58,233 nt of DNA from Candidatus Eremiobacterota bacterium (lineage in GTDB: Bacteria > Vulcanimicrobiota > Vulcanimicrobiia > Vulcanimicrobiales > Vulcanimicrobiaceae), in contig JAFAKB010000035.1 of assembly GCA_019235885.1 (NCBI GenBank), forward strand, positions 1 to 58,233. Reading direction: 5' to 3'. The position numbers and the translations under genes are program-made. Shown here in pieces: positions 1-58,233 of the stretch; the first letter of the stretch is position 1; each line of letters begins with the position of its first letter. The notes below the pieces were generated by a model. The model worked only from the letters and a program-made list of their open reading frames with translations. It had not been told where the DNA came from and made no database searches.

Positions 1-1
1 G

Positions 2-277
2 CTGCGGCTCGACCGCAGCATCAGCTGCGCCCAGCTCGCCAACCGCGTCGGCGTGACCGAAGGAGCGATCCGCCAGATGGAGAGCGGTCAGACGAAGATG
101 GCCAGCTTCGTGATCGGGCTGCGGCTCGCCAAGGAGCTCGGGACCGATCCGTGGTTCCTCGCCAACGGCGTCGCCGACGGCGACGAGCCGAAGACGGGCG
201 CCGACGCGCTGGCGCTCCGCGTCGCCGCGCTGGAGCAGAGGCTCTCGTCGATCGACGAGCCGCGCCTGCGCGAGTAG
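2..277 (+). CDS. XRE-family helix-turn-helix regulator (5' truncated)
   Basis: The reading frame is open from the window edge, so the N-terminus lies outside. The visible part is a lambda-repressor-like helix-turn-helix: SCAQLANRVGVTEGAIRQME is the classical HTH, followed by SGQTKMASFVIGLRLAKELG, the last helices of the XRE fold. The tail (about residues 55-91) has a short predicted coiled coil (ALRVAALEQRL) that could dimerise. It ends 54 bp before the convergent TetR gene, with a hairpin between them. DNA binding is well supported by the motif; the target is unknown. Confidence 0.8.
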   Translation: MRLDRSISCAQLANRVGVTEGAIRQMESGQTKMASFVIGLRLAKELGTDPWFLANGVADGDEPKTGADALALRVAALEQRLSSIDEPRLRE

Positions 278-278
278 T

Positions 279-321
279 GGGTTCGGCTGCGCCGAACCCG
301 TCGCGTTCGGGCTTCGCCCGA
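279..321. terminator. Paired hairpins between convergent genes
   Basis: Two perfect palindromes lie between the XRE and TetR stop codons: GGGTTCGGC/GCCGAACCC (279-287 with 291-299, loop TGC) and TCGGGC/GCCCGA (307-312 with 316-321, loop TTC). There is no clear T-run on either side, so they may act as a bidirectional terminator without a U-tract or be REP-like repeats. Confidence 0.5.
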
Positions 322-331
322 TCCGCACGGT

Positions 332-919
332 TTAACGCGGCGTCATCCCCTCGAAGGCGATCGTCACGACGGCGTGCGCGATCGCCTCGCGGGTGAGCGA
401 GCCGGCGCGGTACCACTCGACGACCGAGTTCGACATCCCGAAGATCAGCCGCGCGACCAGCCGCGGGTCGAGGTCCGTGCGGACGTCGCCGTCGCGCTGC
501 GCGCGCACGATGATCTCGGTGACGAGCCGGTCGAACGTGCGCCGGCGCTCGACCGCGCCGCGCTCGCTGCGCGAGGTGCCGTGCACGCGCGTCAGCACGG
601 TGAGCTCCGGGAGCAGGTGCAGCGTCGTGTCGGCGACGCGCGCGACGATGTGCCGCAAGCGCTCGATCGCGCGGCCGTCGCGCGCCGCCGGCTCGTCGAG
701 GATCGCGAAGAGCGCGTCGAGCGCGCGCCCCAGCCCGCGCTCGAGCAGGGCCTCTTTTCCGCTGACGTGGTGGTAGATCGACGCTTTGGTGATCCCCGCG
801 GCACGCGCGACGTCGTCCATCGAGGCGCCGTCGTAGCCGCGCTCGGCGAAGACGCGCAGCGCGACGTCGGTGAGCGAGTCGATGTCGTACGGCTTGCGCG
901 GTTCCACCTGCGCGCTCAC
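332..919 (-). CDS. TetR/AcrR family transcriptional regulator
   Basis: A 195-residue protein of normal TetR length. The N-terminal HTH is clear: ALRVFAERGYDGASMDDVAR followed by AAGITKASIYHHVSGKEALL (about residues 20-60), where the recognition helix ends in the typical YHHV. The C-terminal ligand-binding half is alpha-helical and not recognisable to a subfamily. The GTG start overlaps the TGA stop of the upstream BNR-repeat gene as GTGA (919-916), so the two are translationally coupled, which makes regulation of that gene or autoregulation likely. The ligand is unknown. Confidence 0.85.
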   Translation of the reverse strand: MSAQVEPRKPYDIDSLTDVALRVFAERGYDGASMDDVARAAGITKASIYHHVSGKEALLERGLGRALDALFAILDEPAARDGRAIERLRHIVARVADTTLHLLPELTVLTRVHGTSRSERGAVERRRTFDRLVTEIIVRAQRDGDVRTDLDPRLVARLIFGMSNSVVEWYRAGSLTREAIAHAVVTIAFEGMTPR

Positions 920-3900
920 GGCGAGGACGCCGGCGCGGGTTTCGGCGCGACGATGATCGCGTTCGCCGGCGGGTTCCAGGGGCGGATGCCGATCGTCGCG
1001 GCGAACTGCGCGCCCAGCACGCTCTTGATCTGCGCGTAGACGGGCGCCGCGTCGAGTCGCAGCGCGTCAAGCGCGGCGGTGTGCTGCTCGAACGGCGGCT
1101 GCAAGTTGCCGCCGAGCGGCCCGGTGAGCGCGAAGGCGCGCTCGCGCAGCTTGTCGGGTTTGGCGATGCTGTCTTCGTCGTAGCGAGAGTCCGACGTGAG
1201 CTGGTCGCGCAGCGCGGTCAGCGCGGCGCGCTCGCTCGCCGCGGGACGGTTCTTCATCCGCCGGTCGATTTCGTTCAGCGCTTTGTCGATCGAGTCGATC
1301 ATGCCGTACACCTTCACCAGGTAGTCGTGCCGCACGGCGCGCTGCGCGGCGGTGAACGGGCTCTGCGGATCGTCGGCGAGCGTGAACTGCTGGTCGTACG
1401 TCTTTCCGTCGAGGTGCAGCCGCGCGGTGTAGCGGCCGGGGAGCGCTTCCGCGCCCGTCGTCGGCCCGGCGTTCGGGAACGACGTCCCGAGCCAGCGCGT
1501 CGGACCGTTCTCGTTGCCGTCCCAGCCGATGCGGTTGAGCCCCGCGTCGTTGGTGACGTACCACTTGGCGCGCTCGTCCTTCGGCGGATCGGCGGGGTCG
1601 AACGGAATCCGCCCGCGCAGCGTGCGCACCACCTTGCCGCTCGCGTCGAGGATCTCGAACCAGGGCCGCTCCTTCGCCTTCGTCCGCTGGTAGAACGTCA
1701 AAACGGCGCCGCTGGGCGCGTTCGGCCCGCTGAAAAAGTTCTGCGGAAGCGAGTTCGCATCGCCGGTCTCGATCGAGGGCCAGCCGGCCCACAACACGGC
1801 GTCGCGCACCGGGAAGAACTGCACGCCGGCACCGCGCGCGGCGGCGAGCTGCTGCAGCGGCACGAGGTCGTCGAGCACGTAGAACCCGCGCCCGTGCGTC
1901 GCGACGAGCAAATCGTTCGCGGTCGGCTGCACGCGCACGTCGTAGATCGGAACGGCGGGAAGGCCGGCGCGCAGGCGTTCCCAGCGCCCGCCGCGGTCGT
2001 ACGAGATCCACAGCGCGTTCTCGGTTCCGGCGTAGAGCAGGTTCGGCTCGCGCGGATCTTGGCGGACCACGCGCACCGGCGCGTCGAGCGGAAGGTTCGA
2101 GGCGATCGAGTGCCACGTCGCGCCGTAGTCGTCGGTGACGAACGCGTACGGCCGGCGGTCGCCGAGATCGTGGCGGTCCAGCAGCGTGAACGCGGTCCCC
2201 GCCGCGTACGGCGAGGCGTCGATCACCTCGACGCGGCCGTACTTCGGCCAGCTGGACGGGGTGACGTTGCTCCAGTGCGCGCCGCCGTCGCGGGTGAGCT
2301 GCACCAGACCGTCATCGGTGCCGGCCCAGATAACGTTGGCGTCCTTCGGCGAGGGCGCGATGGCGAGCGTGGTGTCGTAGTACTCGGCGCCCGAGACGTC
2401 GAGATTGATGGGGCCGCCGGAGTTGCGCTGGTGCTCTTTCTCGTTGCGCGTCAACTCCGGGCTGATCGGCGCCCAATGGCGGCCGCGGTCGGTCGTCTTG
2501 AACACGACGTTGCCGCCGAAGTACGCGACGTGCCCGTCCTGCGGGGAGAACGCGAGCGGCGCGTTCCAGTTGAAGCGGTACGGCGACTGCGCCAGCGAGG
2601 TCGACGAGGTGAACACGTCGCGCGGGTACGGCGAGACGTCAACGCTCTGCCGCGATCTCTGGTCGTAGATGCCGAGCACCCCGTCCTGCGTGTTCGTCCA
2701 GAGGTAGTTCGGATCGGCCGGATCGGGGACCGCGTACATCCCGTCGCCGCCGGCGATCGCGAACCAGTCGCGGTTCAACAGGCCGATCCCGTTGCGCGAG
2801 GTGCTCGGCGCGCACCACGAGCTGTTGTCCTGCAAGCCGCCGCAGATCAAGTACGGTTTCTCCTCGGAGAACCCGACGTGGTAGATCTGCGCGAGCGGGA
2901 TGCGGTCGAGGAACGCCCAGGTGTCGCCGCCGTTGCGCGAGAGGATCGCGCCGCCGTCGTTCCCTTCGATCACGCGGGCGCCGTCGGACGACCACCAGAT
3001 CGCGTGGTTGTCGACGTGCACGTTCCCGGTCCAGTGCTTCCACGTGCGCCCGCCGTCTTTCGACAGCGTGAGGTACATCGAGACGGAGACGACGCGGTTT
3101 CGGTTCTTCGGATCGACGGCGAGGTGGCTGAAGTAGAACGGCCGCTGCTCGGGACGCGTGTCGCTCGAGACGTGCGTCCAGGTGTCGCCGCCGTCGTCGG
3201 AACGCCAGATCGTTCCCTGTTTCGACTGCACGACCGCGTACACGCGGCGCGGATCGCTCGGCGCGACCGCGATGCCGATCCGTCCGAGCGTGTCGGTCGG
3301 AAAGCCGTGACCCTGGATCTTCGCCCAGGTGCGGCCGCCGTCGCGCGAGCGGTAGAGCCCGTCGAGCGGGCCGCCGCTGGTCGCGATCCACGGCTGGCGG
3401 CGGAACTGCCAGATCGCCGCGAAGACGGTGTTCGGCGCGTTCGGATTCCACGCCAGATCGGCGGCGCCGCTCGCCGGGCCGACATAAAGACTCTTCGCCC
3501 ACGTGCGGCCGCCGTCGCTCGTCACGTAGACGCCGCGCGCGGTGCTGTCCTTCCACGGATCGCCAAGCGCCGCGACGATCGCGCGCCTGGGGTTCTTCGG
3601 ATCGACCAATATCCTCGCGATGTTCGAGGTGTCGTCGAGCCCGGCGTGCGTCCAGTGCTTCGCGCCGTCGCGCGTGAGCCACACGCCGTCGCCGTACGAG
3701 ACGTCGTTGCGCGGGTTCGCCTCGCCGGTTCCGACCCACACCGTTTTCGGATCGCTCGGCGCGACCGCGATCGCACCGATCGCGCCGAACTTCGAAGCGT
3801 TGTCCCACACGGATTGAAACGACGTTCCGCCGTCGCTCGACTTGAAGACGCCGCCGCCCGCGCCGCCGACGTAGTACAGCGCGGGGTCGCGGTCGCTCCC

Positions 3901-4125
3901 CGCCACCGCGGCCACGCGCCCGCCCGAGATCGCCGGACCGATCGCGCGGAACTTCACCCCGTCGGTGTCCGGTCCGGGCGAGGCGCTCGGCGCGGGCTTC
4001 GGCGCCGGCTTGCGCGGCGAGACGCCGGGCGCGGCGGCCGGCGGCGCGGCGGCGAGCGGCGCGTGGGGGATCGAAAGCGCCGCCGCGAGCAGGGCGACGG
4101 CGGCGAGGGAAGAGCCGATACGCAT
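916..4125 (-). CDS. Exported BNR/sortilin-like beta-propeller protein
   Basis: About 1069 residues from the ATG at 4125, chosen because GGAAGGA precedes it and it opens directly with a signal peptide (MRIGSSLAAVALLAAALS); an upstream in-frame extension lacks these. Asp-box/BNR motifs of the form S/RDGG-x-TW recur about ten times (SDGGRTW, RDGGRTW, DGGDTW, TDRGRHW), giving one or two seven-bladed propellers as in the VPS10/sortilin and xyloglucanase-like families. A C-terminal segment near residue 900 (LPGRYTARLHLDGKTY) looks like an FlgD/Ig-like domain. These proteins are often annotated as glycosyl hydrolases, but no catalytic residues can be assigned, so function is open. Coupled to the TetR gene. 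Confidence 0.8.
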   Translation of the reverse strand: MRIGSSLAAVALLAAALSIPHAPLAAAPPAAAPGVSPRKPAPKPAPSASPGPDTDGVKFRAIGPAISGGRVAAVAGSDRDPALYYVGGAGGGVFKSSDGGTSFQSVWDNASKFGAIGAIAVAPSDPKTVWVGTGEANPRNDVSYGDGVWLTRDGAKHWTHAGLDDTSNIARILVDPKNPRRAIVAALGDPWKDSTARGVYVTSDGGRTWAKSLYVGPASGAADLAWNPNAPNTVFAAIWQFRRQPWIATSGGPLDGLYRSRDGGRTWAKIQGHGFPTDTLGRIGIAVAPSDPRRVYAVVQSKQGTIWRSDDGGDTWTHVSSDTRPEQRPFYFSHLAVDPKNRNRVVSVSMYLTLSKDGGRTWKHWTGNVHVDNHAIWWSSDGARVIEGNDGGAILSRNGGDTWAFLDRIPLAQIYHVGFSEEKPYLICGGLQDNSSWCAPSTSRNGIGLLNRDWFAIAGGDGMYAVPDPADPNYLWTNTQDGVLGIYDQRSRQSVDVSPYPRDVFTSSTSLAQSPYRFNWNAPLAFSPQDGHVAYFGGNVVFKTTDRGRHWAPISPELTRNEKEHQRNSGGPINLDVSGAEYYDTTLAIAPSPKDANVIWAGTDDGLVQLTRDGGAHWSNVTPSSWPKYGRVEVIDASPYAAGTAFTLLDRHDLGDRRPYAFVTDDYGATWHSIASNLPLDAPVRVVRQDPREPNLLYAGTENALWISYDRGGRWERLRAGLPAVPIYDVRVQPTANDLLVATHGRGFYVLDDLVPLQQLAAARGAGVQFFPVRDAVLWAGWPSIETGDANSLPQNFFSGPNAPSGAVLTFYQRTKAKERPWFEILDASGKVVRTLRGRIPFDPADPPKDERAKWYVTNDAGLNRIGWDGNENGPTRWLGTSFPNAGPTTGAEALPGRYTARLHLDGKTYDQQFTLADDPQSPFTAAQRAVRHDYLVKVYGMIDSIDKALNEIDRRMKNRPAASERAALTALRDQLTSDSRYDEDSIAKPDKLRERAFALTGPLGGNLQPPFEQHTAALDALRLDAAPVYAQIKSVLGAQFAATIGIRPWNPPANAIIVAPKPAPASSP

Positions 4126-4210
4126 CGTGGCGTCCTTCCGAGCGCGCGCGGCCGTTCCCGCCCGACCGCTCGGTAGGGGCGCGCCCATGCCCGCGGAAGG
4201 GACCTCCGCG

Positions 4211-5227
4211 ATGGCGACCAGCACCGCGAGCCCACCGGAGCTTTCCCGCGAGCAGCTGCTCAAGCTCTACCGCGACATGCTGACCCAGCGCGCGGTCGAC
4301 ACGCGCGGCTTCCAGCTCAACCGGCAAGGAAAGATCGGGATCGCGATGGGTTCCGAAGGCCACGAAGCGGTTCAGGCGGGAACCGGCCTCGCGTTCCAGC
4401 GCGGCAAAGATTTGCTCTACCCGTACTATCGCAACACCGGCATCATTTTGGCGTGCGGCTTTCCGCTGGTCGATCTGTTTCGCTCGCAGCTCGCGCGCGC
4501 CGGCGACACCACGGGCGGCCGATCGATCATCAACCACGTCACCGCGAAGAAGCTCGGGATCGCGTCGATCAGCTCGATCATCGCGGCACAGTGCACGCAC
4601 GCCGTCGGCGCGGCCTGGGCGATCAAGCGGAGCGGCGAACGCGACCGCGTCGTCTTCTGCCAGTTCGGCGAAGGCGCGACCTCACAAGGCGAGTGGCACG
4701 AAGCGCTGAACTTTGCGGCGGTCCACGCGCTGCCGGTCGTGTTCACGTGCGAGAACAACCAGTGGGCGATCTCGACCCACATCAGCAAGCAGATGCGTGT
4801 CGACACCGTCGCCGCGCGCGCCGCCGGCTACGGCATGCGCGGGATGACGTGCGACGGCTTCGACCCGATCGCCGTCTACACGACGATGCGCGACGCGCGC
4901 GAGCACGCCGCAGCCGGGAACGGCCCGGTCCTCGTGGAGTCGAAGTGCTACCGTTTCCTCTCGCACACCACGGACGACGACGATCGCACTTACCGCACCC
5001 GCGACGAAGTCGCCGAGCACCGCCCCAACGACCCGGTCCCGAAGTACGAACATTACCTGATCGACCGCGGCGTCATCACGGAAGACGAAGCCAAAACGAT
5101 CCGACGCGAGATCACCGACCTCGTCAACCGCACCACCGACGAAGTCGAATCCGAACCGTACCCCGACCCCCACACCCTCTACGGCAACACCTACGCCGGC
5201 CCCGACGACGCGTGGCTTGAATCTTAG
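4211..5227 (+). CDS. TPP-dependent 2-oxoacid dehydrogenase E1 alpha (branched-chain type)
   Basis: 338 residues. The thiamine-diphosphate motif runs from GEGATSQG (residue 153) to ENNQW (182-183), matching the G-D/E-G-X26-NN spacing; Glu in the second position is typical of branched-chain 2-oxoacid dehydrogenase E1 alpha. Other family signs are GIAMGSEGHEAVQAG and HTTDDDDRTYR near the phosphorylation-loop region. The ATG at 4211 is preferred because GGAAGGGA lies 8 bp upstream; an ATG at 4187 is also possible. No E1 beta, E2 or E3 gene is adjacent, so its partner must lie elsewhere. Divergent from the BNR gene. Substrate is inferred from the family only. Confidence 0.85.
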   Translation: MATSTASPPELSREQLLKLYRDMLTQRAVDTRGFQLNRQGKIGIAMGSEGHEAVQAGTGLAFQRGKDLLYPYYRNTGIILACGFPLVDLFRSQLARAGDTTGGRSIINHVTAKKLGIASISSIIAAQCTHAVGAAWAIKRSGERDRVVFCQFGEGATSQGEWHEALNFAAVHALPVVFTCENNQWAISTHISKQMRVDTVAARAAGYGMRGMTCDGFDPIAVYTTMRDAREHAAAGNGPVLVESKCYRFLSHTTDDDDRTYRTRDEVAEHRPNDPVPKYEHYLIDRGVITEDEAKTIRREITDLVNRTTDEVESEPYPDPHTLYGNTYAGPDDAWLES

Positions 5228-5251
5228 CGTTCTTTCGAAGTCGCGGTCTCG

Positions 5252-5542
5252 CTACTCCGAATCACCGTTGGCGGCGGTAACGAACGGCTGGAAGTAAATT
5301 GTTTCGTGGCGTTCGATAGGCCGCAACATGAACAGGCGCGAGCCATAGGTGCGGCGGCCGGCTCCGTAGGCTTCACCGAGCGAGGGCCAATGGCCGAGGA
5401 TCTCGTTGCCGCAGATGACGACGTATTCTCCCTCCCACTGCAGGAGATTCTGCTTCTCTCGTTCGTAGGTTCGCCGCTCGCGGTCGAAGAGTCCGGTAGC
5501 CACCCGGCTATTGTACTGTCTCGTCGCCTCGATGACCAGCAC
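5252..5542 (-). CDS. Small hypothetical protein
   Basis: A 96-residue soluble protein with a charged N-terminal helix (ATGLFDRERRTYEREKQNLL) and a compact second half (WEGEYVVICGNEILGHWPSLGEAYGAG begins the region; only part is quoted below in spirit) resembling DUF5678-like small proteins that carry an aromatic-acidic-Gly core. That resemblance is weak. The GTG start has no clear ribosome-binding site. It stands alone between convergent and co-directional neighbours, in DNA of slightly lower GC. No function assigned. Confidence 0.5.
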   Translation of the reverse strand: MLVIEATRQYNSRVATGLFDRERRTYEREKQNLLQWEGEYVVICGNEILGHWPSLGEAYGAGRRTYGSRLFMLRPIERHETIYFQPFVTAANGDSE

Positions 5543-5617
5543 TCAAATGCATATCGTTTGCGGTTATGCGCAACGGTATAAAAGGCTCAACGCCGACGTA
5601 CGTGCGTGATGGCTCGA

Positions 5618-6334
5618 TCAGCGGCGCACCGTGATCGAGCCGTTCAGGGTTTCGAGGCTGAGCTGGCGGGAGCCGTCGCCGACGGTTCCGCTGGCGTGGG
5701 CGCCGGGACCGTAGCGCGGGTGCTCCACGGTGAAGCCGTCGGCGTTGATGCCGCCGGTGAGCGTTTTGGCGACGAGGCTGGCGCCGCTGCCGGGCGGGAG
5801 CGACACGTCGACCGAGCCGTTCACCGTACGCGCGTACAGGCGTCCGCTGCCGCGGTCGAGGACGCGCACGCTGACCGAGCCGTTCACCGACGTCGCCGTT
5901 CGCACGTCGCGGCCTTCGACCCGCACCGAGCCGTTGACGCTCCGCGCGTCGGTCGGGCCGTCGTTCACCGCGTCGACCGAGCCGTTCACCGAGTTCGCTG
6001 ACAGCGTGATACCGCGCGGTACCGTCACGTCGAAGTCGACCGCCGTGTCGTTGTTGTTGTTGTGCTTGCCGTCCGAGCGGCGGTCGTCGCAGCCGCGGCT
6101 CGCTTCGGGCGGATAGCGCACGCACACGACGATGCCGTCGGAGCGGTTCTCGACGTGAATCGCAACCTCGTTCGGATCCGAGCGCTCCGCGTATTTCGTC
6201 GCGCGGATCGCAAGCCGGTCGCCGGTGCGCACCCGCACGCTCCCGTTGACGTCGTTGATCGTCAGCGTCTGGCCGGGTCGCAGGCTCCCGTCGTAGGCGA
6301 ACGGGGCAGTGGCGAAGGCTAAAACTAAAAACAT
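5618..6334 (-). CDS. DUF4097-type secreted beta-helix protein with VNGSV repeats
   Basis: 238 residues with a short signal peptide (MFLVLAFATAPFAYDG). The body consists of recurring strands headed by VNGSV: NDVNGSVRVRTG, NSVNGSVDAV, RSVNGSVRVEG, TSVNGSVSVRV, RTVNGSVDVSL and the last copy ETLNGSITVRR. This is the pattern of DUF4097/head-GIN putative adhesins, which fold as right-handed beta-solenoids. Function in the envelope is unknown. The ATG has no Shine-Dalgarno sequence and is preceded by an AT-rich stretch (TTTATAACT), so the transcript may be leaderless. Single gene. Confidence 0.75.
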   Translation of the reverse strand: MFLVLAFATAPFAYDGSLRPGQTLTINDVNGSVRVRTGDRLAIRATKYAERSDPNEVAIHVENRSDGIVVCVRYPPEASRGCDDRRSDGKHNNNNDTAVDFDVTVPRGITLSANSVNGSVDAVNDGPTDARSVNGSVRVEGRDVRTATSVNGSVSVRVLDRGSGRLYARTVNGSVDVSLPPGSGASLVAKTLTGGINADGFTVEHPRYGPGAHASGTVGDGSRQLSLETLNGSITVRR

Positions 6335-6365
6335 AGTTATAAACTACTTGAGGCGGGCCGACGTG

Positions 6366-7718
6366 TCAAGGGCCGCCGCTCGACGTGCTGGTGCCGGACG
6401 GCAGCAAGCCGGCGTCGCGCACCGCTTGCAGCTGGCCGCGCTCGGTGTAGAGGCGCAACTCGGCGATGTCGCGCGGGAACAGCACGCCGACGCTCCAGTC
6501 GAACGCGACGCGCACCTGACGGTCGAGCCCCGGAAGCCGCAGCAGGTAATACGTGCGCCACAAGAACCACGCCAGCCACCCGGTCAGCACGATGCCGCCC
6601 GGAAGCTGCGCGACGCCGCGGCGGCCGCCGAGCGAGGCCATCGTTCCGAGCGAGGTGTAGTGAAACGGCTTCGTCGGCTTGCCGCGCAGCGTCGCGACGA
6701 TGTTCTCCGCGAGCTGCGGCCCTTCGCGAATCGCGTGCTGCGCGGTCGCCGGATACCAGGAGTCCTTGTCGTTCGGGTCGGCGTTCGGCTGCGAGGGAAT
6801 CCACGCGCAGTCGCCGAGCGCCCACACGCCGGGCGTCTCGCGCACCGACATGTCTTGGTTCGCCAAGATTCCGCCGTTGCGCGCGTGCGGCACGGGCAGA
6901 TCGCGCAGCACCGGCGAGGGCCGCACGCCTGCGCTCCACACGACGGTGTTGGACGGAACGATCGTTCCCGACTGCAGCGCGATGCCGTGCTGGTCGATGC
7001 CCGTCACGCCGTCGCCCAGGATCAGCTCGACGCCGCGCCGCGCGAGGTGCTTCGCGGTGTAGCGCCCCATCTTCTCCGGCAGATCGATCAGCAGCGCCTT
7101 CGCTGCTTCGATCAACACCATTCGCACCTCGGCGAGCTTCAGCGGGCGGTAGAACTTCACGATCGAATGAAAGAAGTCGACCAGCTCGCCGGCGCACTCG
7201 CAGCCGGTGTAGCCGCCGCCGACGACGGCAAACGTGAGCAGCCGCTCGCGCGCCGGGCCGGGCGGCGTGACGACGGCTTGCTCGAGCGACGCGACGATGC
7301 GGTTGCGCAAGGTCTCCGCGTCCTCGAGCGTCTTCAGCGGCAGCGTGTGCTCGGCGACGCCCGGAATGTTGAACGTCGAGGTGACGCTGCCCAGCGCGAG
7401 GACGAGGTGGTCGTACGTCAGCCGCGTCCGCTCACCGGTGAGCGGGTGCTGCGCCTCGACCGCTTTCGCCGCCAAGTCGATCTGCGCGATCTCACCGAGG
7501 ACGAACGACGTGCGGCGCAACTGCGCGCGCACCGGCGTCGCGACGTGCCGCGCCTCCAAGCCGCCGGAGCTCACCTCGGGGAGCATCGGCGTGAACAGCG
7601 TGAAGTTGTCGCGGCTCACGATCGCGATCTCCGCCTCGTCGCGCCGCAGCTTCTTCTCCAGCCGCCGCGCGACCGCGACGCCGGCGAACCCGCCGCCCAG
7701 GACGACGATGCGTGTCAT
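6366..7718 (-). CDS. Type II NADH dehydrogenase (NDH-2) family protein
   Basis: 450 residues. The N-terminal FAD dinucleotide fold is RIVVLGGGFAGVAVARRLEK and the NAD-binding fold is LTFAVVGGGYTGCECAGEL near residue 165; GVWALGDCAWIP is the second FAD-binding motif. The C-terminal part (RTYYLLRLPGLDRQVRVAFD) is the membrane-associating region of NDH-2 enzymes. It should oxidise NADH and reduce quinone without proton pumping. ATG at 7718 overlaps the TGA of itself with the downstream... the gene order on the minus strand is amidase, kinase, NDH-2, and the kinase stop and this start share ATGA (7718-7715). Confidence 0.88.
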   Translation of the reverse strand: MTRIVVLGGGFAGVAVARRLEKKLRRDEAEIAIVSRDNFTLFTPMLPEVSSGGLEARHVATPVRAQLRRTSFVLGEIAQIDLAAKAVEAQHPLTGERTRLTYDHLVLALGSVTSTFNIPGVAEHTLPLKTLEDAETLRNRIVASLEQAVVTPPGPARERLLTFAVVGGGYTGCECAGELVDFFHSIVKFYRPLKLAEVRMVLIEAAKALLIDLPEKMGRYTAKHLARRGVELILGDGVTGIDQHGIALQSGTIVPSNTVVWSAGVRPSPVLRDLPVPHARNGGILANQDMSVRETPGVWALGDCAWIPSQPNADPNDKDSWYPATAQHAIREGPQLAENIVATLRGKPTKPFHYTSLGTMASLGGRRGVAQLPGGIVLTGWLAWFLWRTYYLLRLPGLDRQVRVAFDWSVGVLFPRDIAELRLYTERGQLQAVRDAGLLPSGTSTSSGGP

Positions 7719-8692
7719 GCGGCGCGGCTTCGGGCCCGGATCGCGCCGGCCTGCGCGACGATCTCCGCGACGCGCGCCGCATAGACGGGCGCGCCGCCGA
7801 CGTCGCCGGGGACGCGCTCGCCGTGGCGGGTGACGACGTACCAGACCAGCATGGCAGCGTGTGCGACCATCGCTTCGGGGATGAGCGCGCGCTCGCTCGC
7901 GGCGAGCGGCGCTTCGCTCGCGTACGCGTCGAGCAGCGGGCCGATCAGCGCAAGATCGAGCGGCGCGGCGAAGCGCGGGCGCGCGAACTCGTCGAGAAAC
8001 ACGCCGAGGTCGTAGACGCGCTCGGTCTCGTGCGCGAAGTCGAAGTCGATCAATCCGGCCACTTCGCCCGGCGCGGTGCTGACGAAGTTGCCGGGGTTTC
8101 CGTCGCCGTGCACGACGACGTGCGGGAGCCGCGCGGCGAGCGGCACGACGCGCGCCGTCGCCGCCGTCGTCGCGGTGACGAGCGCGCTCCAGTCGAGCGC
8201 GCGCGCGAGGAGCGGATCGCTCGCGAAGCGGTTGAAGCGCTCGCGCAGCCACGGCAGGTGGCCGGCGAGGCGCGTGCTGCGCATCCCGCCGGCGAGGTGG
8301 ACGCCGCGCATCGCAACGTGAAAGCGCGCCAGCACCCGGACCGCCGCGCGCATCGTCGCCGGATCGCGGCGGTTCGTCTCGCCGTCGATCCACGGCAGCA
8401 CGGCTGCGAGGCCGCCGTCCGGCGCGGTCACGACGGTATTCCCTTCGGCGTCGCGCAGCGGCGCGGCGATCTCGGGCATGCGTGCCGCGGCGTGCGTCAT
8501 GATCGCGTGCTCGAACGCGATCGCCGCGCGCGTCACGTGCAGCCGGCCGTAGCGGCGCACGACGAATCGTCCGGCGCGCGCGTCGACGCGCAGCGACTCG
8601 TTCGACCATCCGCCGCTCAGCGCGACGGCGCGCGCGCCGGCGGCGTCGATCCCGAAGCTCGCCGCGACGGCGAGCGCCTCGTGCTCGGTCAG
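7715..8692 (-). CDS. Aminoglycoside-phosphotransferase-fold kinase (APH family), apparent CTG start
   Basis: About 325 residues. The kinase catalytic loop HGDGNPGNFV and the metal-binding IDFDFAH are intact, and LSGGWSNESLRV is the N-lobe nucleotide loop. APH-fold proteins phosphorylate small metabolites or, rarely, aminoglycosides; the substrate here is unknown, and resistance should not be assumed. No ATG, GTG or TTG occurs in frame near the expected N-terminus (TEHEALAVAASFGI). The only start that fits is CTG at 8692, which overlaps the amidase TGA as CTGA (8692-8689), exactly like the ATGA overlaps elsewhere. Its own stop overlaps the NDH-2 start. Confidence 0.75.
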   Translation of the reverse strand: MTEHEALAVAASFGIDAAGARAVALSGGWSNESLRVDARAGRFVVRRYGRLHVTRAAIAFEHAIMTHAAARMPEIAAPLRDAEGNTVVTAPDGGLAAVLPWIDGETNRRDPATMRAAVRVLARFHVAMRGVHLAGGMRSTRLAGHLPWLRERFNRFASDPLLARALDWSALVTATTAATARVVPLAARLPHVVVHGDGNPGNFVSTAPGEVAGLIDFDFAHETERVYDLGVFLDEFARPRFAAPLDLALIGPLLDAYASEAPLAASERALIPEAMVAHAAMLVWYVVTRHGERVPGDVGGAPVYAARVAEIVAQAGAIRARSRAA

Positions 8693-9270
8693 CGTCGCTT
8701 CGCGAGCAGACCCGCGATGCGGTTGCGGAACCAGTCGCCGGTCGCGGTCGCTTCGTCGGGCAGCAGCGGTTCCGGCGAGGGGCGCAGCCGCGCGATGTCC
8801 CAGCGCGTCGACTCGAGCCCGGCGCCGAAGTAGCCGTCGGCGAGCGCCGCCTCGGCGTGCGTGCGCACGTTCGCGACGTCGATCCCGTAGAACGCCGCCA
8901 GCGTCGCGGCGACGCGGCAGAGCGCGTCGAGCTGCGGCTCCGTCAGCGGATACGCGCCGAAGTCGGACGGCGTCGCGCCGCGCATCGCCGCGATCGACAG
9001 CCCGATCGACCACGAGTTGCGGCCGCGCGTGTGCGGCGCGTACGGCAGCGCCGGATCGAGCCGCACGTCGCGCATGTTCTCGCGCAGGTCGTGCGTGTGG
9101 TGGACCAGCACGTCGTCGGGCCGGGTCAGCACGAAGTGGTAGGCCGGAAAGACCTGCTCGTAGTCGTGGGCGGTCCAATGCAGCGAGATCGAGCGCAGCT
9201 CACCAGGCGGGAGCTCGGGTCTCCAATCGCGGATGGAGACGGGCTGGGCAAGAGCTATCGGATGATGCAC
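8689..9270 (-). CDS. N-acetylmuramoyl-L-alanine amidase (Amidase_2/AmpD-like)
   Basis: About 193 residues. The order of elements fits Amidase_2 zinc amidases: ISLHWTAHDY (first zinc His), AYHFVL, HTRGRNSWSIGLSIA (substrate platform), VRTHAEA (second His) and STRWDIAR at the C-terminus. It would cleave the amide between MurNAc and the stem peptide, or bind peptidoglycan. No signal peptide is visible. The start is uncertain: GTG at 9270 is the best available but has no Shine-Dalgarno and would overlap the divergent M50 gene start at 9262 by 9 bp. First gene of the amidase/kinase/NDH-2 set. Confidence 0.7.
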   Translation of the reverse strand: MHHPIALAQPVSIRDWRPELPPGELRSISLHWTAHDYEQVFPAYHFVLTRPDDVLVHHTHDLRENMRDVRLDPALPYAPHTRGRNSWSIGLSIAAMRGATPSDFGAYPLTEPQLDALCRVAATLAAFYGIDVANVRTHAEAALADGYFGAGLESTRWDIARLRPSPEPLLPDEATATGDWFRNRIAGLLAKRR

Positions 9271-10122
9271 GACGACGAGGAACGGTTGGCGCGGGAGCGG
9301 CTGAGCCAGCCGCGGCAGCAGAACAAGGAACGGCGAGGCGTCGGGACGGCCGGCGGAATCCTGGTCGCGCTCGGGGTCGCGGCGGCGAAGTTGAAGAGCA
9401 TTCTCGCGGCGGTCGGTCTGTTCAAAGTCTTGATCTTCGGACCCAAGCTGCTGCTCAGCTTCGGCTCGGTCTTCCTCTCGCTGTGGTTCTACGCGATCCT
9501 GTTCGGCTGGAAGTTCGGGATCGTCTTCGTGCTGCAGATATTGGTCCACGAGATGGGGCACTACCTGACCTTCCGCAACTTCGGCGTCCCGGTCTCGCTC
9601 CCGCTGTTCGTCCCCGGGCTCGGCGCGTTCGTCAGCTCGCCGATGACCGCCGACCCGGCCCGCAACGCCGTCGCGGCGGTGATGGGCCCGGTGTTCGGCG
9701 TCGCGGCGGCGGCGGTGTGCTGGGCGTACGGGCTGGCGACCGGCGAAGCGTTCTGGCTGGCCGCGGCGTACGTCGGCTTCTTCCTGAACTTGTTCAATTT
9801 GATTCCGGCCTACCCGTTCGACGGCGGGCGCGTCGCCGGCGCGATCGACGGCCGCATCTGGCTGGTCGGCGTGGTGCTGCTGCTGGGCTGGATCGTCGTG
9901 AACCGCGCCTTCACCGCGTTCACGATCATCATCGTGATCTTCGTCCTCGTCTCGTCGGTGCCGCGCGCGCTCGCGGCGTGGCGCGGCCAAGTCGACCCGC
10001 GCATGCAGATCGCTTCGCCGGCGCAGCGCGGCGCGCTCGCGCTGGCGTACTTCGCGCTGATCGCGATCGCCGTCGCGGGCGCGGCGGCGACGACGATGGA
10101 GCGCAGCGGCATCCGCGGATGA
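9262..10122 (+). CDS. Site-2 protease family (M50) membrane metalloprotease
   Basis: 286 residues with five or six membrane segments. The zinc motif HEMGH is at about residues 96-100 inside LQILVHEMGHYLTFRNFG, and the third ligand motif NLIPAYPFDGGR is at 179-190. This is the rhomboid-unlike S2P fold that cleaves transmembrane segments of anti-sigma factors or other membrane proteins. The N-terminus is a charged cytosolic tail (MMHDDEERLARERLSQ). The TGA stop overlaps the next ATG (10119-10122). No PDZ domain is present. Substrate unknown. Confidence 0.88.
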   Translation: MMHDDEERLARERLSQPRQQNKERRGVGTAGGILVALGVAAAKLKSILAAVGLFKVLIFGPKLLLSFGSVFLSLWFYAILFGWKFGIVFVLQILVHEMGHYLTFRNFGVPVSLPLFVPGLGAFVSSPMTADPARNAVAAVMGPVFGVAAAAVCWAYGLATGEAFWLAAAYVGFFLNLFNLIPAYPFDGGRVAGAIDGRIWLVGVVLLLGWIVVNRAFTAFTIIIVIFVLVSSVPRALAAWRGQVDPRMQIASPAQRGALALAYFALIAIAVAGAAATTMERSGIRG

Positions 10123-10694
10123 GCGAGCGCGATCGGCCGAGCGAGGAGCCGCGCGCGCCGGACTTCGCGATGCAGCGCGCGGTCGAGATCCTGGCGCGGG
10201 TCTACGAAGCGAACCGCGGGCGGCCGAACGTTCGACCCGCGCCGCTCGAGCGGCCGGTCGTGCTCGCAAACGAACGGCTCGTCTTCGCGCTCGGCACGAC
10301 GACGCGCGCGGAGGTCGAGCGCGCGTTCGGCGTCGCGTTTGCGTACCCGCTGCGCGGCTGGCACACGTACGCCGCGCGCGAGGACGCACGGCGCTACTTC
10401 TTGAGCCTGTTCTACTCGGAGCAGAAACTGATCGCGCTCGAATACTACCTGCCGAAGGCCGACCGCGCACCGTCGCTCGCGGCGCGCGACTACGGACCGT
10501 TCCGGCTCTCGCCGGGCGACGTCGCGCTCGGCGCGGCGACCGGCGCATTGGACGAGCGCTACACCCAAGCGGTCGGCGGGCCGGCGCCGATCGTCTACGC
10601 GGAAGCGTACGAGGCGCGTTTTCCCGGCGGCGTCGCGTACGTGATGGGGAACGACGGGCGCGTCGAGCGCCTCGGGCTCTACGCTGCCACGTAG
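10119..10694 (+). CDS. Hypothetical protein coupled to M50 protease
   Basis: 191 residues, soluble, no signal peptide. The core (ERLVFALGTTTRAEVERAFG, then YFLSLFYSEQKLIALEYYLP) alternates helices and strands; the N-terminus is charged and proline-rich. I do not recognise the family. ATG overlaps the M50 stop as ATGA and its own end overlaps the next gene by 11 bp, so the three are likely co-translated. Confidence 0.65.
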   Translation: MSERDRPSEEPRAPDFAMQRAVEILARVYEANRGRPNVRPAPLERPVVLANERLVFALGTTTRAEVERAFGVAFAYPLRGWHTYAAREDARRYFLSLFYSEQKLIALEYYLPKADRAPSLAARDYGPFRLSPGDVALGAATGALDERYTQAVGGPAPIVYAEAYEARFPGGVAYVMGNDGRVERLGLYAAT

Positions 10695-12108
10695 CGCGGC
10701 GCTCGCCGGCGCGCTGCTCGCGCTCGCGCTCGCGTTCACGCTGTTCCGCCCGCCGCCGACGCAAGGTCCGTTCGGGCGCGACTTCGAGGCGTACTACGCC
10801 GCTGGCGCGACGTGGAACGGCGGCGGCGATCCGTGGTCGCGCGAGGTGTGGCGCGTCGAGCGCACGGTCGACGGCGTCGATCCCTCGCGCGAGGAGCTGC
10901 TGCCGTACGTCGGCCCCGCCGCCGCGCTCCCGCTCTACGGTGCGCTCGCGCGGTTTCCGTTCTTGCTCGCGGTGCGCGTCTGGACGGCGCTGCTGGTCCT
11001 CGGGCTGCTCGCGCTCGGGTGGTGTGCGCTCGCGCTCGCCGCGCGCCCTGCGCAGCCGCGCGCGCGCACCGTCGCGACCGTGCTCGCCGCGCTGCTCTTC
11101 GCCGCTGCGAGCGGCGCGGTGACGAGCGCGCTCGCGCTCGGCCAAGTCGCGCTGCTCTCCGCGGCCGGGATCGCCGGCGCGCTGCTGGCGTACGCGCGCC
11201 GCGCGACGCTCGCCGGAGCGTTCGCGACGCTCCTCGCCGGACTGCAGCCGAACCTCGCGCTCGCGCTGCTGGCACGCCTGCGCGACCGTGCCACGTTGCT
11301 CTCGGCGGCGCTTGGCGCGCTCGCGTTCGGCGCGCTGACGCTCTTCGCCGGTGGCGGCGCCGGCGGCTTCGTGACGTACCTGCGCCTGCTCGGCGCGCAC
11401 GGCAACGCCGAGCGCTTCGTCATCATCCAGCACACGCCGGCCGCGATCGCCTACGCGTTCGGCGCGCCTGACAACCTCGCGTCGGGACTGGGCGTCGCGT
11501 GCGCGCTGAGCGCGGTCGTCGCCGTCGTCGCGGTCGCGTTCGCCGCGCGGCTTCCGGCGCGCGACGGAACGCTGCTCGCGCTCGCCGCGCTGCCGTTCGC
11601 GGTCCCGTTCTTCCACGAGCACGACTTCGCGGTCGAATTGATCCCGCTCGTCGTGCTGTCCGCGCTCACGCGCGGAGCCGCGCGCGCGTGGAGCGGTGTC
11701 GCCGCCGCGCTGGTGCTCGTCGACTGGCTCGACCTCGCGCAGCGTCCCGCCGCCGCCGGACAGGTCGTCGCGCTCGGCATCGCGGTGGCGTTCGCGTTCG
11801 TCGCGCTCGGCCCCGGCGCGCGCGCGACGCGCGCCGACCTCGCGCCGTTCGCGGCGCTCGCCGTGCTGGCGTGCTGCGCGCTCCCGCTCGCGCGCGCGCA
11901 CCCCGCGCCCACCTGGCCCGACATGCTGCCCGCGGCGTACCGCGCGCCCGCGAACGCCGACGCAAGCGCCGCATGGTCCGACGAGCAGCGCGCCGCCGGC
12001 CTCGCCGCCCGCAACCCCACCGCCGCCGCCCTACGCGTCCTCCCCCTCGCCGGCTGCATCCTCTTGGGTTTTACTATAATGATCGCCTCACGCGCGGAGC
12101 GCGACTAA
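10684..12108 (+). CDS. Polytopic membrane protein, GT87/DUF2029-like, apparent CTG start
   Basis: 474 residues if started at CTG 10684. The first helix (ALLALALAFTLF) is followed by FGRDFEAYYAAGATWNGGGD, the acidic periplasmic loop typical of GT-C mannosyltransferases of the GT87/DUF2029 group, then many Ala/Leu-rich membrane segments. Such enzymes transfer sugars from polyprenyl phosphates outside the membrane. Between the in-frame stop at 10642 and GTG 10846 there is no ATG, GTG or TTG; starting at 10846 would lose the first helix and the acidic loop, so CTG 10684 is favoured. Ends 4 bp into the convergent transporter gene. Confidence 0.65.
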   Translation: MPRSAALAGALLALALAFTLFRPPPTQGPFGRDFEAYYAAGATWNGGGDPWSREVWRVERTVDGVDPSREELLPYVGPAAALPLYGALARFPFLLAVRVWTALLVLGLLALGWCALALAARPAQPRARTVATVLAALLFAAASGAVTSALALGQVALLSAAGIAGALLAYARRATLAGAFATLLAGLQPNLALALLARLRDRATLLSAALGALAFGALTLFAGGGAGGFVTYLRLLGAHGNAERFVIIQHTPAAIAYAFGAPDNLASGLGVACALSAVVAVVAVAFAARLPARDGTLLALAALPFAVPFFHEHDFAVELIPLVVLSALTRGAARAWSGVAAALVLVDWLDLAQRPAAAGQVVALGIAVAFAFVALGPGARATRADLAPFAALAVLACCALPLARAHPAPTWPDMLPAAYRAPANADASAAWSDEQRAAGLAARNPTAAALRVLPLAGCILLGFTIMIASRAERD

Positions 12109-13721
12109 ATGTCGACGTTCAGGAAATCGTCGAATGGCGTCTGGCTGTTGGGGTGCCAGCCGGTGAGGTCGTCGTTGTACACGTGCACGCTCTCTTGGAT
12201 GTAGAGCACGACGTAGGGGACCTCTTCGTCGATGATCCGCACCGCTTGGGCGGCGATCGCCTTGCGCTTTTCTTCGTCGTAGGTGCTCTTCTGCTGCTGC
12301 AGCAGCGCCTCGAGCCGTTTGTCGCAGAGCCGCGTGACGTTCTGGCCGTTCGGCGGCATCAGCGCGCACGAGTTGAAGGGGTTGAGGTCGCCGTCCGGAG
12401 TCATCTGCCAGCCGAACGCGGTAACGTCGAACTTGCCGTCGTAGACGATCCCGCCGCGCAGCTGAAAGAAGAGCGCCGGGTTGTAGTGCTTGAGGTCGAA
12501 GGCGACCCCGATCTGCTTCCACATGCTGCGGATCAGCTCGATCCGCGAGTCGGCATCGGGGCTCCCCGTCGTGCTCGCCCACTCCAGGTTCAGCCGCACC
12601 CCGTTCTTCGCGCGGATCCCGTCCGGGCCGCGCTTCCAGCCGGCGTCGTCGAGCAGCTTGTTCGCCTTTGCGACGTCGTAGCCGACGAACGGGATCTCCG
12701 AGCTGATCGGGATCGCCGGCGAGATCGGCGACTCTTGGACGATTCCGATTCCGTGGTTGATCTTCCGCACCATCTCGGGGCGGTCGAGCGCGAGCCGCAG
12801 CGCCGCTCGGACCGCGCGCTCGCGCAGCGCCGGGCGCGTCGTGTTGAAGTCGAGGTGTTGGTAGACCGCGCCCGGCTCGCGCACGTGCCCGGTCGTCTTC
12901 AGCGCCATCGCGCGGCCGGCGTACGCGGGCGGAACGTACGCCCACAGGTCGACCTCGCCGGTCTCGAGCTGCGTGAGCAGCGTGTTGCGGTCGGGGATGA
13001 TCTTGTAGATCACCTTCTTGATCTTCGGTTGGCCGCGCCAGTAGTACGGGTTCGCCTCGAGCGTCACGTGGTCGGCGCGCACCCACTCCGTGTAGCGGAA
13101 CGGGCCGATCCCGACCGGCTTGGAGTTGTACGGCGCGTTGTTGATGTTCGGCAGGTTGCCGAGGATGTGCTTGGGCAGGATGCACGGGTTCGCGCCGGCC
13201 GAGCCGAAGAACGTCGGCAAGTAGCCCGAGTACGGTCTCTTCAGGTGAAAGACGACGGTGTGCTTGTTCGGCTCGTCGATCTTCGTGATGAGGTCCCAGC
13301 CGTCGCGCCCCACCTCGTTGTTCGCCGGGTTGTTCACGGCGTTCGTCGAGAAGACGACATCGTCGGCGTCGAACGGCGCGCCGTCCGACCACTTCACGCC
13401 CTCGCGCAGGTGCCAGGTGATCGTGCGCCCGTCCTTGCCGATCCCGCCGTTCGCCTCGGTCGGGACGACCGTCGCCAGCTCCGGCACGGGCCGGTTGTCG
13501 GGGCCGTAGCGGACCAGGTACGCCATCGTGAGCTGCGAGAGGTTGCCGAGCGTGATCGCGGTCGCCAGGTGCGGGTTGAGGCTGTCGAAGTCTTGCGTGT
13601 CGCCGATGCGCAGCGTGTGCGGGATCGTGAACGCGTTCTTGCGCCCCTCCGCCGCACCGCCCGGCGAGCCGGCGCCGGCGAGCAGCAGCACCGCCAGCAC
13701 GAACGCGAAACCTCTCTTCAC
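12105..13721 (-). CDS. ABC transporter family-5 substrate-binding protein, copy 4 of array
   Basis: 538 residues with a signal peptide (MKRGFAFVLAVLLLAGAG) and no lipobox cysteine, unlike two of its siblings. SBP_bac_5 features: RIGDTQDFDSLNPHLATAIT near the N-terminus, then VKWSDGAPFDADDVVFS, the conserved domain-I ligand-binding segment. Very similar along its length to the next gene upstream, ending in the same FDDFLNVDI. These proteins bind peptides, nickel or other solutes in the periplasm. Last of four tandem paralogues; no permease or ATPase gene in the window. Confidence 0.88.
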   Translation of the reverse strand: MKRGFAFVLAVLLLAGAGSPGGAAEGRKNAFTIPHTLRIGDTQDFDSLNPHLATAITLGNLSQLTMAYLVRYGPDNRPVPELATVVPTEANGGIGKDGRTITWHLREGVKWSDGAPFDADDVVFSTNAVNNPANNEVGRDGWDLITKIDEPNKHTVVFHLKRPYSGYLPTFFGSAGANPCILPKHILGNLPNINNAPYNSKPVGIGPFRYTEWVRADHVTLEANPYYWRGQPKIKKVIYKIIPDRNTLLTQLETGEVDLWAYVPPAYAGRAMALKTTGHVREPGAVYQHLDFNTTRPALRERAVRAALRLALDRPEMVRKINHGIGIVQESPISPAIPISSEIPFVGYDVAKANKLLDDAGWKRGPDGIRAKNGVRLNLEWASTTGSPDADSRIELIRSMWKQIGVAFDLKHYNPALFFQLRGGIVYDGKFDVTAFGWQMTPDGDLNPFNSCALMPPNGQNVTRLCDKRLEALLQQQKSTYDEEKRKAIAAQAVRIIDEEVPYVVLYIQESVHVYNDDLTGWHPNSQTPFDDFLNVDI

Positions 13722-13737
13722 GAACCTCTCCTTCGGC

Positions 13738-15369
13738 TCAGATGTCGACGTTCAGGAAGTCGTCGAACGGCGTAGTGTTGTTGGGGTGCCAGTTCTTCAA
13801 GTCGGAGTTGTAGGCGTGGACGTCTTCGCTCACGTAGAGCACCTCGTAGGGCACGTCGGCGATGATCTGCTTCACCGCGTTGGTCACGATCGGCTTGCGG
13901 GCCGCCTCGCTGTACGTCACCTTCTGGAGCTGCAGCCACTTTTCGAGCCGCGGGTCGCACAGCCGGGTGACGTTCTGCCCGTTCGGCGGGAAGTTGGTGC
14001 ACGAGTTCGTCGTGTTGAGATCGCCGTCCGGCGTCAGCTGCCACGCGAACGTGGTGACGTCCCACTTCCCGCCGTACAAGATCCCGCCGGTCACCTGGAA
14101 GAAGAGCGCCGAGTTGTAGTGCTTCGGCGTGACCTTCACGCCGATCTGCTGCCAGTCGCTGCGCAGCTGCTCGATCCGCGCGTCGACGTCCTGATTCCCC
14201 GCGATCGTCGCGACGTCGAGGTCGAGCCGCACGCCGTTCTTCGCCCGAACCCCGTCCGGGCCGCGCACCCAGCCGGCGTCGTCGAGCACCTTGTTGGCCT
14301 GCGCAACGTCGTACGGCACGCTCGGCAGCGGCTCGTAGAGCGGGCTCGCCGGCGTGATCAGGCTCTCTTGGAGAATTCCCACGCCGTGGCTGACCTTCTC
14401 CAAGATCGTCTTGCGGTCGGTCGCGAGCCGCAGCGCGGCGCGCACCGCCTGCTCCTTGAGCGCCGGATGGCTGGTGTTGAAATCGATGTGCGTGTAGAGA
14501 TAGCTCGGGCCGCGGTAGCGGGCGACGTGGGGAAGGGCCGTCACGCGGTCGACGTACGCCGCCGGGATGAAGGTCCACATGTCGAGCTCGCCGGTCTGCA
14601 GCTGCGTGACCAGCGTGTTGCGGTCGGGGATGACCCTGTAGATGACTTTCTTGATTTTCGGGACGCCGCGCCAGTAGTACGGGTTCGCCTCGAGCGTGAT
14701 GTGGTCGCCGCGCACCCAGTCGACGTAGCGGAACGGCCCGATCCCGACCGGCTTGCTGTTGTACGGCGCATGGTTGATGTCGGGCAGGTTCCCGAGGATG
14801 TGCTTCGGGATGACGCACGGGTTCGCGCCGGCCGAGCCGAAGAACGAGGGCAGATACCCCGAGTACTTCTTCTTCAAGTGGTAAACGACGGTGTACTTGT
14901 CGGGCTCGTCGATCTTGGTGATCAGATCCCAGCCGTCACGCCCGACCTCGTTGTTCTTCGGGTTGTTCACCGCGTTGGTCGAGAAGACGACGTCGTCCGC
15001 GTCGAACGGCGCGCCGTCCGACCACTTCACCCCTTTTCGCAGGTGCCAGGTGATCGTGAGCCCGTCCTTGCTGATCCCGCCGTTCTCTTCGGTCGGCACC
15101 TCGGTCGCGAGCTCCGGGGTCGGCTCGTTGTGCGCGTCGTAGCGCACGAGGTACGCCATCGTGAGCTGGTTGAGGTTGCCCAGGATCAGCGAGGTCGACA
15201 GGTGCGGGTTCAGGTTGTCGAAGTCTTGCGTGTCGCCGATCCGCAGCGTGTGCGGGATCGTGTAGGAATTCGTCCCGCCGCCGGACGCCGCCGTCCCGGT
15301 CTGTGTGGCGGTCTTCGTGCACCCGGCAAGCAGCAGTCCGGCCAGCGCGAAAGCAACGGTTCTCTTCAC
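13738..15369 (-). CDS. ABC transporter family-5 substrate-binding lipoprotein, copy 3 of array
   Basis: 543 residues. Lipoprotein signal MKRTVAFALAGLLLAGC with LAGC lipobox. TIPHTLRIGDTQDFDNLNPH and VKWSDGAPFDADDVVFSTNA are nearly identical to the downstream copy, and both end FDDFLNVDI, so these two are the most recent duplicates in the array. The gap to the downstream copy is 16 bp and to the upstream copy 10 bp. Solute unknown. Confidence 0.9.
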   Translation of the reverse strand: MKRTVAFALAGLLLAGCTKTATQTGTAASGGGTNSYTIPHTLRIGDTQDFDNLNPHLSTSLILGNLNQLTMAYLVRYDAHNEPTPELATEVPTEENGGISKDGLTITWHLRKGVKWSDGAPFDADDVVFSTNAVNNPKNNEVGRDGWDLITKIDEPDKYTVVYHLKKKYSGYLPSFFGSAGANPCVIPKHILGNLPDINHAPYNSKPVGIGPFRYVDWVRGDHITLEANPYYWRGVPKIKKVIYRVIPDRNTLVTQLQTGELDMWTFIPAAYVDRVTALPHVARYRGPSYLYTHIDFNTSHPALKEQAVRAALRLATDRKTILEKVSHGVGILQESLITPASPLYEPLPSVPYDVAQANKVLDDAGWVRGPDGVRAKNGVRLDLDVATIAGNQDVDARIEQLRSDWQQIGVKVTPKHYNSALFFQVTGGILYGGKWDVTTFAWQLTPDGDLNTTNSCTNFPPNGQNVTRLCDPRLEKWLQLQKVTYSEAARKPIVTNAVKQIIADVPYEVLYVSEDVHAYNSDLKNWHPNNTTPFDDFLNVDI

Positions 15370-15379
15370 GGTGCGTTCC

Positions 15380-17011
15380 TCAGATGTCCGCCTCGACCAG
15401 ATCGTCGAACGGCGTGGCTTGGTTCGGCCTGAACCCGCGCAGGTCGTCGTTGAAGGCGAAGACGTCCTGGCGCGCGTCGGTCACGATCGTCGGCGCGTCG
15501 CGCACGAGCGCGAGCTGAAACGTCCGCGAGGCGGCGCGCTGCTGCGCCTCGTCGTAGGTGAGGATGAAGCGCCGCAGCGCGGCGTCGGCCTCGCGGTCGC
15601 ACCAGCGCAGCGCGTTCTGCCCGACCGGCGGAAAGCGGTCGCAGCCGTACAGGTTGCGCAGGTCGCCGTTCGGCGGCGGCAGCCACGCGTACAGCGCCAC
15701 GTCGTACTTACCGGCGTACAGGATCCCGCCCGCGAGCGCCGGCGCGAAGTAGAGCGGCGAGGGATAGTGCTTCACGTCGAAGCGCGCGCCGATCGCCGCC
15801 CACGCCGGCCGGATCTGCTCCAGGATCGCGTCGGTGTCGGGCAAGCCGGTCCCGATCGCGAAGGTGAAGTCCAACCGCCGCCCGTTCTTGGCGCGAATCC
15901 CGTCCGCGCCGCGCTGCCACCCCGCCGCGTCGAGCAGCCGGTTCGCCGCCGCGACGTCGAACGGAATGCGCGGCACGTCGACGTGCATCGGGTGCCCCGG
16001 CGGAAACGGCGTCTCTTGCAGGATCCCGACGCCGTGCCGGATCTTCGCCAGGATCGTCGCGCGGTCGGTCGCCAAGCGCAGCGCGCGCCGCACGACCACG
16101 TCGCCGAGCGCGCCGTGCTCGAGCTCGAAGTCGATGTGGTTGAAGAGATACGAGGGCTGGCGCAGTGTCCGCACGCCCGGCAGCGCGTGGACGCGGTCGT
16201 AGTACGCCGCGGGCGCGAACGCCCACATGTCGATCTCGTGCGTGGTGAGCTGCGTGAGCACGGTGTTGCGGTCGGGGATGATCTTGAAGATCACCCGCCG
16301 CAGCTTCGGCTTGCGCCCGAAGTAGAGTGGGTCCGGCACGAGCTCCACCGAGTCCGCGCGCTTCCACGAGGCGTACTTGAACGGCCCGATCCCGACCGGC
16401 AGCGCGTTGTACGGCGCGTCGTTGATCGTCTTGAGGTTGCCGAGCAAGTGCTTGGGGAGGACGCACGGGTTCCCGCCGCCGGAGCTGAAGAAGTTCACGT
16501 AGAACCCGCTGTACGGGCGCTTCAGGCGAAAGACGACGGTGTACGGATCGGGCGTGTCGAGCCGTGCGATCTGGTCGAAGCCCACGTGCGTCCCCTCGTT
16601 GTTCGCCGGGTTCAGGACGACGCCGACCGAGAACTTCACGTCCGCGGCGGTGAACGCAGCGCCGTCGGCCCACTTCGCGTCGCGCCGCAGCTTGTACGTG
16701 ATCGTCTTGCCGTCGGCCGAGATGCCGCCGTTCGCCTTCGACGGCACGGCGAGCGCGAGCTCCGGGACCGGCCGGTTCGCGCGGTCGAACTTGACCAGCC
16801 ACGCCATCGTGTTCGAGGACATGAACGAGAGCGTGACCTGCTGCGCGAGGTGCGGGTTCAGTCCGACGACGTCCTCGCCGGTCGCGTACCGCAGCACGTG
16901 CGCGATCGTGTACGGGTGCCGCGTCGCCTGCGCGGTCGAACCCAGCGGGAGGGCGGCGCACGCGATCACCGCAAGCATCGCAACCGTGCGCCTCAGTAGT
17001 GGTACTCCCAC
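15380..17011 (-). CDS. ABC transporter family-5 substrate-binding protein, copy 2 of array
   Basis: About 540 residues. A signal peptide (LRRTVAMLAVIACAALPLG) is followed by the family-5 N-terminal strand (YTIAHVLRYATGEDVVGLNP) and AKWADGAAFTAADVKFSVGV. Divergent from copies 3 and 4 but ends in the related FDDLVEADI. Start is ambiguous: GTG 17011 is used here; TTG 17020, ATG 16978 and a CTG at 16996, which overlaps the upstream TGA as CTGA with GGGAG 8 bp before it, are all possible. Solute unknown. Confidence 0.85.
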   Translation of the reverse strand: MGVPLLRRTVAMLAVIACAALPLGSTAQATRHPYTIAHVLRYATGEDVVGLNPHLAQQVTLSFMSSNTMAWLVKFDRANRPVPELALAVPSKANGGISADGKTITYKLRRDAKWADGAAFTAADVKFSVGVVLNPANNEGTHVGFDQIARLDTPDPYTVVFRLKRPYSGFYVNFFSSGGGNPCVLPKHLLGNLKTINDAPYNALPVGIGPFKYASWKRADSVELVPDPLYFGRKPKLRRVIFKIIPDRNTVLTQLTTHEIDMWAFAPAAYYDRVHALPGVRTLRQPSYLFNHIDFELEHGALGDVVVRRALRLATDRATILAKIRHGVGILQETPFPPGHPMHVDVPRIPFDVAAANRLLDAAGWQRGADGIRAKNGRRLDFTFAIGTGLPDTDAILEQIRPAWAAIGARFDVKHYPSPLYFAPALAGGILYAGKYDVALYAWLPPPNGDLRNLYGCDRFPPVGQNALRWCDREADAALRRFILTYDEAQQRAASRTFQLALVRDAPTIVTDARQDVFAFNDDLRGFRPNQATPFDDLVEADI

Positions 17012-18651
17012 GTGTCCCAAAACGGTGTCGTGATCACCGGCGTCGGCGTGAAGTCTTGCAAGGCGCCGGTATGCACCTCAAGATCCTTTCGGAACCACAG
17101 GATGATCGACGGATCGTCCTTCGCGAACTCCGCCTGCACCGTCATGTAATCTTGCACGCGCTTCTTCTGGTCGACGGTCTTGTTCGCATCGTCCATCGCC
17201 TTGGTTGCGACGGGGTTGTCCCAGAACAGCGCGTTCTGGCCCTTTGGCGCGAGATAGTGCCCGGAGTAGATCGCGCCCTGATCGATGTCGGCGGCGGCGA
17301 CCCAAGCGAAGAAGGCGACGTCGTATTTGCCGCCCTGCAAGACCCCGTTCGCCGTATTGTCAAAGAACAGCGGGGTCGGATAGTTCTTCACGATCGCGTT
17401 CGCACCGACGGCGCGCCAGTATGTCTGGACTTGCGCCTGAAGCAGTTGGCCCTGCGTCGACTCGGTCTGCGTCGAGATCTGAAACTCCAGCCGCTGCCCG
17501 TTCTTCGTGCGAATCCCGTCGGCGCCCGGCTTCCAGCCGGCTTCGTCGAGCAGCGCCTTCGCCTTGGCCGGGTCGTACGGGTACTTCATGATGGAAGGGT
17601 TCTGGTCGCCCGGAAAGAGCGTCGGGTCGAGGAATGTGTCGCTGAGCTCGCCCAGTCCGTGGCGAATTTTCGCGAGCATCGACTTGCGATCGATCGCATA
17701 TGTCAGCGCGCGGCGGACGCGCACGTCCCCGAAGAGCGGCCGTTTCAGATTGAAGTCGATATGGTCGAACGTGTAGATCACCGGCGTCTCAACGACGTTC
17801 CCAGGCGACGCCTTCACGCGATCGTACGACGACGCGGCGAGATTGTATGCCAAGTCCAGCTCGTGGGTGAGCACCTGCGTCGCGAGTGTGTTTTGATCGG
17901 GGATGATCTTGTAAACGACCTCGCTAATCTTCGGCTTGCCGAGGAAGTAATCGGGGAAGGCCTCGAAGCGAACTTGGCTGCCGCGGTCCCACGAGACGAA
18001 CTTGTACGGGCCGCTTCCGACGGGCGCCGAGTTGTAGGGCGCAGTGTTCAGGCTTCCCTTCGAGTCGTTGAGCTTCGCCAGCAAGTGCTCCGGCATGATC
18101 GGCCCGTTACCGTTAAGGCTCCACAGCTGCTGGAGAAACGGCGCGTACGTTTCCTTCATGTGGACGACGGCGACGTAGGGGTCGCTGCAGTCGACGTCGC
18201 GAATCTTGTTCCACCCGTCGGTCGTGATGACGTTATTTTTGGGATTCATCATCACTTGCCAGGTGAAGCGCAAGTCCGTGCACGTCAGCTCGACGCCGTC
18301 GTGGAACTTGATCCCGTGCCGCAGTTTGTACTTGATCGTCTTGCCGTCGGCACTGACGTCGCCGTTTTCGACGGTCGGGACCTCGGAGACAGCGTCCGGG
18401 ACCGGCTTCGCGTGGTCGTCGTATCGCACCGTGTACGAGAACAAGAACGCGGAGAGGTCGAGCACCGGGCTCGCCGATGCGAACGCCGGGTTCAGATTTT
18501 TCGGATCGGCCGCAGCCGAGAACACCAACCGATCCGGATGCGGACCCTGCGCGGCATTTTCGGGGCCGCCGGACGAGGACTGACCGATCTTGGTGCAGCC
18601 GCAAAGGGCGAACGCGGCGATCGCCCCCGCGGCGAGAAGACGAGGGATCAT
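16993..18651 (-). CDS. ABC transporter family-5 substrate-binding lipoprotein, copy 1 of array
   Basis: 552 residues, lipoprotein signal MIPRLLAAGAIAAFALCGC. Family-5 features are present (LVFSAAADPKNLNPAFASAS, IKFHDGVELTCTDLRFTWQV), but it is the most divergent member and ends in FWDTWEYHY. Base composition looks slightly less GC-rich than its neighbours. The ATG overlaps the TGA of the Lrp-like gene (18651-18648), so the array is translated as part of that operon. Confidence 0.88.
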   Translation of the reverse strand: MIPRLLAAGAIAAFALCGCTKIGQSSSGGPENAAQGPHPDRLVFSAAADPKNLNPAFASASPVLDLSAFLFSYTVRYDDHAKPVPDAVSEVPTVENGDVSADGKTIKYKLRHGIKFHDGVELTCTDLRFTWQVMMNPKNNVITTDGWNKIRDVDCSDPYVAVVHMKETYAPFLQQLWSLNGNGPIMPEHLLAKLNDSKGSLNTAPYNSAPVGSGPYKFVSWDRGSQVRFEAFPDYFLGKPKISEVVYKIIPDQNTLATQVLTHELDLAYNLAASSYDRVKASPGNVVETPVIYTFDHIDFNLKRPLFGDVRVRRALTYAIDRKSMLAKIRHGLGELSDTFLDPTLFPGDQNPSIMKYPYDPAKAKALLDEAGWKPGADGIRTKNGQRLEFQISTQTESTQGQLLQAQVQTYWRAVGANAIVKNYPTPLFFDNTANGVLQGGKYDVAFFAWVAAADIDQGAIYSGHYLAPKGQNALFWDNPVATKAMDDANKTVDQKKRVQDYMTVQAEFAKDDPSIILWFRKDLEVHTGALQDFTPTPVITTPFWDTWEYHY

Positions 18652-19781
18652 GGACGCATTGCCTCCGGATCGAGCTGATGCCTGTCGCAGAACGCGGCGT
18701 ACGCCGCCGGCGCGATCTCGGACGGCTTGATCTCGCTGCGCCCGCCCCAGAACACGTTGGTGTAGTCGAACGCGATCCCCGCTTCACGCAAGTGCGCGTC
18801 GATCGCGGCCTTGTGCGCGAGCAGCGTGTCCTTCTCGGTGCCGTGCGCGACGCCCATGACGTTGACGCCTTGGAACTCGGGCCCGCCCTCGCGCCAGTAG
18901 GCGTGCGTCATGATGTAGTGCCGGCCGACCTCGCGCCCCGCGTCCAGCTCGCGGCCCGGCGGGACCTTCCAGTGGAACAGCGCGTTGTAGCGGGTCACGC
19001 TCTGCCCGCCGGCGTTCGCGTTCGGCTTCACGTGCTCGAGAAAGGTCGAGAAGCGCCCGATGACGCCCTTCTCGTTCAGCTGCCGCCCGATGCGCTCCAG
19101 CTCTGCGAGCGAGACGCCGGCTTCTCGCGCGCGCCCGGCCCACACGTCGCGCACGATCTCCTCGGGCGCCAGCTCGCGCTTGATCGCGGCCAGCACGCGC
19201 CACTCCTGGTCGCTCAGCGCGACCACGTTGGTGTCCTTCACCTCGGCCAGCTCCGGCGCGCGCGCCCCCGGCTCCGTCCCGCGCCGCCGCACGTGACCGA
19301 CGCCCAGCGCGAAGAGCGCCTTGGCCGGCATCAGCCGATACCGCTCGGCGCCGATCGTCGCGGCGAGGAACGCGGCGTGCTTCTCCAGCGAGAAGCCCTG
19401 CGGAACCTTGAGCGTTGTCCACAACCGGTAGTTCGAGCCGGGCGTCGCGCTGTCGGTCGTGCGGATCACGACGTGGCCGGAGAACGGATCGTCGCGGAAG
19501 AGCCACTCGAACGCCGCGTTCAGCTTCTCCGGCGGAACCTGCCAGGCGCACAGCGCGCCGTCGGCGAGGCTCGTCGCCATCAGCGTCTGCCGCACGCGGC
19601 GGATCGTCCCCGCGCGCAGCATTGCGACGATCCGCTCGAGGACCGTCGCGACGGGGACCCCGCTGCGCTCGGCGATCTCACCGAACGGGTCGAGCTGAAA
19701 GCCCGCAAGGCGATCCTCGCTCACCGCGAGGATCGCCGCGTTGGTCGGATCGTCGATCCAGACCGGGACCGTTGAAGTCAT
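18648..19781 (-). CDS. Tandem Lrp/AsnC-like protein, siroheme-decarboxylase (AhbA-AhbB/NirDL)-like
   Basis: 377 residues made of two similar halves, each an HTH-like segment followed by a ferredoxin-like RAM-type domain. First half: ERSGVPVATVLERIVAMLRA, then ALCAWQVPPEKLNAAFEWLF and SNYRLWTTLKVP. Second half: LSDQEWRVLAAIKRELAPEE, then ALFHWKVPPGRELDAGREVG and MTHAYWREGGPEFQGVNVMG followed by VAHG. The pattern W-x-VPP ... H-x-Y ... VHG matches siroheme decarboxylase subunits fused in one chain. It may therefore be enzymatic, or a regulator with that ancestry. Heads the operon of four binding proteins; no other haem gene is nearby. Confidence 0.65.
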   Translation of the reverse strand: MTSTVPVWIDDPTNAAILAVSEDRLAGFQLDPFGEIAERSGVPVATVLERIVAMLRAGTIRRVRQTLMATSLADGALCAWQVPPEKLNAAFEWLFRDDPFSGHVVIRTTDSATPGSNYRLWTTLKVPQGFSLEKHAAFLAATIGAERYRLMPAKALFALGVGHVRRRGTEPGARAPELAEVKDTNVVALSDQEWRVLAAIKRELAPEEIVRDVWAGRAREAGVSLAELERIGRQLNEKGVIGRFSTFLEHVKPNANAGGQSVTRYNALFHWKVPPGRELDAGREVGRHYIMTHAYWREGGPEFQGVNVMGVAHGTEKDTLLAHKAAIDAHLREAGIAFDYTNVFWGGRSEIKPSEIAPAAYAAFCDRHQLDPEAMRP

Positions 19782-19794
19782 CTCGCCCGGGAGT

Positions 19795-21465
19795 TCACCC
19801 GTTGGCGTTCACGCCCTCCGCGAACAGCAGCGCCTGTTCGGCCTGCCGCACGGTGTACACCGCGTTGACCTCGTCGGTGAGCGCTTGCGTGATGCCGACC
19901 TGCGCGTTGAGCAGCAGCGGCAGCGTCGTCACGCCGGCCCGGTACTGGGCCTCCGTCGACTGCAGCACCTGCTGCGCCTTCGTCAGCTCGGCGTTGGTCT
20001 GGTCGAGCGCGGCGTACGCCGAGACCAAGTTCACCAGCGCCTGCCGGACGTTGAGCTGCACGCCCTGCTCGGCGGTCTGCAGGTTCGCTTGCGCGAGGTC
20101 GAGCTGTCCTTGCGCCTGCGCCGTCTGCGCGCGCGTCACGCCGCGGTCGTAGATCGGGATGCTGAGCGCGACGCCGATCGAGCCGTTGTTGCGGAACGTT
20201 CCGCCGCTCGGATCGGTCGAGCTCGTCCCGTAGTTCGCGGTGCCGCTCAGGTTCGGGAAGTTTCCGAGCCGCGCCGCGCGCACGTTCTCGCGCGACGCGG
20301 CGACGTTCTGCTGCTGCGCCGTCAGATCGGGCCGCAGCGCGAGCGCGCGCGTGACGGCTTGCTGATACGTCGGCGTCGGAAACGCCGGGTTGACCGCCAG
20401 GGTCCCCGACGTCGCGCTCAGCGCGGGGACGTCGTCCTTCGGCTGCACCGCGACGTCGGCGTCGAGCCCGAGCGTGTTGGCGAACGTCGCCAGCGCGACG
20501 TTTTGCGCGGCCTGCGCGCGAATCACCGCGACGCGCGCCTGCGCGGTCGGCAGCTGCGCGGTCGCGAGATCGGCGCGCGCGGCGGTCCCGGCCCGAATCT
20601 GCGCGGTGACCAGACTCTCCTGAACCTGATCGAGCTGCACGGTCGTCAGCGCGACTTGCGTCTGGCGCTGCGCGGCGAGCGTGTTGTAGTACGCCGTCGC
20701 GACGTTGAACGCGACCGTCTGCAGCTGCCGCTGGTAGGTCGCGATCGAGGCCGACTGCGACGCGCGCGCGCTGCGGATCTGCGCCGCGACGCGGCCGCCG
20801 TCGAAGATCAATTGCTGCAGCCCGACCGTCAGGCTGTTCGTCGTCACGTTCGGATTGAACGTCGCGGCGCCGCCGCTCGCCGTGCCGGTCGTTCCGGTGT
20901 TGCCCCCGCCGGCTTCGCGGTGCGAGTGCGTCGTCGACGCGTTGCCGGTGACCGCGGGGAAGAGCGCGCTCTGCGCGAGGCTCACCGGCGCGCTCGCGAT
21001 CTCGACGTCGGCGCGCGCGGCGGCGAGCAGCGGCGAGCGCGCGTACGCGATCAGCGTCGCCTGCTGCAGCGTGATCACTTGCGGGACGCCCGGAGCGACG
21101 CGCGTTTGGATCACCGGCGCCGGAGTGCCGTAGGCGGGATACGGGAGCGGCGAGGCCTGATCGGCCGGCGCCAGCGTCGGGATCGCCGAGGCGTTGATCG
21201 CCGCCGATCCGCCCGAAGGACGGGTTCCCGACGGCGCCCCGGGCGCGGTCCCCGGCGGCGCGGTCCCGGTCGCGCCGGGGAGCGCGCTCGGGGTCTGCGG
21301 GCGCGCCGAAGGCGAGGCGAGGGGTGCCGGGGTGACCGCCGGCCGCGCGGTCGGCGCCGGAGTCGCCGGCGTGGTCGGCGTCTGCGCGAGCCCGGGCCGC
21401 GAGGTGAGCGCGAGCGCCGTCAGCGCGACGCCGGCGAGCGCGCGCGAGAGCGAAGCCGAACGCAT
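19795..21465 (-). CDS. TolC-family outer-membrane efflux channel
   Basis: About 556 residues: signal peptide, a Pro/Ala/Thr-rich N-terminal spacer of roughly 100 residues, then two OEP repeats with long amphipathic helices (VAAQIRSARASQSASIATYQ; QQNVAASRENVRAARLGNFP). GSIGVALSIPIYDRGVTRAQ is the usual strand before the second hairpin pair. Forms a trimeric channel across the outer membrane and periplasm. ATG 21465 shares the A of the upstream TGA (GTGATG), so it is coupled to the membrane-fusion protein; GTG 21468 is an alternative start. Confidence 0.9.
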   Translation of the reverse strand: MRSASLSRALAGVALTALALTSRPGLAQTPTTPATPAPTARPAVTPAPLASPSARPQTPSALPGATGTAPPGTAPGAPSGTRPSGGSAAINASAIPTLAPADQASPLPYPAYGTPAPVIQTRVAPGVPQVITLQQATLIAYARSPLLAAARADVEIASAPVSLAQSALFPAVTGNASTTHSHREAGGGNTGTTGTASGGAATFNPNVTTNSLTVGLQQLIFDGGRVAAQIRSARASQSASIATYQRQLQTVAFNVATAYYNTLAAQRQTQVALTTVQLDQVQESLVTAQIRAGTAARADLATAQLPTAQARVAVIRAQAAQNVALATFANTLGLDADVAVQPKDDVPALSATSGTLAVNPAFPTPTYQQAVTRALALRPDLTAQQQNVAASRENVRAARLGNFPNLSGTANYGTSSTDPSGGTFRNNGSIGVALSIPIYDRGVTRAQTAQAQGQLDLAQANLQTAEQGVQLNVRQALVNLVSAYAALDQTNAELTKAQQVLQSTEAQYRAGVTTLPLLLNAQVGITQALTDEVNAVYTVRQAEQALLFAEGVNANG

Positions 21466-23036
21466 CACTGCGCGCCGCCGCGGCGGCCGCCGGGTGCCGG
21501 ATTGCTGATCGCGACGACGCTCTTGTCCTGCAAGGCGTCGGGCCGCGTGGTGATCACCGTCGTCCCGGGCTGAACCTGCGGGCTGCGGATCTCGGTGAGC
21601 GTGTCCGTCTGCAAGCCGACCTGCACCGGAACGACGTTCGCCTGCATCAGCTTGATCGGCGGCGCCCCGCCCGGACCGCCGGCCCCGCCGCCGGCTCCGC
21701 CCGGACCGCCCGCTCCACCGGCTGCGCTTGCGCCGCCCGCACCGCCGCGTTTTCCGCTGCGCGCGCCGGGTCCGCTCGCCGCGCCGCCGCCGGGCGCGCC
21801 GCCGCCTGCGGCGGCACCACCGCCTTGTCCGCCCGCACCCGCCGCGCCGCCTTGAGGCGCCGGCAGGTTCGCGACGGTGAAGACGTTCGACCCGTTCTCG
21901 CTCTGGAACACCGCGGTGCGCGGCACCACGATCGCGTTCGGATGGTACTCCTTGCGCACCGTGACGCTGACCAGCATCCCGCCGCGCAGCCGGTCGCCCG
22001 GGTTCGCGACGCGGACCCGCGCGCGGTACGAGAGCGTTCCCTGCGTCGGCGTCGCGTTGACGTCCATCACCGCGGCGTTGTAGCTGCGGTTGCCCAGACT
22101 CGAGGTGGTGAACGTGACCGGCGTCCCGCTATGCACGTACGGCAGGTCGTCGTCGGGGACGTTGACGTTGACGTACACCGTGTCGATCTGCGAGACGCGC
22201 ACGACCGGCTGATTCGGGCTGGCGAACGCGCCGGGATCGAGCAGCCGCTGCGTGACGACGCCGTCGAACGGCGAGACGATCGCGGTCTGCGCGATCTGCG
22301 TCTGCAGCAAACGCGCTTGCGCTTGCGCGGCGGCGAGCTGACCGCGGTTCACCGCGATCGCCTGCTGCTGGATCGGCACGGCGTTCGTTCCCTGCGACTG
22401 CGCTGCGCGCAGCGCGACCTGCGCCTGCCGCTCGCTCTCGCGCGCGGTGTTCAGCGCCTGCTGCGTCTGCACGTACTGCGCGCGCGCCTGGTCGAACTGC
22501 GTCTGCGCGACGTAGCCTTGCGCGAGCAGCTGGCGGTCGGCGTTGTACGTCGAGAGCGCGCTCTGGTACGCGGCTTGCGCGCTGGCGGTGTTGTTGTGCG
22601 CGGCGGCGACCTGCTGCTGCGCGCTCACGATCGTGTTCGAGGCGTTGGCGGCGGTGACCGGCGCCTGCAGCGTCGAGGAGCCGAGCTGCGCGCTATTCGT
22701 TTGCACGATCGCCTCTTGCTGCGCGAGCGAGGCGCGCAGCGTCGAGTCGTCGAGCTTCGCCAGCAGCTGGCCGCGCGAGACGTGCTGTCCTTCGTTGACG
22801 TAGACCGCCGCGACGTTGCCGGACTGCGGCGAGCTGAGCGTCGACTCTTGAACCGGCGCGATCTGGCCGTCGAGCGTGACGTAGGTGGCGATGTCGCGGC
22901 GCTGGGCTTGCGCGACGTCGACCGCCAGCGGCGGCGGTCCTTTCTGGCCTGCTCCGCCGCCTCCGCCCTTGCCGCATGCGGTCACCGCCATGGCGAGGAC
23001 CGCGGCGGCCAGCAACGCGCGCTGACTCCGTCTCAT
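21465..23036 (-). CDS. RND/HlyD-type periplasmic membrane-fusion lipoprotein
   Basis: 523 residues. ATG 23036 follows AGAAGGAGCACC. Lipoprotein signal MRRSQRALLAAAVLAMAVTA then Cys. Lipoyl half-motifs are STLSSPQSGNVAAVYVNEGQ and AIVSPFDGVVTQRLLDPGAF, flanking a long alpha-hairpin (QFDQARAQYVQTQQALNTAR). The beta-barrel and C-terminal membrane-proximal domain follow, interrupted near residues 390-460 by a Gly/Ala-rich stretch (AGAGGQGGGAAAGGGAPGGG). It should bridge an inner-membrane pump to the downstream TolC protein; no pump gene lies in the window. Confidence 0.9.
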   Translation of the reverse strand: MRRSQRALLAAAVLAMAVTACGKGGGGGAGQKGPPPLAVDVAQAQRRDIATYVTLDGQIAPVQESTLSSPQSGNVAAVYVNEGQHVSRGQLLAKLDDSTLRASLAQQEAIVQTNSAQLGSSTLQAPVTAANASNTIVSAQQQVAAAHNNTASAQAAYQSALSTYNADRQLLAQGYVAQTQFDQARAQYVQTQQALNTARESERQAQVALRAAQSQGTNAVPIQQQAIAVNRGQLAAAQAQARLLQTQIAQTAIVSPFDGVVTQRLLDPGAFASPNQPVVRVSQIDTVYVNVNVPDDDLPYVHSGTPVTFTTSSLGNRSYNAAVMDVNATPTQGTLSYRARVRVANPGDRLRGGMLVSVTVRKEYHPNAIVVPRTAVFQSENGSNVFTVANLPAPQGGAAGAGGQGGGAAAGGGAPGGGAASGPGARSGKRGGAGGASAAGGAGGPGGAGGGAGGPGGAPPIKLMQANVVPVQVGLQTDTLTEIRSPQVQPGTTVITTRPDALQDKSVVAISNPAPGGRRGGAQ

Positions 23037-23165
23037 GGTGCTCCTTCTACCTGTCTTTGCTTCGAACGATCTCGGACCGCGGTATTTTCCGCAGCACTTC
23101 GACGCTACTACCGCGTGGGACATGAAAATGATTCGCCCGGTTGCCGGTCGTAAGGACCCGGCGGG

Positions 23166-23561
23166 ATGCGCGGCAAGATCGAGGTTGGGGGGACCTATCA
23201 GAGCCAGACCCGGGTCGAGGAGTGGATGACGGCCGAGAAAGCCGGCAACAAGGGCGTCCCCGTTCTCTCGACGCCGATGCTTGTGCAGCTCGTCGAGGAG
23301 GCAGCGATGCAGTGCGTCGCGCCGGCGCTCGATCCCGACGAGGTCACCCTCGGCACCCACGTCGACCTCGCCCACCTCGCGGCGACCCCGGTCGGCTTGA
23401 TCGTCCGCACCGAGGTCGAGATCCTCAAGGTCGACGGCCGCCGGATCGAATACGCCTTCACCGCGTTCGACGAGCGTGAGAAGATCGCCGAGGGGACCCA
23501 CGAGCGCTACGTCACGTCTCGCGAAAAATTCCGCGAAAGGCTCGAAGAGAAACTCGGCTAG
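23166..23561 (+). CDS. Hotdog-fold thioesterase (FlK-like)
   Basis: 131 residues, single hotdog domain. VPVLSTPMLVQLVEEAAMQC contains the Thr and Glu, and GTHVDLAHLAATPVG the His, that form the catalytic set in fluoroacetyl-CoA thioesterase-like enzymes; the long central helix is typical. It probably hydrolyses a small acyl-CoA. A charged C-terminal tail (REKFRERLEEKLG) ends the protein. Single gene, divergent from the membrane-fusion gene across 129 bp and followed by the long leader of the stalk-domain gene. Confidence 0.8.
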   Translation: MRGKIEVGGTYQSQTRVEEWMTAEKAGNKGVPVLSTPMLVQLVEEAAMQCVAPALDPDEVTLGTHVDLAHLAATPVGLIVRTEVEILKVDGRRIEYAFTAFDEREKIAEGTHERYVTSREKFRERLEEKLG

Positions 23562-23839
23562 CCATCAGCAAGGGAGCCTGCGACCCGAGCGTGTAAAGGG
23601 AGCGTTACGGCCTTGTCTCGCCGCATCCCGGCAGCCCAACGGAACCCAGGGCTACCTCGCGGCGTTGTGAGGACCAGAGCGGGGCAATTGACCCCGCCTC
23701 CGTGATTAAGGCGCCCCTCTCGTGGGTAGGTCCGACATGGCTGAGCAAGCGAGTATCCTCGCGGGCTCCCGTAATCCGGGCCGTCCCCGAACGGCGCCAA
23801 CGCCCTTCTCGACACAACACCTTAGCTAGGGAGTATTAC
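23562..23839 (+). ncRNA. 278-nt structured leader upstream of stalk/beta-barrel gene (candidate regulatory RNA)
   Basis: No plausible gene lies in this stretch. It can form several hairpins on the sense strand: CGCCGC/GCGGCG (23619-23624 with 23659-23664) enclosing AGCCC/GGGCT (23633-23637 with 23649-23653); GCGGGG/CCCCGC (23679-23684 with 23692-23697); and GCGAG/CTCGC (23749-23753 with 23758-23762). An AGGGAG ribosome-binding site (about 23828-23833) precedes the GTG start. It could be a riboswitch-like leader; I could not match it to a known class. Confidence 0.4.
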
Positions 23840-25279
23840 GTGAAACGACTGAGCACCGGGCTTCTGGCCGCGCTTGTCGCGGTCGGAATCGGTACGACGT
23901 CCGTCTCGGCCCAGAACGCTGCAGCGGCGAAAGGCAACACCGGAACCTTCGCGCCCGTGCAGATCGCTCAAGCCACGATGGCGCCGTCGTCGTCGATGCC
24001 GCCCGCTGACTTCGGCACGCCGCCTTCCGGCGAGGTCCCGATCCTCTTCAACGACCGGCACGTCTATACCAAGCCGGACCGCCTGAAGGCGAACCGCGTC
24101 CTCGCTGCGCTGGTGCGCGGCAATACCATTCTCGTTCCGCTGCGCTCGATGTTCGAGCAGATGGGCGCGACGGTTTCGTACGACCCCGCCTCGAAAACGG
24201 TGGACGTCTCAAAGCCGGGCTCCGACGTGAAAGTGACCGTCGGCCGTCCGGAAGTCGTGATCAACGGCGAGAGCCGTCCGCTCGACGTTCCTCCCGAGAT
24301 TTACAAGGGCACGGTCGTCGTGCCGGTTCGCGTGATCTCGGAAGGGATGGGCGCCTACGTTCAGTGGGTCCCGGATCGTCGGATCGTCGTAGTCCGCTAC
24401 CTGCCGCCGCAGCCGCCGCCGCCGCCGCCCCCGCCGACCGCAACGCCGGCGCCCGTGGTGACGCCGCCGCCGCCGCCGCCCACGGCTACCCCGACCCCGG
24501 CTCCGCCGGCTCGGAACCCGTACGAGCACTTCATCGTCGGTGACTACGTCTTCAACCCGAAGGTCTACAACGAGTTCTCGCCGGGCAACTCCGGCAAGGG
24601 CGGCTCGTATGCGGTCCGCGGCGCGGTCGAGTTCCCGGCGTTCGGCCTCCCCTGGATGCTCGAGGGAGACTATCGCTCGTACGCCTACCCGCACGACAGC
24701 ACGATCACTACAGCGATGTACAACACCTCGTTCGACGGCAACCCGTGCCCGCACAACGGCCTGCCCGTTGCGCTGACCCCGGCCGCCGGCAACCAGGGCT
24801 GCGTCACCGTGATCGGCGCGTACGGCCAGACGGCCGTCCCCTCGTTCACCGCGCGTGACTCCGACTTCGACGGGCGCCTCGGCCTCAAGATCGCCGAACC
24901 GCGCATCTACATCGGCGTCGGCTACCTCCACCGTGAGGAGAACTACGGCTATCCGAGGCAGAACGGCTTCGGCTTCGGCGCCGAGAAGCTCCCCGACCTG
25001 GAGAACAGCCTCTCGGTCTACGGCAGCGTGTGGTACTACCCGAGCATCTCGGGCAACTTCACGTACCCGAACCTCGGTGCGCCGCCTGCACTTGCCGTCA
25101 CGACCGACAAGTTCCAGCAGCGCTTCCTGAAGTACCAGATCGGCGGAACGCTCAACCTGGGTAGCTCCGGGCTGTTCCTCGACGCCGGTTTCCTCGGCGA
25201 CACGATCCGCGGCAAGAACCTCTCGCCGTCCGACGCGTCGCACGCGGGTGGCTACATCGGCCTCGGTATCAAGTTCTAA
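23840..25279 (+). CDS. Stalk (copper amine oxidase N-terminal-like) domain fused to outer-membrane beta-barrel
   Basis: 479 residues from GTG 23840 (AGGGAG upstream). Order: signal peptide (MKRLSTGLLAALVAVGIGTT), an N-terminal spacer, a stalk domain of the copper-amine-oxidase N-terminal type at about 70-185 (RGNTILVPLRSMFEQMGATV; TVVVPVRVISEGMGAYVQWV), a proline/threonine linker with runs of eight and six prolines (about 190-225), then a predicted beta-barrel rich in aromatic strands ending in GYIGLGIKF. The terminal Phe is the usual BAM signal. It may anchor a periplasmic or surface domain to the outer membrane. A strong terminator follows. Confidence 0.78.
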   Translation: MKRLSTGLLAALVAVGIGTTSVSAQNAAAAKGNTGTFAPVQIAQATMAPSSSMPPADFGTPPSGEVPILFNDRHVYTKPDRLKANRVLAALVRGNTILVPLRSMFEQMGATVSYDPASKTVDVSKPGSDVKVTVGRPEVVINGESRPLDVPPEIYKGTVVVPVRVISEGMGAYVQWVPDRRIVVVRYLPPQPPPPPPPPTATPAPVVTPPPPPPTATPTPAPPARNPYEHFIVGDYVFNPKVYNEFSPGNSGKGGSYAVRGAVEFPAFGLPWMLEGDYRSYAYPHDSTITTAMYNTSFDGNPCPHNGLPVALTPAAGNQGCVTVIGAYGQTAVPSFTARDSDFDGRLGLKIAEPRIYIGVGYLHREENYGYPRQNGFGFGAEKLPDLENSLSVYGSVWYYPSISGNFTYPNLGAPPALAVTTDKFQQRFLKYQIGGTLNLGSSGLFLDAGFLGDTIRGKNLSPSDASHAGGYIGLGIKF

Positions 25280-25302
25280 GCGCCGCAAGCGCAGCGAACA
25301 CG

Positions 25303-25336
25303 AAAGCCCCCGGCTCGCGCCGGGGGCTTTTCTTTT
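25303..25336. terminator. Strong intrinsic terminator
   Basis: A perfect 12-bp stem AAAGCCCCCGGC / GCCGGGGGCTTT (25303-25314 with 25319-25330, loop TCGC) is followed by TCTTTT. It ends the stalk/beta-barrel transcript and, because the stem starts with AAA, can also serve the convergent gene from the other side. Confidence 0.92.
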
Positions 25337-25339
25337 GCG

Positions 25340-26050
25340 TCAGTGGTGAGGAGCGGGAGTCGGGGACGCGGTCTGCGCGTTGATCACGCTGCTCGGCGCG
25401 GTGCCCGGGACCGGCGTCGCCGCGACGCCGCCGCCGGGCAGAATCTGGGGCTGCTGCGCCGAGCCGCCCGCCGGCACGGCGGTCGTGGTGCTCGCCGCCG
25501 ACGCTGCTTCGGCGGAACCGGGGATCGACGCCATCGCCGGACCGGTGCTCACCGAGGCTTCGCCGTCCTCGCGCTTCGCGACCGCGACCATCCGGTTGCG
25601 CGGGAAGTCGTGGCGCAGCCAGGCAAACGTGGCGTGGACGTGCTTCACGCCGTCGACGGTGTGGATCTTGCCGTAGAAGTGCTCGAGCGCGTAGATCGTC
25701 CCGGGGATCCAGCCGTCGCACGGGTACTTGCGCTGCCAGTCGTGCATCGCGTCTTCGGTCAGCGCGATCGCGTTGAGCGTGGAGTCGGCCTTGGCCGGAT
25801 CGATGTCGACCTTGATCCCCTGGTCTTTGATCGTGTTCCGGATGCCGAGGATACTCATCTTCAGCTTTCCGAAGTACTCGTCGGCCGGCGCGACCTTGCA
25901 TTTCCGCACGGCGGCGCGCGCGACGTGCTTTCCGTTGGCAGCCGGATGCGCGGGCGCGGCGTGCGGCGCGCGTTTGGGCGGAGCCGTCGCCGAGACCGCC
26001 GCAGTGGTGGCGGCGGCGACGAGCGAAGCACACACGATCAGTCGTTTCAC
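25340..26050 (-). CDS. Secreted hypothetical protein
   Basis: 236 residues with a signal peptide (MKRLIVCASLVAAATTAAVS). A soluble core at about 50-155 (DEYFGKLKMSILGIRNTIKD; LEHFYGKIHTVDGVKHVHAT) is followed by a low-complexity Ala/Pro/Thr tail. Two cysteines (KCKV and YPCDGW) could pair. Family not recognised. Convergent with the beta-barrel gene through the shared terminator and divergent from the nitrilase gene. Confidence 0.65.
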   Translation of the reverse strand: MKRLIVCASLVAAATTAAVSATAPPKRAPHAAPAHPAANGKHVARAAVRKCKVAPADEYFGKLKMSILGIRNTIKDQGIKVDIDPAKADSTLNAIALTEDAMHDWQRKYPCDGWIPGTIYALEHFYGKIHTVDGVKHVHATFAWLRHDFPRNRMVAVAKREDGEASVSTGPAMASIPGSAEAASAASTTTAVPAGGSAQQPQILPGGGVAATPVPGTAPSSVINAQTASPTPAPHH

Positions 26051-26138
26051 TCGGACGTCCTCATGTCGGGGCTTGGATATGCGAATGCGGCGAGCGGCTA
26101 TCCGTCCGTGTAGGCCCTCGGATCGGAGACGTAATTAG

Positions 26139-27422
26139 GTGAGTGCTCGTCCGACACCCGTCGCTGCCGTGCAGACGGTCGCGCACGATCGCGCCGACTT
26201 CCCGGAGCGGTGGCCCGCGCTGCTGGCGCGGATCGCCGCGGCCGCGGAGTCCGGCGCACGCTTGATCGTCGTCCCCGAAGGGACCGTCCCCGCCTATGTC
26301 ATCGGCACCGAGCCAGTCGATCCGCAGCAATTGGAGGCCGCGGCGCAAGACGTGATCGCGGTCGCAGCGCGCACCGGCGCGACGATCGTCTACGGCGGCG
26401 CGCGCGCCGGCGCGCACGGCCTCGCGAACAGCGCCTACGTGGTGACGGCGGCCGGCATCGCCGGCTACGCCGACAAGTGCCTGTTGTGGCACTTCGACCG
26501 CCGCTGGTTCAGCGCCGGGACAGCGCTCGAACCGGTCGACACGCCGGTCGGCCGGCTGGGGATCTTCATCTGCGCCGACGGACGGATCCCGACCATCGGC
26601 AGCACGCTGGTGGCGAAGGGCGCGGAGGTTCTCGTCGTGCCGACGGCGTGGGTCACCAGCGGCCGCGACCCGCGCGCGCTCGAGAACCTGCAAGCCGACC
26701 TGATGGCGCCGGTGCGCGCCCGCGAGAACGGCGTCCCGCTCGTCGCCGCCAACAAGGCCGGCGTGGAAGCGCGCAGCGTCGCGTACTGCGGGAAGAGCCA
26801 GATCGTCGCTGCCGACGGAACGCTCGTCGCGCTCGCGCCGCAGCACGAGGAGACGGTGCTGCGCGGGACGGTCGCGCTGGGGCCCTCGATCGCCGATCTG
26901 CCGCCGCAGCCCCCGGCGGTAAGGCGGCTCGCGGGGGACGTCTTGCCCGCCGCGCTGCGCATCGCGCTCACCGAACGCTCCGATCCCGAGCTGCGCCGGC
27001 TCGCGGCGCTCGAGGACGCCGACGTGGTGATCGATCCGCACGCGCCGCCGGCGTTCGCGGACGCCGCGGTCGTCGAGGACGAAGCGGTGCTCGACCCGCG
27101 CGCGCTCGTCGCGCCGCGGCTCGACGGCGTGCGGCTCTTCGTCTGGCACGCGTCGATCGAGCGCGAGTGGGTCGTGCCGTTCGCGCGCACGCGCGCCGCC
27201 GAGCTGCGCGCGTACGTCGTCGCGTTCGACACTCCGCGGCGCCGCGCGTTCGCGGTCGATCCGGACGGCAACGTCGTCTGCGGCACGTTCGGCGACTTCG
27301 AGCTCGCCGCGTTCACCTTTGAACGCAGTCGCACGGAAAGTTGGAGGGTTGCTCCCGCGACCGACGTACGAGAGGCCCTCGTGCGCATCGGCAACTTCCC
27401 TTCCACCAACGCGGCGACGTGA
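26139..27422 (+). CDS. Carbon-nitrogen hydrolase (nitrilase superfamily) with C-terminal extension
   Basis: 427 residues. The catalytic triad is visible: Glu in IVVPEGTVPAY, Lys in YADKCLLWHFD and Cys in GIFICADGRIP. The N-terminal 270 residues are a standard nitrilase fold; about 150 further residues have no family I recognise. Substrate (amide, nitrile or N-carbamoyl compound) unknown. GTG start with GGAG about 11 bp upstream. The stop overlaps the next gene as GTGA. Confidence 0.85.
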   Translation: MSARPTPVAAVQTVAHDRADFPERWPALLARIAAAAESGARLIVVPEGTVPAYVIGTEPVDPQQLEAAAQDVIAVAARTGATIVYGGARAGAHGLANSAYVVTAAGIAGYADKCLLWHFDRRWFSAGTALEPVDTPVGRLGIFICADGRIPTIGSTLVAKGAEVLVVPTAWVTSGRDPRALENLQADLMAPVRARENGVPLVAANKAGVEARSVAYCGKSQIVAADGTLVALAPQHEETVLRGTVALGPSIADLPPQPPAVRRLAGDVLPAALRIALTERSDPELRRLAALEDADVVIDPHAPPAFADAAVVEDEAVLDPRALVAPRLDGVRLFVWHASIEREWVVPFARTRAAELRAYVVAFDTPRRRAFAVDPDGNVVCGTFGDFELAAFTFERSRTESWRVAPATDVREALVRIGNFPSTNAAT

Positions 27423-27985
27423 GCACGAACGCGGCAAAGTCCTTCGAAGAGGCGCACGAAAGGCACGAGCACGGAGGCGAGGGACCGCGCTGGGTGCCGA
27501 TCGCCGCGGCGACGCTCGCCGTGCTGGCGGCGATCGCCGGCTACTTCGGCAACCTGCGCTCGACGCAGGCGCTGGTCGAAAAAAACGACGCGATCGTGTC
27601 GACCACCAAAGCGTCCGACACGTGGAACCAGTACCAAGCGGGGCGGGTGAAATACTACGTCGCGACGATCGCGCTCGATCAGGGCGTGGGTCCGGGCGGG
27701 AACGCGGCCGATCTCAAGCAAACCGCGGCGAGCGAGAAATCGAAGGGACCTGCGCTCGTGGAGAAGGCGCACGCGTTCGAGGAAGAAGCGGCGCGCCACA
27801 ACGAGCGCTCGGAGCGGCTGTTGAACCAGCACGAGACGATCGAGGTCGGCACGACGCTGTTCGAGGTCGCGATCGTGTTGGTCTCGATCACCGCGCTCGT
27901 CGGTTCGCGGCTGCTGCCGATCAGCGCTGGGATCGCGGCCGTGCTCGGGCTCGGGTTCTTCGTCGCCGGGCTGACCGCGAAGTAG
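27419..27985 (+). CDS. DUF4337-type membrane protein
   Basis: 188 residues. One N-terminal membrane helix (WVPIAAATLAVLAAIAGYFG), a long cytosolic or periplasmic helical region (VSTTKASDTWNQYQAGRVKY; EEEAARHNERSERLLNQHET) and two C-terminal helices (VGTTLFEVAIVLVSITALVG; AAVLGLGFFVAGL). This matches DUF4337, whose function is unknown. GTG overlaps the nitrilase TGA (27419-27422), so the two are coupled. Confidence 0.78.
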   Translation: MSTNAAKSFEEAHERHEHGGEGPRWVPIAAATLAVLAAIAGYFGNLRSTQALVEKNDAIVSTTKASDTWNQYQAGRVKYYVATIALDQGVGPGGNAADLKQTAASEKSKGPALVEKAHAFEEEAARHNERSERLLNQHETIEVGTTLFEVAIVLVSITALVGSRLLPISAGIAAVLGLGFFVAGLTAK

Positions 27986-27994
27986 CGAGCGCGC

Positions 27995-30157
27995 TTGCGC
28001 CGCTTTCGCGCCTTCGCAACGCTGTGCGCGCTCGCCGCGCTCTTCGCGGCCGGCGTTCCCGTTGCGGTGCGCGCGGCCGAGCTTCCGGCGGCGCTCGCGC
28101 CGCTCGCGCCGTTTCCGCTCGTCACCGGCTCGAGCGTGGAACGTGAAGCGGTCGCGCCCGGCGTCGCGCGCGCGACGTACCGGCTGCTGACGTCCGCCGG
28201 CCCGCTGGTCGTCTCGGTGGTGACCGTCGATCCGCGCGAGCCGACGGTGCGCCTCGGCACCGTGCTCGCGAACGACCGGATCGTCTCGAAGGACGAACCC
28301 GTCTCGTCGATGGCGCGGCGGACCGGCGCGGTCGCCGGAATCAACGGCGACTACTTCGACATCGGCGCGAGCGGCGCGCCGCTCGGCGTGCTGATCCGCA
28401 ACGGCGCGCTCGAGCGCACGCCGAGCGCGCGCGTCGCGCTGACGGTCGCGCGCGACCGCAGCGTGCGCTTCGAGACGTACCGCTTCTCGGGCAGCGTAAC
28501 GAGCGGTGCGGTGACGGTCCCGATCAGCGCGCTGAACGAATGGCCGCCGCAGGGCGGCGCGGTCGTGCTGACGCCGGCGTTCGGCACGATCCCGCCGAGC
28601 GCGAACGGCGTCACGCTGCTCGATTTGCAGCCGCTCGCGAGCGACGCCGGCGGCGCGCGGTACCGCGTGGCGGCGGTAACGAACGCTCCGCCGTGGCCCG
28701 CGCCCGGCGCGCTGCGGCTGGCGTACGGGCCGGCGGCGCAGAACTTCCGGGCGCTGCCCGACGTCGGCGACGTCGTGCGGGTCGCGTTCGGCACCGAGCC
28801 GCCGCTCGCGGACGTGGCCGCCGCGATCGGCGGCGGGCCGGAATTGCTGCACGCCGGCGCGCCGGTCGACGATCCGGCCTCACCGAACTACGCCGACCGC
28901 GACCGGCGCATCCCGGCCGCGGCGGCGGCGCGCTTTCCCGACGGGACGCTCGCGCTGGTCGTCGTCGACGGCCGCCATCCGGCGACCTCGATCGGCGTGA
29001 ACCGCGGCGAGCTGATCGCGCTGCTGCGCGCGCTCGGCGCGAGCGACGCGATGCTGTTCGACAGCGGCGGCTCGGCGACGCTCGTCGCGCGCGTGCTCGG
29101 CGACGCCGAAGCGAGCGTCGTCAACGAGCCGTCGGACGGCATCGAGCGCCCCGTCGCGGACGGGCTGTTCGTCTACAGCGACGCGCCGCTCGGGCCGCCG
29201 GCGCGGCTGATCCTTCGTCCGGCGCGAATCGTCGCGCTGCCCGGCGCGCGCGTCGCGCTGCGCGCGCGCGTCGTCGACGCGAACGACCACGGGCTCGGCG
29301 ACGCGCGCGGCGCCTGGCGCATCGCGCCGACGCCGCTCATTGCTTCAATAGGCGAGGATGACACGCTGCATGCCGGTGAGCGCGCGGGCAGCGCGCTCGT
29401 GCACGTCGCGCGCGGCGGCGTCGCGACGGATCTGCCGGTCGACGTCGTCGACCGAGTCGCGCGCATCGTGATCGGCCCGGCGCGCGCGAATCCCGATCCG
29501 CACGCCGCGCTCACGCTGAGCGCGGAAGCGTTCGACAGCCACGACCGCCCGGTCGCGGTCGACGGTCTGGTGCGCTGGAGCGCGCGCGATGCGAGCATCG
29601 ACGCGCGCGGCCGGCTTCTCGCCGGCGAGCGCGACGCGCAGGTGACGGCGAGCGCCGGCGGCGCGAGCGTCAGCGTGACGATCCCGGTCGGTAAGCACAC
29701 CAGCGCGCTGGCGCTCTTCGACGACGCGCACCGCGCCGGCTGGAAGCTGGTGACGACGCCGGCCGGCGGCGCGGGCGCGGTGAGCGCCGACGGCGAGCGA
29801 TTGCAGATCGCGTACGACTTCAGCGCGGGTGAGCGCGCGGCGTACGCGGTGAACGAGACGCCGCTCGGCGAGCCGGTCGCGCTCGCGTGCGCGATCGACG
29901 GCGACGCGAACGGCGCGGCGCTGCGCGCGACGTTCTCCGACCGCTACGGCGACCGCCAAACGGTGACGTTCGCGCGCGCGATCGACTTCGCCGGAACGCG
30001 GCGACTCGGCGTCGCGGTGCCGCGTTCGCTGGCCCCGCCGATCGCGCTGCGCAACTTCTACGTCGTCGGAACGCTCGCCAACCCGCCGCTGACGGCGGCC
30101 GGAACGGTCGGCGTGCACGACTGCGTCGCGACGTTCCCCGGCGCTCAGGCGCCCTGA
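27995..30157 (+). CDS. Phosphodiester glycosidase (NAGPA) family exported protein
   Basis: 720 residues, TTG start, signal peptide (MRRFRAFATLCALAALFAAG). NAGPA-domain motifs: AGINGDYFDIGASGAPLG, PDGTLALVVVDGRHP and LFDSGGSATLVAR, as in the human uncovering enzyme and its bacterial homologues. C-terminal to about residue 400 are one or two Ig-like domains and a beta-rich carbohydrate-binding-like module. Likely cleaves a sugar-1-phosphodiester in the periplasm or outside; bacterial substrates are mostly unknown. Its last 13 bp overlap the convergent membrane gene. Confidence 0.85.
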   Translation: MRRFRAFATLCALAALFAAGVPVAVRAAELPAALAPLAPFPLVTGSSVEREAVAPGVARATYRLLTSAGPLVVSVVTVDPREPTVRLGTVLANDRIVSKDEPVSSMARRTGAVAGINGDYFDIGASGAPLGVLIRNGALERTPSARVALTVARDRSVRFETYRFSGSVTSGAVTVPISALNEWPPQGGAVVLTPAFGTIPPSANGVTLLDLQPLASDAGGARYRVAAVTNAPPWPAPGALRLAYGPAAQNFRALPDVGDVVRVAFGTEPPLADVAAAIGGGPELLHAGAPVDDPASPNYADRDRRIPAAAAARFPDGTLALVVVDGRHPATSIGVNRGELIALLRALGASDAMLFDSGGSATLVARVLGDAEASVVNEPSDGIERPVADGLFVYSDAPLGPPARLILRPARIVALPGARVALRARVVDANDHGLGDARGAWRIAPTPLIASIGEDDTLHAGERAGSALVHVARGGVATDLPVDVVDRVARIVIGPARANPDPHAALTLSAEAFDSHDRPVAVDGLVRWSARDASIDARGRLLAGERDAQVTASAGGASVSVTIPVGKHTSALALFDDAHRAGWKLVTTPAGGAGAVSADGERLQIAYDFSAGERAAYAVNETPLGEPVALACAIDGDANGAALRATFSDRYGDRQTVTFARAIDFAGTRRLGVAVPRSLAPPIALRNFYVVGTLANPPLTAAGTVGVHDCVATFPGAQAP

Positions 30158-31116
30158 GGCTGCGCCGCCGCGGGCGCCGCGCCGCGCGGGCGCAGCATGC
30201 TCCACCCGATCCCGGCGCAGAACAGCACGCCGCCGAGCACCAGCGCCCAGGTCGCCGGCGCCGCCGCGATCGCGAGCGCAGGATACGTGCCGATCGCGAC
30301 GCGCACGCGCAGGCCGGCGAGCGCGACGCCGGCGCCGGACGGCGCGAGCGCGATCCCGAGCGGTTTGCCGGCGTCGTCGGACGCGGTGAGGATCAGCGCC
30401 GGCTTCGAAGTGTCGACGCCGTTCACGCTCGCGTGCGGAAACTGCGCGAGATCGTGCGGGGTGAAGTAGAGCGCGTGCACGACGCGGTGCCGCGCCGGAA
30501 CCGCGAAGGTGTCGAGCGGCACGTCGAGCTCGCCGATGCGTTGGCGTTCGGTGAAGAGCAGCACCGGCGAAAGAAACGATGCGTTCGTCGGCTGCGTGAC
30601 GGTGAGGTGCGCGCCGCGCTCATCGCTCACGTCGACGTACGCGGCCGGATGCGCTTCGAGGTAGAACAGCGACTCGCCGGCGAGGCGGCGCGCCGATCCG
30701 CTCAGCACGATCTCCGGCGCGTTGCGCCGGCGCAGCGTGACGCCGCTCGTCCCGCGCGCGATCGCGTTCGCGTCGGCCGGCGCGAAGAACGCGGCGGCGC
30801 CGACCGCCGGGACGGGGACGACCGTTCCGGGCGTCCCGCTCACGCCGGCGGTGTCGGGACCGAGCAGTCCGGCGGCGAGCCCCGCCAGATCGGCGATCAC
30901 GGCGCCCGCCAGCGCGAGCAGCAGCCGCTTTCCGGCGACACCGTCGTTGCCGCGGCGGGCTCCGTTCGCATACGCGAGCATCACGACGAGCGCGATCGTG
31001 AGCGCGAGCGCGTACTGCCAGGTGTGGTAGAGCGGCGTCGCCGGAACGAGATCCTGGGCGAGGACCAGCGCGATCGCGATGAGCGCGACCGCGAGCGCCG
31101 CGACGCGCGCCGTCAC
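30145..31116 (-). CDS. Membrane protein coupled to TlpA (ResB-like topology)
   Basis: 323 residues: three N-terminal membrane segments (first 90 residues), a large periplasmic beta-rich domain and one C-terminal helix (APATWALVLGGVLFCAGIGW). That topology, and pairing with a thioredoxin of the TlpA/ResA type, recall cytochrome c maturation factor ResB, but the protein is short and I see no haem-binding His signature, so this is an inference. GTG overlaps the TlpA TGA as GTGA (31116-31113). Confidence 0.6.
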   Translation of the reverse strand: MTARVAALAVALIAIALVLAQDLVPATPLYHTWQYALALTIALVVMLAYANGARRGNDGVAGKRLLLALAGAVIADLAGLAAGLLGPDTAGVSGTPGTVVPVPAVGAAAFFAPADANAIARGTSGVTLRRRNAPEIVLSGSARRLAGESLFYLEAHPAAYVDVSDERGAHLTVTQPTNASFLSPVLLFTERQRIGELDVPLDTFAVPARHRVVHALYFTPHDLAQFPHASVNGVDTSKPALILTASDDAGKPLGIALAPSGAGVALAGLRVRVAIGTYPALAIAAAPATWALVLGGVLFCAGIGWSMLRPRGAAPAAAQPQGA

Positions 31117-31631
31117 TTCGCGGCGAGCGCGGGCGCGACGGCGGCGCGCATCTGTTCCAGCGTCAGCGCGCCGTCGATTCCGCGCACGACGCGGCCGTCG
31201 CGCGCGACGATCACCGTCGTCGGCAAGCCGATCCCTTGATATGCGCGCCCGTACTGCTGCTGCTCGTCGACCAGGATCGGAAACGTCACGCCGAACTGCC
31301 GTGCGAACGCCGCCGCCGCCGCGGACGACTCGCCCTGGTCGACGCCGAGCACGACCACCTTCCCGGCGTTCTCGCGCGCGAAGCGCTGCAGCGCCGGCAT
31401 CTCTTCACGGCACGGCGGACACCACGTCGCCCACAAGTTCATCAGCACCACTTGGCCGCGGTGGCGCGCGAGCGAGTCGGTGCGCCCGTCGGTGCGGCGG
31501 ACGTCGAACGACTGCGCGGGAGCGCCGGCGAGCGCGCCCGGTCCGCCGCCGTTGCCGGCCTTGCCGGGATCGGGGGCGTTGTAGCAGCCGCTCAGGAAGA
31601 CGAGCGCTGCGATGACGAGAGCCCTGGGCAC
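31113..31631 (-). CDS. TlpA/ResA-type thioredoxin lipoprotein
   Basis: 172 residues. Lipoprotein signal VPRALVIAALVFLSGC, then a thioredoxin fold with active site NLWATWCPPCREEMPAL and cis-Pro region GLPTTVIVARDG. Periplasmic thiol-disulfide reductase, typically supplying reducing power for cytochrome c maturation. GTG 31631 follows AGAGG. Twelve bases separate its start from the divergent hydrolase start. Confidence 0.88.
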   Translation of the reverse strand: MPRALVIAALVFLSGCYNAPDPGKAGNGGGPGALAGAPAQSFDVRRTDGRTDSLARHRGQVVLMNLWATWCPPCREEMPALQRFARENAGKVVVLGVDQGESSAAAAAFARQFGVTFPILVDEQQQYGRAYQGIGLPTTVIVARDGRVVRGIDGALTLEQMRAAVAPALAAK

Positions 31632-31643
31632 CGAAGCCTCTTC

Positions 31644-32531
31644 GTGGTGAACGCGGCGGTTCCGTCCGCGTGGCGCAGCGGGCGCGTGCGCGCGCGCGGC
31701 GTGACGCTGGCGGCGTACGAGACGGGGAGCGACGCGAGCGACGCGCGGGTCGTGCTGCTCTTGCACGGCCTCGGCCACTGGACCGACGGCGCGTGGAGCC
31801 GGCTCGTCCCGCGGCTCGATCCCGCGCTGCGTTACGTCGCGTTCGACCTGCCGGGCTTCGGCGCGAGCGAAAAACCCGACGCCCCGTACGACGCCGCCTA
31901 CTTCCGCCGCGTGACGAACGACGCCGTCGCGGCGCTCGGGCTGGAGCGCTTCGCGCTGGTCGGACACTCGCTGGGCGGCTTCATCGCCGCCGACTACGCC
32001 GGCGCATTTCCCGAGCGCGTCACGCACCTCGCGCTGATCGCGCCGGCAGGTTTCTCGCGCACGCCGCGCCACCTGTTCTACGGCCTCGCCGGCGCGGTGG
32101 CACGCGGGCTGGCGTCGAGCGCACCGGGCCGCGGCGTGTTCGCGCGCGCGCCGTCGAAGCGTTTCATCGCGCGCATCTTCGAGCGCGGCGTCGTCGAGGC
32201 GGCGTCGCTCGATCCGCACCAGATCGAACGCGCCTACGAGCTGGCGCAGGACCTCGCGCTGCGCAAAGCGTTCGCCGGCGTGTACAGCGGCGCGCTGCAG
32301 ACGTTCGCCCGGCGGCGCAGCATCCACGCCGATCTGGCGCGTTACCGCGGTCCGGTCTTCTGCGCCTGGGGCAAACACGACCGCTACATCGCAGTCGCCG
32401 CGCTGCGCGACGTCCAACGCGTCTACCCCCACGCGACGACGCTCGTCCTCAACCGCAGCGGCCACCTGCCACAGCTCGAAGAACCCGACCAACTCGGCGC
32501 CGCACTGGGCACGTTTCTCGCCTCACCGTAG
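31644..32531 (+). CDS. Alpha/beta-fold hydrolase
   Basis: About 295 residues. Oxyanion region LLLHGLGHWTDGAWSRL, nucleophile elbow VGHSLGGFIAADYA, acid in CAWGKHDRYI and catalytic His in RSGHLPQLEEPDQL: a complete Ser-Asp-His triad. Resembles meta-cleavage or lipase-like esterases; substrate unknown. GTG at 31644 or 31647; no clear ribosome-binding site. Convergent with a small membrane protein by 9 bp. Confidence 0.85.
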   Translation: MVNAAVPSAWRSGRVRARGVTLAAYETGSDASDARVVLLLHGLGHWTDGAWSRLVPRLDPALRYVAFDLPGFGASEKPDAPYDAAYFRRVTNDAVAALGLERFALVGHSLGGFIAADYAGAFPERVTHLALIAPAGFSRTPRHLFYGLAGAVARGLASSAPGRGVFARAPSKRFIARIFERGVVEAASLDPHQIERAYELAQDLALRKAFAGVYSGALQTFARRRSIHADLARYRGPVFCAWGKHDRYIAVAALRDVQRVYPHATTLVLNRSGHLPQLEEPDQLGAALGTFLASP

Positions 32532-32975
32532 GTCAAGCGCAATCTGTGTGATCAGCACGATCGCGGTGACGATTGCGGTGAGAACCGTCGCCACGTCGAG
32601 CCTCGTCGCCTTCCGATTGTTTATCGCTTCGTCGGCACGACATGCGCGCACGGTGGCCGTAACGGCTTTTCGAAGCGTGGTCGTCGGGTACTCCGGAAAG
32701 AACGTCTCCAACGCCTCCGGAGCCGGCACGCGGTCCTCACTCTTCGTCATGAACGCGTTCAGCAGAAACGCGAGCGGAACGAGATAGAGCAATGCGCAGG
32801 CAGCGATCCACACGGAGCTTTGAAGCCGGAATGAAAACCCGATGAAAGCGACCACGCCGGCAAGGAGCGATGTGACCTTGGCGTCTATCGCCTTGCCTCG
32901 GTCTTCCTCTCGTTCTCTGCGTTCGACGACGAGGCCGTAGAGGTAACGATAGTCGACTTCGTCATCAGGCCCCAG
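32523..32975 (-). CDS. Small membrane protein, possibly DUF5706/SLATT-like
   Basis: About 150 residues. A charged N-terminal helix (ERREREEDRGKAIDAKVTSL) enters two adjacent membrane segments (VAFIGFSF; SVWIAACALLYLVPLAFLLN), then a soluble loop and a C-terminal membrane helix (VLTAIVTAIVLITQIALDL). R-x-KA-x-DAK before the first helix pair is reminiscent of Pycsar effector (DUF5706) or SLATT membrane proteins, but no nucleotide cyclase is nearby. No ATG/GTG/TTG lies close; CTG 32975, ATT 32996 or a distant GTG 33089 are the options. Lower GC than surroundings. Confidence 0.5.
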   Translation of the reverse strand: MGPDDEVDYRYLYGLVVERREREEDRGKAIDAKVTSLLAGVVAFIGFSFRLQSSVWIAACALLYLVPLAFLLNAFMTKSEDRVPAPEALETFFPEYPTTTLRKAVTATVRACRADEAINNRKATRLDVATVLTAIVTAIVLITQIALDLR

Positions 32976-32983
32976 CGGTTCGA

Positions 32984-33157
32984 CTAGGTACGAAATCTGC
33001 GGAACGGATCGCTCGGGTTCATCGGACGAATGAAATCGCTCTCCACGGGAGGCCGAGGGGCGGGAATCGGCGGATCTTCGTCCAGCCACTCGCGGACCGT
33101 TTGCGGGACAGGCTTCGGCCCGGGCGAGCCGGCAGGCGGGCGGTGTGGTTCTTTCAT
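32984..33157 (-). CDS. Small proline-rich protein (57 residues)
   Basis: ATG 33157 has a textbook AGGAG six bases upstream. The product (MKEPHRPPAGSPGPKPVPQT followed by VREWLDEDPPIPAPRPP) is proline-rich and probably disordered. It precedes the small membrane protein by 8 bases, so the downstream gene may depend on reinitiation. Not recognised. The ribosome-binding site is the main support. Confidence 0.5.
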   Translation of the reverse strand: MKEPHRPPAGSPGPKPVPQTVREWLDEDPPIPAPRPPVESDFIRPMNPSDPFRRFRT

Positions 33158-33240
33158 GAGCGGCTCCTTGATGCACGCCCAAATTGTCTTCAGCGCGTGT
33201 GTCGGGGTCATGACCGACCCGTTACCATAAAAATGACCCG

Positions 33241-33525
33241 CTACCAATCCCCCATGCGGTTTTCGTCTACCTCGCCTTCGAAGACGAGGGTGCCGGGGGC
33301 GAGGATCGCCGAGACGACCGGGACGCCGGCGAAGCGCAGCTCGCGGCGCAGCGCGTCGTCGGGCGAGCGCCCCGTCAGCGCGGCGAATCGGCTCAGCACG
33401 TCGGGCGCGCAGAGCACGCGCTGCGGCGCGACGTTGTACATGCGCCGAAACCCGGCCAGCGCCGCGTCGAAGGCGGGCTCGTCGAACGCCGCGCCGAGCG
33501 CGACGGTCCAGCGGACGCGTTCCAA
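33241..33525 (-). CDS. Hypothetical protein
   Basis: 94 residues from a TTG at 33525. A helix pair (AFDAALAGFRRMYNVAPQRV; VLSRFAALTGRSPDDALRRE) is followed by two short strands (GVPVVSAILAPGTLVFEGEV). No signal peptide, no membrane segment, family not recognised. Divergent from folD with 48 bp between starts. Confidence 0.5.
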   Translation of the reverse strand: MERVRWTVALGAAFDEPAFDAALAGFRRMYNVAPQRVLCAPDVLSRFAALTGRSPDDALRRELRFAGVPVVSAILAPGTLVFEGEVDENRMGDW

Positions 33526-33573
33526 CCGTCTACCGCAAGGCTGAACCGACTAGCCGCCCGAACCGCAGGCGCG

Positions 33574-34431
33574 ATGACGGCCCGAATCCTGGACGGACGC
33601 GCGCTCGCGGCCGAGCTGCGCGCGGAGATCGCTGTGCGCAGCGCACGCTTGCGCGCGCGCGGAATCGCGCCATGTCTCGTCGTCGCGCTCGTCGGCGAGG
33701 ATGCGGCGAGCAGCGCGTACGTGCGCAGCATCGAGCGCGAGGGCGCGAAGACCGGCGTCGAGGTGCGCGTCGACGCGCTCGCCGCCGCTGCGAGCGAGGA
33801 CCAGGTGCGCGCACGGCTGAGCGCGCTCGGCGACGATGCGCAGGTTCACGGCGTCATCCTGCAACAGCCGCTTCCGCCGCACCTGGGGATTCGGCGGATC
33901 GCCGAGGCGATGCCGCCGCACAAGGACGTCGACGGCGCGAACCCCGTCAACCTCGGACGCCTCGCGTTCGCCAGCGGAACCGAGTTCGTCCCGGCGACGC
34001 CGATGGCCGTGATGCTCCTGCTCGAGCGCAGCGCGCGCTGGCCGCTGCGCGGCATGCGCGCGTGCGTCGTCGGGCGCTCGAACGTCGTCGGGCTCCCGGT
34101 CGCGCTGCTGCTGATGGCGCGCGACGCGACGGTCACCGTCACCCACAAGGAGACGCGCGACCTCGCGCGCCACACGCGCGACGCCGAGATCGTCGTCGTC
34201 GCGACCGGCGTTCCGAATCTTTTGCGCGCGCCGATGATCGCGCCCGGCGCGACGGTGATCGACGTCGGCACGACGTTCGTGGACGGCAAGCTGGTCGGCG
34301 ACGCCGCGTACGACGAGGTCGCGCAGCTCGCCGGCGAAATCACCCCCGTCCCCGGCGGCGTCGGCCCGGTCACGAACGTCGCGCTGATGCGGAACGTCGT
34401 CCTCGCAGCTGAGCGCCAGGCACCAGACTAA
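33574..34431 (+). CDS. folD: Methylenetetrahydrofolate dehydrogenase/cyclohydrolase FolD, catalytic Lys position changed
   Basis: 285 residues, full family length. DVDGANPVNLGRL, PATPMAVMLLLE, VVGRSNVVGLPVALLL (NADP site) and GEITPVPGGVGPVTN are all present. FolD oxidises methylene-THF to methenyl-THF and hydrolyses it to formyl-THF. The cyclohydrolase motif YxxxK reads YVRSI here (about residues 49-53), so the usual catalytic lysine is isoleucine; the Q of the Q-x-PLP segment and the Asp of DVDG remain. Its 3' end overlaps the convergent LON-domain gene by 62 bp. Confidence 0.93.
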   Translation: MTARILDGRALAAELRAEIAVRSARLRARGIAPCLVVALVGEDAASSAYVRSIEREGAKTGVEVRVDALAAAASEDQVRARLSALGDDAQVHGVILQQPLPPHLGIRRIAEAMPPHKDVDGANPVNLGRLAFASGTEFVPATPMAVMLLLERSARWPLRGMRACVVGRSNVVGLPVALLLMARDATVTVTHKETRDLARHTRDAEIVVVATGVPNLLRAPMIAPGATVIDVGTTFVDGKLVGDAAYDEVAQLAGEITPVPGGVGPVTNVALMRNVVLAAERQAPD

Positions 34432-35161
34432 AGTTCAATTCATCGAGAAGTGCTTGCCGAAATAGCGTTCTTGGTGCGTCCGGAACTCGCCGCCCGGGGG
34501 CGGCGTCGCGCACGACGTTCTCCTGCGCCCGCTTGCGCTCGAGCAGCGAGCGCAGCTGCGGCAGCAGCCGGCGCAAGAACCCCAGCTCCGCGGCGAGACG
34601 CGCCTCGGCGGTGCGCAGCTCCAGCAGCCGCTGCTTGAGCGCGTCGGCGACTTGCAGCGCGTCGCCGACCGCGTAGCTCGCGTCGACCGGATCGTGCGGC
34701 ACGTCGACCTCGCTCGCGTGGCCGGAGAACGCGACGAGCAGCTTCACGTACTCACGGAACTCGCCGCGCACGCGGTGGGTGAGCTCCGAAGCACGCGCGT
34801 CGTCGTCATCCTCGTCGTCGTGCTCGTCCTCGTCGAGGAAGTGGACGTCGGCGGTCAGATACGGATCGCGGCTGACGATGCGGTCGATGCGGAAACGCCG
34901 CCCGCCGACCGTGCTGATGTAGTAGCGGCCGGCAGGGAGCGGCGTGACTTCCGATATCTCCGCGGTCGTCCCGACCTCGTGCGGCGTCACGTCGGGATCG
35001 CCGGCTTCCTGGCCGTCGCGAATCAAGACGACGCCGAACGCCTCGCCCGCGTCGAGGCATTCGGCGACCATCTTGCGATAGCGCTCTTCGAAAACGTGGA
35101 GGTTCAGCACCGCGCCCGGAAAGAGGACCGTGTTGAGCGGAAACAGGCGCAGCCTGGTCAT
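34370..35161 (-). CDS. LON substrate-binding (PUA-like) domain protein
   Basis: 263 residues. LRLFPLNTVLFPGAVLNLHV and FEERYRKMVAECLDAGEAFG are the signature of the Lon N-terminal domain; no AAA or protease domain follows. The second half is helical (DALQVADALKQRLLELRTAE; LEERKRAQE-type tail). Stand-alone LON-domain proteins are of uncertain function, some linked to proteolysis or tetrapyrrole control. ATG 35161. The last 62 bp are antisense to the end of folD, so the tail after about residue 243 may be a weakly constrained extension. Confidence 0.85.
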   Translation of the reverse strand: MTRLRLFPLNTVLFPGAVLNLHVFEERYRKMVAECLDAGEAFGVVLIRDGQEAGDPDVTPHEVGTTAEISEVTPLPAGRYYISTVGGRRFRIDRIVSRDPYLTADVHFLDEDEHDDEDDDDARASELTHRVRGEFREYVKLLVAFSGHASEVDVPHDPVDASYAVGDALQVADALKQRLLELRTAEARLAAELGFLRRLLPQLRSLLERKRAQENVVRDAAPGRRVPDAPRTLFRQALLDELNFSLVPGAQLRGRRSASARRS

Positions 35162-35182
35162 CGTCCCGTCTCCGCCACGCGG

Positions 35183-35809
35183 TTAGGGGCGGCCGCCGCC
35201 CTTCGCCGCGTCGAGCCGCTGCTGCACGACGTTCCAGTCGACGTTGGCGAAGAACGACTCGATGTACTTCGAGCGCTCCGCCGGCTTGTAGTCGAGCAGG
35301 AACGCGTGCTCCCACACGTCCATCACCAGCAGCGGCACGAACCCCGCGACGTTGCCGTCCTCGTGCAGCGTGATCCAGTGGTTCGAGACGCGGCCCGCAT
35401 TCGGGTTGTAGTACGCGATCGCCCAGCCGACGCCGCGCATTCCGCCGATCGCGCTGAAGTCTTTCTTCCACGTGTCGAAGTCGCCGTGCGTCGCGGAGAC
35501 CACGTCCGTAAGCCCGGACGTCGGCGAACCGCCCGCGTTCTTGGTCATGTTCCCGAAGTAGTACTCGTGCAGGACCATGCCGTTGTACTCGAAGCCCAAA
35601 CGCCGCGTGAGCTCGGCGAAGTGCGGATCGGCGCCGGCCGCTTTGCCGGACTTGACGATGTCGGCGAGCTGCTCGTTGAGCAGGTTCGTGTTCTTGACGT
35701 AGCCCTCGTACAGGCCGAAGTGGACCTGCAGCGTGTTGTCGGAGATTCCTTGCAGTCCCGACAGGTCGAACTTCTTCGGCGTATACGATTGTTGGGCGAG
35801 CGTTGCCAA
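35183..35809 (-). CDS. Fe/Mn superoxide dismutase family protein (divergent subfamily)
   Basis: 208 residues from TTG 35809, chosen for GGAGG seven bases upstream; longer starts lack it. Metal ligands can be placed: His in TLQVHFGLYEGYV, His in NGMVLHEYYFGNM, Asp and His in VMDVWEHAFLLDY. The canonical HxxxHH of the first helix is replaced (HFGLYE), so second-sphere His and neighbours differ from E. coli SodB. It should dismutate superoxide in the cytoplasm; metal choice cannot be read from the sequence. Confidence 0.85.
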   Translation of the reverse strand: MATLAQQSYTPKKFDLSGLQGISDNTLQVHFGLYEGYVKNTNLLNEQLADIVKSGKAAGADPHFAELTRRLGFEYNGMVLHEYYFGNMTKNAGGSPTSGLTDVVSATHGDFDTWKKDFSAIGGMRGVGWAIAYYNPNAGRVSNHWITLHEDGNVAGFVPLLVMDVWEHAFLLDYKPAERSKYIESFFANVDWNVVQQRLDAAKGGGRP

Positions 35810-35919
35810 CGGAAGCCTCCTCGGTTCATCTGATTGGTGGGTGGGTTGCGGAGCTTCGACGACGCGCGCGATGCCCCCGGCAGGTTCCCGCTCGCGGCGG
35901 GAGGCAAACAAGCAGCATC

Positions 35920-36546
35920 GTGCGCGACCTGGCCTACCTCACGCGGCTCCATCGGGAGCCGTCGCCGCTGCTCCTGGAACTGGAACAGCACGGGCTGCGC
36001 GAAGGGATTCCGATCGTCGACCGGGCCGCCGGACGCTTCCTCTCCGTCCTCGTGCACTGCATGCAGGCCAACCGCGTCCTGGAGCTCGGGACGGCGTACG
36101 GTTACTCGACGCTCTGGATGGCGCTCGCGCTGCCGCCGGCCGGCCGCATCTGGACGATCGATCCGGATATCGAACGCACCGAGATCGCGGTCTCGTACTT
36201 CCGCCGCGCGGGGGTGGACGAGCGGATCGAGATCATCAACCAGCCCGCCCTCGAGGTGCTCGGCACCTTTCCGCAGCGCAACCTCGACATCGTCTTCATC
36301 GACGCGGTCAAAACCGAGTACGCCGACTATCTCGAAGCCGTCGTGCCGATGCTCAAACGTTCCGGAATCGTGGTGGTCGACAACCTGCTGTGGTCCGGGC
36401 GCTCCGCCGCGGCGCCGAAATCGTCGGACGAGGAGTCGACGAAAGCGCTCCGCGCGTTCAACAAGATCTTCCTCAACCATCCGGAGCTCGACGCGACGAT
36501 CGTTCCGATCGGCGACGGGATCGGCATCGGTGCTCGCGTCGACTGA
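35920..36546 (+). CDS. Class I SAM-dependent O-methyltransferase (CCoAOMT-like)
   Basis: 208 residues. VLELGTAYGYSTLWMALALP is SAM motif I; WTIDPDIERTEIAVSYFRRA and IVFIDAVKTEYADYLEAV hold the ribose acid and the metal-binding Asp; GIVVVDNLLWSGR is the following strand. Resembles catechol/caffeoyl-CoA-type methyltransferases such as bacterial YrrM/TrmR. GTG 35920; a GGGAGG lies rather far (about 15 bp) upstream. Overlaps the flavin reductase start by 17 bp. Confidence 0.88.
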   Translation: MRDLAYLTRLHREPSPLLLELEQHGLREGIPIVDRAAGRFLSVLVHCMQANRVLELGTAYGYSTLWMALALPPAGRIWTIDPDIERTEIAVSYFRRAGVDERIEIINQPALEVLGTFPQRNLDIVFIDAVKTEYADYLEAVVPMLKRSGIVVVDNLLWSGRSAAAPKSSDEESTKALRAFNKIFLNHPELDATIVPIGDGIGIGARVD

Positions 36547-37012
36547 GGAGTTCATCGCCGCGATGCGCCGCTTCGCGACCGGCGTGGCGATCGTGACGAC
36601 CACCTATGAAGAACAGGTCCGCGGCTTCACCGTCAACGCGTTCGCCGGCGTCTCCGCGGATCCGCCGACGGTGCTGATCTGCGTGAACCGGATCGCGACG
36701 ACGCATCCGCTCATCGCGGCCTCGCAGCGCTTCTGCGTGAACATCCTCTCGGTCGAGCAGCGCGAGCTAGCGCAGCGCTTCGCGGGCGGCGAGCCGCGCG
36801 CGCGCTTCGAAGGCGTCACCTACCACGCCGGGCCGAGCGGCTCGCCGGTCCTCGCGGGAACGGTCGCGTACTTCGACTGCGCGGTCACCGAGGAGCTGAC
36901 CGCGTCGACGCACACGATCTTTCTGGGCAGCGTGCTCGAAGCGGGCTGGCGCGAAGGCGCGCCGCTCGGCTACTTCAACCGCGCCTATCGCGACTTCGGG
37001 CTGGAACGATGA
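36530..37012 (+). CDS. Flavin reductase (FMN-binding split barrel)
   Basis: 160 residues. FATGVAIVTTTYEEQVRGFT, NAFAGVSADPPTVLICVN and FCVNILSVEQRELAQRFAGG are the flavin-reductase-like domain signature; TIFLGSVLEAGWREGAPLGY closes the barrel. Reduces FMN with NAD(P)H, often for a two-component monooxygenase, none of which is adjacent. GTG 36530 lies inside the methyltransferase gene; the stop overlaps the next ATG as ATGA. Confidence 0.88.
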   Translation: MLASTEEFIAAMRRFATGVAIVTTTYEEQVRGFTVNAFAGVSADPPTVLICVNRIATTHPLIAASQRFCVNILSVEQRELAQRFAGGEPRARFEGVTYHAGPSGSPVLAGTVAYFDCAVTEELTASTHTIFLGSVLEAGWREGAPLGYFNRAYRDFGLER

Positions 37013-37644
37013 TCGTCGAGACGTTCGCGGTCGGCGCGCTGCAGTGCAACTGCACGATCCTGGGTGATCCGGCCAGCGGCGAGGCGATCGTGATCGACGG
37101 CGGCGACGAGGTCGCCCGCATCGCGAGCACGCTCGAGGCGCGCGGCTTGCGCGCGCGCTACCTGGTGCACACGCACGCGCACATCGACCACATCGGCGCG
37201 CTCGGCCCGTTGCGCGAGCGCGCCGGCGGCGAGGGGTTGCTGCACCACGCCGATCTGCCGCTCTACGCGACGCTGGCGCAGCAGGCGGTGTGGATCGGGA
37301 TGCTCGAGCGCCCGCAGGTCGTCGCGCTCGACGGCGACCTCGCCGATGGCGAGGTGCTGCGCGCCGGCGCGGTCGCGCTGCGCTGCGTCCACACGCCCGG
37401 CCATACGCCGGGCTCGACCTCGTTCGCGCTGGAAGCGAACGAACGGACGCTGCTCTTCACCGGCGACACGCTCTTCCGCGGCGCGGTCGGCCGGTGGGAC
37501 CTGGGCGGAACCTCGCTGGCCGACATCGTGCGCTCGATCCGCGAGAAGCTGCTCGTCTACGACGACGCCAGCCTGGTCGTTCCGGGCCACGGTCCGGCCA
37601 CGACGATCGGCGAGGAGCGGCGTGAGAATCCGTATCTGATATAG
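37009..37644 (+). CDS. MBL-fold metallo-hydrolase (glyoxalase II-like)
   Basis: 211 residues. The zinc motif HTHAHIDHIG is complete, with further ligands in TPGHTPGSTSF, FTGDTLFRGAVGRWDLGG and VVPGHGPATTIGEE. GRWD is the hallmark of the YcbL/type-II glyoxalase-like branch. Probably hydrolyses a thioester such as an S-acyl-thiol. ATG overlaps the flavin reductase stop (37009-37012). Confidence 0.9.
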   Translation: MIVETFAVGALQCNCTILGDPASGEAIVIDGGDEVARIASTLEARGLRARYLVHTHAHIDHIGALGPLRERAGGEGLLHHADLPLYATLAQQAVWIGMLERPQVVALDGDLADGEVLRAGAVALRCVHTPGHTPGSTSFALEANERTLLFTGDTLFRGAVGRWDLGGTSLADIVRSIREKLLVYDDASLVVPGHGPATTIGEERRENPYLI

Positions 37645-37689
37645 CCGCGAGCGCAGGGGAAGCGGCTCGAACGAACGTACGCCGCAACG

Positions 37690-38793
37690 ATGCTCACCAG
37701 GAAACTGCACGGCGCCGCCCTCGCCGCCGGCACCGCGCTCGCTCTCGCCCCGCTCGGCCTCGCCGGCTGCAGCACCGGTTCCAGCTCGACGGTCATTCAC
37801 ACGCCGGCGCTCAAAACGTCGGGCGGGCGCGCGACCGCGCGCAGCAGCGTGCAGACGACGATCCTGGCCGTGACGACGTCGAACGGGCTCGCCCTTCCCG
37901 GCGGCTTGACCCCGGCGTCCACGATCCGCACCGTCCGCAGCGTGATGCACCATCGCAGCGCGCTCGCCACCGGCGCGTCGACCGGCGCGTGCAACAACGG
38001 CCAGAAGCAAAGCCAGGTGACGAACGCCGGCCAGTCGGTGACGACGACGACCGACCTGTACTACGAGCCGGCCTGCGTGACGCTCGAGAACGAAGAGATC
38101 GTGAAGACCGCGGCCCCCGGCAACACGCCGATGACGGCGTCGGGGACGCTGGTGACGTACGACAAGAGCGGCGCGGTGACGAGCTCGCACGTGCTCGCGC
38201 TCTCCAGCACGACGTCGAACGCGAACAGCACGACGACCGAAACGATCACGCTGACGGACAACGCGTCGGCGACGGTCGGCGGAACGGTGATCGACCAAGT
38301 CGGCGCGACGTGCGTCGGCGCGCCGAACGCGGTGACGATGACCTGCTCGGTCGCGCACATCGGCACCACGAGCGGCACGACGACCGGTGAGGCGATCGCG
38401 CTCGACGCCACCGCCGGAACGAACGGGGCGAACGCGACCGAATCGGTCAACGCGTCGTTCTACTTCGGTTCGCTCGGGCTCTCGCAGAGCGGGACGACCT
38501 GGGGCGTCACCAACGCCGGGGCCTTCAACTCGGCGAGTGGAAGCTACGGCTACGCCAGCACCGGCACGACCGGGAACGGCACGCTCACGCTCAAGGACAA
38601 CCTCTACGCGTACTCCGAGACGGCGACGCTCGCCCCGACCGGGCTGTCGGTCAACTTGATCCAGAACCCGAACTCGGCGTTCAACACGACCTCCAACATC
38701 GCGACCGCGACGGTGGACGCGGGCGGAAACGGGACGATGAACTATGCCGACGGGACTGCCGAGCCGATCTGGGGCGGGTTGATCGGCGTCTGA
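37690..38793 (+). CDS. Exported Ser/Thr/Ala-rich lipoprotein
   Basis: 367 residues with lipoprotein signal ALAPLGLAGC. The mature protein is dominated by Thr, Ser, Ala, Asn and Gly strands (NANSTTTETITLTDNASATV), typical of extended beta-rich surface proteins. Three Cys in the middle (GACNNGQ, PACVTLE, TCVGAP) could form disulfides. Not recognised. Ends 101 bp before another exported protein. Confidence 0.65.
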   Translation: MLTRKLHGAALAAGTALALAPLGLAGCSTGSSSTVIHTPALKTSGGRATARSSVQTTILAVTTSNGLALPGGLTPASTIRTVRSVMHHRSALATGASTGACNNGQKQSQVTNAGQSVTTTTDLYYEPACVTLENEEIVKTAAPGNTPMTASGTLVTYDKSGAVTSSHVLALSSTTSNANSTTTETITLTDNASATVGGTVIDQVGATCVGAPNAVTMTCSVAHIGTTSGTTTGEAIALDATAGTNGANATESVNASFYFGSLGLSQSGTTWGVTNAGAFNSASGSYGYASTGTTGNGTLTLKDNLYAYSETATLAPTGLSVNLIQNPNSAFNTTSNIATATVDAGGNGTMNYADGTAEPIWGGLIGV

Positions 38794-38894
38794 GGGACGT
38801 TCGTCCCTTGCCCCGGGTGACGTTCGGTGCGAGGGGATCGGTCCCGCCGCGGGTAGGCCTTCTGAAACGGAACGCGGATCAGGAGGCCCGGTCG

Positions 38895-39857
38895 ATGCAT
38901 GTTCGCGCGCGCGCGCTTTTCGGTGGACTCGCCCTTTCGTTCGCCCTCGCGGCCTGCGGCGGCGGCAGCAGCGGCAGCGGCGGCGGCGGCAACCCGCCGC
39001 CCGTCGGGCCGGGCTCGGTCACGATAACGCCTGGCTCGATGTCGTTCACCGGCCCCGGCGCCGCCTCGCAGAGCTTCACCGTGAGCAGCACGGTCACCGG
39101 CGTCGCGGCGCCGACGATCGATCAGTTCGGCTGCGCGCCGGTGGCGACGATCACCACCAACTCCACCACCCTCCCCGCGACGTACACCGTCTCGCCGACC
39201 GGGAACGGCACCTGCACGGTCGTCGCCAACGTCGGCCACGAGTCCGCCTCGATCGGGATCACCGTCGGCGGCGGGGGCGGCTCGGGGCTGAGCGGCAGCG
39301 GCGGGACGGTCACGCTGACGGTCGGCGGCTCGCCCGGCACCTTCACCGCCACCGCGTCGAGCGGGACGATCGTCCCCGACACGACCGCGTGCAACGGGAT
39401 CGCGCAGATCGGCGGCGCGGGCGGACCGGCGCCGCAGCAGAGCTTCACCATCACGCCGATCGCGGCCGGCTCGTGCATCTTCACCGTCGTCGACGGCTCG
39501 AGCTCGCTGGCGGTGAACGTCGTGGTGAACTCGCCGGGCGGCAGCGCGGCGGTCTTCGTGACGCCGCCTTCGATGACGTTCGCCAGCCGCGGCGCCGCCG
39601 CGCAGAGCGGGACGATCACCGAGAACGGGCTGGTCGGAAACGTCTCGATCAACGAGGACTCGTGCACCGGCACGCCCAGCGGGCCGAAGATCGCCTACCT
39701 GACGATCACCGGCGTCCCGCCGGGGCAACCCGTCACGCTGCCGGCGAACTTCACCGTCACGCCGTACGGCACGAGCTTCCAAAGCGGGACCTGCCAGATC
39801 GTCTTCACCCCGCAGACCGGGGCCAGCGCGACGCTGACCGTGACCGTCAACCCCTGA
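38895..39857 (+). CDS. Exported lipoprotein with three Ig-like repeats
   Basis: 320 residues from ATG 38895, eight bases after AGGAGG. Lipobox in LALSFALAAC, then a Gly/Ser linker. Three related beta modules follow: SVTITPGSMSFTGPGAASQS, TVTLTVGGSPGTFTATASSG and AVFVTPPSMTFASRGAAAQS, each ending in a Cys-containing strand (CTVVANVG, SCIFTVVDG, TCQIVFTPQ). The pattern is that of bacterial Ig-like surface repeats. Function unknown. Confidence 0.7.
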   Translation: MHVRARALFGGLALSFALAACGGGSSGSGGGGNPPPVGPGSVTITPGSMSFTGPGAASQSFTVSSTVTGVAAPTIDQFGCAPVATITTNSTTLPATYTVSPTGNGTCTVVANVGHESASIGITVGGGGGSGLSGSGGTVTLTVGGSPGTFTATASSGTIVPDTTACNGIAQIGGAGGPAPQQSFTITPIAAGSCIFTVVDGSSSLAVNVVVNSPGGSAAVFVTPPSMTFASRGAAAQSGTITENGLVGNVSINEDSCTGTPSGPKIAYLTITGVPPGQPVTLPANFTVTPYGTSFQSGTCQIVFTPQTGASATLTVTVNP

Positions 39858-39872
39858 CCGTCAGCTCCTAGG

Positions 39873-41639
39873 CTAGAGGTTGGGGAGGATCTTCCCGTCG
39901 TCGTCCGCTCCGAGGAGGAGCGGACGGAGCAGCGGGATCGCGGGATCACCGTACTGCAAGAGGTCGTGGTGGAAGCGCGCCAGGGTGAACGCGCTTCCGA
40001 GCTTCTTCTTGTAGTCCGCGCGCAGCTTGAGGATCTCGAGCTTGCCGAGCGTGTAGTAGCCGTAGGTCGCGTCCTGCGTGCCGCGCTTCGCCTCGGCGCG
40101 CGCGCTCGCGGGATCGAGAAACGCCTGCTGCTCGAAGAATCGAACCGCTTGCGGGACGGTCATCCCCTGCGTGTGCATCTTCACCCCGGCCACGTAGCGC
40201 GCGTTGCGCCAGATCGCTTCGCGCAACTGCATGAGCCGCACGCGCGGGTCGCCGTTCACCCAGCCTTGGTCGACGACCATCTGCTCGTCGTAGTGCGCCC
40301 AGCCTTCGACGAAGGAGGTGGCGGTGAGCAGCTTCTCGCTCAGCGTCAGCGGCAGGTGCCGGTCGATCGCGAAGTTGACGAAGTGGCCGGGATAGACTTC
40401 GTGCGCCGAGATGATGGGGCGCTCGAAGTCGTTGAACGCTTCGAGATATCCCTCTTGCACCTTCGGCGGGTCTTTCGGGTTGACCGGGGTGACGTTGTAG
40501 TACGCCTGCGTCGCGACTTGCTCGAGCGGGCCGGGCGAGTCCATCGACGCTTCGGTCGTCGCGCGCAGGAACTCCGGCGTCGGCGTGACCTTGATGTTCG
40601 CGTCGGGCGGAAGGTCGATGATGTGGTGCGCGATCACGAACGCGCGCAGCTTGACGAGGTCGTTCTGCGCGGCCGACATGAGGTGCGCCGAGTCGGGGTG
40701 GATCTTGTAGAGCCGCGCCAGCACCTGCTCGGTGCTCGCATGCGGGTCGATCCGCTTCGCGGTCGCGACCATCTGCGCGTGCGTTTCGTCGAGCGCTTTT
40801 TGACCGATCGCGAGGTACCGGTCGAGGGGCATGTCGATCCCCTCTTCGTACTTGAGCCGCGCGCTGTAGTTCGCCGCGCCGATCGCGTACGTTCCGGCCG
40901 GATGCGCGACCCAGCGCGTCTGCAGCCACCGCGCGAACGCGCTCGTCGCGGCGACCGCGGTCTTCGTCGAGCGCGCGAAGCGCGCGCGCGTCGCGGCGTC
41001 GCCGGCGCCCGCGAACGCCTGCGGCACCGTCTTGGAGAACAGATCGACGCTGCCGAGCGCGTCCTCGGCGGCGATCGAGGCAGTGTCCTTGTCGACCGCG
41101 GTCAGGTTCGCGCGCGCCTGGGCGAAGAGGCGCGGAATCTGCTCCTCGCGCGCGATCGCGTCGCGCAGCCGCACGGCCGGCGGCGCAAAGTTGCGCGAGA
41201 TCATCAGGAACACCCCGCCGCTCGCGGTCTGCACGTAGTTGTCGGGCTGGTGCCGCCACTGCTGCATCGTCTCGTTCAGCAGCAGATCGTCGCGCAGCGA
41301 GTTCTCGAGCATCTTGCGGTCGAGCGCGATCCGCGGCGAGAGCGACGCCGGGTCGAGCGCGGCGAGCCGGTCGAGATAGCGGTGGTCGCGCGCAAGCTGT
41401 GCGGCGTAGTCGGCGGCGCCGTACGAGCCGAGCTGCGTGTCGTACGTGTGGATCCCCACCGCGCTCGCGGTGACCGGGCCGGCGCGGAACGACTCGTCGA
41501 AGTAGTCCTTCGCGAGCGCGGCGTACGCCGCGTCGGCACCGGCGGCGGAGGCGCCGCTCGCCCCGGCCGAGGGCGCGGGCGAGGCGCCGAGCACTGCGGC
41601 CAGCGCGAGGCAGGCGAAAACGCGAGGGTTCGAAAGCAT
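39873..41639 (-). CDS. DUF885 family protein (putative M2-like exported metallopeptidase)
   Basis: 588 residues with a signal peptide (MLSNPRVFACLALAAVLGAS). ISAHEVYPGHFVNFAIDRHL carries the H-E-x-x-P-G-H signature of DUF885, FVEGWAHYDEQMVVDQGWVN the downstream acidic/aromatic block. The family is related by fold to M2/M32 metallopeptidases and is thought to act on peptides in the envelope. ATG 41639. Divergent from yceI-like gene. Activity inferred from family. Confidence 0.88.
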   Translation of the reverse strand: MLSNPRVFACLALAAVLGASPAPSAGASGASAAGADAAYAALAKDYFDESFRAGPVTASAVGIHTYDTQLGSYGAADYAAQLARDHRYLDRLAALDPASLSPRIALDRKMLENSLRDDLLLNETMQQWRHQPDNYVQTASGGVFLMISRNFAPPAVRLRDAIAREEQIPRLFAQARANLTAVDKDTASIAAEDALGSVDLFSKTVPQAFAGAGDAATRARFARSTKTAVAATSAFARWLQTRWVAHPAGTYAIGAANYSARLKYEEGIDMPLDRYLAIGQKALDETHAQMVATAKRIDPHASTEQVLARLYKIHPDSAHLMSAAQNDLVKLRAFVIAHHIIDLPPDANIKVTPTPEFLRATTEASMDSPGPLEQVATQAYYNVTPVNPKDPPKVQEGYLEAFNDFERPIISAHEVYPGHFVNFAIDRHLPLTLSEKLLTATSFVEGWAHYDEQMVVDQGWVNGDPRVRLMQLREAIWRNARYVAGVKMHTQGMTVPQAVRFFEQQAFLDPASARAEAKRGTQDATYGYYTLGKLEILKLRADYKKKLGSAFTLARFHHDLLQYGDPAIPLLRPLLLGADDDGKILPNL

Positions 41640-41712
41640 CGTTTATCAGACTTCTCTCATCCCGGCGGTGTATCATCGCGCCGACTCGCTCCTTTCGGGA
41701 AAGGAGGCACTT

Positions 41713-42288
41713 TTGCGCCACTTCGTTCTCATCGCCGCCCTGCTCGCCGCGCTCGCCGCGCCGGCGCTCGCCGCCGACTACGCGGTCGACCCCAACCACA
41801 CGCAAGCGACGTTCACCGTGACGCACTTGGCGATCTCGCGCGTCAGCGGGAAGATTCCGGTCACCGCCGGCACCGTCACGCTCGGCTCGTCGAACCTGCC
41901 GACCGCGATCAGCGTGCAGCTGAGCGCGAAAGATCTCGACACGCAGAGCGCCGACCGCGACCGGGACCTGCGCTCCCCCGACTGGTTCGAGGTGACGAAG
42001 TATCCGACGATGACGTTCGTCGCCAAGTCGATCACCGGGACGCCGCAAGCGTTCACCGTCGTCGGCGACCTGACGATGCACGGCGTCACCAAGCCGGTCA
42101 CGCTCGCCGCCAAGGAGCTCGGCCGCATGACCGACGCGCGCAACCGCACGCACATCGGTTACAACGCGACGGGAACCCTCGACCGCCGCGACTGGGGCAT
42201 GAACTGGGGCAAGACCACCCCCGGCGGCGGACTGATCGCCGGCAACGACGTGACGCTCGATCTCAACGTGGAGATCGTCAGTAAATAG
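41713..42288 (+). CDS. YceI-family exported lipocalin-like protein
   Basis: 191 residues. TTG 41713 with AAGGAGG five bases upstream fixes the start, giving signal peptide LRHFVLIAALLAALAAPALA. The mature domain begins DYAVDPNHTQATFTVTHLAI and contains SPDWFEVTKYPTMTFVAKSI and VVGDLTMHGVTKPVTL, all diagnostic for YceI. The beta-barrel binds polyisoprenoid-type lipids; cellular role uncertain. Confidence 0.92.
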   Translation: MRHFVLIAALLAALAAPALAADYAVDPNHTQATFTVTHLAISRVSGKIPVTAGTVTLGSSNLPTAISVQLSAKDLDTQSADRDRDLRSPDWFEVTKYPTMTFVAKSITGTPQAFTVVGDLTMHGVTKPVTLAAKELGRMTDARNRTHIGYNATGTLDRRDWGMNWGKTTPGGGLIAGNDVTLDLNVEIVSK

Positions 42289-42314
42289 CGCGCTCAACGC
42301 GCGCCATTTACCTC

Positions 42315-42333
42315 CCTCGGCCTACGGCCGAGG
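42315..42333. terminator. Hairpin between convergent genes
   Basis: Perfect stem CCTCGGCC/GGCCGAGG (42315-42322 with 42326-42333, loop TAC) in the 66-bp gap after the YceI-family gene and before the convergent small exported gene. No clear T-run; possible bidirectional terminator or small palindromic repeat. Confidence 0.5.
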
Positions 42334-42354
42334 TCCGAAAGCGGAAGTTGAAAG

Positions 42355-42681
42355 CTACTTCGACGGAATGGCGCAGTCGCTGCTCAGCCAGTAGTGCGCG
42401 TCCGGGGCGTAGCCGGGCTCGGTGACGGCGACGTTGGTTTCGTAGAACTGAAAGCCCTCAAGCGTGGTGCGCGGGCCGCTGACCAAGCCGAAACGCTGGC
42501 CGAGCGTCGCGTCGCCGGTGCGTGCGCGCACCGGACGATCGGTGCCCGAGAGGAAGACGTAGAACGGCGTGCGATTGCACGTCACCGTGACGGTCGCGTT
42601 CGGCGAGGCGCTCGGCGCCGGGCTGGGTGCGGCTGCAAGGAGCGCGAACGCGGCGAGCGGCGCGGCCAAGAACGTTTTCAT
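42355..42681 (-). CDS. Small secreted hypothetical protein
   Basis: 108 residues from ATG 42681 (AGGAG 11 bp upstream). Signal peptide MKTFLAAPLAAFALLAAAPS, then a short domain with two Cys (VTCNRTPFYVFLSG; SSDCAIPSK) and repeated aromatic residues. Not recognised. Follows the NifU-like gene by 17 bp on the same strand and may share its transcript, though nothing links it to iron-sulfur assembly. Confidence 0.6.
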   Translation of the reverse strand: MKTFLAAPLAAFALLAAAPSPAPSASPNATVTVTCNRTPFYVFLSGTDRPVRARTGDATLGQRFGLVSGPRTTLEGFQFYETNVAVTEPGYAPDAHYWLSSDCAIPSK

Positions 42682-42698
42682 GCCGGCGTAACGCTCCT

Positions 42699-43226
42699 TT
42701 AGTGGAGCTTGATCGTCAGGACGCCGGCGTCTTCGAGCACCTTCGGACCGGCCTTGGCGTCCTCTTCGGTCGTTCCGTTGCCGGGCTGCTTCGCTGCCGC
42801 CGCGGCAGCCGCGATCCCGCGCGCTTGCTCGAGCATCGCGTCGGTGATGCGGCCCTCGGCGCGGCCCTTGCGATAGTCTTCGATCGCCGCTTGCAGCGCG
42901 AGGCGCGAGCGCTCCGGATAGTCTTTCTTCTTCTCGGGATAGCCGTCGAGCGCCGCTTCGATGTCGGCGTCCGAGATCGCCAGCGCTTCGTCGACCGTCT
43001 TGCCGCGCGCCAGCTCGACCAGCAGCGAGCAGGTCGCCGTGCCGAAGCCGCAGCCGGTCGTGAAGTAGGTGACGTCCTCGATCACGTCGCCGGGACCCAC
43101 CTTCAAAAAGAACGTGTACAGGTCGCCGCACGAGTCGCTGAAGTACTCGCCGGTCGCGGTGGGGTTCTCCATCGTGCGAAAACCGGTGCGGTGCTCGACG
43201 AGCTGCTGAAACTTGGCGAAGTTCAT
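42699..43226 (-). CDS. NifU/IscU-like iron-sulfur scaffold protein
   Basis: 175 residues. ENPTATGEYFSDSCGDLYTF and TTGCGFGTATCSLLVELARG correspond to the first two Cys blocks of NifU N-terminal/IscU scaffolds. The third canonical Cys is not found in the expected helix (PERSRLALQAAIEDYRKGR), while an extra Cys sits in TATCS, so the ligand set is changed. A 40-residue tail is added. ATG overlaps the sufR stop as ATGA (43226-43223), making it part of a sufR operon and likely SufR-controlled. Confidence 0.82.
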   Translation of the reverse strand: MNFAKFQQLVEHRTGFRTMENPTATGEYFSDSCGDLYTFFLKVGPGDVIEDVTYFTTGCGFGTATCSLLVELARGKTVDEALAISDADIEAALDGYPEKKKDYPERSRLALQAAIEDYRKGRAEGRITDAMLEQARGIAAAAAAAKQPGNGTTEEDAKAGPKVLEDAGVLTIKLH

Positions 43227-43876
43227 GCTGTTGCGGCGGTCTCTTTCATGGCGGTGTCTACACTGATCTCGAATCGGCATTCGGTGCCGCCGGTTGCGAG
43301 CGACTCGACCTGCTGCGACTTGCCGGGCGCTACCTGGTCCAGAATCGTATGGATCGCGCTGCACGCCTCGGGGTTCTCCGCGACCACCGAAGCATACGGA
43401 CAGGTGTGCTCGTGGAGCAGGATCGTGCCGTGCTCGGTCTTCTGCAGCTCGGCGTTGACGCCCGACGCCTTGAGCGCGGAGACGAGGACGTCGAGCCGGC
43501 TCTCGGCGCTCGGCGAACCGGAGGCGATGCGCTCGGCGGAGCGCTTGCCGATCCGCTGAAAGACCGCTTTGACCGCCTCGTCGCCACCGGCGCTGCGGAT
43601 CTCGCGCAGCACGGCGTTGAGCATCTTGTCGTAGCGCTGCGGGAAATAGCGGTCTGCCTCGGGGGTGAGCGAGTACTCGACGGTCGGCTTCGTCTTTCCG
43701 CGCCTGACGCTGCGGCCGCTGATCAAGCCGTCGCGCTCGAGGACGACCAGCTGCTGGCGGATCGCGTTCGGCGAGAGCCCGAACTGGGCGGCCAGGTCGA
43801 ACGCCGAAGCCGACCGGCGCTCGCGGAGGGCGCCGACGATCTTCCCGCGCGTCGTGTCGAAGAAGCGGTCGTGCAT
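43223..43876 (-). CDS. sufR: SufR-type iron-sulfur transcriptional regulator
   Basis: 217 residues. N-terminal winged HTH: FDLAAQFGLSPNAIRQQLVV with the wing RGKTKPTVEYSL. The C-terminal half has the SufR cysteine pattern: HTCPYASVVAENPEACSAIH, then GGTECRF. In cyanobacteria and actinobacteria SufR binds a 4Fe-4S cluster and represses the suf operon when cluster supply is adequate. Divergent from sufC across 85 bp, the usual arrangement. Start ATG 43876. Confidence 0.88.
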   Translation of the reverse strand: MHDRFFDTTRGKIVGALRERRSASAFDLAAQFGLSPNAIRQQLVVLERDGLISGRSVRRGKTKPTVEYSLTPEADRYFPQRYDKMLNAVLREIRSAGGDEAVKAVFQRIGKRSAERIASGSPSAESRLDVLVSALKASGVNAELQKTEHGTILLHEHTCPYASVVAENPEACSAIHTILDQVAPGKSQQVESLATGGTECRFEISVDTAMKETAATA

Positions 43877-43924
43877 ATCCGGCCTTCACCCTACCACGGA
43901 AGTCGCAGATAGTCCAGAGTTTCC

Positions 43925-43953
43925 TTGACTTTCTCGGCGCTCCGGCCTACGAT
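43925..43953 (+). promoter_or_regulatory. Consensus-like promoter of sufC, predicted near-leaderless transcript
   Basis: TTGACT (43925-43930) and TACGAT (43948-43953) are separated by 17 bp, close to the housekeeping sigma consensus. A start point about seven bases after the -10 falls at 43960-43961, one or two bases before the sufC ATG at 43962, and no Shine-Dalgarno sequence is visible. AGTC (43911-43914) and GACT (43927-43930) form inverted arms around the -35 box and are a possible, weak SufR site. Confidence 0.6.
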
Positions 43954-43961
43954 GGCAGAGC

Positions 43962-44741
43962 ATGTCTGAGGCTGGAAATCCCGTGCGCGGGCTCGTCGCG
44001 CGCGACCTGCGGGTCGCCGTCGAGAACAAAGAGATTCTGAAGGGCATCGACCTGAGGGTCGAGCCGGGGCGCGTCCACGCGCTGATGGGCCCGAACGGGA
44101 GCGGCAAGTCGACCCTCGCCTTCACCCTCGCCGGCCACCCCGGCTACCAGGTGCTCGGCGGCTCGGCCTCGCTCGACGGCGAGGAGCTCCTCGAGCTCTC
44201 GCCCGACAAGCGCGCGAAAGCCGGCCTCTTTCTTTCGTTCCAGTACCCCGCGGCGATCCCGGGCGTCTCGGTGGCGAACTTCCTGCGCACCGCGCGCATG
44301 GCGGTGCGGCCGGCCGACCTGAACCCGGCGAAATTCCGCAAGCTCATCTTCGAGAAGCTGGACACGCTCGACATGGACCCGGCGTTCCTGGGCCGCTACG
44401 TCAACGACGGCTTCTCGGGCGGCGAGAAGAAGCGGCTCGAAATGCTGCAGCTCGCGATCCTCGCGCCGAAGTACGCCATCCTCGACGAAACCGACTCAGG
44501 GCTCGACATCGACGCGCTGCAGGCCGTCGGAAACAGCATCGGCGCGCTGCGCGGGAGCGAGGAAGGCAAGGAGATCGGTTTCCTCGTCATCACGCACTAT
44601 CCGCGCATCCTGCGCCACGTTCCGGCCGACGTCGTGCACGTCATGATCGACGGCCGCATCGTCAAGACGGGCGGTCCCGAGCTCGCGCACCAGATCGAAG
44701 CCGAAGGGTACGACGCGCTGCGAGAAGAGGCCAGTGTCTAG
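43962..44741 (+). CDS. sufC: SufC ATPase of the SUF iron-sulfur assembly machinery
   Basis: 259 residues, standard length. Walker A GPNGSGKST, signature FSGGEKKRLEMLQLAILAPK, Walker B YAILDETDSGLDIDALQAVG. SufC drives conformational changes of the SufB-SufD scaffold. First gene of sufC-sufD-sufS-sufU; its end overlaps sufD by 8 bp. Preceded by the promoter at 43925-43953 and divergent from sufR. Confidence 0.96.
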   Translation: MSEAGNPVRGLVARDLRVAVENKEILKGIDLRVEPGRVHALMGPNGSGKSTLAFTLAGHPGYQVLGGSASLDGEELLELSPDKRAKAGLFLSFQYPAAIPGVSVANFLRTARMAVRPADLNPAKFRKLIFEKLDTLDMDPAFLGRYVNDGFSGGEKKRLEMLQLAILAPKYAILDETDSGLDIDALQAVGNSIGALRGSEEGKEIGFLVITHYPRILRHVPADVVHVMIDGRIVKTGGPELAHQIEAEGYDALREEASV

Positions 44742-46107
44742 TCTCATCAACGCCGACGAAGCGGTCGCGTTCGAGCCGTCCGCAGCCGGCCTGGATGCCG
44801 TGCGCCGAATCATCGGCAACGACGATCCCTACCGGGCCGACCGCGAGACCGCGCTGCACCGCTATCAAACGCTCGCGCTGCCGGGCCCGAAACCCGGCCG
44901 CGGCTGGCGCCACGACTACGACAGGCTGGCCTTTCAGGGCTTGCGCTGGACGACCGGTGCGACAACGGTTCCGACCTCGCCGTTCGACGCGATCGGGGCG
45001 CTGATGGGATCCGATGACGCCGGCGTGCCGGCGCTCGCGACGGAGAACACCGCAGGCGTGGTGCATATCGGCGCTCGCGCGGTTCGGCCGGCCGTTGCGC
45101 GCGTGCTGCCGAACGGAGTCGTCGTCGCGCCGTACGCGGAGGCACGAGCTGGCGATCCGGAGCCTGAATACGAGAAATTTCTGCGGCCCTCGATCCAAGC
45201 GGCGATTGCGACCGATCGCTTTGCGGCGCTCGCCGAAGCCTTTGTCAACTGCGGTGCTTTCGTCTACGTCCCGCCGGGACTCAGCCTCGACAAGCCGATC
45301 CAACTCGTGTTCGCGACGCCCGAAGGAAACGATGATGCGGTCTTTCCGCGCATCGTGGTCATCCTGGGCCGGGGCGCACGAGCGACCGTCATCGAGCGGC
45401 ACGTCGGGTCGGCGGATGCATTCATCTGCGGGACCGTGTGGGCGACCGTCGAGCAAGACGCCCAGCTGGAGTATGTCGGCGCGCAGCAAGCGGGCGAATC
45501 GGCGCGCGTGTTCATGTACCGCCATGCCGCATGCATCGGGGGCACGGCGCGCTTCCACGTGGCGGAGCTCGGCGGGACGCTGGTGCGCTCGGTCATCGAG
45601 CTCGACCTCGAAACGCAAGGGGCGCGCGGTGAAACCTCGGCGCTCTTCTTCAACACCGGTTTTCAGCACGTCGACCTCAGCACGACGACGAACCACGTCG
45701 CAGGCAACACGACCGCCGACACGGTGGTCCGGACCGCGGCGACCGATCGCGGCCAGGGACGATTCCTCGGCAACATCGCGATCCGCGCCGGGGCGCACGG
45801 CGCGGACGCTTCGCTGCGCGACGATGCGCTCTTGCTCAGCAAGCGCGCCCACATCGACAGCGTCCCGGCGCTCGAGATCGCCGCGAACGACGTGAAGGCG
45901 TTTCACGGCGCGACCGTCGGCTCGCTCGACGCAGACGCGCTGTTCTATGCGCAGAGCCGCGGGATCGCGCGCGCCGACGCCGTCCGCATGGTGGCGCTGG
46001 CGTTCTTCGAACCGGCGATCACGCGCTTCCCGGGTGAGACGCTGCGTGACGAAGTGCGCACCGCGCTCGACCACAAGATCGACGCCGCGACGGAGATCGA
46101 CGGATGA
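44734..46107 (+). CDS. sufD: SufD-type scaffold protein
   Basis: 457 residues. Typical SufB/SufD beta-helix core: NCGAFVYVPPGLSLDKPIQL, TVIERHVGSADAFICGTVWA, FFNTGFQHVDLSTTTNHVAG. The C-terminus AFHGATVGSLDADALFYAQS followed by RGI is SufD-like rather than SufB-like. GTG 44734 lies 8 bp inside sufC. A SufB gene, which normally forms the active scaffold with SufD and SufC, is not in the window. Confidence 0.88.
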   Translation: MSSLINADEAVAFEPSAAGLDAVRRIIGNDDPYRADRETALHRYQTLALPGPKPGRGWRHDYDRLAFQGLRWTTGATTVPTSPFDAIGALMGSDDAGVPALATENTAGVVHIGARAVRPAVARVLPNGVVVAPYAEARAGDPEPEYEKFLRPSIQAAIATDRFAALAEAFVNCGAFVYVPPGLSLDKPIQLVFATPEGNDDAVFPRIVVILGRGARATVIERHVGSADAFICGTVWATVEQDAQLEYVGAQQAGESARVFMYRHAACIGGTARFHVAELGGTLVRSVIELDLETQGARGETSALFFNTGFQHVDLSTTTNHVAGNTTADTVVRTAATDRGQGRFLGNIAIRAGAHGADASLRDDALLLSKRAHIDSVPALEIAANDVKAFHGATVGSLDADALFYAQSRGIARADAVRMVALAFFEPAITRFPGETLRDEVRTALDHKIDAATEIDG

Positions 46108-47354
46108 TCAAAACCCTCGATCCCAAGCAGGCGCGGATCGTCGCCGACTTTCCGATCCTGGCGAAGCCGACCTCGCGCGGGAAGCGGCTGGTCTACCTCG
46201 ACTCGGCGGCGTCGTCGCAGAAGCCGCGCGCGGTGATCGACGCGCTGGTCCGCTACTACGAGAACGACAACGCGAACATTCACCGCGGCGTCTACGAGCT
46301 CGCCGCGCGCGCGACCGACCGCTTCGAGGAGGCGCGCGCGAAGGTCGCGCGCTTCGTGAACGCCGCGCACACCGAAGAGATCGTCTGGACGCGCAACACC
46401 ACCGAGGCGATCAACCTCGTCTCGTTCTCGTGGGGCCTGGCGAACCTCGGCCCGGGCGACGCGATCCTCACCACCCAGCTCGAGCACCACTCCAACTTGG
46501 TGCCCTGGCAGCTGCTGGCGGCGAAAACCGGCGCCGAGCTGCGCTTCATCCCCGCCGACGAGAACGGCGTGCTCGTCCTCGACCGGCTCGACGACCTGCT
46601 CGCCGGCGTGAAGCTCGCCGCGCTGACCTACGTCTCGAACACGATCGGCTCGATCGCGCCGCTGGACGTCATCGTGCCGCGCGCGCACGCCGCCGGCGCC
46701 GTCGTGCTGGTCGACGCGGCGCAAGCGGTGCCGCACATGCCGGTCGACGTGCAGGCGCTCGACGTCGACTTCCTCGCGGCGAGCGGCCACAAGATGTGCG
46801 GCCCGACCGGGATCGGTTTCCTGTACGGCAAGCGCGCGCTGCTCGAAGCGATGCCGCCGTTCCTGACCGGCGGCGACATGATCAAGCGCGTCTCCTACGA
46901 GACGACGACCTACAACGAGTTGCCGTGGAAGTTCGAGGCCGGCACGTCGAACATCGCCGACGCGATCGCGCTCGGCGCGGCCGTCGACTACCTGACCGCG
47001 ATCGGGATGGACTGGGTGCGCGCGCACGAGCTGCGCATCACCGCGTACGCGCTCGAGCGCTTGCGCCCGCTGGAGCGGCGCGGCCTTGCGATCTACGGCC
47101 CGCCGCGCGCCGAGGACCGGGCCGGCGTGATCTCGTTCAACCTGGGCGACATCCACGCGCACGATCTGGCCTCGATCCTCGACGTCGAAGGAGTCTGCGT
47201 CCGCGCCGGCCACCACTGCACGATGCCGCTCATGGAGAAGATGGGCTGGCCCGCAACCGCCCGCGCCTCGTTCTACCTCTACACCACCGAGGAAGACGTC
47301 GACGCGCTCGTGCAAGCTCTGGAGAAAGCAGCCGACGTCTTCCGGCTGTCGTAA
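46104..47354 (+). CDS. sufS: SufS group II cysteine desulfurase
   Basis: 416 residues. PLP lysine in AASGHKMCGPTGIGFLYGKR, active-site Cys in VRAGHHCTMPLMEKMGWPA, and the substrate segment NIHRGVYELAARATDRFEEA. It removes sulfur from cysteine and passes it to SufU. ATG overlaps the sufD stop (46104-46107). Its TAA stop is the first codon of a short repeat shared with another intergenic region. Confidence 0.95.
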   Translation: MIKTLDPKQARIVADFPILAKPTSRGKRLVYLDSAASSQKPRAVIDALVRYYENDNANIHRGVYELAARATDRFEEARAKVARFVNAAHTEEIVWTRNTTEAINLVSFSWGLANLGPGDAILTTQLEHHSNLVPWQLLAAKTGAELRFIPADENGVLVLDRLDDLLAGVKLAALTYVSNTIGSIAPLDVIVPRAHAAGAVVLVDAAQAVPHMPVDVQALDVDFLAASGHKMCGPTGIGFLYGKRALLEAMPPFLTGGDMIKRVSYETTTYNELPWKFEAGTSNIADAIALGAAVDYLTAIGMDWVRAHELRITAYALERLRPLERRGLAIYGPPRAEDRAGVISFNLGDIHAHDLASILDVEGVCVRAGHHCTMPLMEKMGWPATARASFYLYTTEEDVDALVQALEKAADVFRLS

Positions 47355-47375
47355 TGGTGATGGACCGAGCGCAGA
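47352..47375 (+). repeat. 24-bp intergenic repeat, copy 1 (sufS-sufU gap)
   Basis: Begins exactly at the sufS stop codon: TAATGGTGATGGACCGAG and six more bases. An identical copy, also beginning at a TAA stop codon, is at 50013-50036 on the minus strand after the E2 gene. The remaining 15 bases to sufU (ending AGCGCCTTTAAA before ATGGA) resemble the end of the longer repeat upstream of the SDR gene. Confidence 0.85.
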
Positions 47376-47390
47376 ACAAGCGCCTTTAAA

Positions 47391-47786
47391 ATGGACGACT
47401 TCTACAAAGAATATATTCTCGACCACTACCGGAACCCGCGGAACTTCGGGCACTTGGAGCGCGCCGACGCGACCGCCGAAGACTTGAACCCGCTGTGCGG
47501 GGACGTGGTGCGGATCGAGCTCGAGCTCGACGACGAGCGGCGCGTGAAGGACGTGAAGTTCAGCGGGAAGGGCTGCGCGATCTCGCAGGCGTCGACCTCG
47601 ATGCTGACCGAGTCGATCAAGGGCATGAAGCTGGAAGACATCGCGAAGCTGCCGCAAGACGCGGTGCTGGAGAACGTCGGGATCGGGATCAGCCCGACCC
47701 GCATGAAGTGCGCGATGCTGGGCCTCAAGGTGCTCAAGAGCGCCGCGCTCGGCGAGATCGCGTCCTGGCCGGACGAAGCGCGCTGA
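47391..47786 (+). CDS. sufU: SufU sulfur-transfer/scaffold protein
   Basis: 131 residues. Zinc/cluster ligands: Cys and Asp in NPLCGD, Cys in GKGCAISQAS, Cys in TRMKCAMLGL; the 18-20 residue insert before the last block is the SufU hallmark. It accepts sulfur from SufS. ATG 47391. The TGA overlaps an apparent CTG start of the next gene as CTGA. Confidence 0.93.
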   Translation: MDDFYKEYILDHYRNPRNFGHLERADATAEDLNPLCGDVVRIELELDDERRVKDVKFSGKGCAISQASTSMLTESIKGMKLEDIAKLPQDAVLENVGIGISPTRMKCAMLGLKVLKSAALGEIASWPDEAR

Positions 47787-48115
47787 GTTTTTTTCGATTC
47801 GCCGCCGCGATCGTCTTCAACGCGCTGGCGTTCACGATCTGGGACGTCGGGACACGGCCGCCGCTGCGGCTCGCGCGCGACGTCGCGCGCGGCGTGCGCG
47901 TGCCGCGCGCGCTCGGGTACGGGATCGTCCGCTTTCTGGTCGGCTGCGGGCTGCTGGTCCTCGCGGTCCTCGTGGCGCGGCCGGCGATTCCGAGCTTGCG
48001 CGCCTTCACCTTCGTCGAGACGGGGATGCTGATCGCCGCGCTGCTGGTCGAACAGTTCGTCGGGCCCGACCTGCGCAGGAACCTGCGCCGCCGGGCCCGC
48101 GTCGTGCGCTCGTAG
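47783..48115 (+). CDS. Small three-helix membrane protein, apparent CTG start
   Basis: About 110 residues with membrane segments FRFAAAIVFNALAFTIW, IVRFLVGCGLLVLAVLVARP and FVETGMLIAALLVEQFVG, and a basic tail (RRNLRRRARVVRS). No ATG, GTG or TTG precedes the first helix in frame near sufU; CTG 47783 overlaps the sufU TGA (CTGA, 47783-47786). A GTG start further in would remove the first helix. Family unknown; convergent with the TRAP-type gene 9 bp away. Confidence 0.6.
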   Translation: MSFFRFAAAIVFNALAFTIWDVGTRPPLRLARDVARGVRVPRALGYGIVRFLVGCGLLVLAVLVARPAIPSLRAFTFVETGMLIAALLVEQFVGPDLRRNLRRRARVVRS

Positions 48116-48124
48116 TTCCGTGAC

Positions 48125-49141
48125 TCAGGCCAATTTGCCCGAGGTCTTCTCCAGCAGCGCCCAGGCCTGCGGGCCGAACTTTCCGGCCCACTTCGTGTAG
48201 AATCCCGAGCTCGCGAGCTTGGTGCGGAACCCGCTCGTGTCCGCCTTGTTGATCGTCATCCCGCGCCGCGCGAGCTTCTCCGAGAGCGAGTCGTTGCGCA
48301 GCTGGGTGTCGCGGCGCTGCAGCAGCGCGTACTTCGTCAGGTTGCGCTCGACGACCGACTGCACGTCGCGCGGCAGCGCGTTCCAGGCCTCCTGGTTGCC
48401 GAGGAAGTGGTACGCCGACCACATGTGGTTGGTGACGCTGACGTACTTCTGCACCTCGTAGAGCCGCCCGACGTCGATGATCGCGTACGGGTTCTCCTGC
48501 CCGTCGAAGACGTGGGTCTGCAGCGCGGTGTAGAGCTCGCTGAAGTTCAGCGGCGCGGGCGCGGCGCCGAGCGACTTGAACAGGTCGACCCACAGCTCGC
48601 CAGCCGGCGTGCGGATCTTGAACCCCGCCAGATCGCCGACCGCGCGGATCGGCTTGTTCGAGGACGTGATCTGCCGCATCCCGTTCTCCCACATCTTCGG
48701 ATGCACGTACAACCCGGCGGCGCGGATCGCGGCGCGCACGTGGTCGCCGAGCGCGCCGTCCATCGCGCGGAACGCCTCGGCGGAGTCCTTGAACGCGAAG
48801 CCTACGCCTTGAATCGCCGCGACCGGCACGACCGATTGCAAGATCCCGCCGTCGAGGGTGAAGAACTGCAGCGCGCCGGAGCGAATTTGCTGCAGCGCCT
48901 GCGTGTCGCCGCCGAGCTGGTTGTTGGGGAAGATCTGGACCTCGAGCCGCCCGCCGGTCTCTTTCGAGACCGCGCTCCAGCACTCGCGCATCCGCACGTT
49001 CAGCGGATGGTCGAGCGAGACGTTGCTGGCGTACTTGTACGTCCACTGCGCCGCGCGCGCCGGGGACTTCACCACCGCGACGGAGGCGAGCGCCGCGGCG
49101 CTTCCGGCCACGAATCGGCCGCGCGTGATACGTTCGGTCAT
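48125..49141 (-). CDS. TRAP transporter substrate-binding protein (DctP family)
   Basis: 338 residues from ATG 49141 (AAGGA seven bases upstream). Signal region TRGRFVAGSAAALASVAVVK. DctP features: LEVQIFPNNQLGGDTQALQQ, RAVGDLAGFKIRTPAG (the conserved Arg that binds a carboxylate) and VFDGQENPYAIIDVGRLYEV. Binds an organic acid for a sodium-driven TRAP importer. The DctQ/DctM membrane subunits are not here. Last gene of the dehydrogenase operon. Confidence 0.9.
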   Translation of the reverse strand: MTERITRGRFVAGSAAALASVAVVKSPARAAQWTYKYASNVSLDHPLNVRMRECWSAVSKETGGRLEVQIFPNNQLGGDTQALQQIRSGALQFFTLDGGILQSVVPVAAIQGVGFAFKDSAEAFRAMDGALGDHVRAAIRAAGLYVHPKMWENGMRQITSSNKPIRAVGDLAGFKIRTPAGELWVDLFKSLGAAPAPLNFSELYTALQTHVFDGQENPYAIIDVGRLYEVQKYVSVTNHMWSAYHFLGNQEAWNALPRDVQSVVERNLTKYALLQRRDTQLRNDSLSEKLARRGMTINKADTSGFRTKLASSGFYTKWAGKFGPQAWALLEKTSGKLA

Positions 49142-49169
49142 GATACCATCCTTCATCGAGTTGTCGTGG

Positions 49170-49916
49170 TCAGTCGAGCATCAGTCCGCCGTCGACCGTC
49201 AGCGTCTCTCCGGCGACGTACGAGGAGCGGGGCGAGAGAAGCCACGTGATCGCTTCCGCGATCTCGGCGGCCTCGGCGGAGCGTCCGAGCAGCGTCATCC
49301 CCTCGACGCGCTCGCGGTGTTCGGCGTTGCTGAACGGCTCGTCCAGCATCGGCGTGAGCGTCGGTCCCGGCGCAACGCAGTTCACCGCGATTCCCTGCGG
49401 CGCGAGCGCGCGCGCCGCGCTGCGCGTGAGCGCGAGGACGGCGCCTTTGCTGGCGGCGTACGCGGCGGTCCCGGACAACCCGCCGCCGCGCTTGCCCGCG
49501 ACGCTGGCGACGGTGACGATCCGCCCGCCGGGCCGCATCCGCTTCGCCGCCTCGCGGACGCATAGAAACGTGCCGATGACGTTGATCTCGTTCAGCCGCC
49601 GAAACGTCTCGGCGGTCAGCTCCATGAACGGCGTCGTGTCGGCGATCCCGGCGGGAATCGCGAGCGCATCGAGCGTCCCGCCGAACGTTTCCAGCGCACG
49701 CTCGAACAGCGCGATCACCGAGGCTTCGTCCGCGACGTCGACCTCGAACGCGTGACCGTCGATGTGGTGCGCGACCTCTTCGGCGCCTTGCTTGTCGCGG
49801 TCGGCGACCGCGACGCGATACCCCTCTTTGCACAGCAGCTCGCACAGCGCGCGCCCGATCCCGCTCGCCCCACCGACCACCATCGCAGTCGGCGGATTCT
49901 CCCCAAACCATTCCAT
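49170..49916 (-). CDS. Short-chain dehydrogenase/reductase
   Basis: 248 residues. NAD(P) motif VVGGASGIGRALCELLC (GxxxGxG form), NVIGTFLC, catalytic Ser in TVASVAGKRG, YAASK, and C-terminal SSYVAGETLTVDGGLMLD. In this operon it may interconvert a hydroxy compound and the ketone or diketone used by the dehydrogenase complex, for example a butanediol/acetoin-type step; that is inference. ATG 49916 follows a repeat that supplies GGAG. Confidence 0.92.
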   Translation of the reverse strand: MEWFGENPPTAMVVGGASGIGRALCELLCKEGYRVAVADRDKQGAEEVAHHIDGHAFEVDVADEASVIALFERALETFGGTLDALAIPAGIADTTPFMELTAETFRRLNEINVIGTFLCVREAAKRMRPGGRIVTVASVAGKRGGGLSGTAAYAASKGAVLALTRSAARALAPQGIAVNCVAPGPTLTPMLDEPFSNAEHRERVEGMTLLGRSAEAAEIAEAITWLLSPRSSYVAGETLTVDGGLMLD

Positions 49917-49918
49917 TT

Positions 49919-49966
49919 TAACGGCGCTCCGCCCCGGGCTGCGCGCCCCCCACGCTTTGCGTGGGG
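49919..49966 (-). repeat. Hairpin-containing repeat copy A, upstream of SDR gene
   Basis: A 35-bp unit (49919-49953, plus strand TAACGGCGCTCCGCCCCGGG onwards) matches 52175-52209 with one mismatch. It is followed by a hairpin CCCCACGC/GCGTGGGG (49948-49955 with 49959-49966, loop TTT). On the coding (minus) strand the unit ends two bases before the ATG and provides GGAG as ribosome-binding site. Confidence 0.85.
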
Positions 49967-50012
49967 CCCCCCGCCCGACCTCGCAACGACATCGTGCGGA
50001 ACGGAGGATAGC

Positions 50013-50036
50013 TCTGCGCTCGGTCCATCACCATTA
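50013..50036 (-). repeat. 24-bp intergenic repeat, copy 2 (after E2 gene)
   Basis: Identical to 47352-47375 on the other strand. Here too the first three bases are the TAA stop codon of the upstream gene (E2, 50036-50034). Between this copy and hairpin repeat A there are about 45 bp without a gene. Confidence 0.85.
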
Positions 50037-51161
50037 CAGTAATACTCCCGGGTCGGCGCATGCGGCGGCGAAGGCGGCGAGGAATCGCGCGGCGGGGGCG
50101 CCGTCGACGAAGCGGTGGTCGAAGGAGACGACGCAGGTCAGCATCCAGGCGGGAACCAGCGCGCCGTCCATGACGGCGGGGCGCTGCGTCGCCGCGCCGA
50201 TGCCGAGGATCGCGGTTTGCGGCGGATCGGGGAGCGGCACGACGCGCTCGACGCCCTGCGGTCCGACGTTGGAGATCGAGAAGCACGCGCCGCCGACATC
50301 GTCGCCGCTCAGCGTTCCGTCGCGCGCGAGCGCCGCGAGGCGAACGATCTCGCGCTGAATCTCCGCCAGCGAACGGGCCGCTGCGTTGCGCACTACCGGG
50401 ACGATCAAGCCGTGCGGCGTGTCGGCGGCAACGCCGATGTCGATGTGCCCGAACGCCGCGCCGGTCGCGGCATCGATGCGCAGCTCGACGTGCTCGCGCA
50501 ACAGCCGCGCGACCGCGCACACCGCGAACGCCGTCCACCCGAAGTCGCGGCGCCGCTCGATCAGCGCTTTGACCGCATCGACGCGCGCGACCGTCTCGAC
50601 TTGCGCGAGCGGGAGCAGCGCCACTTCGGTCATCTTACGGAAGATCGCGCGCCGCGACGCGGGCAAGTCCGGCGGGAGAGCGCCAGTCCTCGTGTCATCC
50701 TGAGCTTGTCGAAGGACGGGGATGGGGGCGGTCACGTCGGAGAGCGTGATGCGTCCGCGCGGTCCGCTTCCGCGCACTGCGCTGAGCGCGACGCCGCGCT
50801 CGCGCGCGAGGCGGCGCGCCGCGGGCGAAGCGATGACGCGCGCGCCGTTTCCCGCGGCAGCGATGCGTGGCGCTTCGGCTGCGATGCGGGGCGCTTCGGC
50901 GAGCGCCGGCGCGTCGGACTCGCCGGCGAGCGCGATCAAGCCGATCACCTCGCCGCACGCGAACTCGTCGCCCTCGCCGCCGGCCGCGCGCGCGACCGTT
51001 CCGGTCGCGGGGGATTCGACCTCGTAGGCGATCTTATCGGTCGACACCTCGACGAGCGGCTCGCCCTCGCGCACCGCTTCGCCGGGGCGCTTGATCCAGC
51101 GCGAGATCGTCCCGCTCGCCATCGTGAGGCCGAGCTTCGGCATGACGACCTCAACCGGCAT
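50034..51161 (-). CDS. 2-oxoacid/acetoin dehydrogenase E2 (dihydrolipoamide acyltransferase)
   Basis: 375 residues: one lipoyl domain (VSTDKIAYEVES, Lys about 43), a peripheral-subunit-binding domain (IASPAARRLARERGVALSAV), then the catalytic acyltransferase with VVSFDHRFVDGAPAARFLAA (HxxxDG). It transfers the acyl group from E1 to CoA. The linker before the catalytic domain contains VLRQAQDDTRTG, the translation of a dispersed DNA repeat (50694-50717). E1 beta lies 24 bp upstream; no E3 gene here. Confidence 0.92.
   Translation of the reverse strand: MPVEVVMPKLGLTMASGTISRWIKRPGEAVREGEPLVEVSTDKIAYEVESPATGTVARAAGGEGDEFACGEVIGLIALAGESDAPALAEAPRIAAEAPRIAAAGNGARVIASPAARRLARERGVALSAVRGSGPRGRITLSDVTAPIPVLRQAQDDTRTGALPPDLPASRRAIFRKMTEVALLPLAQVETVARVDAVKALIERRRDFGWTAFAVCAVARLLREHVELRIDAATGAAFGHIDIGVAADTPHGLIVPVVRNAAARSLAEIQREIVRLAALARDGTLSGDDVGGACFSISNVGPQGVERVVPLPDPPQTAILGIGAATQRPAVMDGALVPAWMLTCVVSFDHRFVDGAPAARFLAAFAAACADPGVLL
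50694..50717 (-). repeat. Dispersed repeat translated in frame inside the E2 linker
   Basis: The plus strand reads GTCATCCTGAGCTTGTCGAA then GGAC, a short repeat I know from many high-GC bacterial genomes, usually between genes. Read from the minus strand in the E2 frame it gives LRQAQDDT. It falls between the subunit-binding domain and the catalytic domain, where extra residues are tolerated. Confidence 0.7.
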
Positions 51162-51185
51162 GCTACGCGCGCTCCGCCGTCATTG

Positions 51186-52172
51186 CTACAGCTCTTTCCG
51201 CACCAGGCGGCGCGCGGCGTCGGCGATCATCGGCGCTTTCGGGTAGATCGCCTCTTGCAGCACCGGCGCGAACGGGACCGGGACGTGCGCGGCGCCGAGC
51301 CGCACCACCGGCGCGTCGAGCTCGTCGAAGCAGTGCTCGCCGATCCAGGCGGCGATCTCCGCGCCGACGCCGCCGACCCGCACCGCCTCGTGGGCGACGA
51401 CGACCCGGTGGGTTCGCGCGACGGCGTCCACAATCGCATCGAAGTCGAGCGGCCACACGGTGCGCAGGTTGATCACCGTCGCACCGATGCCGTCCGCCTC
51501 CAGCGCACCTGCCGCCTCCATCGCGCGGCCCACCGTGATGCCGTAGGTAACGATCGCGACGTCGCGTCCGTCGCGCATCGTCTTGGCCTTGCCGATCGGG
51601 ACGACGAAGTCCTCGTCGTCCGGGACGGCGCCCTTTTGCGGGAAGAGCGCCTTGTGCTCGAAGTACAACGTCGGGTTGTCGCTGCGGATCGCCGCCTTCA
51701 ACAGTCCTTTGGCGTCCTCGGCGTCGGCAGGGACGACGACCTCCAGCCCCGGGGTGTGCACGAACCAGCTCTCGAGCGCCTGCGAGTGCTGCGAGCCGGC
51801 CGACTTGGTGATCCCGTCCGGGGCGCGCACCGTCATCGGCACGCTGCACTGCTCGCCGAACATGTAGCGCAGCTTCGCGGCCTGGTTCACCACCTCGTCC
51901 ATCGCGCAGGTGATGAAGTCGGCGAAGTGCATGTCGACCACCGGACGGCAGCCGGTCAGCGCCGCGCCGACGCCCGCGCCGACCAGCGCCGCTTCGGAGA
52001 TCGGCGTGTCGCGCACGCGGTCGAACCCGAACTCTTGCGGCAAACCTTTGAACTGGCCGAAGATCCCGCCTTGCTTGGCGATGTCCTCGCCCATCAAGAA
52101 CACGGTCGGATCGCGCCGCATCTCCTCCCGCATCGCCTCGAGCGTCGCGTCGGAGAACGACATCGTTCGCAT
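51186..52172 (-). CDS. 2-oxoacid/acetoin dehydrogenase E1 beta
   Basis: 328 residues. Transketolase-like pyrimidine-binding domain (VFLMGEDIAKQGGIFGQFKG; RVRDTPISEAALVGAGVGAA, where the Glu activates TPP) and C-terminal transketolase domain (VAIVTYGITVGRAMEAAGAL). Pairs with the E1 alpha encoded just upstream. ATG 52172 lies two bases from repeat B; ATG 52163 is also possible. Confidence 0.93.
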   Translation of the reverse strand: MRTMSFSDATLEAMREEMRRDPTVFLMGEDIAKQGGIFGQFKGLPQEFGFDRVRDTPISEAALVGAGVGAALTGCRPVVDMHFADFITCAMDEVVNQAAKLRYMFGEQCSVPMTVRAPDGITKSAGSQHSQALESWFVHTPGLEVVVPADAEDAKGLLKAAIRSDNPTLYFEHKALFPQKGAVPDDEDFVVPIGKAKTMRDGRDVAIVTYGITVGRAMEAAGALEADGIGATVINLRTVWPLDFDAIVDAVARTHRVVVAHEAVRVGGVGAEIAAWIGEHCFDELDAPVVRLGAAHVPVPFAPVLQEAIYPKAPMIADAARRLVRKEL

Positions 52173-52174
52173 TC

Positions 52175-52218
52175 TAACGGCGCTCCGCCCCGGGCTCCGC
52201 GCCCCCCACTTCGTGGGG
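52175..52218 (-). repeat. Hairpin-containing repeat copy B, upstream of E1 beta
   Basis: 52175-52209 matches repeat A with one mismatch; the adjoining hairpin is CCCCAC/GTGGGG (52204-52209 with 52213-52218, loop TTC). The unit again ends two bases before the ATG and contributes GGAG, so it forms the ribosome-binding region of E1 beta. The 83-bp gap between E1 alpha and E1 beta otherwise holds nothing I recognise. Confidence 0.85.
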
Positions 52219-52255
52219 CCCCCAAACCACACGCGCGCTCACGATTTCGGTCACG

Positions 52256-53338
52256 TCATGATACCCCGTGGGCGCGCTCAACAACATCACCCTCCTGGAA
52301 GCGCTCGCGCTCGCGCGACTCGACCGCGTGCACCGGATCGTTCGCGTCGCGGTCGCCGGCGTAGGCGCCGAAGAACGCTTCGTCGCGCTCGGGCGGCGGC
52401 GAGCTGCGCGCGAACGCGACCGCGTCGGCGAGCTCTTCGCGCGCGTCGTGCCAAAGGCGCTCGAAGCCGGCGGCCGAGAGCGCTTCGCCGAGCATCCCCT
52501 GCATCCGCACGATCGGGTCGGAGGCGGTCATGACGTCGTCGACCTCGCTCTTCTGCCGGTAGCGCCCCGGATCGCCGATGTAGTGGCCGCGCGCGCGGTA
52601 CGTCTTGCACTCGACGAACGTCGGCCCGCCGCCGCCGCGCGCGCGCGCGACCGCGGCGCCGACCGCGTCGTACACTGCGAACGCGTCGAACCCGTCGACG
52701 ATCGCCGACGGCATCCCGTAACCGGCCGCGCGCACCGAGACGTCGGCGATCTTCATCGTCTCGGCGGTCGAGGTGGTCGAGGCGTACTGGTTGTTCTCGA
52801 GCACGAAGATCGCCGGCAAGTTCCACACCGCGCACAGGTTGAGGTTCTCGTGGAACGGGCCGCGGTTCGTCGCGCCGTCGCCGAAGAAGCAGACCGCGAC
52901 CTGGTCGGTCTTGCGCTGCACCGCGCTGAGCGCCGCGCCGGCGACCAGTCCGAACCCGCCCGCGACGACGCCGTTCGCGCCGAGCATCCCGACCGAGAAG
53001 TCGGCGATGTGCATCGAGCCGCCCTTGCCCTTGCACACGCCGGTCGCGCGCGCGAACAGCTCGGCGACCATCCCGCGCATCGGCGTCCCTTTGGCGAGCG
53101 TGTGGCCGTGGCCGCGGTGGGTCGAGGCGATCGCGTCGTCGGCGCGCAGGTTCGCGCACGTCCCGGCGGCGACGGCCTCTTGCCCGATCGAGAGGTGCGC
53201 GAAGCCGGGGATCTCGCCGCCCAGGAAGTGCTTCTCGATCCCTTCCTCGAGGACGCGGATGCGGATCATCGTCCGCAGCAGCGCGACGCCGAGGTCCCGG
53301 CGGGCGCCGTCGACCGGCGCGCTCATCGTCTTAGCCAA
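52256..53338 (-). CDS. 2-oxoacid/acetoin dehydrogenase E1 alpha
   Basis: 360 residues. TPP motif from FFGDGATNRGPFHENLNLCA to VLENNQYA, plus HLSIGQEAVAAGTCANLRAD, THRGHGHTLAKG and CKGKGGSMHIAD. The last is typical of acetoin- and pyruvate-type E1 alpha. KTYRARGHYIGDPGRYR fits AcoA-like enzymes, so acetoin is a reasonable but unproven substrate. TTG 53338 has GGAG eight bases upstream and overlaps the IclR stop by 8 bp; ATG 53326 is an alternative. Confidence 0.92.
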   Translation of the reverse strand: MAKTMSAPVDGARRDLGVALLRTMIRIRVLEEGIEKHFLGGEIPGFAHLSIGQEAVAAGTCANLRADDAIASTHRGHGHTLAKGTPMRGMVAELFARATGVCKGKGGSMHIADFSVGMLGANGVVAGGFGLVAGAALSAVQRKTDQVAVCFFGDGATNRGPFHENLNLCAVWNLPAIFVLENNQYASTTSTAETMKIADVSVRAAGYGMPSAIVDGFDAFAVYDAVGAAVARARGGGGPTFVECKTYRARGHYIGDPGRYRQKSEVDDVMTASDPIVRMQGMLGEALSAAGFERLWHDAREELADAVAFARSSPPPERDEAFFGAYAGDRDANDPVHAVESRERERFQEGDVVERAHGVS

Positions 53339-54110
53339 GCGAGGTTCTCCGGGAGTCGGCGGCCAGCGCGGCGGTCGCCGCGCGCGCGGCCGCGAGGACC
53401 GCTTCGCGCGCCGCCACGCGCGCAGCGCGGTAGCGGAAGGAGGGGACGGAGACGGAGAGCGAGCCCGCCGCCGAGCCGTCGCGGGCGAAGAACGGCGCGC
53501 CCAGGCAGCACACGCCCTCGCAGAACTCTTCGAGGTCCTCGGCGTAGCCGCGGCGCCGCACGCGCTCGAGATCGCTTTCGATCGCCGTCAGCGTGACCAG
53601 CGTGCGCTGCGTGATCCGGCGCGGCGGGTGCGCGGCGAAGTGGGCGCGCACGGCCGCCGGCTCGCGATAGGCGAGCACCGCTTTGCCGAGCGCCCGAGCG
53701 TGCAAGTCCGCCGAGTAGCCGCGGTGGAGCGCGTGGACGCGGACGCGCTGGCGCGACTCGACGATGTCGGTGATGACGACCTCGCTCCCGTGCACCATCG
53801 CCAGGTACGCGTTCTCACCCGTCCGCGCGCCCAGCTCGCTCACGATCGCGCGCAGCTCCGGCTCGACCGGCCACGAGCGCGCGTACGCTTCGCCCAGCCG
53901 CGCCGTCTTCGCGCCGAGGCCGTACGCCCCGGTTCGCTCGTCGCGCGAGACGTAGCCGTCGGCGCAGAGCGTGTTCATCACGTGATAGGCGCTGGAGATG
54001 TTCAGCCCCAGCTCGGCGGCGAGCCGCTTGATCGGGACCGGCTCCTGCGACTCGGCCAGGTAGTCGAGCACGCGCAGCGCGCGGCGGACGGTTCCGAGCA
54101 GCTCGGCCAT
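53331..54110 (-). CDS. IclR-family transcriptional regulator
   Basis: 259 residues from ATG 54110. HTH: PIKRLAAELGLNISSAYHVM, then TLCADGYVSRDERTGAYGLG. C-terminal IclR effector domain: YSADLHARALGKAVLAYREP and GVCCLGAPFFARDGSAAGSL. First gene of the dehydrogenase operon and divergent from the Liv-type transporter across 178 bp, so it probably controls both. The effector is likely the substrate of the pathway. Confidence 0.9.
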   Translation of the reverse strand: MAELLGTVRRALRVLDYLAESQEPVPIKRLAAELGLNISSAYHVMNTLCADGYVSRDERTGAYGLGAKTARLGEAYARSWPVEPELRAIVSELGARTGENAYLAMVHGSEVVITDIVESRQRVRVHALHRGYSADLHARALGKAVLAYREPAAVRAHFAAHPPRRITQRTLVTLTAIESDLERVRRRGYAEDLEEFCEGVCCLGAPFFARDGSAAGSLSVSVPSFRYRAARVAAREAVLAAARAATAALAADSRRTSLG

Positions 54111-54129
54111 TTCAGTATTTGAAACCTCG

Positions 54130-54144
54130 TTCGAAATTGTCGAA
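54130..54144. promoter_or_regulatory. Inverted repeat, candidate IclR operator
   Basis: TTCGA-AATTG-TCGAA is a perfect 5-bp inverted repeat with a 5-bp spacer, 20 bp upstream of the IclR start in the divergent intergenic region. Size and position suit an IclR dimer and autoregulation; there is no direct proof. Confidence 0.45.
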
Positions 54145-54288
54145 CACGGTGCGGCGACGATACCGCCGCGGCGAGCCGGTGTCAAGAGTTTTGCCGCCGA
54201 CCGGGACCTCCGACGCAGGGAAGTTTCCTGGGAAGGGCCTAAGTCGCTCGTCCACCTTCTCACGCCGCTTCTCTCAGGAGTTCCGCTC

Positions 54289-55539
54289 GTGAAGCAATCC
54301 CTTTCGCGTGGTCGTTTCGTTGCAGGCACCGCCGGGGTCGCCGCGCTCACCTTCGGCGGCGGCCCATACGTGATCGCCGCGCCGACGAAGGAGCTCACCA
54401 TTGGGCTCAACGTGCCGCAGTCGGGTGACTATTCCGACCAAGGCCAGGATCAGCTCCGGGCGTACAATCTCGCGATCGACGAGATCAACGCCAAGGGCGG
54501 GATCATGGGCATGAAGATCAAGACGACGGTCGGCGACGATCAGACGAAGGCGCCGGTCGCGCGCGACAACGCTCAGCGCATGATCGAGCGTGACGGCGCG
54601 GTCATGATCACCGGCGGCTCCTCGACCGGAACCGCGCTTCAAGTCTCGGCGCTCTGCCAGCAGAAGAACGTCATCTTCATGGCGACGCTCACGCACGGCG
54701 ACGAGACGACGAACCAGCAGTGCCACAAGCACACGTTCCGCCGCTACAACGACGCCTACATGAGCGCCCAGTCGCTGGCGAGGACGCTGGTGTCGAAGTA
54801 CGGAACCGGGAAGTGGTTCCACATCACCGCTGACTACGCGTGGGGTCACTCGGTTTACGACAACATCACCGCGGTCGTCGAGCCGAAGGGCGCAAAGACG
54901 ATCAAGAACGCGCTCACGCCGTTCCCCGGCACCAAGGACTTCGCGCCGTTCCTCCAGCAGGCGCAAGCCGCGAAGCCGGACGTGCTCGTGCTCACCGAGT
55001 TCGGCGCCGACATGGTGAACTGCCTCAACCAAGCCGCGCAGTTCGGGCTGACGAAGTCGACGAAGATCCTCGTCCCCCTGGTCGACGAGTACATGGCCAA
55101 AGGGACGAAGGACAACTTCGACAACGTCGTCTCGACGGCGCCGTGGTACTGGCAGTACCACCAGACGAAGTACCCTGGCGCGAAGCGGTTCGTCGACGCG
55201 TTTTCCGCAAAGTACCCCGGGCTGAAACCGTCCAACGGCGCCGAGACCGCCTACGCCGACATCTACATCTACAAGATGGCGGTCGAAAAAGCCGGCTCGA
55301 TCGATCCCGCCAAGGTCATCGCCGTGCTCGAGAGCGCGAAGTTCCAGTTCACGAAAGAACAGGAATGGTACCGGAAGGAAGACCATCAGGGCGTGAACTC
55401 GTGCCTTGTCGTCGAAGGGATTCCGGAATCGCAGCGGGGCCCGGGCGGATTCGGCTACGCGAAGGTGCTCGAGGTGCACCCCGGCGAGAGCGTGCTCCAG
55501 CCGGTCTCGGGCCTCTCGTGCAAGATGGAATCAGCCTAG
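54289..55539 (+). CDS. Liv-type ABC transporter substrate-binding protein
   Basis: 416 residues. GTG 54289 follows GGAGTTCCGCTC. Signal region SLSRGRFVAGTAGVAALTF shares RGRFVAG with the TRAP binding protein nearby. Periplasmic-binding fold type I: LTIGLNVPQSGDYSDQGQDQ, NAKGGIMGMKIKTTVGDDQT, ITGGSSTGTALQVSALCQQK. This group binds branched-chain amino acids, amides, urea or aromatic acids; the ligand cannot be read here. Confidence 0.9.
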   Translation: MKQSLSRGRFVAGTAGVAALTFGGGPYVIAAPTKELTIGLNVPQSGDYSDQGQDQLRAYNLAIDEINAKGGIMGMKIKTTVGDDQTKAPVARDNAQRMIERDGAVMITGGSSTGTALQVSALCQQKNVIFMATLTHGDETTNQQCHKHTFRRYNDAYMSAQSLARTLVSKYGTGKWFHITADYAWGHSVYDNITAVVEPKGAKTIKNALTPFPGTKDFAPFLQQAQAAKPDVLVLTEFGADMVNCLNQAAQFGLTKSTKILVPLVDEYMAKGTKDNFDNVVSTAPWYWQYHQTKYPGAKRFVDAFSAKYPGLKPSNGAETAYADIYIYKMAVEKAGSIDPAKVIAVLESAKFQFTKEQEWYRKEDHQGVNSCLVVEGIPESQRGPGGFGYAKVLEVHPGESVLQPVSGLSCKMESA

Positions 55540-55560
55540 CGCCCGAATCTCGCACGACCG

Positions 55561-55591
55561 ACGGGCCGGCGCCGCGCGCGCGCCGGCCCGT
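55561..55591 (+). terminator. GC-rich hairpin between binding protein and permease genes
   Basis: A perfect 12-bp stem ACGGGCCGGCGC/GCGCCGGCCCGT (55561-55572 with 55580-55591, 7-base loop) in the 79-bp gap. There is no long T-run. Such hairpins commonly protect or partly terminate the transcript so that the binding protein is made in excess of the permeases. Confidence 0.6.
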
Positions 55592-55618
55592 TCCATATCT
55601 CTTCGGCGGAGAAAGCAG

Positions 55619-56491
55619 TTGGCAGCGCTCTTTCAAGCCCTTCTCGGCGGTCTTGTCCTCGGCCTGATCTACGTCGCGATCGCGGTCGGGCTGACAATCA
55701 TCTTCGGAACCCTGCGGCTGGTGAACTTCGCGCACGGCGCCTTCTATGCGATCGGCGCGTACGTCGGTCTGGTCGTCGCCGAGCGGCTCGGCCTGGTCGC
55801 CGGGCTCATCGCCGCGCCGATCGCGGTCGCGCTCTTCGCCTTCGGGCTCGACCGGATCGTGCTGCAGCGTTTCTACGAGAAAGATCCCACCGCGCAGCTG
55901 CTGCTCACGTTCGGAATCGCGCTCGTGGTCGAAGAGAGCTTGCGGCTGATCTTCGGCGCGACGACGCTGCAGTATCCGCTGCCGGAAGCGCTCAAAGGCT
56001 CGGCGTTCCTCGGCCCGATCGAGTACCCCGCGTACCGGCTGCTCTTTGCCGGCGGCGTGATCGTGCTGCTGATCCTCGTCTGGCTGTTCATCGAGCGCAC
56101 GAACTACGGGCTCATCGTGCGCGCCGGCATCCGGGACCGCGTCATGGTGCAACTGCTCGGCGGAAACATCCGCCGCGCCTCGTCGGTCGTCTTCGCGCTC
56201 GGCGGCGCGATCGCCGGGCTCGTCGGCGCCGCCGCCTCGCCGATCTACAGCGTCGATCCGGGGACCGGGTTCGCGTTCCTCGTCCCTTCGTTCGTCGTGG
56301 TGGTGGTCGGCGGGCTGGGCAGCTTTTGGGGCGCGGTGCTCGGCGGGCTGCTCATCGGCGAACTGCAGAGCCTCACCGCGCTGCTGTTCCCGCCAGCGGC
56401 GAACGTCGTCATCTATCTGTGCATGGCGCTCGTGCTGCTGCTGCGCCCGCAGGGCCTGCTCGGCGAGAGCGAGGTCATTCGCCAGGCATGA
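55619..56491 (+). CDS. livH: Liv-type ABC transporter permease (LivH)
   Basis: 290 residues from TTG 55619 (GGAGA about seven bases upstream). About eight membrane segments; GTLRLVNFAHGAFYAIGAYV is the LivH family signature, LGGGIAGLVG-like AGLVGAAASPIYSVDPGTGF and VVVGGLGSFWGAVLGGLLIG complete it. The stop overlaps the next ATG as ATGA (56488-56491). Confidence 0.93.
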   Translation: MAALFQALLGGLVLGLIYVAIAVGLTIIFGTLRLVNFAHGAFYAIGAYVGLVVAERLGLVAGLIAAPIAVALFAFGLDRIVLQRFYEKDPTAQLLLTFGIALVVEESLRLIFGATTLQYPLPEALKGSAFLGPIEYPAYRLLFAGGVIVLLILVWLFIERTNYGLIVRAGIRDRVMVQLLGGNIRRASSVVFALGGAIAGLVGAAASPIYSVDPGTGFAFLVPSFVVVVVGGLGSFWGAVLGGLLIGELQSLTALLFPPAANVVIYLCMALVLLLRPQGLLGESEVIRQA

Positions 56492-58233
56492 GCGTCGCAG
56501 CCGCATCGGCCTCCGAGGTCCAGCCGCAACGCTCGCTCTTCGCGGCGGACGCGCGCTTCGCGCTGCTGACCGCGCTCGGCCTTGCGCTCTTCCCGCTGCT
56601 GCTCCACCCGATCGGCGGCTACGGTGGGCTGGCGACGCAGATTCTCATCGTCAGCATCGCCTCGATCGGCTTCAACCTGATCCTGGGCTACGCCGGGATG
56701 CTCTCGTACGGCCACGCCATGTTCTACGGAGGCGGCGGCTACATCGCGGCGATCCTCCTCGTCCGGTTCATGGCGACGCACCCCAACCTCTGGCTCGCCG
56801 TGCTCGGCGCGATGCTCGTCATGGCGGTTCTTGCGCTGCTGATCGGCTCGCTGACGGTGCGGCTGTACGGCATCTACTTCGCGCTGCTGACCCTCGCGTT
56901 CGCGCAGATGGTGTACTTCGTCATCGAGCAAGGCAAAGACTGGACGAACGGAGACGACGGAATTCAGACCATCCCGAACGCGCTGGTAGCCCTGGGGCCG
57001 TGGAACGTCGACCTCACCACGCCGCTGCCGGCGATCGACCTCGGACCGTTCGGCAACCTCTCCGACATCAAGCTGTGGTACATCTTCGCGGGACTCGTGC
57101 TGCTCGCCGTCCTGTTGTTCATGCGCGCCCTCAACCGCTCGCAGTTCGGTGAGGTGCTCGACGCGATCCGCGAGAACGAGCAGCGCAGCGTCTTCGTCGG
57201 TTTCAACGCCTCGGCGTACCGGCTCGCGGCGTTCACGATCTCGGGCGCGCTGACCGGCCTTTCGGGCGCGCTGCGCGCGCTCTACGATGGCTCGATCGGT
57301 GTCGACGCGGCGAGCATCGACCGCAGCGGCTCGTTCGTCGTGTACACCGTGGTCGGCGGCGTCCAGACGCTCTTCGGCCCGGTCGCGGGAACCGGCGCGA
57401 TCATGTTCTTGGAGAACGTCCTCTCCGCGAAGACGCCGGCCTGGCGGCTGATCGAAGGACTGATCTTCGTCGCGGTGATCGTCTTCTTCCCGCGAGGTCT
57501 GTCGACGCTGTTCAAGCGGCGCGAGACGAACCCGCGCGCGCTGTTCCGGCGCATGGTCCGCGCGGCGACGCCGGTCGAGCCCGATCCCCTGCTGAAGCCT
57601 GCGCCTGAAGCGCACCGTGGCGGACCGTCGAGCATCATCGAGACGGCGAAGCTCGGCAAGTGGTTCGGGCACTTCGCGGCGGCACGCGACATCGATATGC
57701 GCGTCGATCCGGGCGAACTGCGCGCGGTGATCGGTCCGAATGGCGCCGGAAAGACGACGTTCTTCAACCTGCTCGCCGGAACGATTCCGCCGACGGCCGG
57801 GACGATTCACTACAAGGGCCGCGAGGTCAGCCGCGTGAGCGGAACGGCGCGCGTCCACCTGGGGATCGCCAAGGCGTTTCAGACCGCGAACATCTACACC
57901 GACCAGACGGTCCGGCAGAACTGCCGGCTCGCCGCGCTCGCGCGCGTGCAGGGCGCTTTCGCGCTGCAGGTGTTTCGGCGCTCGACGCGCCTCGACGACG
58001 TCGACGCGCTCGCCGAGCGCGCGATGCGGCGCCTGGAGCTCATGGACGTCGCGGACGTGCGCGCCGGCGATCTCTCGCACGGGGACAAGAAGCGGCTCGA
58101 CATCGCGATCGCCCTGGCGACGCAGCCGCAGATTCTGCTGCTCGACGAGCCCGTCGCCGGCATGTCGAAGGACGAGGCGCGCAAGACAGAAGGGCTGATC
58201 CGCCGGCTGGCGACCGAGATGACGGTGCTCGTC
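56488..58233 (+). CDS. LivM-LivG fusion: ABC permease plus ATPase in one polypeptide (3' truncated)
   Basis: 582 residues visible, running off the window. Residues 1 to about 345 are a LivM permease (SIGFNLILGYAGMLSYGHAM; YGIYFALLTLAFAQMVYFVI), followed by a 30-40 residue charged linker and a LivG ATPase starting near 375. Walker A GPNGAGKTT at 416-424, Q-loop AKAFQTANIYTDQ, signature LSHGDKKRLDIAIALA, Walker B ILLLDEPVAGMS. The frame was followed codon by codon without a stop, so the fusion is real in this sequence. LivF, if present, lies beyond the end. Confidence 0.93.
   Translation, partial: MSVAAASASEVQPQRSLFAADARFALLTALGLALFPLLLHPIGGYGGLATQILIVSIASIGFNLILGYAGMLSYGHAMFYGGGGYIAAILLVRFMATHPNLWLAVLGAMLVMAVLALLIGSLTVRLYGIYFALLTLAFAQMVYFVIEQGKDWTNGDDGIQTIPNALVALGPWNVDLTTPLPAIDLGPFGNLSDIKLWYIFAGLVLLAVLLFMRALNRSQFGEVLDAIRENEQRSVFVGFNASAYRLAAFTISGALTGLSGALRALYDGSIGVDAASIDRSGSFVVYTVVGGVQTLFGPVAGTGAIMFLENVLSAKTPAWRLIEGLIFVAVIVFFPRGLSTLFKRRETNPRALFRRMVRAATPVEPDPLLKPAPEAHRGGPSSIIETAKLGKWFGHFAAARDIDMRVDPGELRAVIGPNGAGKTTFFNLLAGTIPPTAGTIHYKGREVSRVSGTARVHLGIAKAFQTANIYTDQTVRQNCRLAALARVQGAFALQVFRRSTRLDDVDALAERAMRRLELMDVADVRAGDLSHGDKKRLDIAIALATQPQILLLDEPVAGMSKDEARKTEGLIRRLATEMTVLV

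Follow-up and report, generated by a model that had tools for sequence, protein, structure and literature searches.

What does a gene for a siroheme-decarboxylase-like protein have to do with the four family-5 binding proteins encoded directly behind it, with no transporter alongside? This question is raised by one locus of a soil bacterium, in the window, by which we mean the whole 58,233-nucleotide stretch of DNA analyzed. The answer that we consider probable is that the genes form an operon kept by vertical descent, that the decarboxylase-like protein opens a route from siroheme to heme that dispenses with HemE and HemH, and that the binding proteins are orphans served by an importer encoded elsewhere.

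The gene run extends upstream of the decarboxylase-like gene

The original prediction placed four head-to-tail family-5 binding protein (SBP) genes behind a siroheme-decarboxylase-like gene, with no permease adjacent, and this is what we observed on the minus strand (positions 12105 to 18651 and 18648 to 19781). The decarboxylase-like gene, here called AHB (18648 to 19781), encodes a fused two-domain, NirDL-like protein of 377 aa. Its stop codon overlaps the start codon of the first SBP gene in an ATGA (18648 to 18651), in line with the predicted coupling to a tandem Lrp-like gene and suggesting translational coupling. Copy 1 (552 aa; 16993 to 18651) adjoins AHB and carries a cysteine-containing, lipoprotein-like signal. 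Copy 2 (546 aa; 15380 to 17020) starts at either TTG 17020 or ATG 16978 and has a possible lipobox, copy 3 (543 aa; 13738 to 15369) has the lipobox LAGC, and copy 4 (538 aa; 12105 to 13721) has none. The gaps between the AHB and SBP genes in the window are no longer than 16 bp.

AHB and the four SBP genes thus belong to the run as predicted, but the run does not start at AHB. Further upstream on the same strand lie a gene for a TolC-like outer membrane efflux protein (OEP; 19795 to 21468; E value, 6.8e-58) and, overlapped by it at the stop codon, the first gene of the run, encoding a membrane-fusion protein of the RND_mfp/HlyD type (MFP; 21465 to 22991). The MFP gene reaches to about 22991 on its start side, its start being uncertain and its reading frame open to 23501; in a profile search, its product matched HlyD_D23 (3.5e-22) and TIGR01730 (171.9 bits against a cut-off of 94.9). 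The MFP-OEP-AHB-SBP run contains no gene for an inner-membrane pump, and neither the open reading frames nor a profile search of the locus revealed a permease or ATPase gene in the cluster, which is therefore not a Dpp-type operon. A scan for promoters and terminators gave no signal above chance.

We compared 37 Vulcanimicrobiota loci, with L080 and L082 sharing a genome, and left out the duplicates L112 and L114. An OEP gene lay 9 to 105 bp upstream of AHB in 37/37 loci, several of them contig-end fragments, and an SBP gene lay 0 to 186 bp downstream in all except L117 (36/37). The genes from MFP through the SBPs may well constitute an operon retained vertically in Vulcanimicrobiota (Eremiobacterota). 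Outside the SBP-bearing lineage, AHB occurred without the array in 15/15 loci (14 from Verrucomicrobiota, plus L086), and the Verrucomicrobiota loci had none of the Vulcanimicrobiota operon partners. Together with L117, these loci indicate that the array is not needed for the core role of AHB. Genes with no evident relevance to tetrapyrroles are also widely conserved near the locus.

AHB resembles the siroheme decarboxylase NirDL

AHB contains two AsnC_trans_reg2 stretches (E value, 2e-15). Its NirDL-like helix-turn-helix match fell below the cut-off (23.6 versus 27 bits), and it scored under the NCBIfam equivalog thresholds for both AhbB (66.5 versus 125 bits) and AhbA (44.9 versus 140 bits). 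For the fold of the AHB model, NirDL was the best match (VIA Z score, 14.9, with the next entry at 8.7; Foldseek, 1.4e-15), so that siroheme decarboxylases rank ahead of Lrp/AsnC regulators, and AsnC-family structures formed a second tier with Z scores of 8.5 and below. The model has the two-half arrangement of Lrp-like helix-turn-helix and ferredoxin-like domains, with two helix-turn-helix-like stretches. Its superposition on NirDL covers 297 residues at an rmsd of 9.9, which means that the two halves are arranged differently from those in the crystal.

We aligned the window protein with its homologues from 23 of the 34 loci (24 rows; 64 to 87% identity to the window protein). The C-terminal, AhbB-like half, which is the catalytic one, carries the HXYXR motif as H293-A/G-Y295-W-R297 (18891 to 18905, minus strand) in 24/24 rows, aligned with HCYQR of NirDL. 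The AhbA-like N-terminal half carries H103-x-V-x-R107 (19461 to 19475, minus strand), aligned with HNYER of NirDL (4ch7); the His and Arg are kept in 24/24 rows, but Val occupies the Tyr position, so that the full HXYXR motif is not present in this half. Roles for the catalytic His, Tyr, and Arg of the AhbB-like half and for the His and Arg of the AhbA-like half are described in PMC4145669.

AHB thus shares with NirDL and AhbA-AhbB (PDB 4ch7, 4czc, 4czd, and 4un1) the two-half Lrp-like fold, here fused, the H/Y/R triad and H/R pair at aligned positions of the respective halves, and co-occurrence with siroheme synthesis. It differs from them in its low identity (about 20% in the structural alignment), in the Tyr-to-Val change and a 7-residue insertion after the motif of the N-terminal half, in an invariant C-terminal YTNVFWGGRSEIKPSEI stretch, and in usually occurring without AhbC/AhbD.

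Genomes with AHB mostly lack HemE and HemH

We tabulated heme genes in 95 genomes (G000 to G094 of 148 searched) from the window's family and its sister family, using cut-offs of 1e-50 and 1e-15 that were picked after the scores had been seen; because the genomes are related, Fisher P values for this table overstate independence. HemE was present in 3/79 genomes with AHB versus 13/16 without it, and HemH was present in 3/79 versus 12/16. The opposite pattern was seen for the siroheme operon gene, recognized by a strong precorrin-2-dehydrogenase domain (74/79 versus 5/16), and HemQ was found in 72/79 versus 9/16. Two of the seven AHB-bearing genomes from which HemQ was absent are at least 95% complete (G065 and G074), and AHB and HemE occurred together in three (G016, G050, and G062). 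Seven genera had members both with and without AHB, and in six of them (g1, g12, g18, g19, g37, and g39) the members without AHB have HemE. Four genomes without AHB (G009, G021, G046, and G054) carried a hemE-hemF-hemH-hemY cassette and no HemQ, HemF and HemY having been typed in G009. Among the 14 Verrucomicrobiota with AHB, HemQ was present in 14/14 and HemE in 2/14.

AhbC/AhbD-like radical SAM genes did not track AHB, occurring at an E value of ≤1e-50 in 31/79 genomes with it versus 8/16 without it, and 44 of the 69 genomes that had AHB and HemQ and lacked HemE and HemH had no strong match of this type.

In the window's genome, siroheme genes form one run (sirC-hemC(-hemD), hemB, mobA-like, hemL, hemA, and cobA-hemD), which includes the SirC-HemC fusion and CobA-HemD of siroheme synthesis. 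In most of the relatives fetched, the neighbors of this run are cytochrome b/Rieske genes. HemQ/ChdC is encoded at C71:139147-139962 and passes the cut-off for an H2O2-dependent heme synthase (PRK12276, 258.5 bits against a cut-off of 253). The genome's two matches to AhbC/AhbD, a radical SAM pair on C91, were rejected because RiPP-type peptide maturases (TIGR03913) score best; G006, a single-contig genome of the window's genus, had no match at 1e-20. A PanE-like gene family was present in 20/20 fetched HemQ regions, including that of the HemE-bearing genome G014; it is thus not specific enough to be a candidate for a missing enzyme.

A proposed route to heme through siroheme

The distribution of HemE, HemH, HemQ, and siroheme genes relative to AHB, together with the 14 Verrucomicrobiota, makes it most likely that AHB starts a heme route running from siroheme through coproheme to HemQ. 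HemA, HemL, HemB, HemC, and HemD would supply uroporphyrinogen III, which CobA and SirC would convert to siroheme. AHB, as a fused AhbA/AhbB-type decarboxylase, would then take carboxylates off the acetate groups of siroheme to yield 12,18-didecarboxysiroheme. Deacetylation to coproheme could fall to an AhbC-like radical SAM enzyme in some genomes and has no assigned enzyme in most, and HemQ would complete heme b. We infer the reaction of AHB, the order of these steps, and the operation of the pathway in the cell. The failure of AhbC/AhbD-like genes to track AHB leaves the route with a gap in most genomes, including that of the window. We tentatively suggest, at rather less than an even chance, that in Vulcanimicrobiota and Verrucomicrobiota siroheme is turned into heme with neither AhbC nor AhbD. 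Either the highly conserved AHB, with its invariant C-terminal extension, would also remove the ring A and B acetates, perhaps with oxygen, or an aerobic deacetylase yet to be discovered would take over its product, HemQ finishing the synthesis.

According to PMC11306076, archaea and sulfate reducers are where the siroheme-dependent route to heme occurs, and PMC5746218 describes how Haloferax combines this route with a ChdC enzyme. Like Haloferax volcanii, which has Ahb enzymes and the ChdC-domain protein PitA, the genomes described here would have a siroheme-based upper part, free of genes of the HemE and HemH types, and would rely on a ChdC/HemQ enzyme when growing aerobically; however, Haloferax keeps ahbC, ahbD, and separate nirDL/nirGH (PMC5746218), whereas these bacteria have one fused AHB and a plain HemQ, often without AhbC/AhbD. 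Searches of the open-licence PMC literature turned up nothing published for Eremiobacterota or Verrucomicrobiota about AHB, the loss of HemE, or a route through siroheme. If correct, our reading means that HemE-HemH has been replaced in two bacterial phyla by a route that swaps with the classical cassette inside single genera and ends in HemQ, and that comparative genomics, through the frequent lack of AhbC, would have pinpointed an enzyme still missing.

The cultured phototroph Vulcanimicrobium alpinus bears on this route if G006 is that organism. Bacteriochlorophyll a, the pigment of this isolate, requires protoporphyrin IX, and the route would not give it, a point that would count against our reading. 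On the bolder reading without AhbC/AhbD, the bacteriochlorophyll of G006 too would have to arise without HemE. The route would be testable in a cultured aerobe. A NifH-like BchL/BchX motif was absent from the fetched loci, too small a sample for a conclusion.

AHB might instead stand in for HemE itself, converting uroporphyrinogen III to coproporphyrinogen III, with an unrecognized chelatase adding iron before HemQ acts. HemE is the gene that is gone where AHB is present, the title of entry 4czc has NirDL binding an iron-uroporphyrin III analogue, and protoporphyrin IX would remain available for bacteriochlorophyll if G006 is V. alpinus. However, HemH was lost together with HemE and siroheme synthase was gained with AHB; a pure swap explains neither, and their coincidence rules it out as the main reading, leaving it decidedly improbable. 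Queries for HemE, HemF, HemH, HemY, and AhbC/D-like proteins had no match in 459,703 of the 3,508,363 bases (13%) of G006; these 460 kb are too little to decide, also as regards HemF and HemY. It is more doubtful still that AHB regulates the SBP genes as a protein of the Lrp/AsnC type, as the original wording might suggest; we regard this as very improbable. Its two helix-turn-helix-like stretches, the AsnC-family structures in the second tier, and the ATGA overlap would suit a regulator, but NirDL fits the model far better, the catalytic residues are invariant over two phyla, the presence of AHB tracks heme genes, and in Verrucomicrobiota there is no SBP to regulate. For AHB, then, the siroheme route is the reading that we retain.

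The SBPs are orphan receptors of an expanded family

All four SBPs matched SBP_bac_5 (PF00496; E values of 2e-72 to 1e-86; 245 to 292 bits against a cut-off of 32.4), and all scored far under the NCBIfam equivalog cut-offs for DppA, OppA, and NikA (e.g., 170 versus 393 for NikA). Identity to copy 4 is 71% for copy 3, 49% for copy 2, and 34% for copy 1, bearing out the prediction that copies 3 and 4 are close and copies 1 and 2 divergent. In a tree of 78 of 84 sequences, from which SBPs of <420 aa and 6 identical rows were left out, 65 array members formed one clade (100/96), separate from the genome's 13 other SBP5 proteins; position 1 of most arrays formed a deep ortholog clade, and copies 3 and 4 arose by a recent duplication. 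The tree says nothing on ligand. Relatives carry about one to four copies, and L117 carries none; the SBPs form a lineage-specific expansion of an ordinary kind.

Fold, motif, and heme-gene pattern strongly support the proposed tetrapyrrole link for AHB, the first gene, itself, but this support does not extend to the SBPs, which could conceivably take a direct part in handling tetrapyrroles. Conceivably, the whole operon moves tetrapyrroles across the envelope, MFP and the TolC-like channel expelling excess intermediates, the SBPs binding heme or porphyrin and returning it, and AHB making an intermediate. This is compatible with our reading of AHB, and we consider it unlikely. The constancy of OEP upstream and SBP downstream and the ATGA coupling favor it, as does porphyrin efflux in E. 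coli, where MacAB-TolC exports protoporphyrin (PMC4263509) with components of the MFP and TolC types also found in the run; the run, however, has no inner-membrane pump gene. PDB entries related to the SBPs include heme-binding protein A chains, but the closest ones bind peptides or nickel, not heme. Moreover, neighbors with no evident relevance to tetrapyrroles are widely conserved too, so that gene order alone shows little, and AHB of Verrucomicrobiota has none of these partners. The SBPs could, with nearly an even chance, be ordinary peptide-uptake receptors that share the operon with AHB by mere synteny, which would be equally compatible with the siroheme route. SBP5 is a family of peptide and nickel binders, the 13 other full-length SBP5 genes of the genome also stand alone, and the copy number varies down to zero; the ATGA coupling and the short gaps, on the other hand, argue for co-expression with AHB.

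"A shared transporter elsewhere," as the original prediction put it, is the likeliest reading of the SBPs. A search of the genome for orphan Dpp genes, which it had advised, found Dpp/Opp-type genes outside the window: a DppB-like and a DppC-like gene, each standing alone, a single DppD-DppF-like pair, and two pairs of DppBC type. These scattered genes, together with the 13/13 other full-length SBP5 genes that have no neighboring permease, point to a common importer, and no Dpp permease cluster adjoined the array in any Vulcanimicrobiota locus examined. The four SBPs would most likely act as periplasmic receptors docking to a Dpp/Opp-type ABC importer with subunits encoded elsewhere. In Pseudomonas aeruginosa, the five DppA proteins (DppA1 to DppA5) use one DppBCDF, so that several family-5 receptors serve one importer and one receptor is encoded apart from the permease operon (PMC4206461). 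Most of the receptor genes there adjoin dppBCDF, whereas here DppB, DppC, and DppDF are dispersed and the array lies behind AHB. The SBPs exemplify a lineage in which orphan receptors are numerous and the importer is dispersed.

The AHB operon and its solute-binding proteins

The window corresponds to contig 35 in a draft genome of 4.5 Mb; the closest relatives with a name belong to Candidatus Eremiobacterota / Vulcanimicrobiota. Its minus strand carries, in order, genes for a membrane-fusion protein (MFP), a TolC-like outer membrane efflux protein (OEP), a 377-aa fused siroheme-decarboxylase (NirDL)-like protein (AHB; 18648-19781) and four family-5 solute-binding proteins (SBPs), spaced by 16 bp or less or overlapping slightly. 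The AHB stop and first SBP start share an ATGA. This confirmed the tandem four-receptor array of the original prediction. The first three SBPs share 34-71% identity with the last copy and have a cysteine-bearing, lipoprotein-compatible signal sequence, which the last copy lacks. A copper amine oxidase N-terminal-domain protein gene (23840-25279) adjoins the operon here and in most relatives.

A profile search found 19 PF00496 matches in the genome; outside the window's four, 13 SBP5 genes are full-length and two are fragments at contig ends. No DppB-, DppC- or ABC-like gene was seen within the up to three genes inspected on each side of the 13 full-length genes, and the fragment on contig C47 adjoins a DppBC pair. 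Typing the six best of 23 BPD_transp_1 matches gave a lone DppB-like permease (C93), a lone DppC-like permease (C23) and two DppBC pairs (C47), and oligo_HPY ATPases are limited to a single OppD/OppF-like pair on C79. The plain reading is that the SBPs are an orphan receptor set served by this dispersed importer, the "shared transporter elsewhere" that had been proposed. A precedent for several receptors per importer is P. aeruginosa, in which DppA1-A5 are described as all working through one DppBCDF (PMC4206461). In a phylogeny, all 65 array SBPs formed a single clade separate from the genome's 13 others. Arrays in relatives hold about one to four copies (zero at locus L117), and on this evidence the four-SBP array is ordinary for its lineage.

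AHB marks a predicted heme route

The part worth pursuing is not the SBP array but AHB, which marks, in two phyla, a predicted hybrid heme route from siroheme to HemQ that has no assigned enzyme for one of its steps. AHB was found in 81 of 148 genomes, two of them weakly. Co-occurrence was counted across the window's family plus the sister family, 95 genomes (79 with AHB, 16 without) that are related and in some cases incomplete. HemE (PF01208) was present in 3/79 AHB-positive versus 13/16 AHB-negative genomes, HemH (PF00762) in 3/79 versus 12/16, HemQ (PF06778) in 72/79 versus 9/16, and PF13241 matched strongly (E<1e-15) in 74/79 versus 5/16. Both AHB states occur within seven genera. AHB-less members of six have HemE. 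The exception is g24, whose AHB-less genome, at 61% completeness, has no HemE. Among AHB-positive members of these genera, only G062 has HemE.

AHB-less genomes G009, G021, G046 and G054 have the classical cassette hemE-hemF-hemH-hemY (HemF and HemY typed in G009, the others assigned by similarity) and lack HemQ; AHB, siroheme synthase and HemQ therefore tend to swap as a set for that cassette. Other AHB-less genomes retain HemQ together with HemE and HemH.

Contig C89 of the window's genome encodes a SirC-HemC fusion with a HemD-like tail, HemB, a MobA-like protein, HemL, HemA and CobA-HemD (HemB, HemL and HemA named from sequence). Nearly all of the 20 relatives fetched keep this gene order, some adding a Rex-like gene, and the cluster lies next to genes for cytochrome b and Rieske proteins; in many, ResB/CcsB also lies beside it. 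Heme is required by these cells. A run of SUF-type iron-sulfur assembly genes, named from sequence starts, lies on the plus strand of the window (43983-47786).

AHB in a second phylum

Scanning species genomes with a pattern yielded 34 AHB loci, from Vulcanimicrobiota, 14 Verrucomicrobiota-type genomes and one genome labelled Armatimonadota (L086). In the alignment, the 11 rows from Verrucomicrobiota group as a single clade. HemQ was present in 14/14 Verrucomicrobiota-type genomes and HemE in 2/14 (G151, G154); including L086 and L092, the counts were 16/16 and 2/16.

At 15 loci outside the SBP lineage (L106, L107 and L111 cut by contig ends), none had an OEP, MFP or SBP gene near AHB, and the conserved role of AHB therefore does not depend on SBPs. 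The tetrapyrrole link proposed for the first gene is well supported for AHB itself, which tracks HemE/HemH loss, siroheme synthase and HemQ; for the SBPs it is conjectural. Some of these loci adjoin msrP and mutS; the msrP catalytic-subunit gene lies immediately upstream of AHB at L105:9035-9973 (typed) and in L096, L098 and L109 (Verrucomicrobiota).

Proposed chemistry and the step after AHB

The AHB model is NirDL-like (mean pLDDT 74), with an rmsd near 10, so the halves match NirDL but their packing does not. In the alignment, H293-Y295-R297 correspond to AhbB's catalytic triad, H103 to the AhbA iron ligand and R107 to AhbA's propionate-binding Arg; these residue roles, and the R102A result, are described in PMC4145669. 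In the proposed route, siroheme would undergo putative decarboxylation by AHB, then removal of the ring A and B acetates, then the HemQ step.

The gap in this route is the acetate removal, the AhbC step in the known organisms described in PMC7242693 and PMC11306076. An AhbC-like and TIGR04053-like gene pair is present in some relatives, but the AhbC model scored 466-485 of 650 bits, so these names are insecure. At E<=1e-50, TIGR04545 matched in 31/79 AHB-positive genomes and in none of 44 of the 69 that have AHB and HemQ and lack HemE and HemH. Nineteen of the 44 are at least 95% complete, including single-contig G006.

G006 also bears on the route through phototrophy. The cultured phototroph Vulcanimicrobium alpinus is described as a bacteriochlorophyll a maker of 3.50 Mbp and 68.4% G+C (PMC9758169); G006 has 3,508,363 bp, with 68-69% G+C in three stretches, and is probably that organism. 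It gave no HemE or HemH match, and no protoporphyrin IX source without HemE was found in the 13% of it read. If G006 is V. alpinus, bacteriochlorophyll synthesis without HemE becomes puzzling and casts doubt on the route.

In 20/20 fetched HemQ regions (L192-L211) there is a PanE-like gene, mostly adjoining HemQ and usually preceded by ATP-cone-like and dUTPase-like genes. At G091:C46:138058-142674 (L176), a hem cluster carries a TIGR04053-family radical SAM gene between hemY-like and hemH; other genomes lack it at that position and have hemF. Its product is a candidate coproporphyrin-acting enzyme. Finally, two TIGR03913-type radical SAM/SPASM maturases lie beside two short ORFs (95 and 99 aa) at G000:C91:42106-45597 (L170) in the window's genome, likely a peptide-modification locus.
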